Virus record (IMG/VR): IMGVR_UViG_3300025133_000055
Span: 1-64,000 of that record
Length of the DNA stretch: 64,000 nt
Strand: one strand, 5' to 3'
From: a virus
Shown: positions 1 through 64,000 of the stretch, in pieces
How positions within the stretch are numbered: position 1 is the first letter of the stretch
How the letters are laid out: every line of letters starts with the position of its first letter
Notes under the pieces: model-generated
What the model was told of the DNA's origin: nothing
Seen by the model: the letters and a program-made list of their open reading frames with translations, nothing else
Databases searched by the model: none
Position numbers and translations under genes: made by a program

Positions 1-108
1 TCTAACGATACAAGCGCAAATGCAACGAAGAAAAAAGAAGCCAAAACGGCGGCCGCGACCGCCAACTCCGGGGTCGACTACTTCGCACCCATTCCCCCCA
101 GCGATTAA
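1..108 (+). CDS. C-terminal end of an unidentified protein (partial)
   Basis: An open frame runs in from the window edge and ends at TAA (106-108), giving 35 residues that are Ala/Lys/Thr-rich and end in GVDYFAPIPPSD. The gene 15 bp downstream is a baseplate wedge protein, so a tail or baseplate role is likely, but the fragment is too short to identify. The body lies outside the window. Confidence 0.5.
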   Translation, partial: SNDTSANATKKKEAKTAAATANSGVDYFAPIPPSD

Positions 109-122
109 TAAAGGAAAATAAA

Positions 123-464
123 ATGTCACTATCTAGATACACTTCTCAATTTATAATAACAAACAATAGCGAAATTTATGACGAGCTATTTCGTGAAAGG
201 GGGGTTACGAAAATAAATCAATTTGAAACTCCTACAATATATCACCCAGATCTCCAGGAGCTAACAAACATATCCTATGAGACAAAAAGATGGAAAGCTG
301 GCGACCGGCTTTATAAAGTAGCACACAGATTTTATGGAGATTCGACCTACTGGTGGGTCATCGCGCAATTTAATAATAAACCAACAGAGTCTCACTTTAA
401 GGTAGGAGATATCTATTATGTCCCTCTTTCGATAGAATCGATATTAGAATATTATAGGATATAA
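123..464 (+). CDS. Baseplate wedge protein, T4 gp53-like (LysM-type)
   Basis: This 113-residue protein has the arrangement of T4-type gp53. An N-terminal extended part is followed by a LysM-like core at about residues 58-105: W-K-A-G-D-R-L-Y-K-V-A-H-R-F-Y-G-D, then YWWVIAQFN, then F-K-V-G-D-I-Y-Y-V-P. In T4-like phages gp53 is a structural subunit of the baseplate wedge. The ATG follows AAGGAAAATAAA. It begins a run of tail genes that ends at the DNA polymerase gene. A general LysM tail protein is the alternative. Confidence 0.75.
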   Translation: MSLSRYTSQFIITNNSEIYDELFRERGVTKINQFETPTIYHPDLQELTNISYETKRWKAGDRLYKVAHRFYGDSTYWWVIAQFNNKPTESHFKVGDIYYVPLSIESILEYYRI

Positions 465-472
465 GGTAAAAA

Positions 473-3364
473 ATGTCTGACGAACCTGACAGATTTAAGA
501 ATTTAAAAGAAATCCCTGGCTTCGATGAAAAACTGAAGACCGCCAACAACCCGGAATACGGCGCTGGCTTTGATGGTGATAAGACCATAGAGGTGTACAA
601 TGAAGGGGAGAAATTTAAAAAAGCTCTTAGGTCGGAGAAAGCCGGATATGAGGATCTAAATGCTCTTTACGATGAGAATCTCTCTGGCGACCGCGCGATA
701 TTTGACGCAGCAATTGAAGAAACATACGGTAAAGGATCAGCACCAGTTGTCCGACAACTTATCGAGGCTCAGGTAGGCACCGTCAAAGACTCCCACCTCT
801 ATAAGAGAAAGATTGATAATTTAGATCATCAGGTTTTATCCCGCGACGTAGCAAACTATTACCATATCCAGAAAAGAGCAGCCGTAGAAACTATAGTCGC
901 TAAATCGGCGTCCGAATTGAAGTCCGCTGGCATCACAGGCGACGCAAAACAACAACAATTAGACGCGGCCCGGGCGGCAGCGGAACAATTTGTGAGGGAC
1001 GATGAAGACGGCATTCTCACCGATGATGAGGTGGAAGATTTTGGAGATAAATTAAAAGAGTTTACTGCCCAAGAGCTTAAAAAAGTTGGAAAGTTTGATC
1101 ATCAAAACTATCTTCTCGGGCATGTAGGGGAGTTGGCGAAACTGTCTAAAGACCGCCGTTCTGTCGTTAACGCCTCCATACCTGTCGGAGTCCGCGCACC
1201 CGGACTTGGCGGTATTCGACAAAATGATGATAGGATTTTATCCCTATACAGCACTTCGACAAACCCCCTTAGTAAATTAAGAAAAAAAGAGAAAGGATAT
1301 GGTATTCTTTCGCTCCCGACAGAAAAACTATCTCAATTGGTGCCATCTATAAGACTTTTTAAACTATACACCACTACAGCAACCAAGAAAGGATCAAAAA
1401 AGAAAAGTTCAACTACTCATGAAGTGGAAATTCCGTTTCCCACAACAAGCTTAATATATGCAAATAGTGGTAAAAATTTTGGTGCATCTGGCGGCATCAC
1501 GGCAGGAAGCCAAGATCCTAGTAATTTTTTTAAAAATAGAGACGGATTTGGAATAAAATCTTTTGATTGGACGTTAGCCGGTAAAACGGAGGTCACCGCA
1601 AAGACAGATATAACGGCCAATTTAAATCTTTATTTCCAGGACTTCGGACAGTTAACAACTCCTAGAAAAAACAAAAAAGGTCAGGTCTTCAGATATCTTG
1701 ACCTTATTTTAGAGCAGGACGAAGCCCTGAGGCAGGGAATACAATATTTAAAAATAGTAGTGGGTTGGGCGGTTCCCTTACATCAGGGCCTTGGGTCGTT
1801 TACTTCGGAAGAATTAGACATAATAAGAGAAAATAGTATATCCCTAAAAATGACAACCACGGATTATTCTATTGTTTTTAATGATTCTGGAAACGGAACT
1901 TTCGAACTAGGCATTGAATATCGGTCTTGGGAAGGAGAATTTACGACAGATAACCTTGTTAATATTTTATTGCCATCCAAGGAAAATTGCACAATACTGG
2001 GACGACTTTCCAAAACAATAAGCGATGCGGAAAAGAATAATTTAAAAAAAGTAGGAGGAAAAGATGTCACAGAGTTACAAACAGAAAGAAGTAATTTGGA
2101 AACTTCTCTGGTTCCCGAAACACATACGAAGATAATGACCCTCTTAACAGAAAGTGAATCCATATATCATATGTCCCTTCCCCTCAAAGCGGTTTTTGAT
2201 TTCCAAGGAGTAGATGCAGCGGCCTCCGAGGGTACTCTATCGCAACTTCCCGATAGTCAAAGTGGAGAGGCAGTCAACTCGCTAGTTACAAAAATAGCCG
2301 CAGGAGAAGAAAAGCCATCAGGTTCGGAGGCAGACACAGAAGGAAATGTAGACATCTATTATACTTTTCTGGGAGATATAATCCAGGCAGCTATGGTAAA
2401 CTCTTTGGATGCGGACAAACTCAATCTTTTAAACAAAGTCGATGCCTCACAAGCTAATTTTATCAAAGTTTTAACCACAGATGTAAGATTTGGAAACGAT
2501 ATTGTGAATATTGCCGATATTCCCATAGATATTAAATTTTTTGCCTCATTCTTCTTTGAAAGAATCACAAATAAGAAAGAGGGCCAAAAAAGTCTTTCGA
2601 GCTTCATAGGTGATATGTTGGCTTATATGGTGGAAAACAGGATTGGAGATTTCTTCAATAAGCAGGCGGGAGATAATTACGAATATAAAACTTCGTGGTT
2701 TAATTTTGAAAATAAGGTCGTAGGCATACAAGATGCAAAAACAATAGTTCTCAAGGAGGGAATAAAATATTCTTATTTGGCTGTATATCCACAACCGGTG
2801 GCAGGTTTCGCCGGCTCATCTCTTATAATAAAAAAGGGAAAATACGCCAAGGCCAAAAAGACAGATCAAACACAAGATGGTATATATCATTTTATTTTGG
2901 GAGCCGCTGACTCAATCGTAAAGAGCGCCTCTTTTGAAAAAACCGATCTGAAATTCGAGAAAGAGCGAAGACTGGTCGAGGGGTCTTCGCCGTTTGCTAT
3001 CCTGAGGAATGTGTTTATGGTTAATTTGAGATTATATGGAAACACTCTTTTTTGGCCTGGAAGTTTGGTATTTATTAATCCCTCCCAAGCTGTGGGTGAC
3101 GGTGGACATCCATGGATCCCAGGTTCAATATTTAATATAATGGGTTTCGGCGGATACCATCAAGTTATAAGTGTTAAAAACACTATAAGTGATAATACAT
3201 TTGAAACTGCTTTGGAGACTAAATTTATAAATTCGGGAAACCCGCCGGTTAAAGGGTCGGGGTCGAAGGGTAAGACTACACAGGGCGGACTTGTCCGTGG
3301 GCAGAGCACCCCAGATGAAGTAGGGATAAAGGCTGTTCGAACTGAAGGGGGTGTCAAAAAGTGA
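473..3364 (+). CDS. Large putative baseplate/tail structural protein
   Basis: A 963-residue protein with no signal peptide or transmembrane segment. Residues 1-220 are charged and helical (DDEDGILTDDEVEDF region). The middle holds beta-rich sequence with aromatic repeats such as SFDWTLAGKTEV and LNLYFQDFGQL. The C-terminal 120 residues (LRLYGNTLFWPGSLVFINP, FGGYHQVISVKNTI, FETALETKF) look like the barrel-type domains of phage hub or baseplate proteins. It lies 8 bp after the gp53-like gene. A baseplate role rests on position and composition; I do not recognise the family. Confidence 0.55.
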   Translation: MSDEPDRFKNLKEIPGFDEKLKTANNPEYGAGFDGDKTIEVYNEGEKFKKALRSEKAGYEDLNALYDENLSGDRAIFDAAIEETYGKGSAPVVRQLIEAQVGTVKDSHLYKRKIDNLDHQVLSRDVANYYHIQKRAAVETIVAKSASELKSAGITGDAKQQQLDAARAAAEQFVRDDEDGILTDDEVEDFGDKLKEFTAQELKKVGKFDHQNYLLGHVGELAKLSKDRRSVVNASIPVGVRAPGLGGIRQNDDRILSLYSTSTNPLSKLRKKEKGYGILSLPTEKLSQLVPSIRLFKLYTTTATKKGSKKKSSTTHEVEIPFPTTSLIYANSGKNFGASGGITAGSQDPSNFFKNRDGFGIKSFDWTLAGKTEVTAKTDITANLNLYFQDFGQLTTPRKNKKGQVFRYLDLILEQDEALRQGIQYLKIVVGWAVPLHQGLGSFTSEELDIIRENSISLKMTTTDYSIVFNDSGNGTFELGIEYRSWEGEFTTDNLVNILLPSKENCTILGRLSKTISDAEKNNLKKVGGKDVTELQTERSNLETSLVPETHTKIMTLLTESESIYHMSLPLKAVFDFQGVDAAASEGTLSQLPDSQSGEAVNSLVTKIAAGEEKPSGSEADTEGNVDIYYTFLGDIIQAAMVNSLDADKLNLLNKVDASQANFIKVLTTDVRFGNDIVNIADIPIDIKFFASFFFERITNKKEGQKSLSSFIGDMLAYMVENRIGDFFNKQAGDNYEYKTSWFNFENKVVGIQDAKTIVLKEGIKYSYLAVYPQPVAGFAGSSLIIKKGKYAKAKKTDQTQDGIYHFILGAADSIVKSASFEKTDLKFEKERRLVEGSSPFAILRNVFMVNLRLYGNTLFWPGSLVFINPSQAVGDGGHPWIPGSIFNIMGFGGYHQVISVKNTISDNTFETALETKFINSGNPPVKGSGSKGKTTQGGLVRGQSTPDEVGIKAVRTEGGVKK

Positions 3365-3392
3365 GACACCTTTACAACAGGATTTCTAAATA

Positions 3393-4676
3393 ATGGCTAT
3401 AAAATATAAAGCGACAAATTCAACAAATTTATTATCTTTATTCGTAGAAAGAATATTGTATGACGCAATTTTTATATCACCCGAAAATGCAGATCAACTT
3501 TTTGTTGTACCTGGAGGAAGGCAAAAAGCTTCCGGTGAGGCTATTGGCGTCAAAAATTATTGGGCATTCGAAAACATCTTATATGGTAAAGTAAATAAAA
3601 GCCTGATATGTGTAGCCCCCATAAAAGAAATATTAAAACCTATTGATAGCGATGGAGAGACATTTTATGTCTTTTCAGAAGTGGCCGAGTGTTATTCAAC
3701 TTTTAGGGATTTTTTTAACTTGAGGGCAAGATATGGTAATCTGGCCGAAGACAATTATTTGCAGTCTCCTAAAATTTTTAAGGCGTTCGAAGATGCAGAT
3801 ATAAATTATAATGTTTATTTGACTAAAAGGGTGTCCAAGTTTAATAAAAATATCTTTTTAGAACAACAGAACAATAAAATAAAAAATATAAAAGATTATT
3901 CAAAAAAATTTATAAATGATTTTATGAATAACAAGGGAGATAATATATTAACGAGAACTGCCTATCGCTTATCAAATAAAGTTTCCTCGATTTCTTCGGG
4001 TCTTTCTATAGAAATAGCAGATTTAGACCCATCAAGTAATGCAGATAAACAATTGTTCCTCGATTCTCCAAATTTTCAATTTTATAGACAATCAGCAATA
4101 AATGCCGGATTCCTTATTGATAAAAATATTCCTTGGAAATTAAATTTTGATATGTCATCTCCAACAAATAAAGATAAAATACGACTTGCAGGCCCCGGCA
4201 TTGATGCAGCCACAAGTTATTTGACTGAAAATTTTGTTAGAGTTTATCGCGAAGACATCGAGTATTTACTTTCCATGATCGTAATGGGGTATAATTCTTT
4301 GGTTAATGATGCTCCATTTTATAGAGAGGGTCTTTGTGTTTTCTCACGGGAAAAAGTCGATAAAGAAAAGGTATTCGAAGAAACCTTAAAAAGAAATTAT
4401 TGGATTAAAAAGTATATTTTAATAAGAAATAAAGAAACCGGACATCCGTATAGAGACACCGAGATTGATAAAATAATTTTTAATGCTATCGATCTACCAG
4501 AAGGTCGGGGGATAGATTATATTGATAAGAAATTTAGATTGCCATTCATATATGAGGGATCGCTTACCTATGAGCTTTTCAGACAAAATTTTACACAAAA
4601 TACGAAATTTCCCCTTGACAATTTCTCTGAATATGTTAAAATAGTAATACAAAGAGCGATTAACGAAATATATTGA
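3393..4676 (+). CDS. Putative tail/baseplate protein of unknown family
   Basis: A 427-residue soluble protein, AT-rich in codon use, rich in Asn, Lys, Phe and Tyr. I recognise no motif. Late-type structural genes of unknown fold often look like this, and it sits between a large structural gene and the replication genes. The 3' end carries a TTGACA...TAAAAT promoter (4615-4642) that would serve the next gene, so this is probably the last cistron of the tail group. Confidence 0.5.
   Translation: MAIKYKATNSTNLLSLFVERILYDAIFISPENADQLFVVPGGRQKASGEAIGVKNYWAFENILYGKVNKSLICVAPIKEILKPIDSDGETFYVFSEVAECYSTFRDFFNLRARYGNLAEDNYLQSPKIFKAFEDADINYNVYLTKRVSKFNKNIFLEQQNNKIKNIKDYSKKFINDFMNNKGDNILTRTAYRLSNKVSSISSGLSIEIADLDPSSNADKQLFLDSPNFQFYRQSAINAGFLIDKNIPWKLNFDMSSPTNKDKIRLAGPGIDAATSYLTENFVRVYREDIEYLLSMIVMGYNSLVNDAPFYREGLCVFSREKVDKEKVFEETLKRNYWIKKYILIRNKETGHPYRDTEIDKIIFNAIDLPEGRGIDYIDKKFRLPFIYEGSLTYELFRQNFTQNTKFPLDNFSEYVKIVIQRAINEIY
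4615..4642 (+). promoter_or_regulatory. Sigma70-type promoter for the replication genes
   Basis: TTGACA at 4615-4620, a 16-bp spacer, then TAAAAT at 4637-4642. It lies inside the end of the preceding gene, 40 bp before the polymerase ATG, which fits a switch from structural to replication genes. Confidence 0.55.
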
Positions 4677-4682
4677 GGGATC

Positions 4683-5864
4683 ATGCTTTTTCAGACACTT
4701 GACGACAAAAAAGATTGCGTCGGAATTTACTATGATGAACTTCTTTTCAACCAAGAATTGCCAGATGACCTGACTCACACATGGTCATATTCGGGATTTC
4801 TCAAAGGGAAGGAGATTGAGTATGCAAAACTCTATTGTGGAGGAAAAACCCTCGATATGGTATGTCCAGAGGCCCTGAAAGACCGCTACAAGAGATCCAG
4901 TGACAAACTCAGGGCTTTCGTCAAATCTTTTATGACGGCTCGTGTATCGCTCGATGAGAACTGTTTTTTTGATTTAGTACCTCAAAGATTCCTTGAGGAG
5001 TTCTGTCAAGTCAAAAATTATATTTGTGAGCACGTTTTTGAGAATTATGAAAGGCCAAAGAATTATGATTATCTTGTTTCTTTGACTGAGATAATCGAAG
5101 ACATAAAATATAGAAGTTTAAATTTGAATCCCAAGAATCTTTCCATGTTTAAGGCAGATCATAGAAAATTTTCACAAAATTTAAATCAGATTGAACATTC
5201 GTGCAAATTTAATATTCACGGAACAAAGACGGGGCGCCTAACAACAGTGCCGAAGAGCTTTCCAATTCTAACTTTAAAGAAAGAGCTTCGCTGTGTGGTC
5301 AAACCTCATAATGATTATTTTGTTGAGCTTGATTTTAACGCTGCGGAGTTACGAACTTTGCTTGCTTTGCAGGGGAAGTCTCAGCCGATCGGCGATATAC
5401 ACGAATGGAACATTAAGAATATATTTCAAGACTCAATAACGAGGGACGAGGCCAAAAAAAGAATTTTCGCATGGTTATATAATCCCGAGAGCGAGGACCA
5501 CCGGTGCGAGCATACATATAACAGGGAGTCGGTGGTACAAAAGTACTTCACACAGGGCCAAGTGAAAACCTTTTGGGACAAGGTGATCCCGTCAGAGGAG
5601 AGAACCGCATTGAATTACATTATTCAATCAACATGTGCCGAAAATGTTCTGAGACAAATGATTAAAGTATCTAATTACCTAAAAGGATGTAAATCATATG
5701 TTGCTTTCCCGATCCATGATTCTATTGTACTTGACCTTTCTAAAGAAGACAAAGAAAAATTGCCAGAAATCATAGATATTTTTTCTAATACGGCCCTTGG
5801 TAAATTTATGGTGAATGTCAGAGTAGGTCAAAATTTTGGCCAACTAGAGAAACTGGGGGTATAA
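4683..5864 (+). CDS. DNA polymerase, family A (PolA-like), polymerase domain only
   Basis: A 393-residue family A DNA polymerase without a recognisable 3'-5' exonuclease domain. The N-terminal 170 residues are helical thumb-like sequence. TGRLTT lies at 183-188. Motif A is DFNAAELRTLLAL with the metal-binding Asp at 217. The O-helix motif B is R254-x3-K258 within RDEAKKRIFAWLY. Motif C is IHDSIVLD (344-351), where the usual HDE is HDS. Full Pol I enzymes exceed 600 residues, so this is a minimal form. GAGGG precedes the ATG. A DnaE-type polymerase is also encoded at 19909, so the division of labour is open. Confidence 0.85.
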   Translation: MLFQTLDDKKDCVGIYYDELLFNQELPDDLTHTWSYSGFLKGKEIEYAKLYCGGKTLDMVCPEALKDRYKRSSDKLRAFVKSFMTARVSLDENCFFDLVPQRFLEEFCQVKNYICEHVFENYERPKNYDYLVSLTEIIEDIKYRSLNLNPKNLSMFKADHRKFSQNLNQIEHSCKFNIHGTKTGRLTTVPKSFPILTLKKELRCVVKPHNDYFVELDFNAAELRTLLALQGKSQPIGDIHEWNIKNIFQDSITRDEAKKRIFAWLYNPESEDHRCEHTYNRESVVQKYFTQGQVKTFWDKVIPSEERTALNYIIQSTCAENVLRQMIKVSNYLKGCKSYVAFPIHDSIVLDLSKEDKEKLPEIIDIFSNTALGKFMVNVRVGQNFGQLEKLGV

Positions 5865-5865
5865 T

Positions 5866-6705
5866 TTGAATATCATAGGTCTAGGGGATGCTGGGTGTAA
5901 TATTGCAGATGCTTTTAATCAATATCCTCAGTATAAAATATTTAAAATAAATGTTGACATCGAGGGAAAGGGGTGCTATAATGTATTAAAGTGTCAGACA
6001 GCAGAGGAATACGAGAACGTGGATCTCCCAAAAATCAAAACATTTTTCAAGGGAACAAAGGGAGAGACCCTTTTTATTATTGGAGGTTCAGGAAAAATAT
6101 CTTGTGCTTCTTTAAAAATATTGGAACACATTAGGCATTTGCCAATTTCTGTTCTTTATATTAAACCAGACATGATGTTGCTCAATAAAGTACAAAAAAT
6201 GCGTGAAAGACTCGTTTTTGGTGTGATGCAAGAGTACGCACGATCTGGAGTTTTTGAGAAGATGTATATAGTTTCAAATACCGAACTTGATTCTGTTGTG
6301 GGGAGTGCCCCGATTATCGGATATCACGATAAGTTAAATGAAGTTTTAGTTTCAACGATCCATATGATAAATGTATTCCAGAATACAAAACCAGTAATTG
6401 GCAAAATCGGGAAACCCAAGGAAACACACCGCATATTAACGATCGGCCTTTTCGACGCGGAAAAAAATGAAGAAAAAATGTTTTTTTCCCTTGACAAAGC
6501 CCGCGAAAGATGTTATATTTATAGTATAAACGAAGATAAGTTAAGAACCGATAGCGATTTATTCAACAAGCTGAAAAAGCAAGTGAAATCAAAAACAACA
6601 GAAGATCTCAATATAACATACGCTGTGTATTCAACCAATTACGACTATGATCTCGGCTATGTTATAGAAAGAACACCAAACATCCAATTACAGGAAATAA
6701 ATTGA
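5866..6705 (+). CDS. Divergent FtsZ/tubulin-superfamily protein (putative)
   Basis: A 279-residue protein starting at TTG 5866 behind GGGGG. Its order of elements follows FtsZ. IIGLGDAGCNIADAF (residues 3-17) corresponds to the first GxGGxGxN nucleotide loop. FKINVD corresponds to the NTD strand. LFIIGGSGKISCA sits where the GGGTGTG signature lies. ISVLYIKPD, then RERL, then YIVSNTELDSVVG, follow as in FtsZ (TKPF, R, IPNDKLL). The signature loop is degenerate, so GTP binding is uncertain. Phage tubulins such as PhuZ organise DNA or the phage nucleus, but no such role is shown here. A different Rossmann-like fold is the alternative. Confidence 0.45.
   Translation: MNIIGLGDAGCNIADAFNQYPQYKIFKINVDIEGKGCYNVLKCQTAEEYENVDLPKIKTFFKGTKGETLFIIGGSGKISCASLKILEHIRHLPISVLYIKPDMMLLNKVQKMRERLVFGVMQEYARSGVFEKMYIVSNTELDSVVGSAPIIGYHDKLNEVLVSTIHMINVFQNTKPVIGKIGKPKETHRILTIGLFDAEKNEEKMFFSLDKARERCYIYSINEDKLRTDSDLFNKLKKQVKSKTTEDLNITYAVYSTNYDYDLGYVIERTPNIQLQEIN
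6491..6519 (+). promoter_or_regulatory. Internal sigma70-type promoter
   Basis: TTGACA (6491-6496), a 17-bp spacer and TATATT (6514-6519) inside the FtsZ-like gene. It could give separate expression of the downstream small gene and the ssDNA-binding protein. Confidence 0.5.
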
Positions 6706-6971
6706 AAGCACATTCAGGAACATTTAGGAAAATAGACGGAAGTCTACGAACAATGAGATTTATAACACTGGACAACCTTCCAGAAGGATTTTTTATCTCT
6801 CAAACAAAGGGCACCGGCAAGAAGAGAACTCTTGCAGAGGGGAGCAATCTTGTTTGGGATTTGGATAAACAAGGATTTCGTGTTTTTAACAGAAACACGA
6901 TTATAGGGGAGATTGAGGATTTCAATATTGAAAGTCTTGAGAACTTCGAACTCATTAGTAATTTTGAGTAA
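6702..6971 (+). CDS. Small Sm-like/SH3 protein (WYL_2-like)
   Basis: An 89-residue protein starting at TTG and overlapping the upstream stop as TTGA. The pattern DGSLRTMRFITLDNL...LVWDLDKQGFRVFNRNTIIGEI resembles the small WYL_2 (DUF2693-type) beta-barrel proteins common in T4-like marine phages. Their function is not established; nucleic-acid or ligand binding is the usual guess. A hairpin follows at 6990-7011. Confidence 0.5.
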   Translation: MKAHSGTFRKIDGSLRTMRFITLDNLPEGFFISQTKGTGKKRTLAEGSNLVWDLDKQGFRVFNRNTIIGEIEDFNIESLENFELISNFE

Positions 6972-6989
6972 ACAACAAAACAAACTAGC

Positions 6990-7011
6990 AAGACGAGAGA
7001 TTTGTCGTCTT
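6990..7011 (+). terminator. Hairpin between the WYL_2-like gene and gp32
   Basis: AAGACGA (6990-6996) and TCGTCTT (7005-7011) form a perfect 7-bp stem with an 8-nt loop. There is no strong T-tract, so it may attenuate transcription or stabilise a 3' end rather than terminate fully. Confidence 0.4.
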
Positions 7012-7058
7012 GACTTTAGCCAATGGCACAATTTCAATAATAAAAGGAGAAAATTAAC

Positions 7059-7835
7059 ATGGCACTAGATATTGCAAAAATTCGAGCAAGGCTCGATAGC
7101 GTTAAAAACAACGGGAAGGCAGGAGGGTCTTTTTGGCGTCCAAAAGACGGCACACAGACAATCCGCATCGTTCCAACTGCTGACGGCGATCCCTTTAAGG
7201 ATTATTGGTTCCACTATAACTTGGGCCCAGATCAGCGAGGAGGCCTTCTCTGTCCTAAGAAAAATCATGGGGAAGGATGTCCCATCTGTGATTTTAAGGA
7301 TCGACTCTGGAAGGAATTTAATGGGAATCAGGATCCTGATACCATGAAACTCGCTAAGGACTTGAGCCCTCGTCAACGCTTCTTCTCACCCGTAATGGTT
7401 CGTGGTGAAGAGGCAGAAGGAATTCGTATCTGGGGCTATGGTAAAGAAGCCTATACTTCCCTCCTCAACTTGGTTTTGAATCCCGAGTATGGTGATATTA
7501 CTGCGATCGATGACGGAACCGATCTTACTATGACCTACGGGAAGCCGCCGGGAGCACAGTTCCCCAAGACCACTTTGACGCCGCGTCGACGAACCTCTCC
7601 GCTTTGTGATGAAGCAGTGGGAGGAGATGAGGAGTGCACTCGACTTATGGATAATATCCCTAACATCGATGGTCTCTTCCCCAAAAAGACGCTTGAAGAA
7701 GTTCAAGCAGCTTTGGACGGATTTATTAATTCTCTGGAAGGCACGAGCGATGAATCCGATTCTTTCACTCCTCCTACTCCATCGAATACAACTCCTGATG
7801 TTGTTGCTGCATTCAATGAGTTAACTGGAAACTAA
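7059..7835 (+). CDS. Single-stranded DNA-binding protein, T4 gp32-like
   Basis: A 258-residue protein with gp32 organisation. A short basic N-terminus (IAKIRARLD) precedes an OB-type core carrying a zinc-ligand cluster at about residues 48-74 (H, then LCPKKNHGEGCPICDF with three Cys). The C-terminus is an acidic, Pro/Thr/Ser-rich tail (EGTSDESDSFTPPTPSNTTPD). In T4, gp32 coats ssDNA and coordinates polymerase, helicase and UvsX; the acidic tail is the protein-contact arm. AAAGGAG lies upstream. It is followed by a hairpin and by the recombinase gene, as expected for a replication cluster. Confidence 0.88.
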   Translation: MALDIAKIRARLDSVKNNGKAGGSFWRPKDGTQTIRIVPTADGDPFKDYWFHYNLGPDQRGGLLCPKKNHGEGCPICDFKDRLWKEFNGNQDPDTMKLAKDLSPRQRFFSPVMVRGEEAEGIRIWGYGKEAYTSLLNLVLNPEYGDITAIDDGTDLTMTYGKPPGAQFPKTTLTPRRRTSPLCDEAVGGDEECTRLMDNIPNIDGLFPKKTLEEVQAALDGFINSLEGTSDESDSFTPPTPSNTTPDVVAAFNELTGN

Positions 7836-7841
7836 CAATCC

Positions 7842-7858
7842 CCCCCACCGTTTGGGGG
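7842..7858 (+). terminator. GC hairpin after the gp32-like gene
   Basis: CCCCCA (7842-7847) and TGGGGG (7853-7858) can pair around a 5-nt loop just after the gp32 stop. A T-rich stretch occurs only about 30 bp later, so this may be an attenuator or an mRNA-protecting hairpin. Confidence 0.4.
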
Positions 7859-7907
7859 CACGCGGTTTAAAATAAGTGCTCCCATTTTTATTTCGAGGGA
7901 TTAATTT

Positions 7908-9014
7908 ATGGCAAGAAAACCAACACCAACCGGCAAACTTTCAATGTCTGAGATGCGGAAGCTTATCAACAAGAAGGCCGGAATGAATGTCGCCCACGAC
8001 CTCAATGAGGCAAACCCGACAGAGGTTACCCAGTGGATTCCTACCGGCTCACGTTGGCTTGATTCCATTATCTGCCGAGGGCAGTTGTCTGGGATCCCCG
8101 TAGGAAAAGTTACGGAAATCGCAGGTTTAGAGGCAACTGGCAAATCCTATATGGCAGCACAAATCGCCGCCAATGCTCAAAAGATGGACATGGATGTTGT
8201 TTATTTCGATTCAGAATCTGCCATCGATCCAAAATTTCTTATAAATGCCGGGTGTGACTTAGGAAGACTTCTATATATCCAGGCCCAGTCCGTAGAATTT
8301 GTTCTCGAAACTATCGAAGAGCTACTCGGATCCAAAAATCAGATTCTTTTTATCTGGGATTCGCTGGCACTAACACCGGCCATTAGCGAGGTCCAAGGCA
8401 GCTTTGATCCGATGTCGCAAATGGCTATGAAGGCTCGCATTCTTGCGAGGGCTATGTCAAAGTTGGCCCTACCCATCGCAAATGCCAAAGCAACATTCCT
8501 CGTTCTAAATCAATTAAAGACGAATATTACTCGCATTGCGTCAGAGGCGATGACCACCCCATATGTAACTCCCGGCGGGAAAGCTATGATTTATGCTTAT
8601 TCTCTCCGCATTTGGCTAACAGGCCGCAAAGCCAAGGCAAGTTTTGTTCTTGATGACAACGGCTTTCGCATTGGCTCGGAAGTCAAGGTAAAACTTGAAA
8701 AGTCCCGATTTGGAACTTCGGGCAGACGCTGTAATTTCCGCATCCTTTGGGGTGGCGATGATGTCGCCATTCAAGATGACGAGTCGCTCTTCGACGCGAT
8801 AAAGGGATCGGATAACATCATCCAGTCAGGTGCTTGGTATACCATGATTTTCGAAGATGGCTCAACTGAAAAGTTTCAGGCAACGAAGTGGGTCGAGAAA
8901 ATGCAAGATGATAAGTTTCGGAAAAGAGTCTATCAGATCATCGATGAAGAAGTAATTTATAAATTTGATAATCGACAAGGAAAAGCAGAAGATTTTTACG
9001 AAGTCGAAGAGTAG
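7908..9014 (+). CDS. RecA/UvsX-type recombinase
   Basis: A 368-residue strand-exchange ATPase. Walker A is GLEATGKS (residues 73-80). The Walker B strand is ILFIWDSLALTPA. FLVLNQLKTNI and TPYVTPGGKAMIYAYSLRIWL match the core of RecA/UvsX. UvsX forms filaments on ssDNA displaced from gp32 and drives recombination-dependent replication. The length is close to T4 UvsX (about 390). The start ATG has GAGGG upstream. It lies 7 bp before the exonuclease gene. Confidence 0.9.
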   Translation: MARKPTPTGKLSMSEMRKLINKKAGMNVAHDLNEANPTEVTQWIPTGSRWLDSIICRGQLSGIPVGKVTEIAGLEATGKSYMAAQIAANAQKMDMDVVYFDSESAIDPKFLINAGCDLGRLLYIQAQSVEFVLETIEELLGSKNQILFIWDSLALTPAISEVQGSFDPMSQMAMKARILARAMSKLALPIANAKATFLVLNQLKTNITRIASEAMTTPYVTPGGKAMIYAYSLRIWLTGRKAKASFVLDDNGFRIGSEVKVKLEKSRFGTSGRRCNFRILWGGDDVAIQDDESLFDAIKGSDNIIQSGAWYTMIFEDGSTEKFQATKWVEKMQDDKFRKRVYQIIDEEVIYKFDNRQGKAEDFYEVEE

Positions 9015-9020
9015 GTCAAA

Positions 9021-9977
9021 ATGAAGAGAGTAATGGTCATCGATGCCCTGAATGCATATTTCAGGGCATATATTGTTAACCCCAGTCTATCCAAAAATGG
9101 CCAGCCGATCGGAGGATATAAAGGTTTCCTCGGGATCTTACAGAAGCTTTGCCGAGAGATGAAGCCTGATGAAATTATTATAGCTTGGGACGGGGCTGGT
9201 GGTTCCCTGCGAAGAAAGCAGATTAACTCGAACTATAAGGAGGGGCGCAAGCCCATCCGACTCAACCGCGATGTCCGTGTCCTTACTAAAGATGAGGAGA
9301 TGCAAAATAAAGTTTGGCAGCAATACCGGCTCATGGAGATACTAAACTTTATGCCAGTTATTCAATTGATGGCAGACTGTGTTGAAGCGGACGACATTAT
9401 CTCGTTTATCTCGCAGTCTCCACGGTATAAGGGATGGCAGAAGGTGATCATATCCAGCGACAAAGATTTCTTCCAATTGTGTGATGATGAGACGGTTCTT
9501 TATCGACCAATTCAAAAGAAATTCATGAACAAGCCAAGGCTCCTGGAAGAGTTTAAAATTCACCCAACGAATTTTGCCTTAGCTCGCGCCATGGCAGGCG
9601 ATTCAAGCGACAACCTTCCGGGAGTTAAGGGTGTCGGCCTCGGAACCATTTCTAAACGCCTCCCATTTTTCGCGGAGGAGAAGTCCGTGACTATTCCAGC
9701 ACTCATAGAATTCTGCGAGAACGACAATACAGGATTGAAGGCCTTCTCTTCAATCTGTGAAGCAGAAGAAATTATAACAGAAAATTATAAAATCATGCAA
9801 CTCTACTCCCCGTCTATGTCAATTAATGATAAAAGCAGGGTAAAGCACACTCTTGATAATTTCGAGCCAGAGTTTAACAAGACAGAAGTGATTAAACGCA
9901 TGGCCGAAGATGGCTTTGGAAACTGGGATACATCAGACCTGTTTTCTACTTTCAAAAGAATATCAAGTAAGGCTTGA
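9021..9977 (+). CDS. 5'-3' exonuclease / flap endonuclease (RNase H-like)
   Basis: A 318-residue FEN-family nuclease. Metal-binding acids appear in VMVIDALNAYFRAY, IIIAWDGAGGSLRRKQ, CVEADDIISFIS and IISSDKDFFQL. The helix-hairpin-helix part is GDSSDNLPGVKGVGLGTISKRLP. This family removes RNA primers and flaps during lagging-strand synthesis; T4 RNase H is the analogue. It is probably cotranscribed with the recombinase upstream. A promoter overlaps its 3' end. Confidence 0.88.
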   Translation: MKRVMVIDALNAYFRAYIVNPSLSKNGQPIGGYKGFLGILQKLCREMKPDEIIIAWDGAGGSLRRKQINSNYKEGRKPIRLNRDVRVLTKDEEMQNKVWQQYRLMEILNFMPVIQLMADCVEADDIISFISQSPRYKGWQKVIISSDKDFFQLCDDETVLYRPIQKKFMNKPRLLEEFKIHPTNFALARAMAGDSSDNLPGVKGVGLGTISKRLPFFAEEKSVTIPALIEFCENDNTGLKAFSSICEAEEIITENYKIMQLYSPSMSINDKSRVKHTLDNFEPEFNKTEVIKRMAEDGFGNWDTSDLFSTFKRISSKA

Positions 9978-10003
9978 CAAGACGAATCTTAGGTGTTATA
10001 ATA
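9975..10003 (+). promoter_or_regulatory. Sigma70-type promoter for the helicase gene
   Basis: TTGACA (9975-9980), 17 bp, TATAAT (9998-10003): a perfect consensus. Transcription would start just ahead of the GGGGGGG ribosome site of the helicase gene. Confidence 0.8.
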
Positions 10004-10021
10004 AAATAATGGGGGGGAATA

Positions 10022-11380
10022 ATGCCGAAGGAAGACTTTAGCCAATACGGCAAAGACTTTCAAGAAAGCTTGTGTCATTTGATTTTAGTTGATAGACCAT
10101 TCGCAGATCAAATGTTCGAGGTTTTAAATATTAATTTTCTGGAGCTTAAATATCTCCAGGTTTTTGTGCAGTTGGTCAAAAAATATAGAGAGAAGTATTC
10201 TGTCCACCCGACAGAAAAGATTATGACATCTATTCTGAGAACAGAATTAGAAGAACATAACGACTCTGTTAAGCAACAAATTAGAAACTTCTTCGCACGA
10301 ATATCTAAAACACAGATAGAAGATTCTGAATATATTATTGAAACTTCTCTCGATTTTTGCCGCAAACAAAAGTTAAAAGAGGCAATGCTGAAATCTGTTC
10401 GACTTCTTAAGACTTCTTCTTTTGATGAAATTTCTCAGGTTATCAACGATGCCCTAAAGCTCGGCTCAGATTCTAACTTTGGTCATGACTATATAAAAGA
10501 CTTTGAGCAGCGGTTTTTATTCAAGTCTCGAAACCCCACTCCGACTGGTTGGCCAGAAATTGATACCATAACTCACCAAGGGTTGGGAGAGGGAGAACTT
10601 GGAGTGGTGATCGCCCCAACTGGAGCCGGGAAAAGTATGGCACTTGTTCATCTCGGAGCAGAAGCCCTAAAGGCTGGTAGAAATGTGGTGTATTATACTC
10701 TCGAATTGGCAGATACAGTTGTGGGATCCAGATTTGATAGCTGCATAACAAATGTACCCCTTAACGATCTTAGCTCTTTCAAAGAAGAGATTTATGAAAA
10801 GGTCCAAATGTTAAACGGAAAGCTTGTTATCAAGGAATATCCGACAAAATCCGCCAGTGTGAACACACTAAAAAATCACCTCGAAAAATTAATAAATCGC
10901 GGCTTTAAACCCGATGTGATACTGGTAGATTACGGGGATCTTTTGCGCCCAATTTCCACATTAAAAGAGAAAAGGCATGAGTTGGAGACTATTTATGAAC
11001 AGCTACGAGCACTGGCGCAAATACACAATTGTTGTGTATGGACCGCATCCCAAACGAATCGTTCTGGATTAAATGCCGAAGTTATTACAATGGAATCCAT
11101 AAGTGAGGCTTTTAATAAGTGTTTTGTCGCAGACTTTATTTTTTCAATATCCAGAACGTCGGAAGACAAATTGAGTAATTCCGGCCGCATCTTTATCGCT
11201 AAAAATAGAAACGGCATGGATGGAATCATCTATCCGATCTATATGGATACAGCAAATGTCACAATAAGAGTTGAATCCTCAACGGGTGAGACCATTGGAG
11301 ACGTTAAAAAAGAAGCTAAGAAAAGACAAGAAAAGAAATTGGTCACATTATATAAAAAAGTAAAAAACGGGGGAAAGTAA
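10022..11380 (+). CDS. Replicative DNA helicase, DnaB/gp41-like
   Basis: A 452-residue RecA-fold hexameric helicase. An N-terminal helical domain (1-165) precedes the motor: APTGAGKS Walker A at 198-205, VVYYTLELADTVV (motif H1a region with the catalytic Glu), DVILVDYGDLL Walker B, VWTASQTNRSG, and FIAKNRNG with the arginine finger region. It unwinds DNA ahead of the fork. The length fits T4 gp41 (475). The gene has its own promoter and ends 4 bp before the RNR gene. Confidence 0.9.
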   Translation: MPKEDFSQYGKDFQESLCHLILVDRPFADQMFEVLNINFLELKYLQVFVQLVKKYREKYSVHPTEKIMTSILRTELEEHNDSVKQQIRNFFARISKTQIEDSEYIIETSLDFCRKQKLKEAMLKSVRLLKTSSFDEISQVINDALKLGSDSNFGHDYIKDFEQRFLFKSRNPTPTGWPEIDTITHQGLGEGELGVVIAPTGAGKSMALVHLGAEALKAGRNVVYYTLELADTVVGSRFDSCITNVPLNDLSSFKEEIYEKVQMLNGKLVIKEYPTKSASVNTLKNHLEKLINRGFKPDVILVDYGDLLRPISTLKEKRHELETIYEQLRALAQIHNCCVWTASQTNRSGLNAEVITMESISEAFNKCFVADFIFSISRTSEDKLSNSGRIFIAKNRNGMDGIIYPIYMDTANVTIRVESSTGETIGDVKKEAKKRQEKKLVTLYKKVKNGGK

Positions 11381-11383
11381 TTA

Positions 11384-13636
11384 ATGTCAATCAACGCACT
11401 ACAAGAATATACGAGAATAGCAAAATATGCAAAGTATTTGCCAGAATTAAAAAGACGAGAGACTTGGAAAGAACAGGTTACCCGAGTTTTTGATATGCAC
11501 CGAGAAAGATTCAAGGACAATGACGAAATTATGTCTCTTATTGGCGAAGCCGAAACATCGGTTCACAAGAAAGAGGTACTGGGCTCTCAAAGAATTCTTC
11601 AATTCGGAGGAGATCCAATCTTTAAGCACAATGCACGTGTATACAATTGCGGCTTTGGTCACATCAACCGCACCAGAGCTTTTCAAGAACTGATGTATCT
11701 TCTTTTATGTGGTTGTGGTATTGGCTTTTCTATTCAAAAGCACCACGTTGCCTCTCTTCCTCTCGTTAATCGCCCGGATGGCACAACGGGCGCCCAAGTT
11801 TTCGTCGTTCCAGATTCTATTGAGGGCTGGGCAGATGCTATTGGTGTGTTGGTGACAAGCTACTTCGGCGGAAATCAAGAGTTTGATGAATACATTGGAC
11901 ACAGGGTTATTTTCGATTATTCAGAAGTGCGACCAGCGGGAGCACCTTTGAGTTCCGGCGCAAAGGCACCCGGCCCGGACGGACTGAAGAGGTCTATTGA
12001 GAAGATCCGACAAGTGTTTGAGACGTGCCTCGGAGATAGCAACCATATCCGCATGCGGCCCATAGATGTTTATGATATTATTATGCACGCCGCCGATGCA
12101 GTCATTTCAGGTGGTGTCAGGCGATCTGCAACTATTGCACTCTTTTCACCCGATGATGAAGAGATGGCCAGAGCAAAGACGGGTAACTGGTTTGTTGAAA
12201 ACCCTCAGCGAGGAAGATCAAACAACAGTGCCCTTCTTATCCGCGATCAAACCACAAAGGCAGAGTTTAATCAGTTGATGGAGTGGGTGCGAGAATTTGG
12301 AGAACCGGCCTTTGTGTGGGCCGAGAGTACAGAGATGGGATTTAACCCCTGTGTCGAAATTGGCCTTTATCCAGTTGACGTGGAGACAGGCAAACCTGGA
12401 TGGCAGTTTTGTAACTTGACCGAGATTAATGGGAAGAAGGCAAATACTCCAGAGAACTTTTATAAAGCTTGTCGAGCGGCCGCCATAATTGGAACACTTC
12501 AATCTTCCTATACGAGCTTTCCGTACTTAGGGGAGACAACCGAGAAAATAACAAAAAGGGAAGCGTTGCTCGGCGTCTCTATCACTGGCATGATGGATAA
12601 TGCCGAACTTCTATTTGACCCACAGGTTCAAAGAAATGGTGCCAAGATCGTTAAAGAGGTTAATAAGTGTGTCGCTTCAATAATCGGGATTAACCAAGCG
12701 GCAAGAACGACTTGTGTAAAGCCGGCAGGATCAACAAGCTGCATCCTTGGTACTGCCAGCGGTATTCACCCCCATCATGCAAAGAGATATTTCCGAAGAG
12801 TACAGGCAAATAAACAAGAGAACCCAGTTCAACATTTTAAAAAATATAATCCCCGAGCCGTTGAAGTTTCAGTGTGGGATCCAAACGAAGTCACAGAAGT
12901 TATTACTTTTCTTTGTGAAGTTCCAGTTGGAGCTAAGACAAAGAATCAAATTGATGCACTAAAGTTGTTGGAAAGTGTGAAGTTAACACAGCAGAATTGG
13001 GTTCGTTATGGAATCAATAAAGATCTTTGTACACAACCATGGTTGAGCCACAATGTTTCCAACACAATTCATGTCAAAGAAGATGAGTGGGATGAAATTG
13101 CAGACTATATTTATAAAAACAGAAAATACTTCGCAGGGATCTCCCTGATTCCATGTTCTGGAGATAAAGACTATCCACAGGCTCCATTTTGTGCCGTACC
13201 TTACCCTAACGATATCCTTCGTGAATACGGCGCAGGTTCTTTTTTTGCTTCTGGGATCATCGAAAAGGGCATCGCAGCCTTTGACCACGATCTTTGGGCC
13301 GCAAGCGATTGTTTGCTAGGAATTGGAGAGCCGCTTGATCAGGTTACTCCCGTCAAGCGAGACTGGGCCACCGCCGCCATCAAGTTCGCCCATAGTCATT
13401 TTGAGGGAAATGTTAGAAAGATGACTTATTGTTTAAAAGACGTTTATAACCTAAAGCGATGGGAAAAGCTTTCTCAAGAGTATGGAGACGTTGATTGGAC
13501 AACAATGTGTGAAGAGGAGAATAATGTACACTTTGAAGCAGACTCGGCCTGTGCCGGCGGTGCATGCGAATTGCCAATTGAATATTTAGAAGCACTTAGA
13601 GAATCGAAAAATATAATGCACCTGGAGGAAACATGA
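11384..13636 (+). CDS. nrdJ: Adenosylcobalamin-dependent ribonucleoside-triphosphate reductase (class II)
   Basis: A 750-residue reductase close in length to the monomeric Lactobacillus leichmannii enzyme. Visible family sequence includes RILQFGGDPIFKHNARVYNC, CGCGIGFSIQKHHV, NPCVEIGLYP...FCNLTEIN around the active-site cysteines, and a C-terminal redox pair in SACAGGACELP. It makes dNTPs from NTPs using coenzyme B12 and needs no separate radical subunit, so it depends on host or environmental cobalamin. The stop overlaps the ATG of the GroES-like gene (ATGA), so the two are translationally coupled. Confidence 0.9.
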   Translation: MSINALQEYTRIAKYAKYLPELKRRETWKEQVTRVFDMHRERFKDNDEIMSLIGEAETSVHKKEVLGSQRILQFGGDPIFKHNARVYNCGFGHINRTRAFQELMYLLLCGCGIGFSIQKHHVASLPLVNRPDGTTGAQVFVVPDSIEGWADAIGVLVTSYFGGNQEFDEYIGHRVIFDYSEVRPAGAPLSSGAKAPGPDGLKRSIEKIRQVFETCLGDSNHIRMRPIDVYDIIMHAADAVISGGVRRSATIALFSPDDEEMARAKTGNWFVENPQRGRSNNSALLIRDQTTKAEFNQLMEWVREFGEPAFVWAESTEMGFNPCVEIGLYPVDVETGKPGWQFCNLTEINGKKANTPENFYKACRAAAIIGTLQSSYTSFPYLGETTEKITKREALLGVSITGMMDNAELLFDPQVQRNGAKIVKEVNKCVASIIGINQAARTTCVKPAGSTSCILGTASGIHPHHAKRYFRRVQANKQENPVQHFKKYNPRAVEVSVWDPNEVTEVITFLCEVPVGAKTKNQIDALKLLESVKLTQQNWVRYGINKDLCTQPWLSHNVSNTIHVKEDEWDEIADYIYKNRKYFAGISLIPCSGDKDYPQAPFCAVPYPNDILREYGAGSFFASGIIEKGIAAFDHDLWAASDCLLGIGEPLDQVTPVKRDWATAAIKFAHSHFEGNVRKMTYCLKDVYNLKRWEKLSQEYGDVDWTTMCEEENNVHFEADSACAGGACELPIEYLEALRESKNIMHLEET

Positions 13637-13902
13637 AATTTGAACCCTGTAACCGATATCTACTTATAGAAAAATCATCAGCCGCAAAAGAAGAAAGCCT
13701 TATAGCTCTTCCTGATAATTTTAAAACAAAGGAAAAATATGAAAGAGTAAAAATATTATTAATAGCGTCAGATGTGAGGCCGCCCATCTCACCAGGACAA
13801 CAAGTGGTCGTTTTGGCACATATGATCGAAGAGGTTGATTTTGGCGAAGGTAAAGTCTATTTAGTGTTAGAAAATCACGTTGTAGGCGTGCTAAAGGAAT
13901 AA
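13633..13902 (+). CDS. GroES/gp31-like co-chaperonin
   Basis: An 89-residue GroES-fold protein: FEPCNRYLLIEK at the N-terminus, LPDNFKTKEKYERVKILLIAS with a mobile-loop-like segment, PGQQVVVLAHMIEEVDFGEGKVYLVLENHVVGVLKE at the end. Phage co-chaperonins such as gp31 adapt GroEL for folding the major capsid protein. A phage GroEL is encoded at 33303, so the two may form a phage-specific chamber although they are 20 kb apart. It starts inside the nrdJ stop. Confidence 0.75.
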   Translation: MKFEPCNRYLLIEKSSAAKEESLIALPDNFKTKEKYERVKILLIASDVRPPISPGQQVVVLAHMIEEVDFGEGKVYLVLENHVVGVLKE

Positions 13903-13908
13903 ATACAA

Positions 13909-14058
13909 ATGAAACTGACAGATAAACAATTTTTGAATTTACTCAAAGATCTTATTAGAGAGGAAGTGGGCGATAGGGAGGTTCTTTTAGAAGCCCCGAA
14001 GAAAAAGAAAACCATTCGCGAAAAAACGAGTGCACGTGAAAAGACTAGACAAACATGA
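13909..14058 (+). CDS. Small basic protein with an N-terminal IIKEE-type tag
   Basis: A 49-residue ORF beginning MKLTDKQFLNLLKDLIREE, a variant of the N-terminal tag shared by many genes in 55.8-64 kb, followed by a Lys/Arg-rich tail (KKKKTIREKTSAREKTR). The tag ends in I-R-E, an (I/L)xE prohead-protease-like motif. The basic tail would suit a small DNA-binding internal head protein; this is inference. It overlaps the next gene by 29 bp. Confidence 0.5.
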   Translation: MKLTDKQFLNLLKDLIREEVGDREVLLEAPKKKKTIREKTSAREKTRQT

Positions 14059-14929
14059 ATATAAATATGAAATGATCGTTATTGGAGGGGGGCTAAATGC
14101 TCTTCTATTCTCTTATTATAATAACTATCCTTGTATTTTTTGTAAACCTCTTGTCCCCTTTATTTTTGACATGTGTAACGAGGGGTACGATTTCTCTTTT
14201 CTGGGCCTACATCCTGGCGCCAGCAAGGCGATCATCTGGCAAAGATTAATAATTTCCCTCTCTCTTGCAGGCCTTCTGCCGATGGGAGACAAAGTTGTAT
14301 CATTGGGTGTTCAAAAAGATAAATTAAAAGCTTCAACCCATAATTCTAGGCTCGGGAGGTTTGAATTTAATAAACTCATAATCTTTGATGATAAAGATAT
14401 CAGAGGTTTGTCAAAAGTAAAGGAACAGCAGTTTGGAAAGTGCAGAGTTATTGATTGGTTTCATGTTCGCTCTGGTATGGAGCATGATCATAATTTATTT
14501 GAGACCGAAGACAACTTCATTCAGAAGGTTATTTTTCACCCCTCAGACAGATTCGGAAATCAAACGTCGGGGAGACTTAGAAAAGACCTTGTGGCGATAT
14601 CATATCTTGATGAGAACCAGATAGACGATTTCGACTACTCCGACACGATGGCAAAGTTTAAAATCACACAGATGATGAAAGATGCAGGAATCAAGGGTGC
14701 TCGGAACGGCAGAGACACTTACAACCCCAATATTTATAGATACTATTCTCCCAAGATAGAAGCGGTAGAGAGACAAATAATTCCAGATATTAAAAACTTT
14801 TACCACAAGGATGAAAGATTTGAATTTCGCTATGAAACTCCGGAAGAAATTATTGAAAAGTTTAGTCGCAATCCAGAAACTTACGCATCAAAAATTGCCA
14901 ACTTAATAAATCGCGCGAACTATTTATAG
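14030..14929 (+). CDS. Rossmann-like dinucleotide-binding protein, function unknown
   Basis: A 299-residue protein with a GTG start (14030, or GTG 14036). The N-terminal strand-loop-helix YEMIVIGGGLNALLFSYYN looks like an FAD/NAD-binding GxGxxA loop, but no downstream flavoprotein motifs are clear. The rest is charged: FDDKDIRG, DWFHVRSGMEHDHNLFETED, and a C-terminal helical segment. It is sandwiched between tagged genes, which suggests a virion-associated or late role. Its last codons (AAC TAT TTA TAG) coincide with the AACTATTTATA element. Confidence 0.5.
   Translation: MHVKRLDKHEYKYEMIVIGGGLNALLFSYYNNYPCIFCKPLVPFIFDMCNEGYDFSFLGLHPGASKAIIWQRLIISLSLAGLLPMGDKVVSLGVQKDKLKASTHNSRLGRFEFNKLIIFDDKDIRGLSKVKEQQFGKCRVIDWFHVRSGMEHDHNLFETEDNFIQKVIFHPSDRFGNQTSGRLRKDLVAISYLDENQIDDFDYSDTMAKFKITQMMKDAGIKGARNGRDTYNPNIYRYYSPKIEAVERQIIPDIKNFYHKDERFEFRYETPEEIIEKFSRNPETYASKIANLINRANYL
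14918..14928 (+). promoter_or_regulatory. AACTATTTATA element (candidate late promoter)
   Basis: An exact copy of the 11-bp element found before tagged and late genes. Here it also encodes the last residues and stop of the upstream gene and lies only 3 bp before the next ATG, so a promoter function at this site is less secure than elsewhere. Confidence 0.35.
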
Positions 14930-14931
14930 AT

Positions 14932-16530
14932 ATGAAATCCTTATTTGAAAATTTTCGGCGCTGGTCCACACTAGATAGGACACAACTTCTTATAGAGGGA
15001 ATTCTTGACGATGTTAAAAAAAAATATCCAGACATTAACGCAGATGTAATAACGACTCTTTCCAATAAAGATCCTTCCGGCAGAAATAAATATTTAATGT
15101 GGATGGCCAACCAACTTTACACACGATTAGTTGTTATGGCTAAAGAAGCCGCAGCGACTGTCGCACCACAGGATATCCCGATATATGGTGACACTCTTGG
15201 GACACCTGCTATGTTTCGCCGGCGCTACCACATCGCCTATAACGCGGCAAAAGAGATAATAAGAGAAATAAAAAAGTTTCACGAAAACAGGCAGAGAATA
15301 AAAAACACGGATCTTGGCTCTTATAAAACCTTAGAAGATTTGAAAAAAGTTAATAGAGATCTGGGATTCACCGACAAACAAAAGAGAAAAAAGAAACGCG
15401 AAGCTGCAAGAGCCGGATCAAGTATCATTTTTCAAAATGATGATTTCTTTATGGTGAGGCCAACCACACAAAAGGCATCGTGCTACTACGGCCGGGGTGC
15501 ACCATGGTGCATTTCCAGACAGGGCAGTAATTATTTTCACCAATATACCAAAGAAGGTAAGGCTTTCTATATGATTTTGCTGAGAAATCTTGATGCCCAC
15601 GATACGGGGCAGCACATTGTAATAGTTTACAATTCGGAGCAAACAAGTACAAACCCTTCCGAAATATGGAATTTTGACAATAAGGAAATCGGATCCGTGG
15701 CTTTTTTTCGTCACATTACCAAAAACATTTTGGCCGGCCATGTTTCTGATTATGAAAGATTTTATGAAGAATATAAAACATTCTCTGGTCAGCCATCAGA
15801 AAAAATAACACCCGAAATTAAAAAAGTATCGGAAGCCATACTCGAAAATAAGGACTCCTTCAGCGGCCCAATATCGAAAGAGGAATTAAAAACATACGAC
15901 CCAGTAGATCTTGCAAACGCGATGATAAATGAATTTGAACAGGCCTATGAGACACTGGAGACTTCCGCATTTGAGAATAATTATGAAAACCCAGCAGATC
16001 CAGGTGAGGTCAACCTAGCAATTTACAATAATATCTTGGCTGAATATGAAGATAGTTTGCATGCTGTCAGTGTAGATTTAAATCTCGACAGTGAGGATCC
16101 GGAGAATATGCACTATTCCGCCGCAATGGGTTGGCCACTTCCCGATGATCTCAAATATGCATTAGACGACGACGGGGTTGCATACGATTTTGGAGACTGG
16201 CAAAATGAAATTGAAGAAATCTTCAAAGCAGCCGGAGAAGATAGAGGGATTGATCCAGATACAATAGATAGCAATGATTATAGGCAGGATCCAGTCGTTC
16301 GCTTTGACTTTTACCCAAAAATTGATGAATTGAACCATTCCGATGGATTTAGGGATTTCCTAATAAGAATTTCAGATTATGATGGGAAACATGATGAGGT
16401 TCTCCAGCTTTCGTTGCAAATGATGGAAGAGAAGGGAATTATTCGTTCCGACGAATCCGACGCCGCACTCGCCGAAAATGCTTCTTACGGAAAGTTATGT
16501 GAAAGCTGGAAGGGGTGGGTGAAGAGATGA
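14932..16530 (+). CDS. Tagged protein with a Cys/Trp CIS domain, probable internal head protein
   Basis: A 532-residue protein. The N-terminus MKSLFENFRRWSTLD resembles T4 capsid-targeting peptides (MKTYQEFIAEA type). Residues 170-260 hold a domain with KASCYYGRGAPWCISRQGSNYFHQYTKEG, split by conserved Cys, seen in other marine phage proteins without known function. The C-terminal half is acidic. The last residues, LCESWKGWVKR, echo the W-R-x-Y/W tag. It overlaps the next gene (ATGA). Packaging inside the head is inference. Confidence 0.5.
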   Translation: MKSLFENFRRWSTLDRTQLLIEGILDDVKKKYPDINADVITTLSNKDPSGRNKYLMWMANQLYTRLVVMAKEAAATVAPQDIPIYGDTLGTPAMFRRRYHIAYNAAKEIIREIKKFHENRQRIKNTDLGSYKTLEDLKKVNRDLGFTDKQKRKKKREAARAGSSIIFQNDDFFMVRPTTQKASCYYGRGAPWCISRQGSNYFHQYTKEGKAFYMILLRNLDAHDTGQHIVIVYNSEQTSTNPSEIWNFDNKEIGSVAFFRHITKNILAGHVSDYERFYEEYKTFSGQPSEKITPEIKKVSEAILENKDSFSGPISKEELKTYDPVDLANAMINEFEQAYETLETSAFENNYENPADPGEVNLAIYNNILAEYEDSLHAVSVDLNLDSEDPENMHYSAAMGWPLPDDLKYALDDDGVAYDFGDWQNEIEEIFKAAGEDRGIDPDTIDSNDYRQDPVVRFDFYPKIDELNHSDGFRDFLIRISDYDGKHDEVLQLSLQMMEEKGIIRSDESDAALAENASYGKLCESWKGWVKR

Positions 16531-17189
16531 AGCTCCTTATGGAAAACTGGCGAGAATATCTTAAAGAAGAAGCCATTGATGAAGTTTGGAATCCTTTTGG
16601 TAGACGAGACATCGACATCGGACCCCCAAGAGAGAAAAGGAATAAGAAGGAAGCTCAGATAAGTGGGGAAGACTTTAAACTCTCCGAAGAGGTCCTTGAC
16701 TACGCAAACAGTCTTATCTGTGTATTAAGTCTCCATGGAGAGGCCGGCGAGACCGGAAGACAGGCCGGCTTCCCCGATCGTGACTGTCACAAGTATCAGA
16801 AATTTGGTACTTCTCGGTGGCAGGACGACGACACATTCTATATCAGCAGCCCATACTACCGAGACTTTCCCCATGAAAACGAGACATTATCCGAGATGCT
16901 AGAAAGAGTAATAAGATTTTATGAAGAGCGCCTGGAACCACTTTTAACTAAGTTAATAATCGCGCGAGCACAAATAGAAAATTATGGTAAACGATTTCCA
17001 AAAGAACTGGGACGCACCGGGAAAGCTCACGACCGCCTCTCAAAATCAATCGGTGCTCTCGAACAGCATCGAAACGCTCTTTTGGGATTATACAAGAGGT
17101 TGCATGGTGTGGCACGTTTGCCAAAATATACACCAAAACCGGGGATATATGATCTCCAAAAATTGAGGAAGCATGCCACCGGCGCCTAA
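16527..17189 (+). CDS. Capsid-targeting-like tagged protein, function unknown
   Basis: A 220-residue protein starting at ATG 16527, which overlaps the upstream stop; this start puts the tag MKLLMENWREYLKEE at the very N-terminus. The tag matches MKLLIESWRKYLNE at 37294 and ends in L-K-E, the (L/I)xE form used by T4-type prohead proteases. The body has an EAGETGRQAGFPDRDCHKYQ segment and two long helices (residues 130-200). No catalytic motif recognised. A 18-codon ORF (17173-17229, MPPAPKKTNLFSPKPDED) overlaps its end and may be a leader or spurious. Confidence 0.55.
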   Translation: MKLLMENWREYLKEEAIDEVWNPFGRRDIDIGPPREKRNKKEAQISGEDFKLSEEVLDYANSLICVLSLHGEAGETGRQAGFPDRDCHKYQKFGTSRWQDDDTFYISSPYYRDFPHENETLSEMLERVIRFYEERLEPLLTKLIIARAQIENYGKRFPKELGRTGKAHDRLSKSIGALEQHRNALLGLYKRLHGVARLPKYTPKPGIYDLQKLRKHATGA

Positions 17190-17229
17190 AAAGACAAATT
17201 TATTCAGCCCAAAACCCGATGAGGATTAA

Positions 17230-18111
17230 TTGAGCAGCTTTCATCTGGCCGGCATCATACCGGTGGCAGGACAGCCATTAGATTTCAAAATGGACTGGCA
17301 CGACGCGATGATGCCGATAGCCCCGAACTACCTCGCGGTTGAGCGAGCGGTGTATGAGTGTACTTGGGCTGGATGTGAAACCATCTGGATTGTCTGTAAC
17401 GATGACATGAAGCCGTTGATAAGACATCGACTTGGAGAGTGGGTCCAAGATCCTGTTTGGATTGGAAGAGGGCTCGATCCCTATCCATCACAGACGAGAA
17501 AACAAATCCCAATCTTTTACGTTCCGGTTCATGCAAAGGACGTGGGCAAACGAGACTGTTTATCTTGGAGCATCATTTGGGGAGCAACCACTGCTTTCAG
17601 AGTCTCGATCAAACTGAGCAAGTGGATCGTTCCCAAAAGATATTATGTGGCATTCCCTTACGGGGTTTATGATCCTGAGATTTTGAGATCACATAGAAAA
17701 GATATTTCAAGTGAGAGACCATTTATGTTGAGCCACGACGGGAAGACAGTTAAGGATAATGAGTATCTTGGATTTACATTTGGCCGCGATGACTTTGTTG
17801 CTTGTCGTAGAAAGCTCCGCGAGGGCACCGGACAGTATAATTCTGAGGTTATGGAGGACGGAATATATCCCAGGGAGAAACTGCCAAAAGAAGAAAGATA
17901 TTCTGCACGACATTTTTTACTTGACAAAATCTTTGAACCTGTTATAATAGATATAGAAAGCAAAGTTGAAGTCCCATGGTATCACAACATAGATTCTTGG
18001 GATGGCTACTGTAACTTTCTAAGTTCAGAGGAAAGAAAGAATGTTGAACGACCTCACCCGATTTTCATGTCTTATCACGAATGGAACGAAATAGGAGTTG
18101 ATGATGAATAA
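17230..18111 (+). CDS. Putative nucleotidyltransferase/GT-A-fold enzyme
   Basis: A 293-residue protein with a TTG start behind GAGG. The N-terminus LAGIIPVAGQPLDFKMDWHDAMMPIAPNYLAVERAVYECTWAGCETIWIV has the layout of sugar-nucleotidyltransferases: a glycine-containing first loop, a P-(I/L) segment, a helix, then a Rossmann strand. Later DNEYLGFTFGRDDF and RPHPIFMSYHEWNE follow. Substrate unknown; sugar or nucleotide activation for DNA or envelope modification is possible. A promoter lies inside its 3' part. Confidence 0.5.
   Translation: MSSFHLAGIIPVAGQPLDFKMDWHDAMMPIAPNYLAVERAVYECTWAGCETIWIVCNDDMKPLIRHRLGEWVQDPVWIGRGLDPYPSQTRKQIPIFYVPVHAKDVGKRDCLSWSIIWGATTAFRVSIKLSKWIVPKRYYVAFPYGVYDPEILRSHRKDISSERPFMLSHDGKTVKDNEYLGFTFGRDDFVACRRKLREGTGQYNSEVMEDGIYPREKLPKEERYSARHFLLDKIFEPVIIDIESKVEVPWYHNIDSWDGYCNFLSSEERKNVERPHPIFMSYHEWNEIGVDDE
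17921..17948 (+). promoter_or_regulatory. Internal sigma70-type promoter
   Basis: TTGACA (17921-17926), 16 bp, TATAAT (17943-17948). It would drive the small genes from 18104 and the methyltransferase/DnaE group. Confidence 0.55.
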
Positions 18112-18730
18112 TTCTAGCGCACAAGATGACACAAGAGAGAGCCAACAAAAAGAATTGTTTGGCCTTATCGAAGAACACATTCGAGATCAAACATATGATG
18201 CAGTCTTGGATGATATCAAAATAGATTTTAAAACGAGAGCCACTGGAAAATCTTGTTCGACAAAAAGAAAATACAGACCTGATGCATTTAAGGATGTTGT
18301 TTTGGTTGTCAATGAATACAAAGATAAAAAAACCATTCGTTCAAAGGGACATCTCATTTTTCCTCCTGGTCTTAAAGATTGGAGAAAATACCAAGAGGAA
18401 AAATTATATAGCGGAGTTTCGCCAAAGCCTATAAATTATCAAGAATGCGAATTATTGAGAGCCGCCATTGATTCTGATAACACAGTGGTACTAAATCTCA
18501 TAGAAAGAATTGAAAAAGAAATTCACCTTGGGGATCCACACATTGGTTTATCTATTTTCAAAAGCGATGGAGATTACATCTATATTGATCGTAGGAAGCA
18601 TAAGTTAGAACACCCAGAATGGGTTGTTCCGTTTGATGAAAATAGCGACCATAAAAAATTAATAAGAGAGGAGATATCCAGATATAAAGAGTTTTTAAAG
18701 TTAACAGGAGTTGGTGATGAGCAAACTTGA
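18104..18730 (+). CDS. Hypothetical protein
   Basis: A 208-residue soluble charged protein. The start at ATG 18104 is preferred because AGGAG ends 6 bp upstream. Notable segments are KIDFKTRATGKSCSTKRKY, GHLIFPPGLKDWRKYQEEKLYSG and IGLSIFKSDGDYIYIDRRKH. No family recognised. It overlaps the genes on both sides, so it belongs to one operon running towards the DnaE gene. Confidence 0.6.
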   Translation: MNNSSAQDDTRESQQKELFGLIEEHIRDQTYDAVLDDIKIDFKTRATGKSCSTKRKYRPDAFKDVVLVVNEYKDKKTIRSKGHLIFPPGLKDWRKYQEEKLYSGVSPKPINYQECELLRAAIDSDNTVVLNLIERIEKEIHLGDPHIGLSIFKSDGDYIYIDRRKHKLEHPEWVVPFDENSDHKKLIREEISRYKEFLKLTGVGDEQT

Positions 18731-18881
18731 TGAAGCATACATCGAGAAATTTCAAAAGGGGCGAAGAATGAAAGATAACCGGCCGAAGACCTACAAAGGA
18801 AGACAGGTAGAATACCGAGGCGAGATCTCCGATAGAGAATCTTTCGAGGGCAAAAAAGAAATTAGAAACAGGATCCAATAA
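18717..18881 (+). CDS. Small basic hypothetical protein
   Basis: A 54-residue ORF, MSKLDEAYIEKFQKGRRM..., Lys/Arg-rich. It starts within the upstream gene (ACAGGAG is 6 bp ahead) and its TAA shares an A with the next ATG (TAATG), which supports it as a real cistron. Function unknown. Confidence 0.5.
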   Translation: MSKLDEAYIEKFQKGRRMKDNRPKTYKGRQVEYRGEISDRESFEGKKEIRNRIQ

Positions 18882-18982
18882 TGAATCTTGACCATCCACT
18901 TATGCCCTTTGTACTAATCTTTATTGTTTTCCCAGCCATTGGTTTGCTTACGGCCATCGTCTCTCTTGCCTTGGGGATCTAA
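18881..18982 (+). CDS. Single-pass membrane micropeptide
   Basis: A 33-residue ORF in which residues 8-32 (MPFVLIFIVFPAIGLLTAIVSLALG) form one transmembrane helix. It is coupled by TAATG overlaps at both ends. Small phage membrane peptides act as holins, inhibitors or anchors; nothing here decides. Confidence 0.5.
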   Translation: MNLDHPLMPFVLIFIVFPAIGLLTAIVSLALGI

Positions 18983-19203
18983 TGGTTGAAGAAATTAAAG
19001 AGGGAGATTTCGTATCAATCTCCTCCGAAAGAACAAGGTTTGGAGACATCATACCGGGTATAATTTTAAAAGTTATGGATGTTCCTGGCGCTCCTTATGG
19101 AAAGATGTACGAGGTTTTTACTTGCGGAACTATCATAATTTACGTTCAGGGTTTTTGGAAATTTAAAATATTAAGTAGAGCAAATGAAGAATTTAATAAA
19201 TAA
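18982..19203 (+). CDS. Small SH3-like protein
   Basis: A 73-residue protein beginning VEEIKEGDFVSISSERTRFGDIIPGIILKV. The xKEGDFV opening is the same kind of small beta-barrel start as the FKxGD family that fills 42-54 kb, and this is an outlying member. It overlaps the methyltransferase start by 20 bp. Confidence 0.5.
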   Translation: MVEEIKEGDFVSISSERTRFGDIIPGIILKVMDVPGAPYGKMYEVFTCGTIIIYVQGFWKFKILSRANEEFNK

Positions 19204-19912
19204 TGTTGTATGTGGCGATGCCATTCAAGTAATGAAAACAATCCCCGATGGTTCGGTGGATATGATTCTGTGTGATCTTCCTTATGGAACCACCAGGTGT
19301 AGGTGGGATACTCCACTTCCGCTGGATGAATTATGGGAACAGTATCTGAGAGTAACAAAGATGAATGCAGCGATCGTCCTGACAGCATCGCAGCCATTTA
19401 CCAGTGTCCTTATCTGTTCAAATTTGAAGCACTACAGATACAATTGGGTGTGGGAGAAGTCCAAAGCATCGGGTTATTTGAACGCAAAGAGAATGCCACT
19501 AAAAGCACACGAAGAAGTTTGCATCTTTTATAAGAAGCCGCCTACTTATAATCCTCAGTTCTGGGAGAGCACACCTTACAACAAGGGGAAGGCTCACAGG
19601 CCCACCGAGGTTTATGGAAAACAAAAATCTGTGTTAGTAAAAAGTGACGGACAACGCTATCCTCGATCAGTTCAATATTTCAAGACTGCCGAGAGCGAAG
19701 GCCAAACGCGCCACGCGACTCAGAAGCCACTGTCTCTTTTTGAGTATATGATCGAGACTTATACAAATCCGGGGGAATTAGTCCTCGATAACTGTATTGG
19801 GAGCGGCACAACTGCGGTGGCCGCAAAAAGATTAAAAAGAAGCTATATTGGTATTGACATTGACCCAGAATATGTTATAATAAGTAAAGAAAGGTTGGAG
19901 AACACACAATGA
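19184..19912 (+). CDS. DNA methyltransferase, N6-adenine/N4-cytosine, beta class
   Basis: A 242-residue amino-methyltransferase. Catalytic motif IV is DLPYG (in MILCDLPYGTTRCRWDTPLP) near the N-terminus and the SAM-binding motif I is DNCIGSGTTAVAAKRL near the C-terminus, the beta-class order. HATQKPLSLFEYMIETYTNPGELVLD is typical. It modifies a specific DNA sequence, probably to protect phage DNA; the target cannot be read from sequence. It overlaps the DnaE gene by 4 bp. No partner nuclease is next to it. Confidence 0.85.
   Translation: MKNLINNVVCGDAIQVMKTIPDGSVDMILCDLPYGTTRCRWDTPLPLDELWEQYLRVTKMNAAIVLTASQPFTSVLICSNLKHYRYNWVWEKSKASGYLNAKRMPLKAHEEVCIFYKKPPTYNPQFWESTPYNKGKAHRPTEVYGKQKSVLVKSDGQRYPRSVQYFKTAESEGQTRHATQKPLSLFEYMIETYTNPGELVLDNCIGSGTTAVAAKRLKRSYIGIDIDPEYVIISKERLENTQ
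19854..19881 (+). promoter_or_regulatory. Promoter for the DnaE gene
   Basis: TTGACA (19854-19859), 16 bp, TATAAT (19876-19881), inside the end of the methyltransferase gene and 28 bp before the DnaE ATG. A second TTGACC directly follows the -35 box. Confidence 0.6.
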
Positions 19913-22900
19913 AAAAGATCCCATTTGTTGGATTACACGCGCATTCCGTAGCCGGCAGCATTTTTGATGCCCTTGGATATCCACAGGAACACATGGACTT
20001 TGCCTATGAAAACGGCATGGATGCCTTGGCATTGACTGACCATGGGAACATGAACGGCTTGCCCCATCAGGTTCTTCACGCAAAGAAGATGAAGGAGGAG
20101 GGAAAGGACTTCAAGCCCATATTCGGCATTGAAGCATATTTCTTGCCTAGTCTCGATGACTGGCGTGATGACTATGAAGCAGCCAAGGAAGATAAGAAGC
20201 GGCGCAAGGCACTAAGTAAAGATGTAACTGCAACAACGGTCGAAGATGAGGATGCATCGAAGAAGCAGGTTAGGAACATTCTTAATCGCCGGCGACACCT
20301 CATCCTGTTGGCGCAAGACCAAGAGGGATTGAGCAACCTCTTTTCGTTAATTTCTGAATCGTTTAATCCGGGAAATTATTATCGTTATCCGAGGGTTGAT
20401 TATAAACTCTTAAAAAAGTATTCTCAGGGTGTCGTGGCGGCCTCGGCCTGCCTTGGAGGCGTGTATGCTGGAAACTACTGGGAGAACCGTGACAATGGGC
20501 AAATGGCGGTCCTGGAGGCTATGCGTGAGACCACAAAAGAGATGATGGGTATCTTCGGGGATCGATGGTACGGAGAGCTTCAATGGAATAATATTCCAGA
20601 GCAACATGAACTCAATAAATATATCATCCAAATGCACGACGAGTTTGGAATCGAACTGATTTCAACCTCTGACTCACACTATCCCAATCCAGATGCATGG
20701 AAGGATCGAGAGCTTTACAAAAAGCTTGGTTGGCTTGGGAAACCAAGGCCAGGATATGAGAGTCCAGATCTTCCAGCGGGAGTTGAGGAGATTGGCTATG
20801 AGCTATACCCTCGCAATGGGAATCAGATGTGGGAAGCATATAAAAAGTACTCTGAATCTTGCGGCGTTGAGTACGACGACGACTTGGTTCTGGAATCTAT
20901 TACGAATACATATCACATCGCTCACGAGAGGATTTCTGACTTTCTACCGGATAATACTGTTCGGCTCCCCGACTTTGTTATTCCCGATGGAGAGACAGCA
21001 GACTCGGCGTTGGAGAAGTTTTGCATCGAAGGCTTACGTCGGCTTGGTTTATATACGAACGAGGAGTACACCGAGCGATTGCGAATGGAGCTTGAGGTTA
21101 TTTCAGACCGAGGCTTCTCAAAGTATTTCTTGACGATGAATCAGATCAGTGAAAAGGCAAACGAGGTTATGTTAACTGGCCCAGGCCGAGGCTCAGCCGC
21201 TGGCTCGTTGGTTGCCTATGCGCTGAATATTACACAGGTTGATCCAATCAAGTGGGACTTACAATTTGCACGGTTCCTTCGCGCCGATGCGACTGACTAT
21301 CCCGACATCGATTACGATGTTGCTGACAGCATGGTGCTTAAAGAACTTCTTATCGAAGACTGGGGAAAAGATAAAGTTGCGCCCATTTCAAACTGGAACA
21401 CACTGCAACTTAAAAGTTTAATCAAGGACATTTCAAAGTTTTACGGAATTGAATTCAGAGAAGTCAATGATGTAACTTCTGTGATGATGGTGGAAGCCAT
21501 TGGGCCGGCGAAATTGAAGCACGGCATCAAAACTGGCATTTATGCTCCAACTTTCGAAGAAGTGATGGAATTCAGCGATACTCTAAAGGTTTTCTTGGCC
21601 CGCTATCCCCACATCAAGACTCACATTGAGGCTTTATATGGTCAAGTGCGTTCCTGCTCTCGCCATGCGGGAGGGATAGTTATCGCCGAGAACTTAAACA
21701 ACAGAATGCCTCTTATTAATTCTGGTGGTGTTCGTCAAACACCTTGGAGTGAGGGGCAGAATGTTAGACACCTTGAGCCAATGGGCTTTATTAAATTTGA
21801 TGTCCTTGGCCTTTCGACCCTGAAGATGATTGACGGTGCTATTCGCCATATTCTGCGAAGACATCATAATATTGAGAATCCGACATTCGAAGATGTAAAA
21901 GACTATTACAATAAGAACTTGCATCCAGATGTTATTAACTTCGATGATCAGAAAATTTACAAAAACATTTTCCAGGCAGGGAAATGGGCTGGCATCTTTC
22001 AGTTCACCGAGACTGGGGCACAAAGATTCTGTCAACAAGTCAAGCCGACAAGCTTGATCGATCTCGCTGCTGTTACTTCTATCTATCGTCCAGGCCCATT
22101 GGGCGCCAATGTTCATAATGATTACGTCCGGGCCAGGGAAAACCCACACCGGCTCAAATTTATTAATGAAGAACACAGGTCTGTCACCGAGGAGACCTCA
22201 GGCTTCCTTATTTTCCAGGAGCAAATTGCGCTGTTGGCTCACAAGCTTGGAAAGGATCTCTCTCTCGATGAGGGAAATGCCTTGCGCAAGGTTCTAACCA
22301 AGAAAGGAACAGGCAAAGAGGCAAAGGTTAAGAAGGCTTTGAAATCAAAGTTTCTTAAAGGCTGCATTGAAAAGGGCTTGAAGAAGACAACTGGTGAAAG
22401 ATTCTGGGAAACCTTTGAGTACTTCTCTGGTTATGGATTTAATAAGTCTCACGCCGTATCATATTGTATTCTATCTTACCAATGCGCTTGGTTACTTAAT
22501 TATTATCAGGTTGAGTGGCTCGCTGCATTTTTGGACAAAGAACCCGAGACGAGAAAAGAAAAGGCAATTGGCATCGCAAAGTCTTTTGGTTTGGGAATAA
22601 AGGGCCTTGATATTAATTCTTCCGGTAGAGTTTGGGAAATTTCAGAGGATGGGACGAGGTTAATTCAACCGTTGTCTTCAATCAAGGGATTGGGTGATGC
22701 AGCAATCGATCAGATCACTGCCAACAGACCATTCGCAAATGTCGAAGAGTTTTTGTTCAATGAAGATATCATTTATTCAAAGTTGAATAAGAAGAGTCTA
22801 GATGTTCTTTGCAGAAGTGGAACACTCAACGGCCTGATCGATGATAGGTTCACGGGAGGTAAGCATTTCTGGTCTGCCATTTGTGTTGATCGGCCGAGGA

Positions 22901-23328
22901 AAGAACAGAACCTCATTGATAATATTGGACTATACTCTCCGGAGGGAGACTTCTCCGATGAGGAAAAGATTGGATATCTTGTTGAACTAACTGGAGTATT
23001 TCCATTCAATAAGGTTATGAAACCGGAGATTTATAATCAGTTGAGTGAGGCCTCTATTCCGGCGATTGCGAATTATGATCCTAGACTATGTGAGTGTGTT
23101 TGGTTCATTCCGAGAAGAGTTGTCCCAAAGAAGACAAAGAACGGGAAGCCATATTGGATTATTGAGGTTGTTGATGATACAAATGCTTTAACAAAAATTC
23201 GTTGCTGGGGAGTCAAAGACCACGATAGAATTCATGTTAATAAGCCATATATGGCAAAGTTAGAGTATAATGAGAAGTGGGGATTTTCAACTCGAAGTCT
23301 CCGAAGAAATTTTAGAATCTTGGCATAG
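19909..23328 (+). CDS. dnaE: DNA polymerase III alpha subunit (DnaE-like, family C)
   Basis: A 1139-residue replicative polymerase, close to the bacterial length of about 1160. An N-terminal PHP domain (HAHSVAGSIFDA, LALTDHGNMNGLP) is followed by the palm. GPGRGSAAGSLVAYAL precedes PDIDYDVADS with acids D466, D468 and D470, and KFDVLGLSTLK gives D631, the third catalytic acid. Helix-hairpin and OB-like regions follow (KPYWIIEVVDDTNALTKIRCWG). With a minimal PolA and gp41 helicase in the same genome it could be the main replicase. DnaE in a phage is uncommon. Confidence 0.92.
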   Translation: MKKIPFVGLHAHSVAGSIFDALGYPQEHMDFAYENGMDALALTDHGNMNGLPHQVLHAKKMKEEGKDFKPIFGIEAYFLPSLDDWRDDYEAAKEDKKRRKALSKDVTATTVEDEDASKKQVRNILNRRRHLILLAQDQEGLSNLFSLISESFNPGNYYRYPRVDYKLLKKYSQGVVAASACLGGVYAGNYWENRDNGQMAVLEAMRETTKEMMGIFGDRWYGELQWNNIPEQHELNKYIIQMHDEFGIELISTSDSHYPNPDAWKDRELYKKLGWLGKPRPGYESPDLPAGVEEIGYELYPRNGNQMWEAYKKYSESCGVEYDDDLVLESITNTYHIAHERISDFLPDNTVRLPDFVIPDGETADSALEKFCIEGLRRLGLYTNEEYTERLRMELEVISDRGFSKYFLTMNQISEKANEVMLTGPGRGSAAGSLVAYALNITQVDPIKWDLQFARFLRADATDYPDIDYDVADSMVLKELLIEDWGKDKVAPISNWNTLQLKSLIKDISKFYGIEFREVNDVTSVMMVEAIGPAKLKHGIKTGIYAPTFEEVMEFSDTLKVFLARYPHIKTHIEALYGQVRSCSRHAGGIVIAENLNNRMPLINSGGVRQTPWSEGQNVRHLEPMGFIKFDVLGLSTLKMIDGAIRHILRRHHNIENPTFEDVKDYYNKNLHPDVINFDDQKIYKNIFQAGKWAGIFQFTETGAQRFCQQVKPTSLIDLAAVTSIYRPGPLGANVHNDYVRARENPHRLKFINEEHRSVTEETSGFLIFQEQIALLAHKLGKDLSLDEGNALRKVLTKKGTGKEAKVKKALKSKFLKGCIEKGLKKTTGERFWETFEYFSGYGFNKSHAVSYCILSYQCAWLLNYYQVEWLAAFLDKEPETRKEKAIGIAKSFGLGIKGLDINSSGRVWEISEDGTRLIQPLSSIKGLGDAAIDQITANRPFANVEEFLFNEDIIYSKLNKKSLDVLCRSGTLNGLIDDRFTGGKHFWSAICVDRPRKEQNLIDNIGLYSPEGDFSDEEKIGYLVELTGVFPFNKVMKPEIYNQLSEASIPAIANYDPRLCECVWFIPRRVVPKKTKNGKPYWIIEVVDDTNALTKIRCWGVKDHDRIHVNKPYMAKLEYNEKWGFSTRSLRRNFRILA

Positions 23329-23336
23329 GAGAGCAA

Positions 23337-24338
23337 GTGTCTTTATTTGTTGATGTAATCGTTGGCGTCCAATACGGTGACGAGGGGAAAGGAAAGGTTA
23401 CTCACCACCTTTTAAAAGATGGGGATTATACACACTGTGTCCGTTACAACGGTGGATGCAATGCTGGTCATACTATTTACCATAATGGTGAAAAGTTTGT
23501 GACGCACCACATTCCAGCCGGCGTGTTCTTTGGTGTGAAAAGCATCATCGGGCCCGGTTGTGTTGTTGATGTTCACAAGTTCTTTGCAGAGATTAAAATG
23601 CTCAAAGAAGCTGGTATAGATGTAACTAACAAAATATACATTGCGAGAAACGCCCACATGATAAAAGATGAACACTGTGAGGCCGACCGCAAAGAGACAA
23701 AGCTCGGCACAACAAGGACTGGCAATGGCCCCTGTTATGGGGATAAGTACGGCAGAAATGGGATGAGGGCAGAGAACTTATCAGTGCTTGAAGACTATCT
23801 TATAGATATGTATGAGGAGTTTTATTTTCATAATCCTGATGCCATTGTTCTTTGTGAGGGCGCCCAAGGATTTGGGCTTGACATCGATTGGGGAGACTAC
23901 CCCTACGTTACGAGCAGTCATTGCACGAGCGCCGGCGCACTGTTGAATGGGTTCCCTCCGCAGTCCGTAAGGAGGGTCTATGGTGTAGCGAAAGCATACG
24001 AAACCTATGTTGGTTCAAAAACCTTCCAGCCCAAAAATCCCATATTTGAAACTTTACAAGAAGCGGGACAAGAATATGGAGCCACGACGGGAAGGAAAAG
24101 GCAGTGTGACTGGATGAGCTTGCACGATTTGGAAAAGGCAACACAGCTAAATGGAGTTACTGATTTGATTATCAACAAGATGGATGTGCTCCAAGAGGTC
24201 GGCTCTTGGAAAGTTTATGTTGATAGAGGAAAGTATAGTTTGTTTTCTTTTCAAGATAAAGAGGAGTTTTGTGATTTTATTAAAGTTTATTTTAAAGATG
24301 TAAATGTCACTTTTTCTGACAATCCGCATACCATTTGA
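23337..24338 (+). CDS. Adenylosuccinate synthetase family enzyme (PurA/PurZ-like)
   Basis: A 333-residue enzyme with a GTG start behind AGGAG. The P-loop-like GVQYGDEGKGK (residues 10-20) keeps the Asp (D15) that bacterial PurA uses, and GGCNAGHT keeps the His (H46). GTTRTGNGPCYGDKYGRNGMR and TGRKRQCDW are family hallmarks. PurA joins IMP and Asp using GTP; phage PurZ acts on dGMP to make the 2-aminoadenine precursor. The length is nearer the short archaeal/PurZ forms than bacterial PurA (about 430). The retained Asp argues against a classical PurZ. A GuaB-family gene lies at 28146. Confidence 0.85.
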   Translation: MSLFVDVIVGVQYGDEGKGKVTHHLLKDGDYTHCVRYNGGCNAGHTIYHNGEKFVTHHIPAGVFFGVKSIIGPGCVVDVHKFFAEIKMLKEAGIDVTNKIYIARNAHMIKDEHCEADRKETKLGTTRTGNGPCYGDKYGRNGMRAENLSVLEDYLIDMYEEFYFHNPDAIVLCEGAQGFGLDIDWGDYPYVTSSHCTSAGALLNGFPPQSVRRVYGVAKAYETYVGSKTFQPKNPIFETLQEAGQEYGATTGRKRQCDWMSLHDLEKATQLNGVTDLIINKMDVLQEVGSWKVYVDRGKYSLFSFQDKEEFCDFIKVYFKDVNVTFSDNPHTI

Positions 24339-24363
24339 GAAAAACAGACATAGTTACCCGTAG

Positions 24364-24528
24364 ATGGGTAAAGAGTGTACCAATTGCGAGGAACTGAAGA
24401 GAGAGATAAAAGATCTCCGAAGAAGGCTGGAAGAAGCTCAAAAGAATTTGCAACAAGCAAAAATTCAAAGAGATGCTATAAAGTCTGTTCTAAATATTTA
24501 TCGCGATTGGGGAAGGTTACCAGAATAG
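24364..24528 (+). CDS. Small coiled-coil protein with CxxC
   Basis: A 54-residue ORF: MGKECTNCEELKREIKDLRRRL..., a CxxC pair followed by a helix with coiled-coil spacing and ending RDWGRLPE. The short size and its position 26 bp after the synthetase fit a small accessory protein; function unknown. Confidence 0.5.
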   Translation: MGKECTNCEELKREIKDLRRRLEEAQKNLQQAKIQRDAIKSVLNIYRDWGRLPE

Positions 24529-24539
24529 GGAACTTTAAT

Positions 24540-24758
24540 ATGGAATGTTTGGACCTACACGGAATACATTATGATGAGGCTGAGTTTATTATAGAGAAGT
24601 TTATATCAGATAATTTTGATAGGCTTCCAATAAAAATAATAAGCGGACATTCCAGAGCCTTTTCTGATCTCATCAAAGAGGTTGTCGATTGTCACGATCT
24701 TGAGTGTCACAAAGAAATGTGGTTCAACGACGGCTGCTGGGTAATCACAGATTTTTAA
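24540..24758 (+). CDS. Smr-domain protein (minimal)
   Basis: A 72-residue protein made of almost only an Smr-like domain: MECLDLHGIHYDEAEFIIEKFI, then IKIISGHS, then WFNDGCWVI. DLHG and SGHS/G are the hallmark pair of Smr domains, which nick branched DNA or cleave mRNA in some bacteria. The ATG at 24540 is chosen because the frame upstream of it is covered by the 54-residue gene. A nuclease role is inferred only from the family. Confidence 0.65.
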   Translation: MECLDLHGIHYDEAEFIIEKFISDNFDRLPIKIISGHSRAFSDLIKEVVDCHDLECHKEMWFNDGCWVITDF

Positions 24759-24767
24759 AAATAATGC

Positions 24768-24796
24768 TTGACAACAAGCGATAAAAATGTTATATT
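24768..24796 (+). promoter_or_regulatory. Promoter of the nuclease/C5-methyltransferase pair
   Basis: TTGACA (24768-24773), 17 bp, TATATT (24791-24796). The first ATG of the downstream frame (24787) lies inside this promoter, so translation must begin later, at TTG 24820. Confidence 0.7.
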
Positions 24797-24819
24797 ATAT
24801 AGAGAAAGGGGAGTTTGCT

Positions 24820-25650
24820 TTGCTAAGTGAGAATTGTGTGAAGAAGAGTGCAGGCGAGAAAGGAAGATCCGAAGGGTATGACTATGAGAGGCAACTTGTG
24901 GATGCCTTCAATAATATTATTCCCGGCATTGCAACTGAAGCACAGCAGTCTGTGTTGTCTAAGTTTGAACGAAGGACGATATCGAAGGCAGATATCAATG
25001 TCGCCGGACAACCGGTAAGCATCAAGAATCCGGGAAGATCTAGCTCTTCTATTCAAATTATGGTAACCGCAGCGGAGAACTTTTTCCTTTCTCTTGGTGT
25101 GAGTCCGGAAACGATGAACGCTTTTAATTTGTTTTTTGGCTTGGGAGACGGCTTCTCTAGCCTTCTGGAGGAGAACTCTATCGATAGACACACCTTGGAT
25201 TGGGACAGTGAGTCTCGCCGCCAAAGGTTGAAATATGGTAGCCTACCGCAGGATTCACAGGATTCTCTTTTATCTTTTCTCAACAAAAACAAGAGAGAAA
25301 TTGTAGAGGTTGTATTTTCTCATGGGTGGGCAAAAGATTCCGAATATCATGCAAGTAAGATGATTTGGTGCAATTCGTCTGTCTCTGGAAAGAGTAATGT
25401 AGACAATCTATGTCTCTTCGATATGGAAGAGGTGATTGATAAAATCTGCCAATATGAGTGGAGTGTTCGACCCAGCGAAACGGTGGTTGAACTGGGTCCG
25501 CTGACTCTCCAAATGAAGGGGTCGGGAAAGGGCAAGTCATATCACTATCCGCAGTTCAACACTTCTCTTAACGATTTGCGAAAATTTGGAATCAATTGTG
25601 TTGAGGGGGATTACAAACAAATACTAGAAACCATCGCGGGGTCAAATTGA
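24820..25650 (+). CDS. Putative type II restriction endonuclease (PD-(D/E)xK-like)
   Basis: A 276-residue protein. TTG 24820 is taken as start because GGGGAG lies 6 bp upstream and an earlier ATG falls in the promoter. A possible nuclease core is E23 (YDYERQLVDAF), then D58 in KADINVAGQPVSIKN with the D-x8-SxK spacing (D58, S67, K69). The stop overlaps the start of a cytosine C5 methyltransferase (TTGA), the usual layout of a restriction-modification pair. Target unknown. It could instead be a methyltransferase accessory protein. The nuclease assignment depends largely on gene context. Confidence 0.55.
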   Translation: MLSENCVKKSAGEKGRSEGYDYERQLVDAFNNIIPGIATEAQQSVLSKFERRTISKADINVAGQPVSIKNPGRSSSSIQIMVTAAENFFLSLGVSPETMNAFNLFFGLGDGFSSLLEENSIDRHTLDWDSESRRQRLKYGSLPQDSQDSLLSFLNKNKREIVEVVFSHGWAKDSEYHASKMIWCNSSVSGKSNVDNLCLFDMEEVIDKICQYEWSVRPSETVVELGPLTLQMKGSGKGKSYHYPQFNTSLNDLRKFGINCVEGDYKQILETIAGSN

Positions 25651-26759
25651 AAGCATTATCTCTATTTGCAAATGTGGGTATCGGAGAGACTTATTTTTCC
25701 GAAGTTGGGATAGAGGTGGTAGTTGCCAATGAGTTGGAAAAAGATCGAGCAGAGTTTTATCAGGAGCTATATCCAAAGTCCAAGATGATACATGGCTCTA
25801 TTGTAGATTCGGAAGTTTATGAAAGAGTCATCGAGGAAGCCAAGAATCATAATGTTGAATTAATTTTTGCAACCCCACCCTGCCAAGGTATGAGCATCGC
25901 CAATGCCAAACGCGCAGAGAGAGATGATCCTCGAAATTCTTTAATTAAAAGAGTAGTTGGTGCGGTGCATGAATTGAATCCTAAGTATGTTTTGATTGAA
26001 AATGTGGCGGGAATGGCTAGTGAAAAAACTTTCATCTTGGATAATTCTGGTAACCAGACAAATATTATGCCCTATATTGAGTCAGAACTTGGCGATAAAT
26101 ATGAAGTGAGGTATAAGGTGCTTAATGCCGCCGACTTCGAGACTCCACACTACAGGAAGAGACTGATTACTTTATTGTCTAGAAAAGACTGCGAACTGTG
26201 GGAGCATCCTGTTCCCAACGAAGACCACATAACAGTTCGAGATGTCATCGGCGACTATCCTTCTTTAGAGTCTGGACAATCTTCGCCTATCAAGTGGCAC
26301 TCAATGGAGCATAAGATTCATAATGGCAACCACATCGAATGGATCTCGAATACCCCCACGGGCAAATCAGCTTTCGATAACGAAGTCCACTATCCAAAGA
26401 CCATCGATAAAGAGACTGGGCTATTGAGGAGAATCAAAGGCTTCAAGACAACCTATAAGCGTATCGATTGGGACAGGCCAGCACCTACTGTAACAATGAT
26501 GAACGGTAGTATTAATAGTCAAAACAATTGCCATCCCGGAACCAAAAAAGAAGACGGCACATATTCAGATGCAAGAGTCCTGACCATCAAAGAATTGTTA
26601 GCTGTCGTTGGCTTGCCTCTTGATTGGGTCGACCATTTGGATCATACACAGAAGAGGGAAAACTTCTTGAGAAAAGTAATTGGAGAATGTTTCCCACCCA
26701 AGATGTCTCTAAACATCGTAAAAGTAATTCCAGCAAAAAAATACCTTGACATAGAATAG
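25647..26759 (+). CDS. DNA (cytosine-5) methyltransferase
   Basis: A 370-residue C5 methyltransferase with motifs in order: I, ALSLFANVGIGETYF; IV, ATPPCQGMS with catalytic Cys79; VI, VLIENVAGM; VIII, HYRKRLITLLS; then a target-recognition region and the closing motifs (PAPTVTMMNGSI, LTIKELLAVVGLP). It methylates C5 of cytosine in a specific site. The TTG start overlaps the putative nuclease stop, so the two are coupled. It may protect phage DNA while the nuclease attacks competitors. Confidence 0.88.
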   Translation: MKALSLFANVGIGETYFSEVGIEVVVANELEKDRAEFYQELYPKSKMIHGSIVDSEVYERVIEEAKNHNVELIFATPPCQGMSIANAKRAERDDPRNSLIKRVVGAVHELNPKYVLIENVAGMASEKTFILDNSGNQTNIMPYIESELGDKYEVRYKVLNAADFETPHYRKRLITLLSRKDCELWEHPVPNEDHITVRDVIGDYPSLESGQSSPIKWHSMEHKIHNGNHIEWISNTPTGKSAFDNEVHYPKTIDKETGLLRRIKGFKTTYKRIDWDRPAPTVTMMNGSINSQNNCHPGTKKEDGTYSDARVLTIKELLAVVGLPLDWVDHLDHTQKRENFLRKVIGECFPPKMSLNIVKVIPAKKYLDIE

Positions 26760-26774
26760 ATAATGAGTTATAAT
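26746..26774 (+). promoter_or_regulatory. Sigma70-type promoter
   Basis: TTGACA (26746-26751), 17 bp, TATAAT (26769-26774). It overlaps the end of the methyltransferase gene and starts the dUTPase/Dam/GuaB group. An ATG at 26763 lies inside it and cannot be the start. Confidence 0.75.
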
Positions 26775-26807
26775 ATAAGAACAAAACAAACAATAGGAGT
26801 CACTACC

Positions 26808-27119
26808 ATGATGAGTGGTTATGAAATTTTTGAAAATGTAGTTGGAATTCATGCAGAGGAAAATGATGAGGAGGTGAACATAAAAGAGCAGAAGATGCTT
26901 GAGTATGTTCGTAGTCTCAAAACTCTAGAAGATGCGATGGAGCCTTACAAAGAACAAAAGCGAGAACTCAAGAAAGAGTTTAAGGATCAGGGCTGGTTGT
27001 CCGGAGATGAAATCTCGATGACGGTAAAGGCCTATCGCATGATGAGCACAAAAGACTTTGACTTCGATGAATTTACACAAGTTTATGAATCACTTGCCAA
27101 AGTGGCGGGGAAGATATAA
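26808..27119 (+). CDS. Hypothetical helical protein
   Basis: A 103-residue protein from ATG 26808 (TAGGAGT upstream). Residues 25-75 are strongly helical and charged (KTLEDAMEPYKEQKRELKKEFKDQGWLSGDEI), followed by VKAYRMM. It is coupled by TAATG to the dUTPase. I recognise no family; a DNA-associated role is possible from charge pattern only. Confidence 0.6.
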   Translation: MMSGYEIFENVVGIHAEENDEEVNIKEQKMLEYVRSLKTLEDAMEPYKEQKRELKKEFKDQGWLSGDEISMTVKAYRMMSTKDFDFDEFTQVYESLAKVAGKI

Positions 27120-27658
27120 TGATTTTAGAATATTTTAGAACACGAGGGGATGCCGTCCCCCCAAGCCGAGCTAACCCCTCGGACGCTGGACTGGATGTTC
27201 ATTTTAATCCAGACGACGGAGAAATAAAAGGAGTTTACCTTGAGCCAGGAGAGAGCAAGTTGTTCTCAACAGGCTTGAAATTCGGAGTACCTCACGGTTA
27301 CATGTTGGAGGTCAAGAACCGCAGTGGCAACGCCTCCAAGCGCAGCCTCCTTGTCGGAGCCTGTGTCATTGACTCCGGTTATGACGGGGAAGTTTTTGTT
27401 AATTTACACAATGTTGGTATAGAAACACAATTCATTGAGCGAGGAATGAAGATTGCACAGATCGTAATGGTGCCAGTGGTCCACTTCCGAGCCCTTGAGA
27501 CTTCAAAGGATAATCTATATGATTGGTATCCCATTAGCATGAGCGACCGAGGCGATGGTGCACTCGGCTCGACGGACGGAGGTACCGCTGGATCCTCCAT
27601 TGATCCTTTCGAGGCTCATCCTAGTTCTAGAACTTGGGAAATGGGAGACGAACTATGA
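27119..27658 (+). CDS. dut: dUTP diphosphatase (trimeric dUTPase)
   Basis: A 179-residue dUTPase with the five motifs: DAGLDVHF (1), KNRSGNASK (2), GACVIDSGYDGEV (3), ERGMKIAQIV (4) and RGDGALGSTDGG (5). It hydrolyses dUTP to dUMP and PPi, keeping uracil out of phage DNA and feeding thymidylate synthesis. About 20 residues extend past motif 5. It is coupled at both ends (TAATG, ATGA). Confidence 0.92.
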   Translation: MILEYFRTRGDAVPPSRANPSDAGLDVHFNPDDGEIKGVYLEPGESKLFSTGLKFGVPHGYMLEVKNRSGNASKRSLLVGACVIDSGYDGEVFVNLHNVGIETQFIERGMKIAQIVMVPVVHFRALETSKDNLYDWYPISMSDRGDGALGSTDGGTAGSSIDPFEAHPSSRTWEMGDEL

Positions 27659-28149
27659 AGGGGGGTGAGTTAAAAACAATGTTTTCCTCCAAAACTCCCG
27701 AATGGGGAACACCGCAAGCATTCTTCGACAAACTTAATAAGAAATATAATTTCACTCTCGATCCTTGTGGAAATAAGAGCAATCATAAGTGTGCTAAATA
27801 TTTCTCAGTGGAAGAAGACGGGCTCAGTCAGGACTGGGGAGGGCATAAAGTATTTATGAATCCTCCGTATGGGAGGGTGATTAAGGAGTGGATCCATAAA
27901 GCACATGAAGAAAGTCTAAAAAGAAACACTACGGTTGTGTGCTTGATACCAGCCCGAACCGATACGAAATACTGGCACGATTATTGTATGAAACATGCTA
28001 AAGAGATTCACTTTGTCAAGGGTCGTCTGAAATTCGAGGGCACTTCAAATAACTCTGCACCCTTTCCATCGGCTGTTGTAGTATTTAGTTCAGGAAGGAA
28101 GTATGTTTTCGGCCATTACCCAATGATATATACGATGGAGAGAAAATGA
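27655..28149 (+). CDS. Phage DNA N-6-adenine methyltransferase (Dam-like)
   Basis: A 164-residue protein of the short phage Dam family: FSSKTPEWGTPQAFFDKLNKKYNFTLDPCG at the N-terminus and VFMNPPYGRVIKEW carrying the NPPY catalytic motif. ATG 27655 overlaps the dUTPase stop; ATG 27679 behind GGGGGGTGAG is an alternative. It methylates adenine to block restriction. It is the third DNA methyltransferase in the window. Confidence 0.88.
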   Translation: MKGGELKTMFSSKTPEWGTPQAFFDKLNKKYNFTLDPCGNKSNHKCAKYFSVEEDGLSQDWGGHKVFMNPPYGRVIKEWIHKAHEESLKRNTTVVCLIPARTDTKYWHDYCMKHAKEIHFVKGRLKFEGTSNNSAPFPSAVVVFSSGRKYVFGHYPMIYTMERK

Positions 28150-29186
28150 AGATACGACAGTGTTTATCTTATGACGATGTTCTTCTCGCGCCTCAGTATT
28201 CTGGAGTTACAACGAGAAGAGAGGTAAGCATTGGCTCGGGCCTGGATTCGGATTTCCACTTTAGTTTGCCCATCATTTCTTCTCCGATGGATACGATTAC
28301 CGAAGCCGAGATGTGCGTGTCTATGGCAAGTTATGGTGGCTTGGGAATCATTCATCGATATAATTCAATTGAAGATCAGGTTGCTATTGTAAAGAAAGCC
28401 AAAGAGGTTTTAGAAAAACATGGAAGCCCTCCCATCGCAGCCGCCGTGGGGATAAGCGATGATTACTTAGAGAGAGCATCGGAACTTTATAATCACGGCG
28501 TCCGTGTCTTTTGTTTGGATGTGGCCCACGGCCACCATGTTTTAATGGAAGGTGCCCTCCATGCCATCAAGTCTCGCTTCACGGATGCTCACATCATGGC
28601 AGGGAACGTGGCCACAAAGGGAGCATTCGAGGATCTCGCTTATTGGGGGGCGAATTCTATTCGAGTTGGAATAGGGGGAGGCTCCATCTGCTCTACCAGA
28701 CTTCAAACTGGTCATGGAATTCCCACTCTTCAGTCCATCATAGATTGTTCCCATGCGGATATTAGGTGGGAAGTGTCAATGATTGCTGATGGTGGTATAA
28801 GAACCAGCGGAGATATTGTGAAGGCACTCGCCGCCGGCGCAAACTTTGTTATGCTCGGATCCTTATTGGCTGGAACTTCGCAGACACCAGGGAATATTAT
28901 GACTGGTGCCTCCGGGAAGAAATACAAGGCTTATCGAGGAATGGCCAGCAAGGAAGCCCAGTATGATTGGAGGGGAAGGCATAGTTCGAACGAGGGGATC
29001 TCAACAACAGTTCCCTATCGAGGCAGCGTCATTGAGATCTTACATGATTTAATCGGAGGAATTAAGAGCGGCCTTTCTTATTCTGGCGCCAAAGATATTT
29101 ATGAACTTCAAGCGAAGGCCGAGTTTGTTTTACAAACTGGTGCTGGTCAGGCAGAGAGTGGCACACATATTTTGGGAAGAAAGTAA
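28146..29186 (+). CDS. guaB: IMP dehydrogenase/GMP reductase family enzyme, CBS-less
   Basis: A 346-residue TIM-barrel oxidoreductase. SYDDVLLAPQYSG and SPMDTITEAEMC open the barrel. The catalytic loop is VGIGGGSICSTR with Cys182. MIADGGIRTSGDIVKALAAGAN binds phosphate and YRGMASKEAQ is the flap. It is shorter than bacterial IMPDH (about 485) because the CBS pair is absent. IMPDH makes XMP from IMP for guanylate supply; GMP reductase runs GMP to IMP. The sequence fits either, IMPDH slightly better. It pairs metabolically with the PurA-family gene at 23337. Confidence 0.85.
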   Translation: MKIRQCLSYDDVLLAPQYSGVTTRREVSIGSGLDSDFHFSLPIISSPMDTITEAEMCVSMASYGGLGIIHRYNSIEDQVAIVKKAKEVLEKHGSPPIAAAVGISDDYLERASELYNHGVRVFCLDVAHGHHVLMEGALHAIKSRFTDAHIMAGNVATKGAFEDLAYWGANSIRVGIGGGSICSTRLQTGHGIPTLQSIIDCSHADIRWEVSMIADGGIRTSGDIVKALAAGANFVMLGSLLAGTSQTPGNIMTGASGKKYKAYRGMASKEAQYDWRGRHSSNEGISTTVPYRGSVIEILHDLIGGIKSGLSYSGAKDIYELQAKAEFVLQTGAGQAESGTHILGRK

Positions 29187-29516
29187 ATGTCAGATTACGG
29201 GAAGAGAGACAAAAGAATATCTTTTATGGATACAGACAAAAGAAGTGCAGATTTAATGATACGTTTAAAGCACGACGGACTAACTAAGACAAAGTTCTTT
29301 AGAATACTTCTAACGGGCTATTTAGAGAGGGACCATTCTATTGTTGAATTTATTGAAAGATTTAAAGAGAACACAGGAATACAAAGCAAAGCTAAGGCAA
29401 AGATTGTCAAAGATCTTGAAGAAAGGGGCGACCAAAATAAGAGAAAGTTTGGATTGGAAGATAGTGAAATAGAGAGTATTTTTGATATACTTGAGAAAGA
29501 GCATCCTGATTTATAA
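29187..29516 (+). CDS. Putative ribbon-helix-helix-like protein
   Basis: A 109-residue protein beginning MSDYGKRDKRISFMDTDKRSADLMIRLKHDGLTKTKFFRILLTGYLE. A beta strand followed by two helices with KTKFFR is the RHH layout, and the remainder is helical and charged. It starts directly after the GuaB stop and ends the early metabolic group, just before a candidate late promoter. A regulatory role is plausible but unproven. Confidence 0.45.
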   Translation: MSDYGKRDKRISFMDTDKRSADLMIRLKHDGLTKTKFFRILLTGYLERDHSIVEFIERFKENTGIQSKAKAKIVKDLEERGDQNKRKFGLEDSEIESIFDILEKEHPDL

Positions 29517-29542
29517 ATTTCGTGGTTTTTTAGAATTCAAGG

Positions 29543-29553
29543 AACTATTTATA
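29543..29553 (+). promoter_or_regulatory. AACTATTTATA element (candidate late promoter)
   Basis: An exact copy lying 46 bp before the ATG of the acidic head-type protein, in a 82-bp gap between early metabolic genes and late genes. This is one of the clearest intergenic placements of the element. Confidence 0.5.
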
Positions 29554-29598
29554 AATGTAAAAACTGCTACTTTTGTGGATTTTTGAGGAGAACATACT

Positions 29599-30477
29599 AT
29601 GAGCAAGAAGCAACTGAATGAAGTTCGTCGCTTTATGAAACTGGCCAATCTTAACGGGAACATTACTTCTAACTTTATTAAGGAAACATATGGCGCAGAC
29701 TATATGCACGAAGAGGAAGAGATCGAAGATGTAAGTGTGGAGGACGAGGGCACTGAAGATGATGTCATGGATCTTGAAGATGTCGGCCTCGAAGATGAGA
29801 TGGGCCCCCCCGTCGCTGAAATCGAAGGGGGAGGGGACGCCGAAGAACTCGTTTTAAATATCGTTAACGATATCCAGCAACTTGCATCTCTCGCTGGTGT
29901 TGATGTTGATGTCGAGGGCGACGAGGCAGTTGAAGATGATGTGGACATGGACATGGATATAGACATGGAAATGGGCCCCGACGATGAAATGGACATCGAG
30001 GGCGATATCGAATTAGACACAGAAGAACCTGCGGAAGAAACCCTTGAAGAAATGATCAATGCCATCTTGGCAGAAGATCCTAAAGGAACTAAGAAAGGTG
30101 CCCCCCGAAAAACTGCTCGACGAGCTTACGAAAAGGAAGAGCTTGAAGAAGAAATAAGTGACGAAGATATCGACGGCTGGTTGAAGGGAGAGAGGGAGAT
30201 GCCCAGCAAACAACAAAGCGATGACGACGATCTGGCGAAACTCCAAGCAAGAGCAGCAGAGGAGGATGCGCCAGAAGATAAGGGCCGCACCAAGCCGCAC
30301 CGACGCGCCAAACGACCCCCACGCAGCGGCACACCCCTAAAGGGAGTTGCCCCTCAAAACGAATCAGTTCAAATTCTTGACGACGAAAAGCTTATTCAAG
30401 AGGTTACAAAGAGAGTTAAAAAACGCCTTGCTAAATATGCAAGGGCCCAAAAACGCCAACGACGCCAACGACGATAG
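29599..30477 (+). CDS. Highly acidic putative scaffold/internal head protein
   Basis: A 292-residue protein. The N-terminus MSKKQLNEVRRFMKLANL...SNFIKETYGADYM ends in I-K-E, a potential prohead-protease site. Residues 35-160 are extremely acidic with MD/ED repeats (DMDMDIDMEMGPDDEMDIEGDIEL). The last 100 residues turn basic and end KRVKKRLAKYARAQKRQRRQRR. Acidic middle plus basic tail is what scaffold/core proteins of T4-like heads look like. It follows the late-promoter-like element and is followed by a hairpin. Confidence 0.5.
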   Translation: MSKKQLNEVRRFMKLANLNGNITSNFIKETYGADYMHEEEEIEDVSVEDEGTEDDVMDLEDVGLEDEMGPPVAEIEGGGDAEELVLNIVNDIQQLASLAGVDVDVEGDEAVEDDVDMDMDIDMEMGPDDEMDIEGDIELDTEEPAEETLEEMINAILAEDPKGTKKGAPRKTARRAYEKEELEEEISDEDIDGWLKGEREMPSKQQSDDDDLAKLQARAAEEDAPEDKGRTKPHRRAKRPPRSGTPLKGVAPQNESVQILDDEKLIQEVTKRVKKRLAKYARAQKRQRRQRR

Positions 30478-30492
30478 CATAATTTATAAAGC

Positions 30493-30530
30493 AATACCTC
30501 GGCAATGTGGAGTGCATAGACCGAGGTATT
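30493..30530 (+). terminator. Hairpin after the acidic head-type gene
   Basis: AATACCTCGG (30493-30502) and CCGAGGTATT (30521-30530) form a perfect 10-bp stem with an 18-nt loop, 15 bp after the stop codon. The following sequence TGTGCATTTGG is only weakly T-rich. Confidence 0.5.
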
Positions 30531-30549
30531 TGTGCATTTGGAGTAGTAA

Positions 30550-30933
30550 ATGTTAAATCTTATTATAGGAGCACTCCTGGGAATTCTATTATATAGATTC
30601 TTCAGTCGTCTCTATGGACCCTCTGTTCCTACTACACTGCTCAAAGTATCAGAATTTTATTGTTTGCAGCTTTTAATCTCAGCACATGATGATTTAGTCT
30701 TTCTAAAAGAAACGAAGGCAAAGACGATGAAAGACTTGAATTTAACAGAAAATCAAATAAAGATAGCAAAAAATATAGAAGAGGCTCGTATCAATAGGTG
30801 GAAGCACGACTCCATTCAACAACTCTTATTACGATATCCAGCCTCGTTTTTAACAACGGTGGAATACCATGATTGGAACTCTGCTATGAGCTACTTGGAA
30901 AAAATAATAAAAAGACTTGACAAACCTTCTTGA
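30550..30933 (+). CDS. Membrane-anchored hypothetical protein
   Basis: A 127-residue protein. Residues 2-20 (LNLIIGALLGILLYRFFSRL) form an N-terminal membrane anchor; the rest is soluble helix (ETKAKTMKDLNLTENQIKIAKNIEEARI). No family recognised. Its end overlaps a promoter. Confidence 0.55.
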   Translation: MLNLIIGALLGILLYRFFSRLYGPSVPTTLLKVSEFYCLQLLISAHDDLVFLKETKAKTMKDLNLTENQIKIAKNIEEARINRWKHDSIQQLLLRYPASFLTTVEYHDWNSAMSYLEKIIKRLDKPS

Positions 30934-30945
30934 AACAGATATACT
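30917..30945 (+). promoter_or_regulatory. Sigma70-type promoter
   Basis: TTGACA (30917-30922), 17 bp, TATACT (30940-30945), ahead of AGGGGG and the ATG at 30970. Confidence 0.65.
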
Positions 30946-30969
30946 TATAATAGAAGGGGGAATTTGTAA

Positions 30970-31347
30970 ATGAATGCTACAGCGTGGAAACACACTAAAG
31001 ACATCGACGGAGTAATCTATGCTATTCAAATCGATGGTATAAAGGGAAAGAGAAATGAAAGTAATCTTTTAAAGGAATTAAAAGATTGGAAGAGCTTCGG
31101 AGAAGGATATGACCCTACAAAAAAAGCCAGAACATTAATGTTTAAAAAGATATTTTCCAGCGACACAGATTGGAAAAAGTGGGCCCGAACATTTCCTTAT
31201 ATTTTAGTGGAGATTGGTTCTGTTAGTGGAAAACCCAAGCCCTATAAACTGGGGTTAGAGTATATTAAATCTAAAGAAAAGGGGAGCAAGAAAAATGTCA
31301 GAAAAAATGTCAGAAAAAAACAAAGAGGAAGAAAAAGCACCAAGTGA
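30970..31347 (+). CDS. Hypothetical basic protein
   Basis: A 125-residue protein, WKHTKDIDGVIYAIQIDGI..., ending in a Lys/Arg-rich tail (KKNVRKNVRKKQRGRKSTK). The last 53 bp overlap the start of the ClpP-like gene in another frame. The basic tail could bind nucleic acid. Function unknown. Confidence 0.55.
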   Translation: MNATAWKHTKDIDGVIYAIQIDGIKGKRNESNLLKELKDWKSFGEGYDPTKKARTLMFKKIFSSDTDWKKWARTFPYILVEIGSVSGKPKPYKLGLEYIKSKEKGSKKNVRKNVRKKQRGRKSTK

Positions 31348-31870
31348 GGATCTGAAACCTCCTGAGCCACGAGCTATTGGAATATTCAGCGATATTAATG
31401 AAAAGAAATCAGAAGATATAGTTTATGCCCTCAAATTATATACCGCTGATTCCAAAGAAGATATAGATTTCTATATTTCAACTAGCGGGGGTTCTGCTGC
31501 TGATATGTTTGCCATCTATGATTTCATGCGGGAGACGCGGGAAAAATTAGATATTGTAACCCACGGATTGGGGAAGGTAATGTCGGCTGGTATTTTGCTG
31601 CTTGCGGCCGGAACAAAAGGGAAGAGAAAGGTAGGGAAGCATTGCAGAGTGATGATTCACACGGTTGTTGGTGCCAATGCTGGACCCTTTCATGAACTAG
31701 AAAATGAAATGTGCGAAATTCAACACATACAAAATATGTATATACAGGCCCTATGTTTAGAAACAAAACTTACAAAGAAGAAAATAAGAGCATTATTTGC
31801 AAAAAATGTAAATGTTTATCTGTCGGCAGAAGAAGCAGTTGAATATGGCATAGCCGACATTATTGTATAG
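31295..31870 (+). CDS. ClpP-like protease homologue lacking the catalytic Asp
   Basis: A 191-residue ClpP-fold protein with an extra 25-residue charged N-terminus. GLGKVMSAGILLLAAG carries the nucleophile Ser97 and CRVMIHTVVGA the His122. Where ClpP has the third residue (D before xFLSAxEA) this protein has Asn173 (NVNVYLSAEEAVEYG). GGSAADMFAIYDFM matches the substrate groove. It may be weakly active, inactive, or paired with the second ClpP-like protein at 57000, which keeps the full triad. A role in head maturation or in modifying host Clp is speculative. Confidence 0.75.
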   Translation: MSEKMSEKNKEEEKAPSEDLKPPEPRAIGIFSDINEKKSEDIVYALKLYTADSKEDIDFYISTSGGSAADMFAIYDFMRETREKLDIVTHGLGKVMSAGILLLAAGTKGKRKVGKHCRVMIHTVVGANAGPFHELENEMCEIQHIQNMYIQALCLETKLTKKKIRALFAKNVNVYLSAEEAVEYGIADIIV

Positions 31871-31901
31871 AATAACAAGATATTGAGGACTAATTATTAG
31901 T

Positions 31902-33299
31902 ATGAATAAACTAGAAAATTTAATTGAAAAACACTATAAAAGGAAGAAGGGGAGTCTTACATTTCGATCTCTTATTGAAATGGTAGAAGAGACTATGAAA
32001 AATCTGAGCCCCCTCTTCGAAGAGACACTGGCGGTCAGTTATGATGCTGCTGAGGGAGAAGTTCCCCCCGAATTAAAAAACGGAGTGAGGCTTCCCATAT
32101 TTAAAATTACAGAATTATGGGGAAAAGTTGATAATAAGGACAGGGAGATTATCGAGCAATTCACCAAGAATTTGGGGGGTTCAACGATAAAAGAAAAATT
32201 AACCAACCTTAACGAGATAATTCAATATGATCCAAAGGCAGATATTCCCAAAATTATATCTGCGATGGTAGTGGTGGAAACACTCAGGAGTATCATCATT
32301 GAGTATACCGAAGCCGTTGGTGGCTTTTTATTCGAGGGTTTTTTAGCTGGCATCTTTGGTGGTCAAAGTATTCAAATTGTGGATGTCACCGGAGATGAGG
32401 CCGCTGGCCAAGCTGGGAAACCCATTACCGATGTTGTTCTCAATGGCATTCATTATAGTTTAAAGTTGTTGTCACCGGGAACGACCATTGATGGCTCTTA
32501 TAAAAATATTGTAGAGCACTTTGCCACCGTTTCTCCGCCGGAGATAACTTACTTAGTTGTACGCAAAGTGGGCAACGATGTTTTAGACTTCTATGAATTT
32601 ACCATTACACAAGACAACTTTACAGATTATATCGGCTGGGCTGAGTATCATGACGTGAAAGAGGAGAAAGAAATTAGTGGTCTTTCAAGTGATGAGATGA
32701 TAGATCTTTTTAGCGATATCGGGTCTTCGAAAGGGAAGGGGAAGTCTGGTGTTGTGAAGATTAGCGATAAAAATGAAAAGAACGTCAATCGAAGTATTAA
32801 ATCTTTTAAAGACTCCCGCGCCCCCTTTACTGTTATTTATCGCGGAGAGGAAGATATAAGTCAACTTAAAAGATATTCCGCCAGTGTCAATCACCTTTAT
32901 GGCTCACCGGAGGTATACCAACAAGTTAAAGAAGCCCAGAATGGTCCGTTTGAGGAGTTTATTAACCTTTTAAGAACAACTCCCGGATATACCGGATCCC
33001 AACAGTTTCATATTTCTCCCGAATATGCCAAGTCTGTGTCTGAAAATGTGGGACAGTTAGATCTATCAGAAAATAATTTATTGGGTATCACGGAAAAGTA
33101 TCTAGATAAACTGGCAGGAGAATTGATACCCATCTATTCCACACTTCACTCATTTAGTGAAAATATAAATCGTTATTTCCTGGGTGTCGATGAAAAGGAC
33201 ACAACTCGAAAAAAACGAGCACTTGCCGCAAGAGAAGATGCGTTTAGACTTCGTAAAAATGTCGACAATGTTGTTGAAAAAGAAACAGAAGAGAGGTAA
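31902..33299 (+). CDS. Hypothetical protein, possible nuclease-like core
   Basis: A 465-residue protein. Residues 150-200, FEGFLAGIFGGQSIQIVDVTGDEAAGQ...ITDVVLNGIHYSLKLLSPG, show a conserved acidic position, then D-x8-SLK, which resembles a degenerate PD-(D/E)xK core. Other phage proteins of this kind are uncharacterised. The C-terminal third is charged (KKRALAAREDAFRLRKNVDNVVEKE). It is 3 bp upstream of GroEL. The nuclease suggestion is weak. Confidence 0.45.
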   Translation: MNKLENLIEKHYKRKKGSLTFRSLIEMVEETMKNLSPLFEETLAVSYDAAEGEVPPELKNGVRLPIFKITELWGKVDNKDREIIEQFTKNLGGSTIKEKLTNLNEIIQYDPKADIPKIISAMVVVETLRSIIIEYTEAVGGFLFEGFLAGIFGGQSIQIVDVTGDEAAGQAGKPITDVVLNGIHYSLKLLSPGTTIDGSYKNIVEHFATVSPPEITYLVVRKVGNDVLDFYEFTITQDNFTDYIGWAEYHDVKEEKEISGLSSDEMIDLFSDIGSSKGKGKSGVVKISDKNEKNVNRSIKSFKDSRAPFTVIYRGEEDISQLKRYSASVNHLYGSPEVYQQVKEAQNGPFEEFINLLRTTPGYTGSQQFHISPEYAKSVSENVGQLDLSENNLLGITEKYLDKLAGELIPIYSTLHSFSENINRYFLGVDEKDTTRKKRALAAREDAFRLRKNVDNVVEKETEER

Positions 33300-33302
33300 T
33301 AA

Positions 33303-34871
33303 TTGACCAAACATTATGGTTCTGGCTCTGAGATGAGCCAAAAGATTCTGAAAGGAATTAATGTTTTAGCAGATAATGTAGCTTCCACCCTTGGACCAAG
33401 GGGGAGGAATGTTATTCTGCAAGAGAAAGGAAAGCGACCTATCATCACCAAGGACGGTGTGACAGTTGCAAACTTTGTGGATTTAGAGGATCCAATTGAG
33501 AATGCTGGTGTTCAGATTATTAAACAAGCGGCAGCACAAACAAATTTGGATGCCGGTGACGGCACAACAACTGCAACAGTTTTATCACGCGCTATTCTCA
33601 ATAAGGCTCAAAAATATATTTCTGCGGGAGTTCCCCCTATTGAATTGCAGCGAGGGATCGAAAAGGCAGTTGCAGTTATTGTTGAAAACTTAAAAGAGAT
33701 GTCGCAACCAATCGCATGCGAAGAAAACATTGCTCACATTGCAACCATTTCTGCAAATAATGATAAACATATCGGAAATTTGGTTGGCCGTGCGGTGAGT
33801 GCAGCGGGCAAGGACGGTGCTATTACAGTCGAGGAGGCACGCTCCCATCAAACCAGCCTAGACCTTGTAGAAGGCTTCAGGATGGACTCTGGTTATGCTG
33901 CAACGGCTTTCATTACCGATGAGAGACGACGCGCCGCAACTTACGATAACCCGCTTCTACTGGTAACAGATGAGAAGATCGAGCATGTTCAAGATATCAT
34001 GGGCATCTTGGAATTGTCGGCCAGGGAGGCGCGCCCTCTGGTGTTTATCTCTACGGAGGTAGAGGGTCAAGCATTAGCCGCAATGATTATGAATGCGATT
34101 AAGGGTACATTAAAGATCGCAGCAGTCAAAGCACCGCGATATGGCGAGGAAAGACAAAACATCCTAAAGGACTTAGCCATCTCCACTGGCGCAAACTTTA
34201 TTAGCAGGTCGCAAGGAAGAAAACTTAGTGAAGTTAAGTTGACTGATTTTGGAACCGCCGCCAGAATTGATATTACTCGAAGTCAGACTACAATCGTCGG
34301 CGGCGATGGGAACCAAGACTTGATTGATGAGCAGGTCGAAGAACTCAAATCAGACCTGATCCACGAAGAAAACTTGCATGAGTGTGAGAAGATTCAAGAC
34401 AGGATCGCCAGATTGTCAAGTGGGATCGCCATCATCCGAATCGGTGCAGCCACCGAGATTGAGATGATCGAGAAGAAACACAGAGTTGAGGATGCCCTAG
34501 AGGCTGTCCGATCGGCACAAATGGAAGGCATCATCGCGGGGGGAGGTGCGGCATTGATTCGAGCGACCACTAACCTAGAAGTTGATGTTGACAATGATGA
34601 TCAACTGCTTGGTGTTGAAATTGTCAAAGAGGCAGTTAAGGCGCCCCTCAAACAGATGGCCCTGAATGCGGGTAAATCTCCAGACATTATTTGTGAACTA
34701 GTTTTAAAAGAAAAAGGTAATTGTGGTTATAATTTTATATCCGATAGCCTTGTTGATTTATTAGAGGCCGGCGTCATAGATCCTGTAAGAGTCACACGTA
34801 CCGCACTCCAAAATGCAGCCTCAGTTGCGGGCACATTAATTACAACAAACTGTGCCATAATACAAAGTTAA
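33303..34871 (+). CDS. groEL: GroEL-type chaperonin
   Basis: A 522-residue chaperonin with TTG start. GSGSEMSQKILKGINVLADNVASTLGPRGRNVILQ, TKDGVTVANFVDLEDPIENAGVQIIKQAA and AGDGTTTATVLSRAI (ATPase region) match the equatorial domain, with EIEMIEKKHRVEDALEAVRSA and GIIAGGGAALI later. It lacks the Gly/Met-rich tail and is slightly shorter than host GroEL (about 548). The length and the GroES-like gene at 13633 suggest a phage folding machine for capsid or other late proteins. Confidence 0.93.
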   Translation: MTKHYGSGSEMSQKILKGINVLADNVASTLGPRGRNVILQEKGKRPIITKDGVTVANFVDLEDPIENAGVQIIKQAAAQTNLDAGDGTTTATVLSRAILNKAQKYISAGVPPIELQRGIEKAVAVIVENLKEMSQPIACEENIAHIATISANNDKHIGNLVGRAVSAAGKDGAITVEEARSHQTSLDLVEGFRMDSGYAATAFITDERRRAATYDNPLLLVTDEKIEHVQDIMGILELSAREARPLVFISTEVEGQALAAMIMNAIKGTLKIAAVKAPRYGEERQNILKDLAISTGANFISRSQGRKLSEVKLTDFGTAARIDITRSQTTIVGGDGNQDLIDEQVEELKSDLIHEENLHECEKIQDRIARLSSGIAIIRIGAATEIEMIEKKHRVEDALEAVRSAQMEGIIAGGGAALIRATTNLEVDVDNDDQLLGVEIVKEAVKAPLKQMALNAGKSPDIICELVLKEKGNCGYNFISDSLVDLLEAGVIDPVRVTRTALQNAASVAGTLITTNCAIIQS

Positions 34872-34872
34872 A

Positions 34873-34883
34873 AACTATTTATG
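34873..34883 (+). promoter_or_regulatory. AACTATTTATG element (variant)
   Basis: A one-base variant of the candidate late promoter, directly after the GroEL stop and 38 bp before the ATG at 34921. It is followed by AGTGTTGGG, as in the copy at 61164. Confidence 0.4.
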
Positions 34884-34920
34884 AGTGTTGGGATAAAACT
34901 TAAAGGGGGGCCCAAGTGAC

Positions 34921-35199
34921 ATGTCTGAAGATGAAGTTAGCAAGGTGGATATTATTGAATTGGATGGGAAACTATCAAGGATTGTCGATGGATTGGAAGG
35001 GGTTAGAACATGCCAGGACCGGATGTCAGATGATATTGCGAAGATTAAAGATGCAGTCTACAATCCTGACGAGGGATTGTACGCAAGACTCAGGAATCTT
35101 GAGCAGTGGAAAGAGGCTTCTTCAAAAATTACTTGGGTGATAATGACCAGTATTGTAGGTCTGGCATCTGCAACAGTTTGGCACACTTTTTTTAAATAA
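34921..35199 (+). CDS. XhlA-like membrane-tethered coiled-coil protein
   Basis: A 92-residue protein: an acidic start, a helix (DGKLSRIVDGLEGVRTCQDRM), LRNLEQWKEASSKITWVIMTSIVGLASATVWHTFF at the end. One C-terminal transmembrane helix after a coiled coil is the plan of XhlA/haemolysin-type phage proteins associated with lysis. Late-promoter-like element upstream. A lysis role is inferred. Confidence 0.5.
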   Translation: MSEDEVSKVDIIELDGKLSRIVDGLEGVRTCQDRMSDDIAKIKDAVYNPDEGLYARLRNLEQWKEASSKITWVIMTSIVGLASATVWHTFFK

Positions 35200-35203
35200 A
35201 GGG

Positions 35204-35232
35204 TTGACAATTATTTCATAACATGTTATAAT
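35204..35232 (+). promoter_or_regulatory. Sigma70-type promoter
   Basis: TTGACA (35204-35209), 17 bp, TATAAT (35227-35232): perfect consensus in a short intergenic gap. It starts a run of overlapping small genes to about 38.6 kb. Confidence 0.8.
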
Positions 35233-35253
35233 TATAATTAGCGTGGAGTATAA

Positions 35254-35568
35254 ATGCGTGTTAATATAAGTTACTCTGTGGAGCTATGTGAAGTCCCACG
35301 AGAGGTTGATAAATTACTTGAAGAGTGTGAGGTTCTTTTTAGACAAATGTGCGGAAAATTTGGGGGTGTTTGTAGCACTAGTCCACTTGAAACTATTGAA
35401 AATTTAAATGATATTCGTGAGCAGTTGAAGACAACCGACATTAGATTGTCGGAATGCACTCAAATTTTGGCGGGGTATGTGGATATTAAAACCAAAATGC
35501 CTTTGTTGTCCCCCCAAGAGCAGGAGCACCAACCGGAGGAGAAGCAAGGCGATGATGAAGAACTTTAA
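35254..35568 (+). CDS. Hypothetical protein
   Basis: A 104-residue protein, VNISYSVELCEVPREVDKLLEECEVLFRQMCGKF..., with four to five cysteines and an acidic C-terminus. The pattern of helices with ECxxLFxQMC suggests a small helical bundle. Function unknown; first gene behind the promoter at 35204. Confidence 0.55.
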   Translation: MRVNISYSVELCEVPREVDKLLEECEVLFRQMCGKFGGVCSTSPLETIENLNDIREQLKTTDIRLSECTQILAGYVDIKTKMPLLSPQEQEHQPEEKQGDDEEL

Positions 35569-35797
35569 ACAGGGGGAGTATGTTTATATTCCCTCAAATG
35601 TGATGCTGTTTCGCATCGATATGGACCAAAAAAAAGACTTGACAAACTTTGAGGCGGCTAAATTAATGGAAAAACCACAGCACCTGATGTTTATTAACGA
35701 ATGTAAAGTTGATAGTAACTGGGTTCAAGTTTTTTATAAAGGAGAACTTTGGACCGTTAAAAAAGAAAATATTTATGAAATAGAGGAAGAAGGATGA
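35552..35797 (+). CDS. Small SH3-like protein of the FKxGD type
   Basis: An 81-residue protein from ATG 35552 (GGAGGAGAAG upstream). MMKNFKQGEYVYIPSNVMLFRIDMDQ begins with the F-K-x-G-E variant of the small-barrel family. It overlaps both neighbours. Confidence 0.55.
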   Translation: MMKNFKQGEYVYIPSNVMLFRIDMDQKKDLTNFEAAKLMEKPQHLMFINECKVDSNWVQVFYKGELWTVKKENIYEIEEEG

Positions 35798-36084
35798 ACA
35801 TAAAATTTATAGAAGTTTTTGGACATGGACACGGAAGTGCTTCAAAGAATTATTCTTTGAGAACAGTATATGTTAATCCAAACCATGTAGTTTGTTTGAG
35901 AGAGGACTCCGATACATCCAGGCTTTTAAGTGAAGGACGCCTACCTGACGAGTTAGATTCTCGACAGACTTTTACTTGTATGTCGATCAACAAGGGAACT
36001 CATGGCCAGGATATTATTATAATTGGCCCTGTCGAGGAAATTCAGAAAAAACTACAATCCCACCGACAATTACTAAGGGGATAG
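35794..36084 (+). CDS. Hypothetical protein
   Basis: A 96-residue beta-rich protein: IKFIEVFGHGHGSASKNYSLRTVYVNPNHVVCLRED...DIIIIGPVEEIQKKL. The NPNHVVCL and ELDSRQTFTCMSINKG segments suggest a small barrel. It is coupled by ATGA to the gene upstream. Not recognised. Confidence 0.5.
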   Translation: MNIKFIEVFGHGHGSASKNYSLRTVYVNPNHVVCLREDSDTSRLLSEGRLPDELDSRQTFTCMSINKGTHGQDIIIIGPVEEIQKKLQSHRQLLRG

Positions 36085-36086
36085 TT

Positions 36087-36518
36087 ATGGAAATTGCATG
36101 TAAATTTAAAGAGCTTAAAGAGCTTGAACCGTCCATTGTTCGAGAAAAAGATACGAGAACGAAGTGTGGTAGATATGAAGGGGGGAGTCTTAATATAAAG
36201 GGTTTTGGTCATGACAGGTGGGCGGTTGCTGCTTATATTATTCCCGACAAACCCCTTAAAAAATATGTTTCTAAAGGTCTGTCGGAGCAACAAATCGTCG
36301 AGGGATGCTTGAAGTATCTCAATAAGCCTCCCACCAAGAGATCCAAAAAGCTTAAATATGGAAAATTGGAATGTAGACATTTTATTTTTATGGAAGGAGC
36401 GATTAGTGTTTCTTTGATCGTTGACCAGAGAAATAATAAATATTTCTGGGGGCGCGGAAAAATTAACAAGCAACGAAAAATAAACTCATACAGGGGTCGA
36501 CCGAGAAAAAAGAAATGA
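36087..36518 (+). CDS. Hypothetical basic protein
   Basis: A 143-residue protein from ATG 36087 (AAGGGG upstream). It ends in a strongly basic tail (KINKQRKINSYRGRPRKKK) containing an AT-hook-like RGRPRKKK. This suggests DNA binding to AT-rich sequence, but only by motif. It overlaps the metallopeptidase gene by 4 bp. Confidence 0.55.
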   Translation: MEIACKFKELKELEPSIVREKDTRTKCGRYEGGSLNIKGFGHDRWAVAAYIIPDKPLKKYVSKGLSEQQIVEGCLKYLNKPPTKRSKKLKYGKLECRHFIFMEGAISVSLIVDQRNNKYFWGRGKINKQRKINSYRGRPRKKK

Positions 36519-36913
36519 TAACAGAAAAAATAGAACAAGACCTCTCTTGTGTGGAGGCTTATTTGCTGGACTATCATAGTGTTGTTGTGGATTTCGATAT
36601 ATTAGGGCTGGATGAATATTGGGTTGAGGATAGGACAGTGACAATTAATAGCTCCCAAGATAAAAAACACCAGCTTTTTGTTTTGCTACATGAAACGGGC
36701 CATGTAATTTTGAGAGACAGAGAAAATTTCAATGAAGCATTCCCGGATGTCGAATACGAAAGAATAGAAACGCTAAAAGAAGAGGTAATGGCATGGGAAG
36801 AAGCCAGGAAGTTGGCAAAAAAATTAAATATTGAATTAGATGCTGACTGGATTTTAAATTATCGTAATTCTTTAAAAAGATATGCATCGTGGTCTATTAG
36901 GCTGGAGAGTTAA
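36515..36913 (+). CDS. ImmA/IrrE-like zinc metallopeptidase
   Basis: A 132-residue protein with LFVLLHETGHVIL: zinc ligands H59 and H63 and catalytic E60. A downstream KEEVMAWEEARKLAKKL supplies the third acidic ligand, as in the ImmA/IrrE (DUF955) family. ImmA proteases cut phage repressors and IrrE-type proteins regulate stress. Here no repressor gene is adjacent; its target could be a host or prophage regulator. Confidence 0.7.
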   Translation: MITEKIEQDLSCVEAYLLDYHSVVVDFDILGLDEYWVEDRTVTINSSQDKKHQLFVLLHETGHVILRDRENFNEAFPDVEYERIETLKEEVMAWEEARKLAKKLNIELDADWILNYRNSLKRYASWSIRLES

Positions 36914-37260
36914 TGACACCCAAATTTTATTTAGCGTGCCTCCTTATCTTGGCGGGACATGTTTTTGCTTGGTATGGAACTTACTCTCAATTTATCTGGG
37001 ACTGGTGTAAAAACAATGTTCATCTGCTTCCTTTAATATTCGCCATTCCAACTGGCTATCTCTTTCTTTATGGAATGAGATTTGCCGTTCAAGAAATGGG
37101 AGAAGTCTGGGGTCCGCGATTGTTGGGCTTCGGGCTTTCTTATTTGGTCTTTCCTATCCTGACTTATTATTATTTTGGCGAGAGTATACTGGCTCCTAAA
37201 ACTTTAATTTGTATTGGTTTATCTTTTTCTATCGTAGGTATCCAGGTATTTTGGAAATAA
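36913..37260 (+). CDS. Four-helix membrane protein
   Basis: A 115-residue protein with four hydrophobic segments (about residues 5-22, 37-56, 70-90 and 95-113), in the size range of small DMT/SMR-type transporters. The start shares bases with the peptidase stop (TAATG). Transport substrate cannot be stated; a DUF486-like or EamA half-size protein is possible. Confidence 0.55.
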   Translation: MTPKFYLACLLILAGHVFAWYGTYSQFIWDWCKNNVHLLPLIFAIPTGYLFLYGMRFAVQEMGEVWGPRLLGFGLSYLVFPILTYYYFGESILAPKTLICIGLSFSIVGIQVFWK

Positions 37261-37293
37261 GATGAACTAATTATAAGCTGGAAGGAACTTGAT

Positions 37294-37638
37294 ATGAAAC
37301 TTTTAATTGAAAGCTGGCGGAAGTATCTTAATGAAGGTGACGTTGTTGATCTCTCTTCTCACCCTAAATATAAAGTTCACCAAACAAAGGCAGAGAAGAT
37401 GATTGCCGCAGATGACTTGATCGAATGGGGCGCCAAATATTTAAACAGCACCAGATATGATGTCACCGAGAAACACAAAGAGTTAGCTAAATTCGCTGAG
37501 AAGGCCGAAGAGTTAGGTTTAAATTTGGGCAATGAGGAACTTCAAGATTTTATAGACGACTCATATATAGCACATGCCGCATACAAAGCCGAGCCTGAAA
37601 AAAAGCCATGGTGGAAATTTTGGGGTGATGAAAAATGA
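37294..37638 (+). CDS. Capsid-targeting-like tagged protein
   Basis: A 114-residue protein opening MKLLIESWRKYLNEGDVVD, nearly the tag of the gene at 16527, ending in L-N-E, an (L/I)xE protease-like site. The rest is helical and ends KPWWKFWGDEK. T4 internal head proteins have N-terminal peptides of this kind that direct them into the prohead and are removed by gp21. Packaging is inferred. Confidence 0.55.
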   Translation: MKLLIESWRKYLNEGDVVDLSSHPKYKVHQTKAEKMIAADDLIEWGAKYLNSTRYDVTEKHKELAKFAEKAEELGLNLGNEELQDFIDDSYIAHAAYKAEPEKKPWWKFWGDEK

Positions 37639-37991
37639 ACTTAGATCAAATTATAGATGAACAATTGGAGGTTCTCCAAGAGGAGAAATATAAGTTAAGA
37701 ATATTCCAGGTTGAGGTTCTGCTAAGAATTGAATCTGAGTTCGGAGTCGAAGAAACATTGCAAGATATTCGCTCTATTTCCGGGGTGACCGTTGTAACTG
37801 CTTTGGATTCGCTATTTAGAAAAAACACTGGTTCCTATTTGAGTCACATTCGGATAAAATTTCATCCCCACAAAGATTCAACGACCGCAAAAACTTATAT
37901 AAAAGATTTCTTGCTTCCTTCTTTAAGGGGCGGCGAAATCCCTGGTTGTAAAATAATTAGAGTTGTCTCATCTCCGGAACAAATTGGGTGA
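37635..37991 (+). CDS. Hypothetical protein
   Basis: A 118-residue protein with an alternating alpha/beta pattern: TLQDIRSISGVTVVTALDSLF, YLSHIRIKFHPHKDSTTAKTYIKDFLLPSLR, GCKIIRVVSS. This looks like a ferredoxin-like fold. It is coupled by 4-bp overlaps on both sides. Function unknown. Confidence 0.5.
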   Translation: MNLDQIIDEQLEVLQEEKYKLRIFQVEVLLRIESEFGVEETLQDIRSISGVTVVTALDSLFRKNTGSYLSHIRIKFHPHKDSTTAKTYIKDFLLPSLRGGEIPGCKIIRVVSSPEQIG

Positions 37992-38401
37992 TTAAAGTGA
38001 AAATAATTTCGCCTCAACAACCGCGCCGTGATACTAAACGAGTCGCGAAGGTAGTGATCGTGAATGACAAGGGTGAAATCTTATTGTTGCTCCGAAAAAA
38101 AGACCAGCCCTTTCCGATGAAGTGGGATCTTCCTGGCGGCCACCTTAAAGAGGGGGAGACTTGGGAGGAGGGAGCGCATCGTGAGGCCAAAGAAGAAACA
38201 AACCTTGACATCGGAAAAATGAAAATGATTTCCGATAAGGGAAAAAATAAATATTTCAAAACAGCAGACTGGGGTGGTGAATTATTCAGTTCCAAAGAAT
38301 TACCAGAACACGATGACTTTGTGTGGAGGGATCCAAATAGGCTCAAAGACTTGGATATCGGGCAACTCTATTTAGACGTTATAAGGAGTGCATTCAAATG
38401 A
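37988..38401 (+). CDS. NUDIX hydrolase
   Basis: A 137-residue NUDIX protein with GTG start. The box is GGHLKEGETWEEGAHREAKEETNLDI, fitting G-x5-E-x7-REUxEE. RRDTKRVAKVVIVNDKGEILLLLRKK is the first sheet. The family cleaves nucleoside diphosphate-linked substrates (oxidised nucleotides, NAD(P)H, mRNA caps). The substrate is not evident. Confidence 0.88.
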   Translation: MIKVKIISPQQPRRDTKRVAKVVIVNDKGEILLLLRKKDQPFPMKWDLPGGHLKEGETWEEGAHREAKEETNLDIGKMKMISDKGKNKYFKTADWGGELFSSKELPEHDDFVWRDPNRLKDLDIGQLYLDVIRSAFK

Positions 38402-38562
38402 AGTGGATGATAATAATTTTGTTGCTCGGTGGGTGTCTCAAAAAAAAGAAAGAAGTTGAACCGACTCCCATTCCGAGAGAAAAGATCTTGACGGAAGAAG
38501 ATCTTGAGCGGCTGCCCGAAACAAGATGGCCCGAAGAAAAAAGACCAGATGAAGGTTCATAA
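38398..38562 (+). CDS. Small lipoprotein
   Basis: A 54-residue ORF overlapping the NUDIX stop. MKWMIIILLLGGCLKKKK is a signal peptide with lipobox LGGC (Cys13), then a charged Pro-rich stretch. Short phage lipoproteins can be spanins (o-spanin) or superinfection exclusion factors; an o-spanin role is possible from size and proline content. Confidence 0.55.
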   Translation: MKWMIIILLLGGCLKKKKEVEPTPIPREKILTEEDLERLPETRWPEEKRPDEGS

Positions 38563-38639
38563 ATTTTAAAATAGTTCTTCTTTTAGTCATTCCTTTAATA
38601 GTTACTAATAGAGGTGATAATTAGGAAGGAACTAAATTA

Positions 38640-39449
38640 ATGAAAATCGCAAGGAAGGTGTTAAGAAGCTTATTTGTTTTAATGTGCTTTATGTTAATTG
38701 TAACAACTCCCGGCTGCACAAAGATCGGGTCCTCTTTCTCTGATCTTGAAAAAAGTATCAAAGATGCACAGCAGGGACAGGAGTGTTGTTATTTAGAATA
38801 TGGTGTGAAAGAAAAGATAAGGGGTCGCGCCAATAAGGTGTCGAGAGAGTCCACCGTAAAAGTGGTGGTTCAAACGGAAAGAGGCACCTATCGTGGAACT
38901 GGTAGCTATTTTGTTTACAAGGGTCATCATATTGTGATCACTGCTGGGCATCTTTTCGCAGAAGGGCTTCCAACTGTTTTGGATTCGGAAGCTCTCATAA
39001 CAGCGCCTACTGAAAAAGTAGTTGGGACGCTGGCTTATTTCGATCCCTATACTGATATGGCAGTCTTTAGGGTTGCCCCCCTGGAAAGCCGCAAGCCGGC
39101 TAAGTTTGTACGCACGCCAAACTATGTGGTGGGGGATCCGGTGGTGTACTCGGGGTTTCCAGGCTCAAACAATCTGCTCACTCTTAATGGTGAGATAGCT
39201 GGAGATGGTTACGGAACCGATCTCGCCATTCAGTCATTTGCATGGGGCGGCTCGTCTGGATCGGGTGTCTTTGATGCCAAGGGTCATTTCGTTGGTGTGG
39301 TAGTCTCTATTATGGTGGGTCGAAGCCTGTTCGGATATCCAGAAAAAATTGGTTCAATTGTGTATGTGGCACCAGCCAATTTAATAGATATGGTTTATTT
39401 GAGACAAAATTTAGATAAATTGGAGGCGACAATGAATGACGGTTTTTAG
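38640..39449 (+). CDS. Trypsin-like serine protease lipoprotein
   Basis: A 269-residue secreted protease. The signal peptide ends in a lipobox at TPGC (Cys26). The triad is His104 (VITAGH), Asp139 (FDPYTDMAVF) and Ser206 (AWGGSSGSGVF). It would sit in the host envelope, facing the periplasm. Such a protease may degrade envelope proteins, block superinfection or aid lysis. It is followed, with 14 bp overlap, by another lipoprotein with a VWA domain, so the pair may act together. Confidence 0.75.
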   Translation: MKIARKVLRSLFVLMCFMLIVTTPGCTKIGSSFSDLEKSIKDAQQGQECCYLEYGVKEKIRGRANKVSRESTVKVVVQTERGTYRGTGSYFVYKGHHIVITAGHLFAEGLPTVLDSEALITAPTEKVVGTLAYFDPYTDMAVFRVAPLESRKPAKFVRTPNYVVGDPVVYSGFPGSNNLLTLNGEIAGDGYGTDLAIQSFAWGGSSGSGVFDAKGHFVGVVVSIMVGRSLFGYPEKIGSIVYVAPANLIDMVYLRQNLDKLEATMNDGF

Positions 39450-40407
39450 AAATGTTTTGTTAATAGTTTTCTCGGTTCTTTTGATGAGTTGTGATAATGG
39501 AATCGATTATGTCGTCCACGGTGGAGAAGGAGAGGTAGAGACAGAAACAATTATCAAATACATTGTCACGGAACCAGAGGCAGATATTTGGATTGATTCA
39601 TTCATACAGATTGAGGCATATGAGGCGATAGATATTGTATGGGTCATCGATGGTTCCTGCTCGATGATGTCACACCAGACTCGATTACTCGCCGGAATCG
39701 AACACATGATGAACAATCTCCCCCCCGATGTAAATTGGAGGCTCAAAATGATAACCGCCGGTGACGGTTCCTATGTTACACAGCCTACAACTTTTCCACT
39801 GACAAGGGGTGATGACATCGCAGATGCCATGAATATGTATAATCAGTTGCCCAATGACGGACAAGAGAAGGGTTTCGATGCTATAAAGAATTATGTAACA
39901 CTTGATGTATATGCTAAAACTTGGATGCGCAGCGATGCCGCACTATTAGTGGTCTTCGTCACTGATGAGAGAGAGCAAAGCCCTATGACAACAACAGACT
40001 TTATTAACTGGTATGCTTGGCTCAGGCCATCTGTTTATTTGTCATTTATCGGAAATGTGGACACGGAAGATTCGATTTGTCCTTACAAAACAAATTATTC
40101 CACCATTGGAAGAAAATATATGGATGCGGTAAGTCACTTTTCAGGTACTATAATTGATATCTGTGAGACTGATTGGTCAGCCGGTGTCGATGATGCAACT
40201 CAAAACATTGAGCCGATTGTGGAGTGGGAACTGACCCATGTGCCCTATGTTGATACACTGGTGGTCTTTGAAGATAATGCCCCGATGGACAGTAGCAAGT
40301 GGACATACAGTGCGGTGGACAATATGATTGAGTTTTCGACAACTCCACCAGAAAATTCTTTGATAGAAATTGGGTATGCTATCAAATTTTATAAATTAAA
40401 CCCTTAA
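39436..40407 (+). CDS. VWA-domain lipoprotein
   Basis: A 323-residue protein with signal peptide and lipobox MSC (Cys19). A VWA domain starts at IDIVWVIDGSCSMMSH, giving the MIDAS residues D72, S74 and S76; VVFVTDEREQ follows later. After about residue 265 a beta-rich C-terminus begins (VPYVDTLVVFEDNAPMDSSKWTY). VWA domains bind proteins through a metal ion. Membrane-anchored with the protease upstream, it could present a partner to it. Role inferred. Confidence 0.7.
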   Translation: MTVFRNVLLIVFSVLLMSCDNGIDYVVHGGEGEVETETIIKYIVTEPEADIWIDSFIQIEAYEAIDIVWVIDGSCSMMSHQTRLLAGIEHMMNNLPPDVNWRLKMITAGDGSYVTQPTTFPLTRGDDIADAMNMYNQLPNDGQEKGFDAIKNYVTLDVYAKTWMRSDAALLVVFVTDEREQSPMTTTDFINWYAWLRPSVYLSFIGNVDTEDSICPYKTNYSTIGRKYMDAVSHFSGTIIDICETDWSAGVDDATQNIEPIVEWELTHVPYVDTLVVFEDNAPMDSSKWTYSAVDNMIEFSTTPPENSLIEIGYAIKFYKLNP

Positions 40408-40437
40408 CAGACTAATTATAGTTGAGGTACAAAACAA

Positions 40438-40725
40438 ATGTTATTCAAGATGATAGATGCTATTTTGCGGTTGGTGGGGTATACACGCACGAGCGAGGTT
40501 AATCTTTTAAAGTTTCAGAAGAGGATCCTGGAAGAGCAGGTTGCTTTATTAAACGAAGAGATCAAAGCCGTTAATGACGAGAATGGATCTCTTTGGGACA
40601 TGATAGATGAACTACAAGGATCCAGCAAGGTGGGCAAAGATACCGCCACCCAACTTCTAGAATCTCTCAAGGATGCTCTTGCCGATGAAATGTTAAAAGA
40701 TTTCAAAGCCGTTGGCGAAGCATAG
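40438..40725 (+). CDS. Coiled-coil protein
   Basis: A 95-residue protein. Residues 22-60 form a heptad-type helix (NLLKFQKRILEEQVALLNEEIKAVNDENG) after a hydrophobic start (MLFKMIDAILRLVGY), followed by a second helix. No family recognised; preceded by GAGGT. Confidence 0.5.
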   Translation: MLFKMIDAILRLVGYTRTSEVNLLKFQKRILEEQVALLNEEIKAVNDENGSLWDMIDELQGSSKVGKDTATQLLESLKDALADEMLKDFKAVGEA

Positions 40726-40737
40726 GAGCACAAACTA

Positions 40738-41070
40738 ATGAGTGATTCTATTGAGGGAGAAATAGAGGCTTCCGGCGCCGAGGACTTGAAGCCCAAACCT
40801 CCTGCCAAGCTGGCGCCACGCGGAATAAGAACTTTCACGGTTTGTCGGCAGCACGATGAAACGGGAGTATCTGGTGAGGGAGTGGTCATCGAAGGTGTCG
40901 TTCTGGGAACTGGTCAGTGTATCGTTCATTGGCTTTATCCCACACCCCGAGGTGGTATAGCGATTTTTGATTCAATGAGCGACTTCATTAAAGTACACAT
41001 TGGACCGCATCCGAGCAATAAAACAATAATAACTTATCAAGACGGGGAGCAAGATCTTTATGGAAACTAG
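40738..41070 (+). CDS. Hypothetical protein
   Basis: A 110-residue protein. The acidic N-terminus (SIEGEIEASGAEDLKPK) leads to RGIRTFTVCRQHDETGVSGEGVVIEGVVLGTGQCIVHWLYPTPRGG, a beta-rich segment similar to other phage proteins of unknown function that recur in marine T4-like genomes. No catalytic motif. Confidence 0.5.
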   Translation: MSDSIEGEIEASGAEDLKPKPPAKLAPRGIRTFTVCRQHDETGVSGEGVVIEGVVLGTGQCIVHWLYPTPRGGIAIFDSMSDFIKVHIGPHPSNKTIITYQDGEQDLYGN

Positions 41071-41088
41071 TTATAATGAGGGGCGATT

Positions 41089-42009
41089 ATGTATTTAGAA
41101 GAGTGGGAAGAATTTAAAAGTATTTTAAAGGAGGTTGAACCTTATCAGGAAAAGGTCCGCAATATAATAAATCCGGCCTTCAAAGAGGACACAATGTTGA
41201 ATGGCGGAATTTCAAACACAGCGCCGTATACTAACAAAATTTCTGCTAAAAGTGGCAAATCAGGTCTTGGACCGATGGAGGAGGAAGTTAATCTTATTCC
41301 TGAAATTAGAGAAGATCTAAATCGTGATATTTGGAATGATGATAATAGATTAAAGCCCGAGATTGCTGACAAATTAGTAAGAATTGCCGAAGACTTTTAT
41401 AAAAAACTAGAATTACCGGCACCCATTTTAAACATAACCTTAACTGGTTCTATGGCAAATTATAATTGGACTGACAAATCAGACCTAGATGTTCATATTG
41501 TTATTGACTACTCGGCGGTGGATGAAGACATCGAGCTTGTCAGAAAGTATTTGATGGAAGCAAAAATCAATTGGAATAGGAGTCATGAAATAATGATTAA
41601 GGGCCACGAGGTGGAAATATATGTTCAAAACATAGGCGAACCTCATCACTCAACGGGTGTTTATTCTATTTTAGACGAGGAGTGGGTAATTGAACCATTG
41701 CCAGTTGATTTTGAGGTTAGTGAAGATGCAGTTAGGCAAAAGACCGATGGCCTTAGAGAAACAATCAAGATGATCGAGAAACTTCAAAAAGAAGGAAAGC
41801 ATGAAGAGGCATATGGAGATTCTGATAGATTAAAAGAGAAACTGAGAAAATTCAGGCAGGGTGGTCTTGAGAGCGGGGGCGAATTTTCAGTTGAAAATTT
41901 AGTTTTTAAGGCGCTGAGAAATGGAGGCGAGCTTGAAACTTTATCGAATTTAAAGCGCGAATCCTATGATGCCATTATGTCTATAAGAGAGGCCAAAGGG
42001 AAAAAATAA
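41089..42009 (+). CDS. Nucleotidyltransferase (Pol beta superfamily)
   Basis: A 306-residue protein. LTGSMANYNWTDKSDLDVHIVIDY holds the GS...D-x-D catalytic pattern of minimal nucleotidyltransferases, and MIKGHEVEIYVQ supplies the third acid position. Substrate could be RNA, protein or a small molecule. The N-terminus MYLEEWEEFKSILKE resembles the W-tag of virion proteins but is less exact. Stops 3 bp before the next ATG. Confidence 0.7.
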   Translation: MYLEEWEEFKSILKEVEPYQEKVRNIINPAFKEDTMLNGGISNTAPYTNKISAKSGKSGLGPMEEEVNLIPEIREDLNRDIWNDDNRLKPEIADKLVRIAEDFYKKLELPAPILNITLTGSMANYNWTDKSDLDVHIVIDYSAVDEDIELVRKYLMEAKINWNRSHEIMIKGHEVEIYVQNIGEPHHSTGVYSILDEEWVIEPLPVDFEVSEDAVRQKTDGLRETIKMIEKLQKEGKHEEAYGDSDRLKEKLRKFRQGGLESGGEFSVENLVFKALRNGGELETLSNLKRESYDAIMSIREAKGKK

Positions 42010-42012
42010 TGA

Positions 42013-42318
42013 ATGTCGGATCCATCTTTCAAATGCGGAGATATTGTAAGATGGAAGCCGATCTTAGATGATGTTGAATACTATTATGGATTGGTTTTAG
42101 AGAGCGAGACAACTGATGAATATGGGTATATGGAATATCCCTTTTTCTCCTATGATGATATATTCGATATGGGTTACACAACTTTCTGCACCAGGAGAAT
42201 AGTTGTCTTTTCATTTCACGAACAAAAAGTAACCACCATATATCAAAGCACATTTGACGTCCCCTCCTTCCCCGAGATGGTTCACGTTTACAAGATTCCT
42301 GAAAGTGAAGATCAGTAA
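42013..42318 (+). CDS. Small barrel protein of the FKxGD type
   Basis: A 101-residue protein, MSDPSFKCGDIVRWKPILDDVEYYYGLVLESE..., starting with the F-K-x-G-D-I motif of the family expanded downstream. It lies just before the accessory block. Confidence 0.55.
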   Translation: MSDPSFKCGDIVRWKPILDDVEYYYGLVLESETTDEYGYMEYPFFSYDDIFDMGYTTFCTRRIVVFSFHEQKVTTIYQSTFDVPSFPEMVHVYKIPESEDQ

Positions 42319-42338
42319 TAAATCATACAGAAAATGAC

Positions 42339-42367
42339 TTGACAAGGTGCCTCGCATGGTGTATAAT
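42339..42367 (+). promoter_or_regulatory. Sigma70-type promoter
   Basis: TTGACA (42339-42344), 17 bp, TATAAT (42362-42367). It opens the accessory block. An ATG at 42347 lies within it and was rejected as a start. Confidence 0.75.
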
Positions 42368-42391
42368 AATATTATAAACTTGGAGCTTTCA

Positions 42392-42763
42392 ATGTCACAA
42401 ATTAACCTTCAACCCTCAGAACTCGAAATAAAACACGAGTTCGGTATCCTTATGCAGAGGTTGCAGGAAAAAATTAATATATCCCACAGTAAAAATAGGA
42501 ATTATGGCCTTTCTCCCGAATTGACCTTTAAAAAAGGCCGAGTATATTGGAAATTGATAAAGGAGCAGCGCTATGAGAATCAAGCTCAGAACAGTAAAAC
42601 TGTATATGCTTTTATCCGTCGAAAAGATGGCGCAATTTTACGAGCCGCAACGTGGAAACAACCTGAAACTCGTACTAAAAACCCAATTAAGGGATATATA
42701 ACTGATGAATGGTCCGCCGATTATTTTACGGCATACGGAGTCGCCTATGAACCTCAAGATTGA
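42392..42763 (+). CDS. Hypothetical protein
   Basis: A 123-residue protein from ATG 42392 (TGGAG upstream, behind the promoter). YGLSPELTFKKGRVYWKLIKEQR and SKTVYAFIRRKDGAILRAATWKQPETRTKNPIKGYI are typical of a small phage family of unknown function whose members carry the AxxFI-DGAIL-KAATWKxP pattern. It overlaps the next gene. Confidence 0.55.
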   Translation: MSQINLQPSELEIKHEFGILMQRLQEKINISHSKNRNYGLSPELTFKKGRVYWKLIKEQRYENQAQNSKTVYAFIRRKDGAILRAATWKQPETRTKNPIKGYITDEWSADYFTAYGVAYEPQD

Positions 42764-42896
42764 AACACAACGATTGATAGTGCAGCTTCTAAATGAAGAA
42801 TTGCGACGGGCAAATCGTCTTGCCACGAGGCTTTATCATAAAGAGATCGAGGACGCCAAAGCTAACTTTATTAAATTCACTAACTTTCCAAAATAA
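42747..42896 (+). CDS. Small helical protein
   Basis: A 49-residue ORF starting at ATG 42747 (CGGAG upstream), MNLKIETQRLIVQLLNEELRRANRLATRLYHKEIEDAK..., almost all amphipathic helix. Overlap with the upstream gene and a ribosome site support it. Confidence 0.5.
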   Translation: MNLKIETQRLIVQLLNEELRRANRLATRLYHKEIEDAKANFIKFTNFPK

Positions 42897-42916
42897 TCCT
42901 CTTGAGGTATTCGAAT

Positions 42917-43153
42917 ATGATGAAGCCAGGACAGATCATTCAGCACTGCTGTAAATTTCTCGATAAGGAAGAAGAAGAAATGGACCGCCATTTAATTTTA
43001 TCGGTGGATGAAGAATGGCTGGAAACTTATGTTTTGTTTACTAACTGGCCGGAAGGCCCACATCGTGTGGGTGAACTTCAGCAAATACTCGTTTCAACTA
43101 TCGAGTCCGAAGAAGAGACAACGAACAATTTTTATTGGAAAATAGTCTCTTGA
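42917..43153 (+). CDS. FKxGQ-family small protein
   Basis: A 78-residue protein, MMKPGQIIQHCCKFLDKEEEEMDRHLILSVDEEWLETYVLF, ending NNFYWKIVS. The K-P-G-Q-I-I start, a central LIL strand and a terminal W-K are the family marks. GAGG lies 9 bp before the ATG. The stop is overlapped by the next promoter. Confidence 0.6.
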   Translation: MMKPGQIIQHCCKFLDKEEEEMDRHLILSVDEEWLETYVLFTNWPEGPHRVGELQQILVSTIESEEETTNNFYWKIVS

Positions 43154-43204
43154 CATTCTCTTGACAACTTAGTTGTTGACATGAGGCTCTTTATCCTGTA
43201 TAAT
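43150..43204 (+). promoter_or_regulatory. Triple-box promoter P1
   Basis: Boxes TTGACA at 43150, 43161 and 43176 and TATAAT at 43199-43204. Spacing is 11, 15 and 23 bp (17-bp spacer). This is the first of six promoters with the same geometry. The repeated sequence TTGACATTCTCTTGACAACTT is shared with others. Confidence 0.8.
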
Positions 43205-43231
43205 ATGGGTATAGAAAACGGAGAAACCAAA

Positions 43232-43471
43232 TTGTTTAGAAACTGGATAATTCAGAGCGGCGATAATGTAATCATTGATGAGTGGTGTTCATGCTGCACC
43301 CCGGAAGAAGAAGAGTGCAGCCCTCGTTTCTTCGTTATCGACGACCCGAATAACGCCGTGCATTCGCCCGGCGACCTCTATATTCGCTGCACGTGTTATG
43401 CTTCGGGCGATTCAGATTATGCAGTTGGTGAAACTTATCTAAAAAGAACCGTGGATCTAAAGGTATTATAG
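43232..43471 (+). CDS. Small Cys-rich protein
   Basis: A 79-residue protein from TTG 43232 (GGAG 8 bp upstream; an earlier ATG lies in the -10 region). EWCSCCTPEEEECSPRFF and YIRCTCYASGD give six cysteines in clusters, suggestive of metal binding. SPGDLYIRC and a beta-rich layout also relate it loosely to the small-barrel family. Confidence 0.5.
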   Translation: MFRNWIIQSGDNVIIDEWCSCCTPEEEECSPRFFVIDDPNNAVHSPGDLYIRCTCYASGDSDYAVGETYLKRTVDLKVL

Positions 43472-43749
43472 TGCAGTTTAAGCCTGGACAAATGTTAAAA
43501 ATTGTCGGTGCCGAAGGATCGGGTGAGTGGGGTGTGTTCATAGTGTTGGAAAATATGCCTGATAATGGAATTAAACTTTGGACCGTTTCTGCGCCCAAAG
43601 CATGGTCAAACACCCTTTCAAGACAGACATTTATTTTCGAACCCCAACTATGGCTCGATCGACATGGCGGTGAATACATTGAAATATTAAGTGAAGAGAC
43701 GGCATCACTCAATGAAGCCCCCAAGGGAAAACAACGAAATGAAGTTTAA
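43471..43749 (+). CDS. FKxGQ-family small protein
   Basis: A 92-residue protein with GTG start overlapping the upstream stop (TAGTG). MQFKPGQMLKIVGAEGSGEWGVFIVLENMPDNGIKLWTVSAPKAWSN carries the family opening and the second-strand VFIVLEN. Confidence 0.6.
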   Translation: MQFKPGQMLKIVGAEGSGEWGVFIVLENMPDNGIKLWTVSAPKAWSNTLSRQTFIFEPQLWLDRHGGEYIEILSEETASLNEAPKGKQRNEV

Positions 43750-43915
43750 AGTAGGAGATTTAGTAAAGCATAAAGTTGCCGGTTGGATCGGTCATATTTT
43801 GGATATGACCGAGAGGGATATTACCATCCGAGTTATGTACGAACCAAGGGGAACAATCTGGCCAGTGATTTTATTGTTCCCTTCACAACTGGAATTGCTG
43901 GAAAAAGTATTATGA
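43739..43915 (+). CDS. FKxGD-family small protein
   Basis: A 58-residue protein, MKFKVGDLVKHKVAGWIGHILDMTERDITIRVMYEPRG..., a compact KOW/SH3-like unit with F-K-V-G-D-L-V. Overlaps the upstream gene by 11 bp. Confidence 0.6.
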   Translation: MKFKVGDLVKHKVAGWIGHILDMTERDITIRVMYEPRGTIWPVILLFPSQLELLEKVL

Positions 43916-43951
43916 AAAGACATTACAAACCAATCAAACATGAAGGAAAAC

Positions 43952-44203
43952 ATGATCAAAACTTGTAAACATTGTGGAATTGAATTTAACTTATACTCAC
44001 GTCAGAAAAAACTGGTCGGAGGTTATATAAATGAGTGTCCAGACTGCGTTGAGGAATTGGGTGGTGACCAGTCAGAGCCTAGACATTTCGGTGTCACTGG
44101 TTCCTGTGGCTCTGTGAATATCCGACGATTCGATAGTGAGGAAGATAGAAAACAATTTCAAAAAGATTATGAATCTACCAAAACAATTAAGGATTTCTTA
44201 TAA
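43952..44203 (+). CDS. Zinc-ribbon-like small protein
   Basis: An 83-residue protein from ATG 43952 (AAGGA upstream; ATG 43940 is possible). CKHCGIEFNLYSRQKKLVGGYINECPDC has two CxxC pairs 20 residues apart, a zinc ribbon. The second half is charged. Nucleic-acid or protein binding is likely from the fold. Confidence 0.55.
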   Translation: MIKTCKHCGIEFNLYSRQKKLVGGYINECPDCVEELGGDQSEPRHFGVTGSCGSVNIRRFDSEEDRKQFQKDYESTKTIKDFL

Positions 44204-44439
44204 TGTCGATGCTCGAAGAACTTCAGGGCTACCCTCTCCCAGATCCCTCTTTCCAATGGAGGGACGAGGCAGAAATTTATACTTTGGAGCAGTCTGATTC
44301 GTCTTGGGTTTTGTACTGCGACGGCATGTCAGTTCGCGATAACTTTGGATATCCCATCATTTTCGAGACTAGCTGGGATGCAAAAAAGTATGCGAAGGAG
44401 ATTTTAGGGCACGAAGATGTGGTCTTGACATTCTCTTGA
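44203..44439 (+). CDS. Hypothetical small protein
   Basis: A 78-residue protein coupled to the upstream stop (TAATG). EIYTLEQSDSSWVLYCDGMSVRDNFGYPIIFETSWDAKKYAKEIL suggests a small alpha/beta fold. The stop lies 12 bp after the start of the next promoter's first box. Confidence 0.5.
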   Translation: MSMLEELQGYPLPDPSFQWRDEAEIYTLEQSDSSWVLYCDGMSVRDNFGYPIIFETSWDAKKYAKEILGHEDVVLTFS

Positions 44440-44479
44440 CAACTTTTCTCTTGACCTGACCTAAAATATCGTGTATAAT
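44425..44479 (+). promoter_or_regulatory. Triple-box promoter P2
   Basis: TTGACA at 44425 and 44436, TTGACC at 44451, TATAAT at 44474-44479: spacing 11, 15 and 23 bp, identical to P1. Confidence 0.8.
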
Positions 44480-44512
44480 ATAGATACATTTCAACCAAAG
44501 GAGCATTTTCAA

Positions 44513-44683
44513 ATGCCTTATCGTGACGAACCATCCCTTAAAGACCTTTACACTATTTCTTCTGAGGAATACTACGAAGAAAACTATGATTTTGGCGGGT
44601 CATATGATCCAATGCCTCTCGATATGGAGGAAGAATGCCCACAATGGATGCAGGAGCAAATTGATGAAGAAATCCCCTTTTAA
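44513..44683 (+). CDS. Small acidic protein
   Basis: A 56-residue acidic Tyr-rich protein from ATG 44513 (AAGGAG upstream): MPYRDEPSLKDLYTISSEEYYEENYDFGGSYDPM..., ending QEQIDEEIPF. It is first behind promoter P2. Acidic small phage proteins sometimes mimic DNA; that is only a possibility here. Confidence 0.5.
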   Translation: MPYRDEPSLKDLYTISSEEYYEENYDFGGSYDPMPLDMEEECPQWMQEQIDEEIPF

Positions 44684-44921
44684 AAATGGAGATACTGTTA
44701 CTCTGACCTTTCGTAGAAAGGACAGAAAGGCATCGTCACGCACTCGCAATAGAATAAGGGAACACGGGCCGGAATTCGTGGTGAGACAATCACCACGGGC
44801 CTTTAGGGGTGCGGGAGAGCTTGAAAATCGCCTGTGTGTTATGTTAGAGCCGGTCCCAAATCCAAACGAGTGGGCCGGTTGGTTGCCACTGGATGAAATA
44901 GAGATTATAAATGTCGTTTAA
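44664..44921 (+). CDS. FKxGD-family small protein
   Basis: An 85-residue basic protein from ATG 44664 (CAGGAG upstream), MKKSPFKNGDTVTLTFRRKDRKASSRTRNRIREHG..., with a family opening, then GWLPLDEIEIIN. It overlaps both neighbours by 10-20 bp. Confidence 0.6.
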   Translation: MKKSPFKNGDTVTLTFRRKDRKASSRTRNRIREHGPEFVVRQSPRAFRGAGELENRLCVMLEPVPNPNEWAGWLPLDEIEIINVV

Positions 44922-45129
44922 ATTTAAAACAGGACAAATCATTGACATGGAAAAACGCTCGCTGCTCGGCCGCCGCGTGTATCGGTATATCATTCTAGGC
45001 CCAGGCGAGAACCGGGGTTTCTCCTTGGTTTATTGCATGCACTCACCGCGAGATCATGATGTAGGGCAAACCTTCTCTATGAATAATTTTGTTCTAAACG
45101 CCGCAGGAGTCGCTGTTGATGGAATTTGA
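44911..45129 (+). CDS. FKxGQ-family small protein
   Basis: A 72-residue protein, MSFKFKTGQIIDMEKRSLLGRRVYRYIILGPGENRGFSLVYCMHSPRDHDVGQTF. The F-K-T-G-Q-I-I opening, the YIIL strand and V-G-Q-T-F(S) are shared with other members. Confidence 0.65.
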   Translation: MSFKFKTGQIIDMEKRSLLGRRVYRYIILGPGENRGFSLVYCMHSPRDHDVGQTFSMNNFVLNAAGVAVDGI

Positions 45130-45349
45130 AGTTGGCCAAGCTGTTGAGGAATTTTATTCCGATAGTCATAAGTGGGTTTCCACCTACCTTATCCTTCAAG
45201 TGGATTATGTGGGAAGGGTAGTCGAGGCGCTGTGCCTGGGAGAATCGGAAGATCACGGCTACACTGGCGGACATATTGTGAAATTCCCCTTTACTGTTTT
45301 CACGGATCCGCCCGAGAGTTATTGGAAAGTAAATGAAAAATCAGTTTAA
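45119..45349 (+). CDS. FKxGQ-family small protein
   Basis: A 76-residue protein from ATG 45119 (CAGGAG upstream), MEFEVGQAVEEFYSDSHKWVSTYLILQVDYVGRVVEALCLGES, ending SYWKVNEKSV. The final EKSV codons overlap the MKNQFKPG start of the next gene; the same junction recurs at 45776. Confidence 0.65.
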   Translation: MEFEVGQAVEEFYSDSHKWVSTYLILQVDYVGRVVEALCLGESEDHGYTGGHIVKFPFTVFTDPPESYWKVNEKSV

Positions 45350-45596
45350 ACCTGGGCAAATCATTAACGAGTATTGTGTATGGAAAACTGACAGATTGTT
45401 TTCGTCTTATTTAATAATTGATGAAGGCGGTTATCAAAATATGCACTGGAAATGTTTGTGTATATATAACGACTGTGCCGATATCAGGGAAAAGCCAGGA
45501 GAAACGCGCTTTATCAAAAAAGAGTGGCTGGCAAATCAGTCCAGCGCGAAGCAGCGCAACTGGCCATCTTTCTGGAAAATTGAAAATGAAGTTTGA
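45333..45596 (+). CDS. FKxGQ-family small protein
   Basis: An 87-residue protein, MKNQFKPGQIINEYCVWKTDRLFSSYLIIDEGGYQNMHWKCLCIYND, ending WPSFWKIENEV. It has opening motif, LII strand, W-K-C-L-C strand, P-G-E-T-(R)F and terminal F-W-K. These define the family best. Confidence 0.65.
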   Translation: MKNQFKPGQIINEYCVWKTDRLFSSYLIIDEGGYQNMHWKCLCIYNDCADIREKPGETRFIKKEWLANQSSAKQRNWPSFWKIENEV

Positions 45597-45792
45597 AACA
45601 GGACAAATCGTTGTGCAATCTATGAATGGCATCCAGGGAATTGTTTTGGAACACAAGACTACACCTCACAATTCGTATTACAATAAGGTAATTATCTACT
45701 GTACTTTCGCTCCTCACAATTCATCATTGGTTGGACAAGCCCTGGAGCTTAGCGCCTTTGGGCTAAAGGTTAAAGATGAAAAATCAGTTTAA
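45586..45792 (+). CDS. FKxGQ-family small protein
   Basis: A 68-residue protein, MKFETGQIVVQSMNGIQGIVLEHKTTPHNSYYNKVIIYCTFAPHNSSLVGQALEL, ending KVKDEKSV. Its start overlaps the upstream end and its end overlaps the next MKNQFKPG, a duplicated cassette boundary. Confidence 0.65.
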   Translation: MKFETGQIVVQSMNGIQGIVLEHKTTPHNSYYNKVIIYCTFAPHNSSLVGQALELSAFGLKVKDEKSV

Positions 45793-46060
45793 ACCTGGGG
45801 ATTTGATTGGGAACGCCCCAAATGGATACCATCCCGATGAGCCACTGCCTCCACAACTCATGGCGAGTGGCGATTTCCGAGGTATAATCTTGGATATCAA
45901 TAGTATCGGAGACGGCGGCTTTCGTCAGTGGTGCATAACGCTGCTTATCACGCTGAATCTAAATTACAATGAGTATTTTCAGAAAGAATACCCCGTTAAT
46001 ACAGTTAAAACCTTAACAATCAACGACCTTTCAAAATGGAGAAAGATAATAAATGTTTGA
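45776..46060 (+). CDS. FKxGD-family small protein
   Basis: A 94-residue protein, MKNQFKPGDLIGNAPNGYHPDEPLPPQLMASGDFRGIILDINS..., ending LSKWRKIINV. Its first eight residues are the same as those of the gene at 45333 and encoded by near-identical DNA. Confidence 0.65.
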   Translation: MKNQFKPGDLIGNAPNGYHPDEPLPPQLMASGDFRGIILDINSIGDGGFRQWCITLLITLNLNYNEYFQKEYPVNTVKTLTINDLSKWRKIINV

Positions 46061-46298
46061 AGCAATTTACATCAACCGAGATCAGGCTTTTGAATTCGAT
46101 AATGGGCAGGATCTCTATTTTGGTCCGGTTGGAACTTGGTTTTCAGTCCGCGCCGATGCTCTCCTGAGATCCCGTCCTGGCGGATACGACAAGACTCACA
46201 CTGAAATACTAAAATCATATGGTACAGAAAATATCCTGCTTGTACGCACACAATCCTGCGGTCCAGGCTGGTATCAAATTCACCCGAACGAAAGATAG
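46053..46298 (+). CDS. Hypothetical small protein
   Basis: An 81-residue protein, MFEAIYINRDQAFEFDNGQDLYFGPVGTWFSVRADALLRSRPGGYDKTHTEIL..., overlapping the upstream gene. Not clearly of the FKxGD family; function unknown. A late-promoter-like element follows it. Confidence 0.5.
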   Translation: MFEAIYINRDQAFEFDNGQDLYFGPVGTWFSVRADALLRSRPGGYDKTHTEILKSYGTENILLVRTQSCGPGWYQIHPNER

Positions 46299-46304
46299 AT
46301 TATA

Positions 46305-46315
46305 AACTATTTATA
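46305..46315 (+). promoter_or_regulatory. AACTATTTATA element
   Basis: An exact copy lying 7 bp before the first TTGACA of triple-box promoter P3. This is the only place where both promoter types stand together, so the gene at 46406 may be expressed early and late. Confidence 0.4.
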
Positions 46316-46321
46316 AAGTTG

Positions 46322-46376
46322 TTGACATTCTCTTGACAACTTTTTTATTGACTCCAACTGAAAAACCCTGTATAAT
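46322..46376 (+). promoter_or_regulatory. Triple-box promoter P3
   Basis: TTGACA at 46322 and 46333, TTGACT at 46348, TATAAT at 46371-46376: the same 11/15/23 spacing. Confidence 0.8.
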
Positions 46377-46405
46377 GTATATACATTCAACGGAGATCCT
46401 CTCAC

Positions 46406-46996
46406 ATGCCCGCACAACTTGAACGAATTGAAAAACTCCTCGAAAATCAGGACTTGTCAGCTTCTAACCGCTCTTTCGCGGAGTCGTTGAGGAATAGCCA
46501 CAAAAAGTGGAAATCTCTCACTTTTGCTCAGTGGTCTGCATTCGAGAGGATGGAAGCCCGCTATGACCCTGCCGTCATTAACGCTCGAAAAGAGTGGACC
46601 AATGCCTGGAATAACGAAAAGGCTAAGAACCTTCGCATTGCTGCTGAGTATTACCTTCAAAATCCGCCTTATTTCGGTGACATCGCCGCGAAGATTGTTT
46701 CGGACGAAACTTATGTTCCGTCTGCTAAGCTTTATCGCAAGATGGTCGAAAACAAGTACGTTCAAAAGGTGCTTACAACCCGTGCTTCCGAGCCTGCCTT
46801 TGAAGTCGGCTCGCTGGTAAAGGTTCGCAAAACCAGTAGAAATCACCGTCTGAGAGATCGGATCGCTATGGTTGTCGATAATAACGGAGTAGTCAAGACA
46901 TCAGCTAAGGGAGGAAAAACCTACACTATCCTTCCTTTCGGTGAAGCGAACACGATCCAGATCGAAGAACGTTGGCTCAAAAGACACCGAGGATAA
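46406..46996 (+). CDS. Helical protein with C-terminal FKxG-like barrel
   Basis: A 196-residue protein. Residues 1-125 are helical (LERIEKLLENQDLSASNRSFAESLRNSHKKW, PSAKLYRKMVENKYVQKVL). From 130, PAFEVGSLVKVRKTSRNHRLRDRIAMVVDNNGVVKTSAKGGKTYTILPFGE gives the same small-barrel unit as the family, here fused to a helical domain. This fusion is the best hint that the small proteins work as binding modules. Confidence 0.55.
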   Translation: MPAQLERIEKLLENQDLSASNRSFAESLRNSHKKWKSLTFAQWSAFERMEARYDPAVINARKEWTNAWNNEKAKNLRIAAEYYLQNPPYFGDIAAKIVSDETYVPSAKLYRKMVENKYVQKVLTTRASEPAFEVGSLVKVRKTSRNHRLRDRIAMVVDNNGVVKTSAKGGKTYTILPFGEANTIQIEERWLKRHRG

Positions 46997-46998
46997 AG

Positions 46999-47238
46999 AT
47001 GCTTGAACCTGTACAATTGAAGGCCGGGGATGTTATCTCTCAAGTCCACGGCGAAAAGGAAGTTTTAAGGGTAGCTTTAACGAAGGCCGACGAGGAGATT
47101 TTGGAGGGTTACATTTTGCTCAGCGATTACGAAACCTGGGGGCAGGAAAACATAGGGGAAACCTTCCGAATGACGACGGATTATTTTTCAGCATGGTCGA
47201 ATAATAAAACTGCCTTTGTTTATTGGAGGGTAGTGTGA
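46999..47238 (+). CDS. FKxGD-family small protein
   Basis: A 79-residue protein from ATG 46999, MLEPVQLKAGDVISQVHGEKEVLRVALTKADEEILEGYILLSDYETWGQENIGETFRMTTDYF, ending FVYWRVV. It has L-K-A-G-D-V-I opening, YILL strand, I-G-E-T-F and terminal W-R. Confidence 0.6.
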   Translation: MLEPVQLKAGDVISQVHGEKEVLRVALTKADEEILEGYILLSDYETWGQENIGETFRMTTDYFSAWSNNKTAFVYWRVV

Positions 47239-47328
47239 AAACACAGATTTAAACTTGAATATGGCCAAGTGGGGCCAATTAACAAAAAACCCAGCCCGTT
47301 GCTGTATAGGGCTGGCTCTCGATTCTAA
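47235..47328 (+). pseudogene. Frameshifted remnant of an FKxGQ-family gene
   Basis: GTG 47235 reads M-K-T-Q and then stops. A one-base shift at about 47247 continues as F-K-L-E-Y-G-Q-V-G-P-I-N-K-K and ends at TAA 47326-47328. This equals the MKNQFKPGQII opening of intact members. It is read as a decayed copy. Confidence 0.4.
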
Positions 47329-47472
47329 GGGTTGAAGGTTGCTTATCGTGGATGCGGTACATAAAGGGCTTTCTATCTCCATTATCGAGGGGGCTACCAT
47401 GAGAGTGTCAACAACAGATTTATGCAGATAGGAAGTCGGCTATCCGAGAAAAACGACACCGGCCCCACTTGG
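47265..47472 (+). other. Gene-free stretch closed by a 12-bp inverted repeat; possible structured RNA
   Basis: CCAAGTGGGGCC (47265-47276) and GGCCCCACTTGG (47461-47472) are perfectly complementary. Inside lie CCAGCCC (47291-47297) with GGGCTGG (47309-47315), and TCGG-CTAT-CCGA near 47450. The stretch 47239-47592 holds this, a gene remnant and promoter P4. A folded RNA or a remnant of a mobile cassette are both possible. Confidence 0.35.
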
Positions 47473-47511
47473 TCATCATCTATTTACCAGTTTGAAACTT
47501 TATAAAATCTC

Positions 47512-47566
47512 TTGACATTTTCTTTACAATTTAGTTATTGACTTGAACCGAAATATCCTGTATAAT
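47512..47566 (+). promoter_or_regulatory. Triple-box promoter P4
   Basis: TTGACA at 47512, TTTACA at 47523, TTGACT at 47538, TATAAT at 47561-47566: 11/15/23 spacing, with the middle box degenerate. Confidence 0.75.
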
Positions 47567-47592
47567 ATAGGTACAAATTAGGAGTTCCCAGT

Positions 47593-48369
47593 ATGTCTAT
47601 TCGCCGTCCAAATTCTGCCCATAAAAGAACCGTCCGTTGCTCATTTTGCTATGAGAGAGGACATAACAAGTCATCCTGTCCAAAATACGCCGCGAAAATA
47701 GAGGATTTTCGTACTAAATACGGTGATGACCATTATGATGTCCGCCGCTTTGACGCGAAGAAAGCCAGAAGACACGCGAAGGCCAAGGATCGCAAGTGCT
47801 CATATTGCGACGGGAAAGGCCACAATCGCGCGACCTGTCCTGAACTACTCAGCCACATTCGCGAAAGTCAGGCTAAAACCGCCTCTTTCCGCAAGTCGAT
47901 GCTCGCGCGAATGAAGGCGCTGGGAATTGGTGTTGGGACTGTTTTGTCAACGGATAGGTTTATGGGTCGCACCAATAAGGATGATTATGAATCTGCGCGC
48001 TATCGCATCCCGCACGTTATTACACTTATAAACTGGGATAATATCAATCACTTTAATCGAGAATACTCTTATTTTGATGGCAATGCCCCGTGGGTTTCCA
48101 AGCCTTTATGCGAGATCTCGGCACGTTGGAATAGTGAACCGGGCTGGCCCTGGGACGCCGAAATTGTGAAGTTACTTATGGGAGAAGCAAATGCGACAGA
48201 ATGGATTGAAGGAACCCACTGGCGATTCGATCGAAGGATGCAATATTTTTGTGATGTAGAATGCCCGGTACCAACCCCACAGCCGCCCCACAAGTGGCTT
48301 CTCGGGGGAGATCTAAAGTATTGGAAAGGGATTTATAAGAAAACAAAATCCTATTCAGGGGCTTTGTAA
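47593..48369 (+). CDS. Protein with two CCHC zinc knuckles
   Basis: A 258-residue protein. Two retroviral-type zinc knuckles, C-x2-C-x4-H-x4-C, lie at residues 16-29 and 69-82, separated by a basic helical linker (FDAKKARRHAKAKDRK). Such knuckles bind single-stranded nucleic acid. The C-terminal 150 residues (GVGTVLSTDRFMGRTNKDDYESARYRIPHVITLINWD) are unrecognised. AGGAG precedes the ATG. It sits between small-protein operons and the AAA+ gene, each with its own promoter. Confidence 0.7.
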   Translation: MSIRRPNSAHKRTVRCSFCYERGHNKSSCPKYAAKIEDFRTKYGDDHYDVRRFDAKKARRHAKAKDRKCSYCDGKGHNRATCPELLSHIRESQAKTASFRKSMLARMKALGIGVGTVLSTDRFMGRTNKDDYESARYRIPHVITLINWDNINHFNREYSYFDGNAPWVSKPLCEISARWNSEPGWPWDAEIVKLLMGEANATEWIEGTHWRFDRRMQYFCDVECPVPTPQPPHKWLLGGDLKYWKGIYKKTKSYSGAL

Positions 48370-48383
48370 GCCTCTTTTCACCC

Positions 48384-48438
48384 TTGACATTCTCTTGACA
48401 ACTTTCTTATTGACCTAAGCCAAAATATCGTGTATAAT
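48384..48438 (+). promoter_or_regulatory. Triple-box promoter P5 (AAA+ gene)
   Basis: TTGACA at 48384 and 48395, TTGACC at 48410, TATAAT at 48433-48438: 11/15/23 spacing. Confidence 0.8.
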
Positions 48439-48484
48439 GTATACATAACTTGAACCTCTTCCCTACTTATCACTGGAGCCTAAA

Positions 48485-49639
48485 ATGTCCGTCGCCATCA
48501 CATTCTCAAACCTCTCTTCAATGATCCCGGCCCTTTTATCGGGTGACGAAAACAACCTTTATTCCGTTCTTATCCGTGGTCGCCACGGTATCGGCAAATC
48601 GTGGATTGCATACCAGACCGCCGCTGGCCTGACGTGGGATAAGAAGGCCAAAACTACGCGCCCGATTAAGAAGGGCGAAACTCCTCTTCCGGTAGAAGAG
48701 CAGCGCGCATCACAGATGACTGAGGGCGATCTGCTGGGTTTGCCGAGTCCAGAGATGGTTAAGATCAATGGCGAGCTTGCGGCCAACCTGCGCCCATTTG
48801 CTTGGCTTATAAGGGCATGCACGGAGCCGGTTGTGCTTTTCCTCGATGAGATCGATCGAGGCACCACCGAGGTACGTCAGGGATTTTTCCAGCTTGGCGA
48901 TAGCCGTCAAATCAACGGCTGGAAATTGCACCCTGGAACCGTTGTTTTCGGTGCAGTCAACGGCGGCGTTCACGCAGCCCAGTATCAGGTCGCCGATATG
49001 GATCCCGCAGAACTTGATCGCTGGGTTACTTTCGATGTCGAACCTTCTATTGAAGATTGGCTTAACTGGGGCAAAACCGAGGTTCATCCTATCGTATGGG
49101 ACTTTATTAATCAGAATCACGATCATCTGGAGCACAAAGGCGAATTTGAGCCGGGTACCGTATACCCATCACGCCGATCGTGGCACCGCTTGAGTAACAC
49201 ACTCGCTAAGGTCGATATGCTCGACGACGAAAACGCCGATTTAGGCTTGCTTTTCAACCTGAGTCATGGATTTGTCGGCTTTGAAGCTGCGGTTTGCTTC
49301 CGCGACTTCGTTGAGAATTTCGAGCGTCAAGTAACCGTTGAGGATATCTTAGATGATGGCAAGATCGAGAAAACCAAAGATTTTGGCCTAGTTGATCATG
49401 TCGCTTTAATTGAGAAAATGGCAGCACGCGCCGTATTCGCTGCTAAAATTGAGGATCCCCGAATGATCAATTTAGTCGCCTACTTTGATGCACTCCCGGC
49501 TGAGGCTCGAATGAAGTTATTCACAACTTTAACTGAGGACAATAACCAGATCTCAGCGGACAACGGCTCCACATTCCACAGAGAATTAGCTAGACAGGGC
49601 AAGGTTGGAGCATTTATTAAGCTTCTCGGTGGGAAGTAA
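48485..49639 (+). CDS. MoxR-type AAA+ ATPase
   Basis: A 384-residue ATPase: Walker A GRHGIGKS (32-39), Walker B VVLFLDEID (116-124), then VVFGAVNGG (sensor 1) and DPAELDRW (arginine-finger/sensor region). MoxR-type ATPases act as chaperones with VWA-domain partners. The next gene encodes such a partner (DUF2201, VWA with HExxH), so together they form a MoxR/VWA system. A hairpin follows the stop. The target in the phage cycle is unknown. Confidence 0.8.
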   Translation: MSVAITFSNLSSMIPALLSGDENNLYSVLIRGRHGIGKSWIAYQTAAGLTWDKKAKTTRPIKKGETPLPVEEQRASQMTEGDLLGLPSPEMVKINGELAANLRPFAWLIRACTEPVVLFLDEIDRGTTEVRQGFFQLGDSRQINGWKLHPGTVVFGAVNGGVHAAQYQVADMDPAELDRWVTFDVEPSIEDWLNWGKTEVHPIVWDFINQNHDHLEHKGEFEPGTVYPSRRSWHRLSNTLAKVDMLDDENADLGLLFNLSHGFVGFEAAVCFRDFVENFERQVTVEDILDDGKIEKTKDFGLVDHVALIEKMAARAVFAAKIEDPRMINLVAYFDALPAEARMKLFTTLTEDNNQISADNGSTFHRELARQGKVGAFIKLLGGK

Positions 49640-49649
49640 AACACAGGTT

Positions 49650-49673
49650 GAAGGGGGCTTTTTCGCCCCCTTC
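49650..49673 (+). terminator. Hairpin terminator after the AAA+ gene
   Basis: GAAGGGGGC (49650-49658) and GCCCCCTTC (49665-49673) form a perfect 9-bp stem with a TTTTTC loop, 11 bp after the stop and 7 bp before promoter P6. It would separate AAA+ and VWA transcripts. Confidence 0.65.
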
Positions 49674-49679
49674 GGCCTC

Positions 49680-49734
49680 TTGACATTCTTTTGACAATTG
49701 TTTTATAGACAAGTGCACTAAGATCGTGTATAAT
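49680..49734 (+). promoter_or_regulatory. Triple-box promoter P6 (VWA gene)
   Basis: TTGACA at 49680 and 49691, TAGACA at 49706, TATAAT at 49729-49734: 11/15/23 spacing. Confidence 0.8.
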
Positions 49735-49759
49735 ATATATATAAATCGGAGCTTCCTAC

Positions 49760-51112
49760 ATGACAACTATCGCCACAAAACCCGCTACTGAGGTTCTACC
49801 TTTTAATCTCGATGAACACATTGTTGATCTTTTGAGAGATGAACCCTTTTTTGCCGCTTTATCCCGTCGTATGGATAAGGTACCTTCAACCCGGATCCCT
49901 ACCGCTGGCGTGTGCTTAAATGAGGAACGATGCCGGTTTGAACTGGTTTATAACCCGATCTTCATGGGATCGATCCTTGCACGCGATAGGAAATTCGTTA
50001 AGGGTATTTTGCTCCATGAATTTTATCACATTGTGCTTTTGCATGTCACTACTCGCTTGCCAGATGGTAAAATGTCTAAAAAGTGGAATATTGCAACCGA
50101 TTTAGCGATTAATAGCGATCTTTCAATCTTTGATCACGCCGAGACATCTACAGGCTGGAAAATGGTTAGTACAATATTGCCCGAAGAAGCACTGTTTCCG
50201 ACCGTAGGCCCATTTGCAGAGTTTCCACCGGGATTATCGGCCGAGGAGTATCTTGAAATGCTGCCCGAGGGCGACGACGAAGGCGACGAAGGCGACGAAG
50301 GCGGCGAAGGCGAAGGCTCCGGCGCTGGGAAGGGAAAAGGGCAGAAAGAAAGTGATGAATCCGACGAAGGTGAGGAGGGAAGTGAGGGATCTGGCGATAG
50401 TGACGGTCCCTCCTCACCTTCCGAGGGTCACGGTGACCATTCCAATTGGGGCGACTCTGACGGTACAGATGAAAAACGTAAGATTGCGGAAGAGCGCCTA
50501 AAGGAAAATATTAAAGAGTCTTTCGTTGAGTCGCAATCTAAGGGGTTCGGATCTGTATCGGCTGGCATGCGCCGACAAATTAAAGAAGCGATCACACCTA
50601 AAGTCAATTGGCGTTCTATCCTTCGTTCATTCGTCAAGGCTTCTCAAAGAGCGGATAGAACCTCGACAATTAAGAAATTAAATCGCCGCTATGCCTATAT
50701 CCATCCGGGCCGCAAAGCAAAGCGCCAAGCGAAAATAGCGGTTTCAATTGATCAATCGGGCAGTGTGTCCGATCAAATGCTTGTCGCATTTTACGCCGAG
50801 CTTGAAAAGCTTTCTCAGCTTGCTGAATTCACGGTAATCCCCTTTGATACCGAGGTTGCCGAGGATCATGTTCACGTCTGGAAAAAAGGTGAGCGTCATG
50901 AGAAGGCCCGTTATAGATACGGCGGAACCTGCTTTAATTGCTGCACCAAATGGGTCAACGAACGACAGTTCGATGGTCACATTGTCCTGACTGATATGGA
51001 GGCTCCTAAGCCGGTTCCGAGCAAGTCTCAGCGTATGTGGATGACAACCAAGCGATGCGCCGAGCACCCTTATTTCAAAACCAACGAAAGAGTGATCGCA
51101 ATCGATGATTAA
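49760..51112 (+). CDS. DUF2201-type VWA protein with metallopeptidase-like HExxH
   Basis: A 450-residue protein. N-terminal domain with LLHEFYHIVLLH (HEFYH at 86-90), a zinc-peptidase-like motif typical of the DUF2201 group. A linker at about 170-245 is low-complexity Gly/Asp/Glu/Ser. The C-terminal VWA domain has MIDAS D331-x-S-x-S (SIDQSGSVS), T390 (GGTCF) and D412 (LTDMEAP). In bacteria DUF2201 genes neighbour MoxR ATPases, as here. It may be a metal-dependent protease or substrate receptor for the ATPase. Confidence 0.8.
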   Translation: MTTIATKPATEVLPFNLDEHIVDLLRDEPFFAALSRRMDKVPSTRIPTAGVCLNEERCRFELVYNPIFMGSILARDRKFVKGILLHEFYHIVLLHVTTRLPDGKMSKKWNIATDLAINSDLSIFDHAETSTGWKMVSTILPEEALFPTVGPFAEFPPGLSAEEYLEMLPEGDDEGDEGDEGGEGEGSGAGKGKGQKESDESDEGEEGSEGSGDSDGPSSPSEGHGDHSNWGDSDGTDEKRKIAEERLKENIKESFVESQSKGFGSVSAGMRRQIKEAITPKVNWRSILRSFVKASQRADRTSTIKKLNRRYAYIHPGRKAKRQAKIAVSIDQSGSVSDQMLVAFYAELEKLSQLAEFTVIPFDTEVAEDHVHVWKKGERHEKARYRYGGTCFNCCTKWVNERQFDGHIVLTDMEAPKPVPSKSQRMWMTTKRCAEHPYFKTNERVIAIDD

Positions 51113-51371
51113 AGAGTTTAAAACCGAGGAATTGAAGGTAGGTGATATAATATCCCTTCGCGCGGGTTTACAGCCCGCTCCTCTTGATCATTTTACAGAA
51201 TGGTCCAGGCTGGCAATCTTTGAGATTACCAATAGGTTAATTAGAACCGTTATTTTGCTTGATAGGACTGATGGCTTCGCGCCCGGAACCCTTTACAATT
51301 TCCAGATAATCGACTTAGAACGGGCCTTAGAGACAGGCGCCCGTTGGAGGCTTTTGTGCGATTCAAAGTAG
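51105..51371 (+). CDS. FKxGD-family small protein
   Basis: An 88-residue protein, MIKEFKTEELKVGDIISLRAGLQPAPLDHFTEWSRLAIFEITN, ending ARWRLLCDSK. L-K-V-G-D-I-I and terminal R-W-R fit the family. It overlaps the VWA gene by 8 bp and so may be cotranslated with it. Confidence 0.6.
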   Translation: MIKEFKTEELKVGDIISLRAGLQPAPLDHFTEWSRLAIFEITNRLIRTVILLDRTDGFAPGTLYNFQIIDLERALETGARWRLLCDSK

Positions 51372-51589
51372 GCGATTTGGTACTTAATAGGCTGGAATCC
51401 GAGCAGGGCGAAGAGGTAGATTGCGAGGGGATTATCGTCCAGCACTGGCAAACGCCGAGCATGGACGGCCCTGGAACTGTCGATAACGTAGTTTTATACA
51501 TAACTCTCGACCGGTCATGGCCCACACAAACGAATAAAGTAGTTACACACCGGGGTTTCAAAGAATTCCAATGGGAACTAAAACAATGA
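51356..51589 (+). CDS. FKxGD-family small protein
   Basis: A 77-residue protein from GTG 51356 (TTGGAGG just upstream), MRFKVGDLVLNRLESEQGEEVDCEGIIVQHWQTPS..., ending FQWELKQ. An overlapping short ORF (51586-51672, MKPRFMQVERGFS...) follows and looks like a truncated family start. Confidence 0.6.
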   Translation: MRFKVGDLVLNRLESEQGEEVDCEGIIVQHWQTPSMDGPGTVDNVVLYITLDRSWPTQTNKVVTHRGFKEFQWELKQ

Positions 51590-51641
51590 AGCCCAGGTTT
51601 ATGCAGGTTGAAAGGGGATTCTCGGCTCTATCTACTACAGG

Positions 51642-51902
51642 ATGGAGCACAAATTCAAAAGGGGCGACCTAATACAATATATCAGGACCGAAGCACTTTA
51701 TCTGCTATTGGAGCAAGTGGAACTCACAGAGCTTACCACCAAATATAAGAGGAAGGGAGTCGGTTTTCGCGTGATGGTGATTTATTCAGGTAGAAGCTAC
51801 ACAAAGCAGAGTACAATAACAACAATTTTTATTCCTTTCACTGCACCCTATTATGTAGTTTTAAGCTCGGCTCTCGGCGCCACCCAGGAAAACCGGGCTT
51901 GA
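51642..51902 (+). CDS. FKxGD-family small protein
   Basis: An 86-residue protein, MEHKFKRGDLIQYIRTEALYLLLEQVELTELTTKYKRKGVGFRVMVIYSG. F-K-R-G-D-L-I opening followed by an LLLEQV strand. No clear ribosome site beyond GGATGGAGC. Confidence 0.55.
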   Translation: MEHKFKRGDLIQYIRTEALYLLLEQVELTELTTKYKRKGVGFRVMVIYSGRSYTKQSTITTIFIPFTAPYYVVLSSALGATQENRA

Positions 51903-51951
51903 ACGCCGATTTTTATTCGCCAAATTTTTTTAATCCACTAGGGACAACGAT

Positions 51952-52176
51952 ATGCTAGATTTAAAGCCAGGAATGTTAATTGAAGTCATAAGTCCGGTCC
52001 TTACCGAGGACAACCGCATATGGCACCTCCTCATATTGGAGGAAGAACCCGCACATTGGGTGACTCGCATGGTTTATAATAATACGAAAAAGCCAAAAGA
52101 TTACTTTCGCATCGAGAAATTATATTTAGAAAACAGATCGAGAGCGAATCAACTTAGAATCCTATCCGAAATTTAA
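51952..52176 (+). CDS. FKxG-family small protein
   Basis: A 74-residue protein, MLDLKPGMLIEVISPVLTEDNRIWHLLILEEEPAHWVTRMVYNNTKKPKDYFRIEKLYL. L-K-P-G-M-L-I opening and HLLILEE strand. AGGGAC precedes the ATG. Confidence 0.55.
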   Translation: MLDLKPGMLIEVISPVLTEDNRIWHLLILEEEPAHWVTRMVYNNTKKPKDYFRIEKLYLENRSRANQLRILSEI

Positions 52177-52222
52177 TAAATGACAATGAAAGATATATTT
52201 TTCGATACCCCAGAGGCCAAAA

Positions 52223-52573
52223 GTGAATCCTCACATATATGAATATATTTTTAGTCCTGGCGATATTGTAGCTGAAAGCTGGACTTTGCCCGAGAGTGGC
52301 AATATAAAAAGAGAAGAGGTTCTCCGCGTGCTTATCATTGATAAGCGAGATAGATGGTGCGATATGAACGATATCTATTATGTAGAATACCAAACAAGGG
52401 TAGTTTTTGCGCATCCCGATCGGCTTCCGCTCCATCCAGAAGGAAGGGACTTTAAACCCGGTGATACCTGGGTTTTGACGTCTTGGGAAGAGGATAATGT
52501 GAAGAAATGGAATAATGACTGGCGATCGTGGGAAGTCCTGCTTGAATCGGGCTTATCGTGGGAAGGAGAGTAA
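52223..52573 (+). CDS. FKxGD-family protein with two copies of the motif
   Basis: A 116-residue protein with GTG start. FSPGDIVAESWTLPE near the N-terminus and DFKPGDTWVLTSW near residue 83 are two family openings. The end, SWEVLLESGLSWEGE, contains SGLSW, which is also readable in the non-coding stretches at 47341 and 54665, suggesting gene remnants there. A 20-codon ORF at 52179-52241 overlaps its start and is probably a leader or spurious. Confidence 0.55.
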   Translation: MNPHIYEYIFSPGDIVAESWTLPESGNIKREEVLRVLIIDKRDRWCDMNDIYYVEYQTRVVFAHPDRLPLHPEGRDFKPGDTWVLTSWEEDNVKKWNNDWRSWEVLLESGLSWEGE

Positions 52574-52967
52574 AAGTGGGCGTTTGCACCGCGACAATGG
52601 GATACTTTGTCCTATTTCTCTATTTTTCATCGATGGTGACCGCCGTGATTGTCCTCTTGGGAAGGTGGAAATGACGACTTTACAAGCCCTTGACATAATA
52701 AAGATGTACAATAAGCCGCTTACGCGGTATAATATGTATATGAAATCGAGCACTTCACCACTTTTTACCCTTCCCGCGCGCTTCCTGCTCGTCTGCGCGA
52801 TTATGGAGTTTATAACTTGCTTTCTAAGTCAAACCAAAAATATTGGAGGATTCACCGCCGATGACATTCAGTTTGGCGCGTTATGTTTGGAAGTCGCGCA
52901 CCCATCCCGCAAAAGCCCCTTTAACCTTGCTTTTCACCAAAGCTATCACTTTCAGTCAGAGAGCATT
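52574..52967 (+). other. 394-bp stretch with a promoter and no secure gene
   Basis: TATAAT at 52728-52733 is preceded at 17 bp by TGTACA (52705-52710), a plausible promoter. The frame is open from 52515 but contains several possible starts, and the best supported gene begins at 52968. A 38-codon basic ORF at 52861-52977 (MTFSLARYVWKSRTHPAK...) has GGAGG 12 bp upstream and might be expressed. CCGC-TTAC-GCGG forms a small stem at the -10 side. Confidence 0.3.
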
Positions 52968-53240
52968 ATGTCTTTAAAAACCGACAAATCCACACCCCTT
53001 GAGGCGGCGAATAGCGCCGCTTCATCCTTCGCTATTAACCTGCTCCTTAACACGGCTATCACCGAGACTCTCAAGACCATCGAAAAAATGCGCTTAGAAG
53101 GCCAGGAATTGCTCGGCGAGTTCAAGGCGAGTGAGGGTCCAGCGAAAGAGAAGGTTAAAACTGCCATATCGCTGAACATTCAAGACCGCAAATTCCTGCT
53201 AAAAGCTATTTTTACGAACCCTATCGAAAAGGATGTTTAA
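52968..53240 (+). CDS. Helical hypothetical protein
   Basis: A 90-residue protein from ATG 52968, MSLKTDKSTPLEAANSAASSFAINLLLNTAITETLKTIEKMRLEGQELLGEF..., nearly all helix with NIQDRKFLLKAIFT at the end. The frame extends 450 bp upstream, so a longer form cannot be excluded. Confidence 0.5.
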   Translation: MSLKTDKSTPLEAANSAASSFAINLLLNTAITETLKTIEKMRLEGQELLGEFKASEGPAKEKVKTAISLNIQDRKFLLKAIFTNPIEKDV

Positions 53241-53243
53241 ACC

Positions 53244-53516
53244 ATGAATATCATCAATTACAAAGCAAATCAAACTATAGTCGAGGCCCGAGACGATCAG
53301 GGAAAACCCAGTTTCACGGCCCTTTTATCATATGGCGTACCACAATGCGTTATCCTCCATAAGGAAGGTTTAAACCTGATTAACACAAAGCGGTATTCGA
53401 ATACCACTTCAAAGCACCGCAACGCATACGCGCGCGATATGATGCCTTCTAACTTCACAACCATCGACGCCACTCCCGAAGAGATTCAGGAAATAACTGG
53501 CTTGCAAACCCGATAA
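53244..53516 (+). CDS. Hypothetical phage protein
   Basis: A 90-residue protein, MNIINYKANQTIVEARDDQGKPSFTALLSYGVPQCVILHKEGLNLINTKRYSNTTSKHRNAYARDMM, typical of small phage accessory proteins with a TTSKHRNxY stretch. Function not established. Confidence 0.55.
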   Translation: MNIINYKANQTIVEARDDQGKPSFTALLSYGVPQCVILHKEGLNLINTKRYSNTTSKHRNAYARDMMPSNFTTIDATPEEIQEITGLQTR

Positions 53517-53529
53517 TCCGAGGCTCCAA

Positions 53530-53784
53530 ATGAATAAATTAAATAACAGAAACCAGCCGGGCGATTCATCGCTTTCAACCGTCATAACGAGGGATGAAGC
53601 CATTATCCGGTTTGAAACAGAGCTATTGCCTCTTATTATCGAGGAATTTGAGCAGGATGGAGTACCTGATATTCCCGCTCGATCCGAGGCTTTCAACAAC
53701 TGGACCGATGCTCTATGTAAGGACGGCGAGATCAGCGAGTGGCAATATAATAACTGGACGCACCCAGACTCTTGTGAGTATTAA
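53530..53784 (+). CDS. Hypothetical phage protein
   Basis: An 84-residue acidic helical protein, TVITRDEAIIRFETELLPLIIEEFEQDGVPDIPARSEAFNNWTDALCKDGEISEWQYNNW. It resembles small helical phage proteins of unknown function. Its TAA directly adjoins the next ATG. Confidence 0.55.
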   Translation: MNKLNNRNQPGDSSLSTVITRDEAIIRFETELLPLIIEEFEQDGVPDIPARSEAFNNWTDALCKDGEISEWQYNNWTHPDSCEY

Positions 53785-54060
53785 ATGAGTTCAAACCTTC
53801 TATATCCAGAGGTCGGTGATATTGTGCTTTGTACCCATAAAAATATCAAAGAGGTGGGAAAGTTCATTGTCCTCCAAAAGAAGGTTTATACCAGTGATAT
53901 CGTCTATGCTTGCATGTGCCTATGGTTTGATAATTTCTATAATGCCATTGATGCCGAAAATGCAGGGGAAACCTTTACTATCACCCATAAGGAGATGACT
54001 TTAATATCGGCCTTGGATGAGTATCGGTTCTCCCTTGATTATCGGCCAGAGGAGGGATAA
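53785..54060 (+). CDS. FKxGD-family protein, tandem copy 1
   Basis: A 91-residue protein, LYPEVGDIVLCTHKNIKEVGKFIVLQKKVYTSDIVYACMCLWFDN, with AGETFTITH and the ending RFSLDYRPEEG. It shares VGKFIVLxK and xxLDYRPEEG with the next two genes: a tandem triplication. The ORFs follow with no gap. Confidence 0.65.
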   Translation: MSSNLLYPEVGDIVLCTHKNIKEVGKFIVLQKKVYTSDIVYACMCLWFDNFYNAIDAENAGETFTITHKEMTLISALDEYRFSLDYRPEEG

Positions 54061-54360
54061 ATGAGTTTGAAAGTCAAAGATATCAAAGTCGGTGATATGC
54101 TAGTTTGCACCACCTCTTCCGAGGCTGCCGTCGAACCCGGCGTTGTAATTGGCAAATTCCTCGTTCTAGCAAAAGAAAGGTCCGAGGCCAACAATAATAA
54201 AAATGATGATAATACAGTTCTAACCTTACATATCATGTATAGGAACCACGAAGGTTCCAAACATGGCCATAAGCAAGGTTCAAACTTCAATATCGCCTTA
54301 GAGTATTTCAACCATGAAGTATACAGGTGGAAACTTGATTATCGTCCAGAGGAGGGATAG
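54061..54360 (+). CDS. FKxGD-family protein, tandem copy 2
   Basis: A 99-residue protein, KDIKVGDMLVCTTSSEAAVEPGVVIGKFLVLAKERSEANNN, ending YRWKLDYRPEEG. The block GKF-LVLAKERSEANNN is nearly identical to copy 3, showing a recent duplication. Confidence 0.65.
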   Translation: MSLKVKDIKVGDMLVCTTSSEAAVEPGVVIGKFLVLAKERSEANNNKNDDNTVLTLHIMYRNHEGSKHGHKQGSNFNIALEYFNHEVYRWKLDYRPEEG

Positions 54361-54654
54361 ATGAGTTTCAACCTTGAGGATGCCGCGCCCGGTGATATAC
54401 TAGTTTTGACCTCCAATTGGTCGAACCATTCGCTGAAAGTCGGCGAGCTACTTGGTAAATTCATCGTTGTCTCAAAAGAAAGGTCCGAGGCCAACAATAA
54501 TAATAATCCTCATTCCAAAGGTTTAACCTTGCATATCATCCAGGCCAAAGAGAGTTATCCTCCCCTGAGTAATAACATAGGAAGAAACTGCTCTTTCAGC
54601 TTTGATCAGATGGATGTCCCAATATTGACTTGGAAACTTGATTATCGTCCATAG
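54361..54654 (+). CDS. FKxGD-family protein, tandem copy 3
   Basis: A 97-residue protein, EDAAPGDILVLTSNWSNHSLKVGELLGKFIVVSKERSEANNN, ending LTWKLDYRP. The final EEG of copies 1 and 2 is lost to a stop. It is the last gene before the 967-bp repeat region. Confidence 0.65.
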   Translation: MSFNLEDAAPGDILVLTSNWSNHSLKVGELLGKFIVVSKERSEANNNNNPHSKGLTLHIIQAKESYPPLSNNIGRNCSFSFDQMDVPILTWKLDYRP

Positions 54655-54948
54655 GGGGAAAGAAATGGTTCAAAGTGGGTTATCGTGGGGGGACATCTGA
54701 CCCATAGGAATGGTAGTTTAAAGCCTGCATATGGCTGTTCCCTTATAGGCAAGGGAGAAAGCGGGGAATCATGCTTTGTATTTAGCCCCTTCTAACTAGT
54801 AAATCAACCCCTATATTATCAACAATATTATCCCCTTGCAACCCCCACAATGCCCCGTGATGCCCATATGAATGTGATCCCCCTCTATAGCGAAGGGTGA
54901 ACCACACATATCGCGGACACACTTAAAATAAACCTATGCCCTTGATAA

Positions 54949-54974
54949 GTCAGCTTTATGCTGGCTTTTTTTTT
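54949..54974 (+). terminator. Rho-independent terminator ending the accessory block
   Basis: GTCAGC (54949-54954), loop TTTAT, GCTGGC (54960-54965), then nine T (54966-54974). It is also part of the left arm of inverted repeat 1. Confidence 0.7.
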
Positions 54975-55049
54975 GTCAAGCATTATTATAACGAATTGAT
55001 ACAATGTTGACAATAAAGTGCTTGACAAGGGAAAAGCCAGCATCAAGCT
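54952..55049 (+). repeat. Inverted repeat 1 with triple-TTGACA loop
   Basis: Arms 54952-54981 and 55020-55049 match at 26 of 30 positions. The 38-nt loop (54982-55019) contains TTGATA (54996) and TTGACA (55007), and the right arm starts at TTGACA (55022): 11 and 15 bp spacing as in promoters P1-P6. Confidence 0.75.
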
Positions 55050-55062
55050 GGCTTATAGAGAA

Positions 55063-55094
55063 TTGATATAAACTTGACAACTTTGTGCTTGACA
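55063..55094 (+). repeat. Triple-TTGACA module without -10 (second copy)
   Basis: TTGATA (55063), TTGACA (55074), TTGACA (55089): spacing 11 and 15 bp. It is preceded by GAGAA and followed by GGGGAAAGCCGGGG. No matching left arm was found. Confidence 0.65.
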
Positions 55095-55163
55095 GGGGAA
55101 AGCCGGGGTTTAAACTTATATATAAGTTACCAGCCCATATTGAAAGGGGGATCGCCCTAAGAG

Positions 55164-55263
55164 AAGTTTATAACTGACCTTTCGTTTGTCAAGTATTATT
55201 ATGACGAATTGACATAAGATTGACATTAATTTGCTTGACAGACGAAAGGTCAGTTATAAACTT
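55164..55263 (+). repeat. Inverted repeat 2 with triple-TTGACA loop
   Basis: Arms 55164-55194 and 55233-55263 match at 29 of 31 positions. The 38-nt loop (55195-55232) aligns with that of repeat 1 and holds TTGACA at 55209 and 55220, with the third at 55235: spacing 11 and 15. The arms differ from those of repeat 1 but keep pairing. Confidence 0.8.
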
Positions 55264-55275
55264 GGCTATGACGAA

Positions 55276-55318
55276 TTGACATTCAATTGACATTCTCTTG
55301 ACAACTTAGTGCTTGACA
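55276..55318 (+). repeat. Quadruple TTGACA module
   Basis: TTGACA at 55276, 55287, 55298 and 55313: spacing 11, 11 and 15 bp. The sequence TTGACATTCTCTTGACAACTT is identical to that in promoters P1, P2, P3 and P5. Confidence 0.75.
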
Positions 55319-55353
55319 GGCTACTAATTACTTTGTAACTCCCTTATGGCGAA

Positions 55354-55384
55354 TTGACATGCATTTGACACAAATCGCTTGACA
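55354..55384 (+). repeat. Triple TTGACA module (last copy)
   Basis: TTGACA at 55354, 55365 and 55379: spacing 11 and 14 bp. No -10 lies at the expected distance. Confidence 0.6.
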
Positions 55385-55400
55385 CAAATTAATAAGTTAC

Positions 55401-55439
55401 AACCTGACATATCGACGATCCCAACTGATTTGTCAGGTT
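55401..55439 (+). repeat. Short inverted repeat 3
   Basis: AACCTGACA (55401-55409) and TGTCAGGTT (55431-55439) form a perfect 9-bp stem around 21 nt, next to the G8/C7 tract. Confidence 0.5.
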
Positions 55440-55591
55440 TAAAGGGGCATATGGGGGGGGTCCCCCCCTCCCCCCACCGGCCGGAAAGTACCTTCCTAAC
55501 TGGGATATGGGCCGCCCCGCGCTGATACACCCGCGAGAGAGCGATTCAAAAATTTCCCAGAATAAAAAAACACAGATATGCGATCCCTAAG

Positions 55592-55602
55592 AACTATTTA
55601 TA
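55592..55602 (+). promoter_or_regulatory. AACTATTTATA element (candidate late promoter)
   Basis: An exact copy 20 bp before the ATG at 55622, the first gene after the repeat region. Confidence 0.5.
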
Positions 55603-55621
55603 AGCAAGAGGATCAAGAAGT

Positions 55622-55822
55622 ATGAGTGGATTAGTGACAAAAGAAGAATTAAAAGAGCAATATAGTGCCCCAAAAGAAGAAGGCTTTGAAACCAAAGAAG
55701 AGTATTTAAACGCCAAGATTGCCTGGGTCGCATCGAACCCGGATGAATACCAAGAAATCCTAAATGCGTCAAGCGCAGATGAACTATTAATGCATGAAAA
55801 GAAAAGAGGATCCAAATCATGA
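55622..55822 (+). CDS. Hypothetical acidic helical protein
   Basis: A 66-residue protein, MSGLVTKEELKEQYSAPKEEGFETKEEYLNAKIAWVASNPDEYQEIL, ending MHEKKRGSKS. It overlaps the next tagged gene by 4 bp (ATGA). Probably a small virion-associated or head-assembly factor from context. Confidence 0.55.
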   Translation: MSGLVTKEELKEQYSAPKEEGFETKEEYLNAKIAWVASNPDEYQEILNASSADELLMHEKKRGSKS

Positions 55823-56286
55823 AAATCACGAAAAACCAGCTAAGAAAAATTATCAAAGAAGAAGTTCAAAAGGTTTTTGAAATAGACGCTTCTGGCAGAG
55901 GTGCTTGGGATCCCGTAAATGTCAAAAAAAGAGAAAAAGAAGTTCATCGACTTGGAAGAAATAAGATCGCACAATTGCGGCGTGATGCAGAAAAAGACCA
56001 AGAGGACCGCGCCAAATCTCCAAGGTTTGGTAAAAAAAATAATAAAAAAAATAATCCTTCCAAGGAAGAGGAGCCATCACCCATTAGCGAGGATGATGTT
56101 GGCGAACCCATCTATTCCCGCCATCATGGAGGGGAGGATGATTTGGATAGTCTAGATGTCATATTTGACCTAGCACAACAGATGGCTCTTTTCACCAGGA
56201 TGATACCAAGCGATCCTTTAAGAAATCAGCTTCAAGAGCTTATACAGAGCATTATCGATAAGCTCGGGGGAGAGCAGGGAGAGTGA
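55819..56286 (+). CDS. IIKEE-tagged protein
   Basis: A 155-residue protein. MKITKNQLRKIIKEEVQKVFE is the N-terminal tag; I-K-E gives an (I/L)xE site at residue 13-14. The middle is Lys/Asn/Glu-rich low complexity and the end helical (LAQQMALFTRMIPSDPLRNQLQELIQSIIDKL). Likely an internal or assembly-associated head protein by analogy with T4 capsid-targeted proteins; not proven. Confidence 0.55.
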   Translation: MKITKNQLRKIIKEEVQKVFEIDASGRGAWDPVNVKKREKEVHRLGRNKIAQLRRDAEKDQEDRAKSPRFGKKNNKKNNPSKEEEPSPISEDDVGEPIYSRHHGGEDDLDSLDVIFDLAQQMALFTRMIPSDPLRNQLQELIQSIIDKLGGEQGE

Positions 56287-56362
56287 CCTTTGAAAATCAA
56301 TGCAACAGCTAGCGATGAATTTGATGCGAACCTCAATAAAATCCTCCAGAATAAAACTTGAT

Positions 56363-56396
56363 AAAACTTGACAGAATTCGAGTTCTATGGTATAAT
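56363..56396 (+). repeat. 34-bp direct repeat, copy 1, containing a promoter
   Basis: The repeat contains TTGACA (56368-56373), 17 bp and TATAAT (56391-56396). An identical 34-bp copy lies at 56838-56871. The two flank the HNH gene. Confidence 0.85.
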
Positions 56397-56401
56397 AAAG
56401 T

Positions 56402-56881
56402 ATGAAGAGATGCTTTGAGTGCGACAAGACCGAAGATAATATTGAGATACATGATCACCATGTTGTCCCAAAAAGCCGTGGTGGAACGAAGACAATACCC
56501 CTTTGCTATGTGTGCCATGCATTGGTGCATGATAAGAGGGCAGTATCTAGTAGATATTTGATAAGGCAGGCACATAAAGAAAGAAGAAGTAAGGGCCTTG
56601 TCTGCGGCCACCCTCCTTACGGCTTCAGTCGTGGGGAAAAGGATGAACTTGTTGTGAACCCAGAGGAGCAAGCCATCTGGACTTATGTTGAGGAACTACG
56701 AAGCACACCACTAGGAAAAAAGAAAAAGCACCCGTGGCGAGCAATTGCCGAGAAACTAAACGAGCAAGGATTCAAAAACCGCTCTGGTCGTGAGTGGAAA
56801 CTTCACAATCTGTTCGTAATCAACAAAACCAAAAACAAAAACTTGACAGAATTCGAGTTCTATGGTATAATGGAAGAATAG
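56402..56881 (+). CDS. HNH endonuclease, probable homing type
   Basis: A 159-residue protein. CFECDKTEDNIEIHDHHVVPKSRGGTKTIPLCYVCHALVHDKR is an HNH domain with two CxxC-type zinc pairs and the DHHVV core. The second half, HPPYGFSRGEKDELVVNPEEQ...WRAIAEKLNEQGFKNRSGREW, resembles the recombinase-helix segment of serine recombinases and may bind DNA. Its last 11 codons are the second copy of the 34-bp repeat. The ATG lies 5 bp after the -10, so a leaderless mRNA is likely. Probably a mobile insertion. Confidence 0.75.
   Translation: MKRCFECDKTEDNIEIHDHHVVPKSRGGTKTIPLCYVCHALVHDKRAVSSRYLIRQAHKERRSKGLVCGHPPYGFSRGEKDELVVNPEEQAIWTYVEELRSTPLGKKKKHPWRAIAEKLNEQGFKNRSGREWKLHNLFVINKTKNKNLTEFEFYGIMEE
56838..56871 (+). 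repeat. 34-bp direct repeat, copy 2, containing a promoter
   Basis: TTGACA (56843-56848), 17 bp, TATAAT (56866-56871), inside the 3' end of the HNH gene. It would drive the ClpP-like gene downstream. It is followed by a GAATA pentamer repeated four times (56876-56896). Confidence 0.8.
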
Positions 56882-56999
56882 AATAGAATAGAATAGAGCA
56901 TGAAATGAGGCTTTTAAAATTTAAAAACTCAAAACCTCAAAAGTTTAAAGCCTTGAGCACGGAAAAAATTTCCGTCGAAAAAACAGAAGGATCAATCAA

Positions 57000-57566
57000 G
57001 TGGCAGCTTCATCATTACCGGTTCCGAAGGGAAGAAATTTATATCTCCCAAAGCAAGTTACTCAAGAATCAATGCATGATTTAACGAAATCAATCATTGA
57101 AATAAACGACAGCGATGATTATTTGAAAAAAATATATGCGATCCATGATTTGGTATATGTTCCCAAGCCGATCAAACTGTATATTGATTCCTATGGGGGT
57201 GCAGTTTATCAGTGCTTCGGTTTGATCGGTGTCATTGAAAAGAGCGAAACTCCTATATGGACAATTGTCACAGGTGCGGCAATGTCCTGCGGGTTCATGA
57301 TTTTAATAAACGGACATAAAAGACTTGGGTACACCCATGCAACTCCGCTCTATCATCAGGTTTCAACTGGGTTTCATGGCAAAGTCCAGGATATGGAGGA
57401 GACCCTTGCCGAAACGAAGCGGCTCCAAAAGAAGATCGAAGAAATGACATGCAGGTTGACAAACATCCCAAAAAAGAAACTCAAGGAAATTTTGAAGAAC
57501 AAAGTTGACTGGTTTATGGATGCAGAGGAGGCACTTCTTCTCGGTGTTATTGACGAAATCATTTGA
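57000..57566 (+). CDS. ClpP-like serine protease with full triad
   Basis: A 188-residue ClpP-fold protease, GTG start. Ser96 is in VTGAAMSCGFMILINGH, His119 in ATPLYHQVSTG and Asp170 in KVDWFMDAEEALLLGVIDEII. The first 60 residues are divergent. Prohead proteases in many phages are ClpP-like, and the surrounding tagged genes carry (I/L)xE motifs, so a head-maturation role is attractive but unproven. It is more likely active than the paralogue at 31295. Confidence 0.75.
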   Translation: MAASSLPVPKGRNLYLPKQVTQESMHDLTKSIIEINDSDDYLKKIYAIHDLVYVPKPIKLYIDSYGGAVYQCFGLIGVIEKSETPIWTIVTGAAMSCGFMILINGHKRLGYTHATPLYHQVSTGFHGKVQDMEETLAETKRLQKKIEEMTCRLTNIPKKKLKEILKNKVDWFMDAEEALLLGVIDEII

Positions 57567-57591
57567 TTCTTATTCTTTTATGTCTGATTTA

Positions 57592-57602
57592 AACTATTTA
57601 TA
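57592..57602 (+). promoter_or_regulatory. AACTATTTATA element (candidate late promoter)
   Basis: An exact copy in the gap before the cytochrome gene, 32 bp ahead of GTG 57635. Confidence 0.5.
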
Positions 57603-57634
57603 GAAGAAGCATTTAAATATATAGGAGGAGAATT

Positions 57635-58009
57635 GTGAAGAATATTGGAATAGGAATAATTCTATTAATTGGGGGGTTTGGGGTAATACTAATCAGTATG
57701 CTAGCATTCGTTTTTGGGGCAACAGTATCCCTGGCATCACAAGAGGAAAGAATTGGCAGCGCTGTAAACGGCCGAATTGTATACGAAGGCTTTTGCACAG
57801 GATGTCACCAAGCAGACGGTAAAGGAATGAATGGAATGTTGGGTGCAGATTTCACTGATAAAGAAAGAATGAAAAAATCAAACGACGAATTGCTTAAATC
57901 CATAAAATTCGGATTTAAAGGGAAGAACGGTGTGATGCCACCATGGGAAGGGACATTATCAGATAAACAAATGAAAGATGTTTTACAATATATAAGAGAT
58001 GAATTTTAG
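57635..58009 (+). CDS. Membrane-anchored c-type cytochrome (monohaem)
   Basis: A 124-residue protein. Residues 4-35 are a membrane anchor. The haem c site CTGCH is at 54-58 (YEGFCTGCHQADGKG) and Met101 in KNGVMPPWEG is the likely axial ligand, followed by LSDKQMKDVLQYIRDEF. This is the cytochrome c class I plan, located on the periplasmic side. It would need the host cytochrome c maturation system. GTG start behind AGGAGG. A truncated copy of its 3' end lies at 59184. Phage cytochromes are rare. Confidence 0.85.
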   Translation: MKNIGIGIILLIGGFGVILISMLAFVFGATVSLASQEERIGSAVNGRIVYEGFCTGCHQADGKGMNGMLGADFTDKERMKKSNDELLKSIKFGFKGKNGVMPPWEGTLSDKQMKDVLQYIRDEF

Positions 58010-58017
58010 GGGGAAGG

Positions 58018-59196
58018 TTGAAAAAAGCAGAAGAACAAGAAAAGCAAGAAGAATTGGTGAGCTTACAGAAGATAACCGAAAATACCGAAATATCAAAAAT
58101 AACTTTTAATACCCCAAGATTTACACAACTTTTAAGAATGTCAGGAGCTATACTTAAAAACAGGATTTCGTTTAAAAATCCGCTCATGTTAATGCACTCA
58201 GTCACTGAGGCATGTAATGCTAAATGCCCCTATTGTGTATTTCGCCATGGAAAAGGGGGCCCTAACGAAATGTCTCTAGACGAGATTTCCTCTCTATATA
58301 AAGAGGCGGAGAAACTTTCTATGCAATATGTTCACCTCTGGGGAGGTGAGCCGCTTATTCATCCGAGAATTTCTCAAATTTTAACCCTCGCAAAAGAATC
58401 TCGACTAATAACCGGACTTGTTACGAATGGTGCCTTTTTAAGAAAGAAGGCTGATGATATAATCCCCAAGCTTGATAGACTTTATATATCCCTTGATTAC
58501 CCGGGCCCTTATCATAACACTTTGAGGGAAACTCCTGGACTTTATGAAGCCACTATAGAGGGGGTTAAGTATATTCGCTCAAAATGGAAAGATCAACCAA
58601 TAGTCGTTAGTTTTACATTAATGAAAGATAATGCTGATGCTATTGTTGAAATGGCCGCATTATGTAGTGAAATAGGTGCAAGGCTATATGTTAATCCGAT
58701 GCGAGAAACTTCAAATTCAGATTCAGATCAAATCTCAATCCTCCAAAATAAAGAAGTTTTTGAGGTTAATAACAGTGACAGAATAATAAAGTGGACCGAA
58801 CAGTCTTTGATTTGGGAGCAGCTTATACAGCTTAAAAGACAGGGTTATCCCATTCAAAACTCTATGTATTATATGAAAATGTTGGCTAAAACTGGAAAAT
58901 CTCCAACCTACAAATGTCACTGGCCCAAGATTGCCATTGGAATAGAGTCTAATGGAGATATTGCAGACTGTCAAAGGTGGGGGAATCCAATTTCTAATAT
59001 AAGAGAGCAATCTCTCAAGGGTATTGTTCAGCTTCCAAGAATGAAGGAACTTTACGGGGCCTGCGGTGAAGCCTGTAATGAATGTGCATCTCCAGCTAGA
59101 GTGGAGCCTTCAAAATTTTGGGATCTCCATGTCGGAATGATATTGCAAACAGTGCAGAGTATGGTTTTTGGAGCACCTGTTCCAAAGAAAGAATGA
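58018..59196 (+). CDS. Radical SAM protein with C-terminal cysteine cluster (SPASM-like)
   Basis: A 392-residue enzyme with TTG start behind GGGGGAAGG. The radical SAM cluster is C66-x3-C70-x2-C73 (VTEACNAKCPYCVFRHGKG), followed by HLWGGEPLIHPRI and VTNGAFL. C-terminal cysteines in YKCHWP, IADCQRWG and YGACGEACNECAS fit a SPASM-type auxiliary cluster, found in enzymes that modify peptides or cofactors. Its substrate is unknown. It is 8 bp after the cytochrome gene, so the two are likely cotranscribed. Confidence 0.85.
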   Translation: MKKAEEQEKQEELVSLQKITENTEISKITFNTPRFTQLLRMSGAILKNRISFKNPLMLMHSVTEACNAKCPYCVFRHGKGGPNEMSLDEISSLYKEAEKLSMQYVHLWGGEPLIHPRISQILTLAKESRLITGLVTNGAFLRKKADDIIPKLDRLYISLDYPGPYHNTLRETPGLYEATIEGVKYIRSKWKDQPIVVSFTLMKDNADAIVEMAALCSEIGARLYVNPMRETSNSDSDQISILQNKEVFEVNNSDRIIKWTEQSLIWEQLIQLKRQGYPIQNSMYYMKMLAKTGKSPTYKCHWPKIAIGIESNGDIADCQRWGNPISNIREQSLKGIVQLPRMKELYGACGEACNECASPARVEPSKFWDLHVGMILQTVQSMVFGAPVPKKE

Positions 59197-59265
59197 AAAA
59201 AAATAAAAAAATCAAACGACGAATTGCTTGAATTCATATCTACAATATATAAGAGGTGCATTTTA
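59184..59265 (+). pseudogene. Truncated copy of the cytochrome c 3' end
   Basis: The sequence from 59184 repeats the cytochrome gene from 57860 (AAAGAAAGAATG, then ATCAAACGACGAATTGCTT) with an inserted 7-bp stretch. It then jumps to TACAATATATAAGAG at 59241, which matches 57984. About 90 bp between are missing. It brackets the radical SAM gene, so a duplication followed by deletion is inferred. Confidence 0.75.
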
Positions 59266-59275
59266 GGGAAGTTTT

Positions 59276-59286
59276 AACTATTTATA
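59276..59286 (+). promoter_or_regulatory. AACTATTTATA element (candidate late promoter)
   Basis: An exact copy 15 bp before GTG 59301, which has GGGGAAAG as ribosome site. Confidence 0.5.
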
Positions 59287-59300
59287 AGCGGGGAAAGCAA

Positions 59301-59594
59301 GTGAATTTAACAAAAAAACAATTAAAAAGAATTATAAAAGAGGAGCTTAATCTTCTCAATGAGCAAGAGCAAGAGCAAGCCCCAGCCAGGGCCCGCACAA
59401 ATGTCAAGCGTGTGTCTAAGAAGCTAGAAAAAGTCGCTGGACTTGATGAGTTGCTCGCCGGGCTAACAAATAGACAAGATCTTATACAATTTATTTGGAG
59501 TCAGGTTCTTCAAAAAGTTAGTGGAAACATTTCAAAACAAGATATCGGCGCCGCACTTAAAGCTCTTCTTGCTCAAGTGGCTAAATCAGGATAA
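59301..59594 (+). CDS. IIKEE-tagged protein
   Basis: A 97-residue protein from GTG 59301, MNLTKKQLKRIIKEELNLLNEQEQEQ, putting the tag at the N-terminus (an in-frame upstream start would bury it). The rest is Ala/Arg/Lys-rich then helical (DELLAGLTNRQDLIQFIWSQVLQKV). Confidence 0.6.
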   Translation: MNLTKKQLKRIIKEELNLLNEQEQEQAPARARTNVKRVSKKLEKVAGLDELLAGLTNRQDLIQFIWSQVLQKVSGNISKQDIGAALKALLAQVAKSG

Positions 59595-59605
59595 TAAAAA
59601 AACAA

Positions 59606-59902
59606 ATGAAAATATCAAAAGACACATTAAGAAAGATGATCATGCAAGAAATAAGAATTTCTATTGCCCAACAGGCGCCTGTCGAAGAAGAACTTGGTTC
59701 TGCTCAAACTTATGTTACAGCCAAGCCAACTTCCTATATTGCATCGCACGACGCAACGATGGGACAAATCTCTGAGGACGAGGACGAGGATGAAATAAGT
59801 GAGGGAACTACTGGAATTACCCTAACGAAGAATTGGCTAAAGACCATGGTTCAAGAAGCCATCGACGATTTACTTTTTTCAGATAAAGGTGTTGTTGAAT
59901 AA
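59606..59902 (+). CDS. IIKEE-tagged protein
   Basis: A 98-residue protein with a variant tag MKISKDTLRKMIMQEIRISIA; M-Q-E stands in the usual I-K-E position. The middle is acidic (SEDEDEDEISEG) and a second tag-like helix TKNWLKTMVQEAIDDLLF closes the chain. Confidence 0.55.
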   Translation: MKISKDTLRKMIMQEIRISIAQQAPVEEELGSAQTYVTAKPTSYIASHDATMGQISEDEDEDEISEGTTGITLTKNWLKTMVQEAIDDLLFSDKGVVE

Positions 59903-59920
59903 AAGGGGTGGAAAATTACA

Positions 59921-60070
59921 ATGAAAAAACATCTTAGAAATCTTATTAAAGAGGGGCTCGACGAGGCCTGCGGGATTCCCGCTGAACGTCTTCCCCTTAT
60001 AATAAAAGAACCTCCAAAGAAAAAAATCATTATTAGAATTCTAAGAAAAGCGAATAATGATTCAATTTAA
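59921..60070 (+). CDS. Small IIKEE-type tagged peptide
   Basis: A 49-residue ORF, MKKHLRNLIKEGLDEACGIPAERLPLIIKEPPKKKIIIRILRKANNDSI. Short tag, then a basic tail. GGGGTGG precedes the ATG and its stop overlaps the next gene by 14 bp. Confidence 0.5.
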   Translation: MKKHLRNLIKEGLDEACGIPAERLPLIIKEPPKKKIIIRILRKANNDSI

Positions 60071-60584
60071 ATTATCCCAGGGACTCCAAGACCGCGAGTT
60101 TAAAAATAAAAACCCCATTAAAGAAAAAATAGATCAAATGACTCATATTCTGCGTGAAGTGCAGAATATTAAGGATGAGCTTGACAAGTTAATTAAACCA
60201 GGAAACCTCCCTATTTCCAAAAATAATGAGAAGGAAACATGGGCCCAAGATGTTTTAGAGTTGTTGGGTGGACCTCACACAAAAAGTAATAAATTATTTG
60301 ATAGGCTATTATATCTTCATAAAAATTTTCATAATCTTTTTATGCCCATGTGGGATGATATAGACGGTATAGACTCGGAATGGGAAACCAAAATAAAAAA
60401 AATGTCCGAAGATTATTGGTCGATATATAGTTTGTTAAGCATACTGAGAGATTTTGCCCAATCTCTTATAGAGAGAGATTGGGGGGCCCTTGAGGGCATT
60501 TTAGATTTCTATTACGATAATTTTGTGTTATTTAATCTTCAAAATAAGCTAGACGGGAATATGTGGGAGCGCGCCCAAAACTAG
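60057..60584 (+). CDS. Helical hypothetical protein
   Basis: A 175-residue protein without a tag. It is helical throughout: MTHILREVQNIKDELDKLI, KLFDRLLYLHKNFHNLFMPMW, YWSIYSLLSILRDFAQSLIERDW. Function unknown. Confidence 0.55.
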   Translation: MIQFKLSQGLQDREFKNKNPIKEKIDQMTHILREVQNIKDELDKLIKPGNLPISKNNEKETWAQDVLELLGGPHTKSNKLFDRLLYLHKNFHNLFMPMWDDIDGIDSEWETKIKKMSEDYWSIYSLLSILRDFAQSLIERDWGALEGILDFYYDNFVLFNLQNKLDGNMWERAQN

Positions 60585-60604
60585 GAATAAAATAACAATA
60601 ATGC

Positions 60605-60633
60605 TTGACATCTCTACGAAAATATGTTATATT
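60605..60633 (+). promoter_or_regulatory. Sigma70-type promoter
   Basis: TTGACA (60605-60610), 17 bp, TATATT (60628-60633). It serves the lipoprotein at 60650 behind GAGGAAAAA. The frame's first TTG lies in the -35 box and is not a start. Confidence 0.7.
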
Positions 60634-60649
60634 TATAATAGAGGAAAAA

Positions 60650-61117
60650 ATGAAAGCAAACAAATTTAAACTCTCTTATATCATTGCATTCTGGCCGGCC
60701 CTATTCTTTGTGATGATTATGTTATGTTTATCAGCCCTTTCTGGGTGTTATGGCTATGATACGGGATATTATAGTCATAAGCATAATAATCCCGAGCGGA
60801 CACCAATGATCGAGGCAGTTAAGGCCTCGTGTTATTATAATTATACATACGACGACTATAAGTGGTACTTCGATGCTTGGGTTCACTACCCAAGATATGA
60901 TTTCGAAGGTGTCGTAGAAGTTCATGTTGATATTTTCGATGAAGGGTATCTAGTCGATACTTTTCCCCTATATCATAATAGGGAAAAGTATTGGGAGTCA
61001 CAATGGATCGAAATGGCGGAAACACACTTGTGGTGTGGAGACTACTACGAAGTCGAATTCGTTGCATATGATCACCAAGGGAATTTTGATATTTTTAGAA
61101 CAACTCCTTATTATTGA
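60650..61117 (+). CDS. Lipoprotein with a beta-rich exterior domain
   Basis: A 155-residue protein from ATG 60650. Signal peptide with lipobox LSGC (MLCLSALSGCYGYD). The mature part is rich in Tyr, Trp and acidic residues (SCYYNYTYDDYKWYFDAWVHY), resembling a small immunoglobulin-like sandwich. It has its own early-type promoter. Outer-membrane or periplasmic role such as superinfection exclusion is possible. Confidence 0.6.
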   Translation: MKANKFKLSYIIAFWPALFFVMIMLCLSALSGCYGYDTGYYSHKHNNPERTPMIEAVKASCYYNYTYDDYKWYFDAWVHYPRYDFEGVVEVHVDIFDEGYLVDTFPLYHNREKYWESQWIEMAETHLWCGDYYEVEFVAYDHQGNFDIFRTTPYY

Positions 61118-61163
61118 ATAAATTTGTATCTATAAAATTATTACTGGTTTATAAAACTCCTGA

Positions 61164-61174
61164 AACTATTTATT
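61164..61174 (+). promoter_or_regulatory. AACTATTTATT element (variant)
   Basis: A one-base variant, 24 bp before ATG 61198, followed by AGTGTTGG as in the copy at 34873. Confidence 0.45.
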
Positions 61175-61197
61175 AGTGTTGGAGAAATTTGATTTTT

Positions 61198-61722
61198 ATG
61201 AAATTAACAAGAGAACAATTATTACAGATCGTTCAAGAAGAACTCTCAAAAATTTTAAAAGAGAGTGACCCTCCATGGATTCGTAAACGAAGAGAGAAAG
61301 AAAAGGGAGGGAGAAAACAAATACCCCTGTATGTTCCTCAGTATAGAGAACCTCCCGAAGAAGAAGAAGAAGAGGAAGAAGAGGCTCGGAGGGGAACAAC
61401 CTATATAAGTGGGGGTAATATTCCAAGTGGGGGCAATATTCCATCAAGTAATATCCCGGAGGGAAAAATGTTTAAACTTACAAGATCACAGTTGAAAAAA
61501 ATTATAAGAGAAGAAATATCGAATATAGTTCATGAATCCGGAGAAGATTTCCTTCAAGATATAAAGTCAACCGGAGAATGGACAGATTATACCATCGCAC
61601 AGTTGGAAAAGAAGAAAGCCGCACTGATGAAGAAAAAGACAAGAACGAAGCCCGAACAAGAAAAGGTTAGTCAAATTACTTTTGCGATCAATGCCAAAGA
61701 AGGGGATTATAAGAAGAAATGA
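61198..61722 (+). CDS. Protein with two IIKEE tags, possible internal start
   Basis: A 174-residue protein from ATG 61198, opening MKLTREQLLQIVQEELSKILKE. After a Glu-rich linker and a repeated SGGNIP segment, a second tag, MFKLTRSQLKKIIREEISNIVHE, begins at codon 91 (61468). That ATG is preceded by CCGGAGGGAAAA, a good ribosome site, so a second product is likely from the same frame. The last part is basic helix. It overlaps the next tagged gene (ATGA). Confidence 0.6.
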   Translation: MKLTREQLLQIVQEELSKILKESDPPWIRKRREKEKGGRKQIPLYVPQYREPPEEEEEEEEEARRGTTYISGGNIPSGGNIPSSNIPEGKMFKLTRSQLKKIIREEISNIVHESGEDFLQDIKSTGEWTDYTIAQLEKKKAALMKKKTRTKPEQEKVSQITFAINAKEGDYKKK

Positions 61723-62090
61723 AATTATCCAGAAAAAGATTAAAACAAATTATCGCTGAAGAAATTCAAAGAGTGGAAGAGATTAAAAATGATGCCGTTC
61801 AATTAGCGACAATGCAAGATCAAATGAGCCAAATCAATGGTGGTGGAGATGATCAACTGATAATAGATCTCGGTTCTATGTGCGACGAGATGATCGATCC
61901 AATCAGTAGACTTAGCGATGGGTCGATGCAGGGTGCTCTACGACTATCTCTTGATAATTTAAGGGCAATTGTTGGCGAAATCGCACAAGATTTGAAAGGT
62001 AGAAGTAGGCAGGCGGTTCAATCGCCAGAACAACATATGGGGGGTGTGCAGCCGGCACAGGCGCCACCAACGCAAGAGGAGAATAGTTAA
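61719..62090 (+). CDS. IIKEE-tagged protein
   Basis: A 123-residue protein, MKLSRKRLKQIIAEEIQRVEEIKND at the start. I-A-E stands at the protease-like position. The rest is a helical acidic body with a Gln/Pro-rich tail (QSPEQHMGGVQPAQAPPTQEE). Confidence 0.6.
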   Translation: MKLSRKRLKQIIAEEIQRVEEIKNDAVQLATMQDQMSQINGGGDDQLIIDLGSMCDEMIDPISRLSDGSMQGALRLSLDNLRAIVGEIAQDLKGRSRQAVQSPEQHMGGVQPAQAPPTQEENS

Positions 62091-62468
62091 ATGTCACGAT
62101 GGGGAAAACCAATAAAAAATAAGAAAAGATTCGATGCTCGTTATTTTATGAGCGAAAGAGAAGAAAGGATTGATGAGATTCATCCTGGAGATCCTGGAAT
62201 TGACTCTAAAAAAAGAGATAGAAAGGAGCCTGGGGTTGATGGTGCACCATTCCCGGGTGGTTCAATTGAAGATCTTCCTCCTATTTCCGATGATATATTG
62301 CAACAAGAAAAAGAAAAAGCTCTAGCTACAAAATTGGGATTACCATGGAAGGGTACCGGTGGTCCGAACAAGATGGAACCTGGAGATTTTGATTGGGATG
62401 ATGTTGTTGATGAAGTGGAGGCTGCACAGGAAAGAACTGCACGTGCCACCGAATTGGAAGAAACTTGA
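62091..62468 (+). CDS. Hypothetical protein without tag
   Basis: A 125-residue charged protein, MSRWGKPIKNKKRFDARYFMSEREERIDEIHPGDPGIDS..., with Pro/Gly-rich, largely disordered sequence (DGAPFPGGSIEDLPPISDD). Likely a virion-associated factor from its neighbours. Confidence 0.55.
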   Translation: MSRWGKPIKNKKRFDARYFMSEREERIDEIHPGDPGIDSKKRDRKEPGVDGAPFPGGSIEDLPPISDDILQQEKEKALATKLGLPWKGTGGPNKMEPGDFDWDDVVDEVEAAQERTARATELEET

Positions 62469-62508
62469 ATGAAGCACGATGATCAGGATGATCATCAATA
62501 ATAAAAAA

Positions 62509-63000
62509 ATGAAAATTACACAATCACATTTAAAGAGACTTATTAAAGAAGAACTTCAAAAAGTTCTCCTTGAGGCGGAATATGATACAAAAGTAGCTAT
62601 GGATATGGCATATCTTAACTGCGATAACGCAACAGCAGGAGAATTTTGTGGTGATTTTTTTAATAAAGAAAGGGCCGATCACTGGGTAGATCTCAGGGAT
62701 GACCCAAAAGAGATAGAAAGAATAGGCCTATCCTTTCAGAAAAGAGGCTTATCTGCTGGAATGGTTGATCATTTGATGAAGATTTTAACCGTTATAAAAT
62801 GCATTCGCGCTGGATCTGATCAAAATGAAACCGTCCAAAGAGAAATTAAAACTATAGTTTCTGTTATTCGGGATATAATGGGTGTTGATGGAGAAATACA
62901 GTGTCCTCCAAGTGATACAGAAGAGCCTGAAGAATTAGATCACGAAGAAAGAGCCCAAAGATATCGAGATATTGGATACGGAAGGCCTTCTAGGGATTAA
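62509..63000 (+). CDS. IIKEE-tagged protein
   Basis: A 163-residue protein from ATG 62509, MKITQSHLKRLIKEELQKVLLEAEYD; starting earlier in frame would bury the tag. AYLNCDNATAGEFCGDFF and CIRAGSDQNE carry cysteines. The C-terminus is acidic then charged (TEEPEELDHEERAQRYRDIG). Confidence 0.6.
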   Translation: MKITQSHLKRLIKEELQKVLLEAEYDTKVAMDMAYLNCDNATAGEFCGDFFNKERADHWVDLRDDPKEIERIGLSFQKRGLSAGMVDHLMKILTVIKCIRAGSDQNETVQREIKTIVSVIRDIMGVDGEIQCPPSDTEEPEELDHEERAQRYRDIGYGRPSRD

Positions 63001-63015
63001 GGGGGTGGTATAAAT

Positions 63016-63102
63016 ATGGATATTCCTATTCCATTACCGTGCTTACTGTTTATTTTATTTGGATTATTTACTTTTTTGGTAGTACTTTATCTAAAAGATT
63101 AA
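63016..63102 (+). CDS. Membrane micropeptide
   Basis: A 28-residue ORF, MDIPIPLPCLLFILFGLFTFLVVLYLKD, one transmembrane helix. GGGGGTGG lies 10 bp upstream. Function unknown. Confidence 0.45.
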   Translation: MDIPIPLPCLLFILFGLFTFLVVLYLKD

Positions 63103-63116
63103 TAATTACTTATGAT

Positions 63117-63230
63117 ATGATGAAAAATAGAATTCCTTTAAAAGATTACTTGACATTCATTGCCGGAGTTGGTATAATGGTATTAATGATGGCGGGATTG
63201 ATTTCTCTTGCTCTCTTTGCAAATTGTTAA
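63117..63230 (+). CDS. Membrane micropeptide
   Basis: A 37-residue ORF, MMKNRIPLKDYLTFIAGVGIMVLMMAGLISLALFANC, one transmembrane helix. It lies before the last tagged genes. The ribosome site is poor, so the call is moderate. A promoter overlaps its coding sequence. Confidence 0.4.
   Translation: MMKNRIPLKDYLTFIAGVGIMVLMMAGLISLALFANC
63150..63178 (+). promoter_or_regulatory. Sigma70-type promoter
   Basis: TTGACA (63150-63155), 17 bp, TATAAT (63173-63178): perfect consensus, 80 bp before the tagged gene at 63258. The AACTATTTATA element follows at 63230, so the gene may have two promoter types. Confidence 0.6.
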
Positions 63231-63240
63231 ACTATTTATA
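63230..63240 (+). promoter_or_regulatory. AACTATTTATA element (candidate late promoter)
   Basis: An exact copy 17 bp before the ATG at 63258, with GCAGGAGATC as ribosome site directly following. Confidence 0.5.
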
Positions 63241-63257
63241 GCAGGAGATCTCAAAGA

Positions 63258-63866
63258 ATGATAATAACAAAGAACCAGCTACGAAGAATTATCAAAGAAG
63301 AAATTCAAAAAGAGTTGCTTAAAGAGGGCGATGAGATAATTTTGGCCCAACAAATTATTGATTCAATAATTGGCAGCATACTTGGTGCCGGTCTCGGTGC
63401 ACTCATCGCACTTCCTGGTATAGCGCTGGTTGATTGGTTGGGATCTCTTGGAATAGGTCCTGCGAAATATGATCATCAACTGAGAAAACAAGACGAAGCT
63501 AAAGCTTTGGAGAAAATTAAAGATGTTGTTGCGGGCACCTTCTTGGGCTCCGAAGATTATGAAGATCCAGACTACGAAGGTCCACCTCCAGGATACACCT
63601 CAATTGCACATGAAGAGGGGGCAAGAGAGAAGATAAAAAGAGAGATTGATAGAAGGCTAGAAGAACTCAAAGCTAGTGACGAGATTGAGGAACTGCGCCA
63701 AATGTTCAGAGAAGAGACTGATTCAGAGAAATCAGGATCGGCAAAAGAAGATATAACACAAGTTTGGCCGCTGCATGCATATGATGAAAAATTGAACAAT
63801 ATGACCCTTAAGGGCGCCCAGGAATATCTTCAAGCGAGACAGCAAACCAAAGACTGGAACGAATAA
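63258..63866 (+). CDS. IIKEE-tagged membrane protein
   Basis: A 202-residue protein. MIITKNQLRRIIKEEIQKELLKEGDE tag, then two hydrophobic stretches (IIDSIIGSILGAGLGALIALPGIALVDWLGSLG) that could span or insert in a membrane, then acidic helices. A packaged membrane-active protein delivered on infection is an attractive guess. Confidence 0.6.
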   Translation: MIITKNQLRRIIKEEIQKELLKEGDEIILAQQIIDSIIGSILGAGLGALIALPGIALVDWLGSLGIGPAKYDHQLRKQDEAKALEKIKDVVAGTFLGSEDYEDPDYEGPPPGYTSIAHEEGAREKIKREIDRRLEELKASDEIEELRQMFREETDSEKSGSAKEDITQVWPLHAYDEKLNNMTLKGAQEYLQARQQTKDWNE

Positions 63867-63868
63867 AA

Positions 63869-64000
63869 ATGAAGCTTACAAAAAAATATTTAAGAAAATT
63901 TATTAAAGAGGAACTGGCCAAGGTCGTAGAAGACGAAGCTCACAATCCACTGGCAGCGCGCAACACCCTAATGAGGGATCTTGGCGCAGGTGAGGCTACT
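63869..64000 (+). CDS. IIKEE-tagged protein (5' part only)
   Basis: The window ends 44 codons into this gene: MKLTKKYLRKFIKEELAKVVEDEAHNPLAARNTLM.... The tag is intact with I-K-E. The remainder is outside the window. Confidence 0.6.
   Translation, partial: MKLTKKYLRKFIKEELAKVVEDEAHNPLAARNTLMRDLGAGEAT

What the first reader, a model, noticed from the sequence alone, without database searches (positions are those of the whole stretch)
54949..55449. Array of the same TTGACA modules, two inside 30-bp inverted repeats with compensating arms
The triple box (11/15 bp) recurs five times without a -10. Two copies have a 38-nt loop of conserved sequence and long complementary arms (26/30 and 29/31). 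The arms of repeat 1 and repeat 2 differ in sequence yet both retain pairing, which points to selection for a cruciform, a hairpin RNA or two-sided binding. Position after the accessory block and before late genes, with no gene for 967 bp, suits an origin or a titration site for the regulator of the promoters P1-P6.
Basis: partly seen in the sequence, partly recalled or inferred. Interest (0 to 1): 0.88.

Follow-up and report, generated by a model that had tools for sequence, protein, structure and literature searches.

The report
Regulator-site array beside conserved phage element
In a little-known group of large, probably marine bacterial viruses, a gene-free stretch carries a cluster of the same binding sites that control the virus's own accessory-gene promoters, next to a one-per-genome DNA signature that is probably where genome copying starts; the striking hairpins that first drew attention look like copying accidents found only in this one virus.

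Summary
Window 54945-55440 holds 14 exact TTGACA boxes (0.6 expected) in five 11/15-bp modules, plus two long inverted repeats (33/38 and 29/30 paired). It is only the left half of something larger. The 967-bp gene-free stretch ends in a ~115-bp sequence-conserved element (C-tract, then CCGGAAWGTA..., window 55451-55568). That element is present exactly once in 18 of 18 related virus records searched, always at the end of the accessory block, with no predicted RNA structure. TTGACA-N5-TTGACA (or TTRACA) pairs stand just left of it in 19 of 57 relatives. In the tested loci such arrays occur only where the same paired box sits upstream of accessory-block promoters. The boxes are therefore most likely sites for one unidentified regulator, inside a single-copy cis locus, most probably a replication origin. 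The hairpins are unique to this phage. In the nearest relatives the same flanks do not pair: IR1's arms are both copies of the left flank (a terminator), IR2's both resemble the right flank. This points to inverted copying (template switching), not compensating mutations, so "selection for a cruciform" is not supported. Packaging is unlikely, since terminase lies 75-110 kb away. The regulator was not identified.

The parts
43150..43204 (+). accessory-block promoter P1: TTGACA-N5-TTGACA-N9-TTGACA-N17-TATAAT (others start at 44425, 46322, 47512, 48384, 49680 and, weak, 52679)
   Evidence: same promoter class clustered in one block in 16 related records
54947..54976 (+). intrinsic terminator ending the accessory operon (AAGTCAGC-TTTAT-GCTGGCTT + T run); also the left arm of IR1
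   Evidence: homologous terminator AAGCCAGG-TAACC-CCTGGCTT in G001/G002
54945..54982 (.). IR1 left arm
   Evidence: 33/38 Watson-Crick paired
55019..55056 (.). IR1 right arm; resembles an inverted copy of the left-flank terminator
   Evidence: similar to left flanks of G001/G002 (z 6.2, 4.8), not right flanks (z 0.4, 0.3)
54996..55027 (+). array module 1 (TTGATA, TTGACA, TTGACA)
55063..55094 (+). array module 2
55164..55193 (.). IR2 left arm; resembles an inverted copy of the right flank
   Evidence: similar to right flanks of G001/G002 (z 3.1, 3.3), less to left flanks (z 1.5, 1.6)
55209..55240 (+). array module 3; TTTGTCAAGTATTATTATGACGAATTGACA text before it recurs in L016/L043
55234..55263 (.). 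IR2 right arm
55276..55318 (+). array module 4 (four boxes, 11/11/15)
55354..55384 (+). array module 5 (11/14)
55174..55292 (+). second copy of a block duplication (first copy 54961-55079, offset 213 bp, 72% identical)
   Evidence: family D3
55424..55438 (+). ACTGATTTGTCAGG box, conserved in G001, G002 and L174 left of the C-tract
55451..55568 (+). conserved single-copy element: G-run, C-tract, CCGGAAAGTA, spacer, ...AAATTTCCCAGAATAA
   Evidence: model R1, E 3.3e-12 here; one match per record in 18/18 records

Best explanation
The array is a cluster of binding sites for the same, still unidentified, factor that binds the paired TTGACA boxes (11-bp period, one helical turn) at about -61 and -50 of the accessory-block promoters. 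It forms the variable left half of a single-copy cis locus whose constant right half is the C-tract element. The locus most probably is the phage's replication origin: factor-bound boxes in helical phase mark or load it, the conserved C-tract/CCGGAAWGTA element is the core, and the locus also closes the accessory operon with a terminator. In this phage the array was enlarged by duplication. Its long hairpin arms arose when one flank was copied as an inverted repeat onto the other (replication template switching), in opposite directions in the two copies; they need not be functional. Shown by sequence: boxes shared with promoters, single copy, position, sequence-level conservation, arm similarities. 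Inferred: a common binding factor, template switching, origin function. Not shown: the factor, any replication or binding.
For: Shared boxes: identical TTGACATTCTCTTGACAACTTAGT text at promoter 43150 and array 55287. The paired box clusters in one block, on the gene strand apart from a few stray matches, in 16 other records, with 0 matches to the reversed control pattern. Arrays left of the element: 17 exact pairs in 12 of 57 relatives (29 TTRACA pairs in 19) against 0.01-0.03 in shuffles and 0 at +1.5 and +2.5 kb. All 17 array-bearing loci of 50 have at least one such promoter; none of the 11 loci without promoters has an array (Fisher p 0.009; counts, test). Element: one match per record in 18/18 records of 87-205 kb, no consensus RNA pairs in 35 sequences, in gene-free DNA at the end of the block, conserved although flanking proteins are only about 50% identical. 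Not packaging: terminase 75-110 kb away in 7 of 7 records. Arm origin: IR1 arms resemble the left flank of G001/G002 (z 4.8-6.7) and not the right (z -0.3 to 0.4); IR2 arms resemble the right flank (z 3.1-4.4) more than the left (z 1.3-2.3); the flanks in G001/G002 do not pair. Long inverted repeats are unique to this phage. Template switching is a documented source of apparently compensating stem changes (PMC8794818).
Against: No replication or binding data. In three sampled genomes GC skew does not change sign at the element, so there is no bidirectional-origin signature; all genes lie on one strand, which masks it. About two thirds of relatives have no TTGACA array beside the element, and L174 has none. 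No initiator gene was tied to the boxes. The outgroup for the arm argument is effectively one lineage (G001 and G002 are 32/33 identical there), and the similarity of IR2 arms to the right flank is moderate.
Confidence: 0.5

Rival explanations
1. Transcription hub without a replication role: the locus ends the accessory operon (terminator), and the boxes act as a multi-site operator or titration site for the promoter regulator; the C-tract element is a control site for the genes downstream.
For: Terminator at 54947-54967; boxes identical to promoter boxes; promoter-like TTGACA-16-TAAACT in copies 2 and 3 and a minus-strand TTGTCA-17-TATAAT in IR1; element always lies between the accessory block and the following genes; arrays only seen in loci with the regulon.
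Against: A titration site explains neither the single-copy, strictly placed C-tract element, conserved also in phages that lack the regulon (G011, G012, G015, G016, G018, G020), nor the pairs in fixed 11-bp phase right beside it. No consensus promoter sits between the element and the next gene in the window.
Confidence: 0.28
2. The hairpins are functional (cruciform extrusion, structured RNA or two-sided protein binding) and pairing is kept by selection.
For: Two strong stems with z -10 and -13; 5 of 6 non-Watson-Crick positions are G.T; TTGTCAAG/CTTGACA inverted boxes also frame the module in G001/G002 and L016/L043.
Against: Unique to one genome; homologous flanks in G001/G002 unpaired; the two stems are paralogs, not independent; opposite-direction copying explains the arms; no relevant Rfam family.
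Confidence: 0.1
3. DNA packaging (pac/cos) or genome-terminus site.
For: Single copy, fixed orientation, several contigs end within a few kb of it.
Against: Terminase genes lie 75-110 kb away in seven records; contig ends fall at different distances on either side, as in permuted genomes.
Confidence: 0.07
4. Recombination border for exchanging the accessory block (module-exchange site).
For: GC content steps from about 0.50 to 0.40 at the element averaged over relatives; G001 has an extra gene bracketed by repeats of the AAATTTCCCAGAATAA text beside it.
Against: Homology-based exchange would not by itself keep a spaced ~115-bp motif at this conservation, nor put regulator boxes beside it.
Confidence: 0.05

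Closest known systems
Bacteriophage T4 origins oriF/oriG (MotA-dependent middle promoter + DNA unwinding element; PMC3016281)
   Same: A phage transcription-factor box used both in promoters and at origins; minimal origin of about 100 bp; this phage also has UvsX, gp32-like, DnaB-like and polymerase genes.
   Different: Many boxes and no good -10 in the array; one element per genome; T4 has several origins without common sequence; the C-tract element has no counterpart in the T4 origins described in that review.
Iteron-type origins of plasmids and phages (own knowledge)
   Same: Tandem direct repeats in helical phase next to a conserved core.
   Different: Boxes are shared with a whole set of accessory-gene promoters, not only the initiator's own; no initiator gene identified; array missing in many relatives.
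Pho box / OmpR-family tandem sites (consensus from own knowledge; phage Pho boxes treated in PMC10976474, abstract only seen)
   Same: Read on the other strand the boxes are TGTCA-N6-TGTCA with an 11-bp period.
   Different: Flanking consensus not matched; no OmpR-type (PF00486) gene in 13 records; used upstream of a complete -35/-10.
Quasipalindrome template-switch products (PMC8794818)
   Same: One arm becomes an inverted copy of the other in one event and looks like compensating change.
   Different: Here inferred from one outgroup lineage, in two duplicated units with opposite direction.

Membership tests
Iteron-type replication origin | several direct repeats in helical phase | tested here: met
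   11-bp and 15-bp steps, 14 exact boxes; adjacent-box spacing peak at 11 bp in relatives
Iteron-type replication origin | single locus per genome in non-coding DNA | tested here: met
   one match per record in 18/18 records; gene-free gap
Iteron-type replication origin | cognate initiator that binds the repeats | tested here: inconclusive
   Sigma-region-4-like (A4) and A5 proteins do not track with the boxes; no binding data
Iteron-type replication origin | autonomous replication or replication start mapped there | not testable with these tools
   needs reads or experiment; GC skew keeps its sign across the element
T4-type origin | activator box plus good -10 followed by an unwinding element | tested here: not met
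   array modules have no TATAAT at 15-19 bp; best is TAAACT
Pho box | CTGTCATAWAWCTGTCAY consensus (from memory) | tested here: not met
   only the TGTCA cores and the 11-bp period agree when the boxes are read on the other strand; no PF00486 gene in 13 records
Intrinsic terminator | GC-rich stem followed by T run at the end of an operon | tested here: met
   54947-54967, 8 pairs, then T run
Structured non-coding RNA | covarying base pairs in relatives or Rfam match | tested here: not met
   element: 0 consensus pairs in 35 sequences; no Rfam gathering hit in the window; only sub-threshold microRNA-type hairpin matches in the region; arms unpaired in nearest relatives
Packaging (pac) site | adjacent to terminase genes | tested here: not met
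   75-110 kb away in seven records

The most novel reading that the evidence does not exclude
A widespread, undescribed group of roughly 190-205 kb, probably marine phages uses one new type of cis element (C-tract + CCGGAAWGTATGTC...) as its sole origin, and one phage factor that both drives the accessory-block promoters and marks that origin through in-phase TTGACA pairs, coupling early transcription to replication start.
Probability: 0.3. Interest if true: 0.75.

Novelty: new variant of a known kind. Interest (0 to 1): 0.55.

Why it matters
If right, it gives a searchable signature (one hit per genome) for the replication start of a large uncultured phage group, and a defined promoter class (TTGACATTCTCTTGACAACTT upstream of -35/-10) with an unknown regulator; both become directly testable. 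It also shows a case where 'compensating' hairpin arms are better explained by inverted copying than by selection, a caution for reading covariation in single genomes.

Tried and rejected
Blastn of the array against cultured phages: no real match. ClpP-anchored relatives (L047-L126): not syntenic, no array, since ClpP is more widespread than this group. Pattern TGTCAAGNANNNNTATNANGAATTGA: only G001 and G002 plus a chance coding hit, L127. Sigma-region-4-like protein as box binder: present in 11 of 19 records, but absent from the box-bearing G000, G001, G002, G005, G006 and G010 and present in the box-less G011, G012, G015, G016, G018: rejected. Small conserved protein A5 (window 29187-29513): in 18 of 19 records including box-less ones, so not specific. 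OmpR-type regulator: none found. Profile of block proteins against regulon presence: best hits confounded with clade and not present in the window. RNA reading of the element: no consensus pairs. GC-skew test for an origin: uninformative. TerL by PF17289: no hits; phrog_2 worked. Literature: TTGACATTCTCTTGACA not found.

Full report
What is there. The window is part of an 87,145-bp IMG/VR virus record with a phage replication gene set: DnaE-like polymerase, DnaB-like helicase, UvsX, gp32-like protein, ribonucleotide reductase. All 14 exact TTGACA boxes of 54945-55440 lie on the + strand in five modules. Shuffles give 0.58 boxes on average and essentially never an 11-bp pair. The array sits in a 967-bp gene-free gap (54655-55621) directly after a block of small accessory genes. 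Six promoters in that block carry the same boxes 11 and 15 bp apart, followed by TATAAT 17 bp after the third box; a seventh, at 52679, is weaker.

The promoter class is widespread. An IMG/VR scan for TTGACA-N5-TTGACA-N9-TTGACA gave 37 stretches, nearly all with a TATAAT-like -10 at the right distance. In whole records the pair TTGACA-N5-TTGACA occurs up to 11 times per genome, mostly in one block of about 8-15 kb on the gene strand, with no matches to the reversed control pattern; 9 of the 25 relatives' records examined have none. The consensus cTTGACAttctcTTGACAactt is far more conserved than the third box, which behaves as an ordinary -35 (TTGACT, TTTACT, TAGACA). This suggests a protein that reads boxes 1 and 2 as two direct half-sites on one face of the helix (inference).

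The array is half of a conserved locus. In the two nearest relatives with the array, G001 (193 kb) and G002 (114 kb), the gap at the end of the block is homologous: terminator, TTTTGTCAAG-ATTATTAT, boxes, GCTTGACA, then a G/C tract and CCGGAAAGTA...CTGGGATAT.GGCCG...AAATTTCCCAGAATAA. A MoxR-anchored search gave 80 further loci. A profile of the right half found the element in most of them. A sequence-only model R1 finds exactly one match in each of 18 records of 87-205 kb. RNAalifold predicts no pair in 35 sequences, so it is conserved as sequence, not as RNA structure. An exact form of its core is found in 13 IMG/VR stretches and in no bacterial or archaeal genome.

Boxes beside the element. 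In the 150 bp left of the element, 57 distinct relatives hold 17 exact TTGACA-N5-TTGACA pairs (12 loci) and 29 TTRACA pairs (19 loci). Shuffles give 0.01-0.03, and control stretches 1.5 and 2.5 kb downstream give 0. Adjacent-box spacing peaks at 11 bp. Arrays occur only in loci that also have the promoter class: 17 of 39 with, 0 of 11 without (p 0.009). The loci are related, so the p-value overstates independence. Hence array and promoters very likely share one factor.

The hairpins. The two inverted repeats are strong but unique: in 57 relatives the best 20-nt arm left of the element is 12-16 of 20, against 20 of 20 here. The two units are copies of one 213-bp block (D3). With G001/G002 as outgroup, both arms of IR1 resemble the outgroup's left flank, the terminator (z 4.8-6.7), and not its right flank (z about 0). 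Both arms of IR2 resemble the right flank (z 3.1-4.4) more than the left (z 1.3-2.3). In the outgroup the two flanks do not pair (z -1.4 and -0.9). So IR1 looks like left copied onto right, and IR2 like right copied onto left. That is the pattern expected of template switching between short inverted boxes (TGTCAAG...CTTGACA), a documented mutation mechanism (PMC8794818). It does not need selection for a cruciform. Limits: 33-nt comparisons, and effectively one outgroup lineage.

What the locus does. A single-copy, sequence-conserved, gene-free element with in-phase factor boxes fits a replication origin best. T4 is a precedent for an origin built on a promoter factor's box (PMC3016281). Packaging is unlikely because terminase lies 75-110 kb away in seven records. 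GC skew does not help: all genes lie on one strand and skew keeps its sign throughout three sampled genomes, apart from near-zero stretches. A GC step from 0.50 to 0.40 occurs at the element. A purely transcriptional hub remains a serious rival. L174, one of the nearest relatives by MoxR, has the element without the array, so the array modulates rather than defines the locus.

The factor. Tested candidates fail: the small sigma-region-4-like protein and the A5 protein do not follow the boxes, and no OmpR-type gene exists in the records searched. The factor remains unknown.

Verdict. Observation confirmed; interpretation partly supported (origin or regulator site plausible; selected cruciform not). 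Best explanation at 0.5: an expanded regulator-site array at the putative single origin of an undescribed phage group, with hairpins as by-products of inverted copying.

Noticed in passing
L265-L277 (11 of 19 records): Small Cys-rich protein (85-129 aa) with a C-terminal sigma-70 region 4-like helix-turn-helix, encoded next to an A5-type protein and, in the three loci read, IMP dehydrogenase; possible phage transcription factor.
   Followed up: partly
window 23337-24335: Homolog of 2-aminooxy adenylosuccinate synthetase (PurZ-like, phrog_1211), raising the possibility of modified (2-aminoadenine) DNA.
   Followed up: no
window 57635-58006 and 58018-59193: Phage-encoded small cytochrome c and a radical SAM protein just downstream of the locus, next to one of two ClpP genes (57000-57563, 31295-31867).
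   Followed up: no
window 33303-34868 and 13633-13899: GroEL-like and Cpn10-like proteins.
   Followed up: no
window 43471-54651: Series of small proteins starting F-K-x-G-D/Q-x-I/V that look like paralogs, each short operon behind its own paired-box promoter.
   Followed up: no
L160 14435-15209 and L162 11733-12432: A second gene-free gap with two TTGACA modules in the opposite orientation to the genes, text nearly identical to the window's IR2 loop.
   Followed up: partly
L160 17077-17825: Extra gene (about 228 aa) with its own sigma-70-type promoter inserted beside the element, bracketed by a 21-nt repeat (CCAGAAAATTCCCCAGAATAA).
   Followed up: partly
G006, G013, G016 (sampled every 10 kb): Nearly all genes lie on one strand over 190-203 kb, with the element in the same direction.
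   Followed up: partly
window 55013-54985 (minus strand): Promoter-like TTGTCA-17-TATAAT inside the IR1 loop, pointing back into the accessory block.
   Followed up: no

Follow-up and report, generated by a model that had tools for sequence, protein, structure and literature searches.

The window analysed here is a 64,000-nucleotide stretch of viral DNA belonging to an 87 kb contig, and all of the features given below with start and end coordinates lie on its + strand. Eight genes in the window start with a common peptide, termed tag A (MK(I/L)T..QL+.IIKEE), and a ninth tag A gene, at 64182, is located just past the window end. The original prediction had assigned the tag to these eight genes, and each of them carries it at the expected position. 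The gene at 55819..56286 encodes a protein of 155 aa, in which MKITKNQLRKIIKEEVQKVFE precedes an unrelated basic body (tag A profile score 48.6). Downstream are a gene with a GTG start at 59301..59594 (97 aa; (V/M)NLTKKQLKRIIKEELNLLNE followed by Q; score 42.5) and a gene at 59606..59902 (98 aa; N-terminus MKISKDTLRKMIMQEI; score 12.4), the product of which is also tag-like at its C-terminus (LTKNWLKTMVQEAIDDL, from 59822), a feature that had escaped the prediction. The 174-aa product of 61198..61722 has MKLTREQLLQIVQEELSKILKE followed by S at its N-terminus (score 41.0), and the second tag copy claimed for this gene was found internally at 61468/61477 (FKLTRSQLKKIIREEISNIVHE followed by S; score 44.1). 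The gene at 61719..62090 (123 aa; score 35.7) has a tagged homologue at 185674 in the relative G022, with an SDGSMQGA motif in both proteins. The remaining tag A genes are 62509..63000 (163 aa; MKITQSHLKRLIKEELQKVLLE followed by A; score 44.8), 63258..63866 (202 aa; MIITKNQLRRIIKEEIQKELLKE followed by G; score 40.8), and 63869..64000 (MKLTKKYLRKFIKEELAKVVEDE), which continues beyond the window end to 64180. Two small ORFs that had been counted as tagged proved to be partial, marginal matches only, namely 59921..60070 (MKKHLRNLIKEGLDEACG, recognized by eye only) and 13909..14055 (MKLTDKQFLNLLKDLIREE..LLE followed by A; tag A profile score -2.7).

A genome-wide search for the tag, which the prediction had called for, revealed more tagged genes than it had listed, together with a second family, tag B (MKLLLENWRKYLNE), that it did not contain. 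Thus, the proposed sharing of a tag holds, whereas the proposal of a single family does not. Tag B is present on at least nine genes of the 87 kb contig: two in the window, at 16527..17189 (220 aa; MKLLMENWREYLKE; tag B profile score 43.7) and 37294..37638 (114 aa; MKLLIESWRKYLNE followed by G; score 38.8), and seven beyond it, at 68820-72652. A degenerate tag B (MKSLFENFRRW..LLIE followed by G; score 2.5) begins the 532-aa protein encoded at 14932..16530, which resembles a clean tag B protein in L129. An origin of tag B by copying of the capsid propeptide (LLENQAKELLRE) looked attractive, but the by-eye likeness is not significant (rank 21/184 and 19/233) and was rejected as evidence.

The sharing of these N-termini is far above chance. 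When 16-mers from the N-termini of genes on the 87 kb contig were compared pairwise, 31 pairs reached a score of at least 30, whereas each of the eight listed replicates (of 20) of an internal-segment control gave no such pair. The codon-shuffled contig gave a mean of 0.0 tag matches vs. 17 observed, the codon-permuted tag pattern had no match in 2.9 million viral contigs, and 1.1 Mb of random viral DNA contained 0 tags. In both tags, information content is high only at the start, over residues 1-16 of tag A (329 non-redundant proteins) and residues 1-14 of tag B (143 non-redundant proteins), beyond which it falls to background. These results bear out the predicted shared start followed by divergence, with only the tag residues conserved. 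A short N-terminal peptide common to otherwise unrelated proteins is one criterion of a T4-type capsid-targeting sequence (CTS), and it is met here.

Another criterion, the prohead-protease motif (L/I)-x-E at the end of the peptide, is also met, as both tags end in (L/I)-x-E at the same residues. In tag B, an [LIVM]xE ending occurs at residues 13-15 in 147 of 165 proteins that were selected on residues 1-9 alone; the predicted (I/L/V)-x-E ending is therefore genuine and cannot be put down to selection alone. The (L/I)xE ending is near-universal in tag A, for which the set counted was drawn largely from loci found with the IIKEE pattern. Its first candidate site is at residue 14, and a second is present at residues 19-24 in 103 of 220 proteins, compared to 8-11 in control windows; about half of the proteins lack a second (L/I)-x-E. 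In most proteins, the residue after the IKE at residue 14 is Glu, which is unusual at P1'. If tag A is cleaved, which is inferred, the scissile Glu is likely often that of the second site (residues 19-27) rather than of the IKE at residue 14. Several tags in the G005 genome end in GL(I/L)xE at approximately residue 27, after which the bodies diverge. The capsid proteins of tagged phages have an N-terminal extension ending in LLRE or LLKE before A/S/T/N, and T4 gp23 has FLTE at its known site. The tag boundary thus matches LLRE, at which the capsid proteins of these phages are predicted to be cleaved, in agreement with capsid targeting.

The presence of a gp21-type (Peptidase_S77) protease and a gp23-type capsid protein, also a criterion of T4-type CTS, is fulfilled in the tagged phages and in the nearest relatives but not on the fragment that includes the window: its 87 kb contig has neither a prohead protease nor a capsid gene, so the link to T4-type heads runs through relatives. 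Among tagged contigs larger than 100 kb, the gp21-type protease (PF03420) was detected in 18 of 20, as was gp23 (PF07068), and the same head-gene comparison gave 9/20 for tagged contigs of 37-99 kb. PF03420 was found in none of 20 random contigs of 32-101 kb, a set that is smaller in contig size than the large tagged one and unmatched for habitat. It was present in all eight relatives picked by replication genes rather than by the tag, and in LR756508.1, a 484 kb uncultured phage whose tags lie 14-23 kb from the gp23 gene. In the larger-genome clade, the conserved gene directly after the protease starts with the tag A-like KISRNALKGLVKECLVEILAEG. Six such protease-adjacent genes have tag A profile scores of 14-24 and rank 5-9 vs. 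5,119 control windows, the higher scorers among which include genuine tags; in the nearest relatives of the window, this gene is only modestly tag A-like (rank 4/184 and 8/233). In addition, the gene that directly precedes the protease in L249 carries tag B, and tag A is found on a gene closely preceding the terminase in G021 and on the one that immediately follows the capsid gene in G005.

The bodies that follow the tags are unrelated and include NUDIX, GNAT, kinase, nucleotidase, and ParB/Srx-like enzymes, although the window's own cargo gave no confident Pfam match. Some enzyme families occur with tag A in certain phages and with tag B in different ones, the alignment starting just past the tag. 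Such a swap was seen in NUDIX proteins and in proteins with an HHMTI motif (2H phosphoesterase-like), which mostly align from residue 22-31. For the ParB-like cargo, a fold search returned modest matches to sulfiredoxin/ParB-like structures (Z up to 6.4), and profile matches in the PDB to designed TIM barrels were judged spurious. The YHAT..GFYF motifs of the tagged cargo at 70970 point, by eye only, to an ADP-ribosyltransferase; this guess found no Pfam or PDB match, and the structural model has a pLDDT of 34, with too few homologues. An amidoligase-like assignment for 65471 and 74114 was dropped for lack of Pfam support.

Single genomes harbor up to 23 tagged ORFs of two tag types, and the number varies greatly between close relatives (approximately three confident tags in G021 and 3-4 in G022). 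In a tblastn search of 50,697 phage records, in which the short queries limit sensitivity, tag A was found only in LR756508.1 and tag B was not found. Tag A DNA occurs in five assemblies among 84,980 prokaryote species, all of them MAGs, and one of the MAG contigs with tag A (305,838 bases) has a PF03420 protease gene. A Halobacteriovorax MAG was set aside as evidence, since its protease contig (108,871 bases) differs in length from its tagged contig (101,404 bases). We found no earlier description of these tags in the open-access literature searched, which does not exclude one elsewhere.

The codons of the tags are position-specific. Across approximately 100 loci, Glu14 is encoded by GAA in 87 and GAG in 10, compared to 47 and 43 for Glu15 (p 3e-8), and in tag B Leu3 is mostly CTC, Leu4 CTA or TTA, and Leu5 CTT (p 5e-15 and 9e-21). 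Together with ATGAARCTCCTACTTGAAAATTGG, which is common to seven adjacent genes save for one GTG start, this codon choice indicates that the tags are copied as DNA. The same observations would fit a shared start that is chiefly a DNA module, acting as a translation start, promoter, or recombination anchor for cassette exchange, with no function of the peptide. However, the residues remain constant while synonymous codons differ (in 45% of same-residue comparisons among tag A copies and 30% among tag B copies), and (L/I)-x-E falls at the same residues in both tags. Copying as DNA is compatible with a peptide function and both are probably true; a purely DNA-level explanation is quite improbable.

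If the peptide is functional, its destination could be a different phage structure, such as the tail, the baseplate, or a replication or assembly compartment, with (L/I)-x-E as a mere acidic helix cap. The tags are amphipathic (mean moment 0.52 vs. 0.31 shuffled for tag B, and 0.31 vs. 0.26 for tag A) and able to dock anywhere, and several tag A clusters of G005 lie far from the head operon. We nevertheless consider this unlikely, given the tag A-like N-terminus on the gene adjoining the prohead protease, the position of tagged genes right next to those for the protease, capsid protein, and terminase, the enzymes among the cargo, and an (L/I)-x-E that is fixed even where selection used residues 1-9 only. 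A peptide that acts in the infected cell, as a degron, an inhibitor, or a membrane- or ribosome-docking element without any link to the virion, is left room by the absence of virion data and the unknown function of most cargo. It is made highly improbable by the strong restriction of the tags to phages with T4-type heads (18/20 vs. 0/20 random contigs) and by the near absence of tag A DNA from prokaryotes outside those few MAGs, one with PF03420 on the tagged contig.

Comparison of sequences establishes the shared tags, the unrelated bodies, the tag exchange, and the (L/I)-x-E boundary, and likewise the T4-type head genes in tagged phages, the tag A-like gene in the head operon, and the copying as DNA. 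We infer, with a probability of approximately 0.8, that tags A and B are removable capsid-targeting sequences, as on the T4 internal proteins, with a large cargo that can be swapped; that these proteins reside in the virion, are cleaved, and are injected is an inference without protein-level evidence. The T4-type capsid targeting put forward in the original prediction is in this respect supported by the protease and capsid genes, the protease-adjacent tag A-like gene, the A/B exchange, and (L/I)-x-E, while its single family, its IKE site, and its inclusion of 13909 and 59921 are corrected. According to the capsid-targeting model, T4-type phages would use A and B interchangeably at the N-terminus, and each tag would form a short amphipathic helix by which the protein behind it is docked to the core or inner shell of the prohead as the head assembles, with the docking partner inferred. 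A gp21-type prohead protease would then cut after (L/I)-x-E at or near the tag end, and the freed cargo would stay in the head until its ejection, together with the DNA, into the host. This cargo would comprise fast-changing small proteins and enzymes (nucleotide/ADP-ribose hydrolases, acetyltransferases, kinases, ParB/Srx-like, and metalloprotease-like proteins), and its plausible roles are to oppose host defences or to reprogramme the host during the first minutes.

Phage-injected proteins act before any phage gene expression and are the first place to look for anti-defence and host take-over functions. They are usually identified singly, by virion mass spectrometry, and a handful were known in T-even phages. 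Because the shared tags likely load heads, the proteins that a virus carries could be listed from its genome alone. If this is true, a readable tag would allow sequence searches for injected proteins in uncultured phages, yielding hundreds of candidates with predicted enzymatic activities as well as new peptides for loading cargo into capsids. The evidence leans only slightly toward a broader proposal, in which a large group of T4-like and huge phages, most of them uncultured, would deliver effectors from the virion by a general system of two parallel, interchangeable, DNA-copied loading tags, one of them shared with a prohead-core protein; each phage would carry tens of rapidly exchanged effectors, and the injected set would be readable from the genome alone.

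T4 Alt is an injected ADP-ribosyltransferase with N- and C-terminal propeptides, and this head-packaged enzyme is resembled both by the 70970 cargo, on its by-eye motifs, and by the 59606 protein with its tag-like sequence at both ends. In phiKZ and SPN3US, many internal proteins are matured by the prohead protease (PMC5694885), but the propeptides there are mostly longer than 100 residues rather than short interchangeable tags. The N-terminal residues of phage P1 DarB suffice to package a reporter, and no tag is common to the Dar proteins (PMC9024508), whereas tags A and B are shared among proteins. A precedent is T4 itself, in which the CTS directs packaging and injection (PMC9026906, PMC12373910), the first 10 residues of IPIII are enough for packaging, and gp21 cuts after L/I-X-E (PMC9026906). 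A Pfam search for IPI_T4 (PF11634) matched 0/20 genomes and was uninformative, since the positive control likewise remained unmatched. IPII and IPIII start with MKTYQEFIAE followed by A, and a resemblance of the tags to this CTS (MKTYQEFIAEA) in the MK start and an (F/Y)(I/L)xE end rests on inspection by eye only, the peptides being too short to score. As with the CTS of IPI, IPII, and IPIII, a short MK-starting N-terminal peptide ending in (L/I)-x-E occurs on otherwise unrelated proteins in phages with T4-type protease and capsid genes. The tags differ from it in sequence and are longer (14 and approximately 22-27 residues), and they belong to uncultured phages without experimental proof. With two tag families per phage, up to 23 tagged ORFs per genome, and enzymes among the cargo, they would be a variant of the known CTS principle.

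The window makes up the first 64 kb of an IMG/VR virus record of 87,145 bases. Eight window genes (55819, 59301, 59606, 61198, 61719, 62509, 63258 and 63869) start with tag A, consensus MK(I/L)T..QL+.IIKEE, as the original prediction of a shared N-terminal sequence had claimed for these positions, and a ninth (64182) lies just beyond the window. The double tag claimed for the 61198 gene was likewise borne out, its second copy being internal to the gene; the 59606 protein also has a tag-like C-terminus. A second tag, tag B (MKLLLENWR(K/E)Y(L/I)NE), had been overlooked; it is carried by window genes 16527 and 37294 and by seven adjacent genes beyond the window (68820-72652, locus L003). Tag matches numbered 17, versus a mean of 0.0 after codon shuffling of the contig, and gene N-termini of the contig gave 31 pairs of 16-mers scoring at least 30, with no such pair among its internal segments in the replicates listed.

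Conservation, computed over non-redundant proteins (329 tag A, 143 tag B), is confined to residues 1-16 of tag A and 1-14 of tag B and is at background level thereafter. Both tags have (L/I)-x-E at residues 12-14, and among tag B proteins selected on residues 1-9 only, [LIVM]xE ends at residue 13-15 in 147 of 165. A second (L/I)-x-E lies within residues 17-24 in 103 of 220 tag A proteins, versus 8-11 in control windows, and the residue after it is often Gly, Ala or Ser. Several tags of the viral genome G005 read MKISKRQLKRIIREEYSRLKRQGLI(T/N/S)E, after which the sequences diverge. Given this enrichment, the residue that follows and the point of divergence in G005, the second site, where present, is the better candidate for the inferred cleavage.

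Codon choice depends on position (one protein per locus; p down to 9e-21): Glu14 is mostly GAA and Glu15 mixed, and in tag B Leu3, Leu4 and Leu5 are mostly CTC, CTA and CTT. Since, in addition, the seven consecutive L003 tag B genes have nearly the same 24 bases in common (ATGAARCTCCTACTTGAAAATTGG), the tags have spread by DNA copying, which fits cassette exchange of cargo. In one tag B protein (L156:2249-2581) the stretch of tag from NWR to the DWR repeat that follows it is truncated, as recombination might leave it. Among homologous NUDIX proteins, those at loci L334, L340 and L344 have tag A and those at L210 and L136 have tag B; proteins with an HHMTI motif carry tag A at L113 and L098 and tag B at L134 and L227. 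Most cross-tag alignments of both groups begin at residues 22-31, directly after the tags. This exchange on homologous proteins is the best evidence, from sequence comparison, that tags A and B may serve the same function.

Pfam matches among 120 tag B proteins included NUDIX (5), protein kinase (4), zeta-toxin-type kinase (2), 5' nucleotidase (2), GNAT (2) and nucleotidyltransferase (2); those among 100 tag A proteins were few, including AAA_33 (2), one zeta-type and one TseH-like. None of the tagged proteins in the window itself had a confident match. On its contig, gene 69374 encodes a GNAT protein, and the 71680 model (eight aligned sequences, pLDDT 74) consists of a helix, which is the tag (residues 2-16), and one domain, whose predicted structure has modest sulfiredoxin/ParB-like matches (Z up to 6.4). 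The bodies of the seven L003 genes differ, GNAT, ParB/Srx-like and HELTHF metalloprotease-like ones being among them. The same contig encodes two large related proteins (65471 and 74114; 610 and 872 aa) with FEIELE..DGSL..G.EF motifs, amidoligase-like by eye only and without Pfam support; their L227 homologue bears a clean tag B.

Elsewhere in the window, three tandem related small genes (53785-54654; 91-99 aa) have the common ending DYRP(EEG), and nearly 1 kb (54655-55621) has no convincing gene on the plus strand, unlike the rest of this gene-dense contig. The region adjoining the tag A island (56905-59196) encodes, by eye, a ClpP-like protein (57000), a c-type cytochrome with CTGCH (57635) and a radical SAM protein with CNAKCPYC (58018), which are possibly host-derived. 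A DnaE-type DNA polymerase, a PurZ-like 2-aminoadenylosuccinate synthetase and a phage GroEL are encoded at 19909-24338 and 33303-34871; the PurZ-like gene hints at a possible modified adenine.

The degenerate tag A pattern and the tag B pattern each matched at least 120 stretches in IMG/VR, where a codon-permuted tag A control gave zero matches, and the tags were absent from 1.1 Mb of random viral DNA (120 stretches). A search of 84,980 prokaryote genomes showed tag A in five assemblies only, all MAGs. Contig NHDW01000006.1 (305,838 bases), from a MAG of Methylococcaceae TMED69, is rich in tags and encodes a T4-type protease; it is probably a phage that was assigned to the bacterial MAG during binning. 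Among annotated phages, tblastn detected tag A only in LR756508.1, an uncultured phage of 484 kb in which seven tag A-like genes lie at 187-195 kb.

Tagged contigs longer than 100 kb encode both the gp21-type protease and gp23 capsid families in 18 of 20 cases, the other two being fragments (108 and 123 kb). The protease was found in 9 of 20 tagged contigs of 37-99 kb, as expected since these are fragments, in 8/8 relatives picked by replication proteins, and in 0/20 random contigs of 32-101 kb, which are shorter than the large tagged contigs and unmatched in habitat. Neither gene was found on the window's own contig. Its close relatives G021 and G022 have the order terminase, portal, protease, 140-aa gene, scaffold-like gene and capsid gene, resembling T4 20-67-68-21-22-23. 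The start of the 140-aa gene shows modest likeness to tag A in their clade (rank 4 of 184, 8 of 233) and clear likeness in a larger-genome clade (scores 14-24, rank 5-9 of 5,119). Predicted capsid propeptides end in LLRE or LLKE; a resemblance of tag B to the capsid propeptide was not significant.

Cleavage of the tagged proteins, their place in the virion, their injection and the partner that they dock to are all inferences, made without virion data. The first 10 residues of T4 IPIII are enough for packaging, and gp21 cleaves after L/I-X-E (PMC9026906); the T4 internal proteins have only the leader in common and, once injected, inhibit type IV restriction enzymes (PMC12373910). Tags A and B fit this logic.
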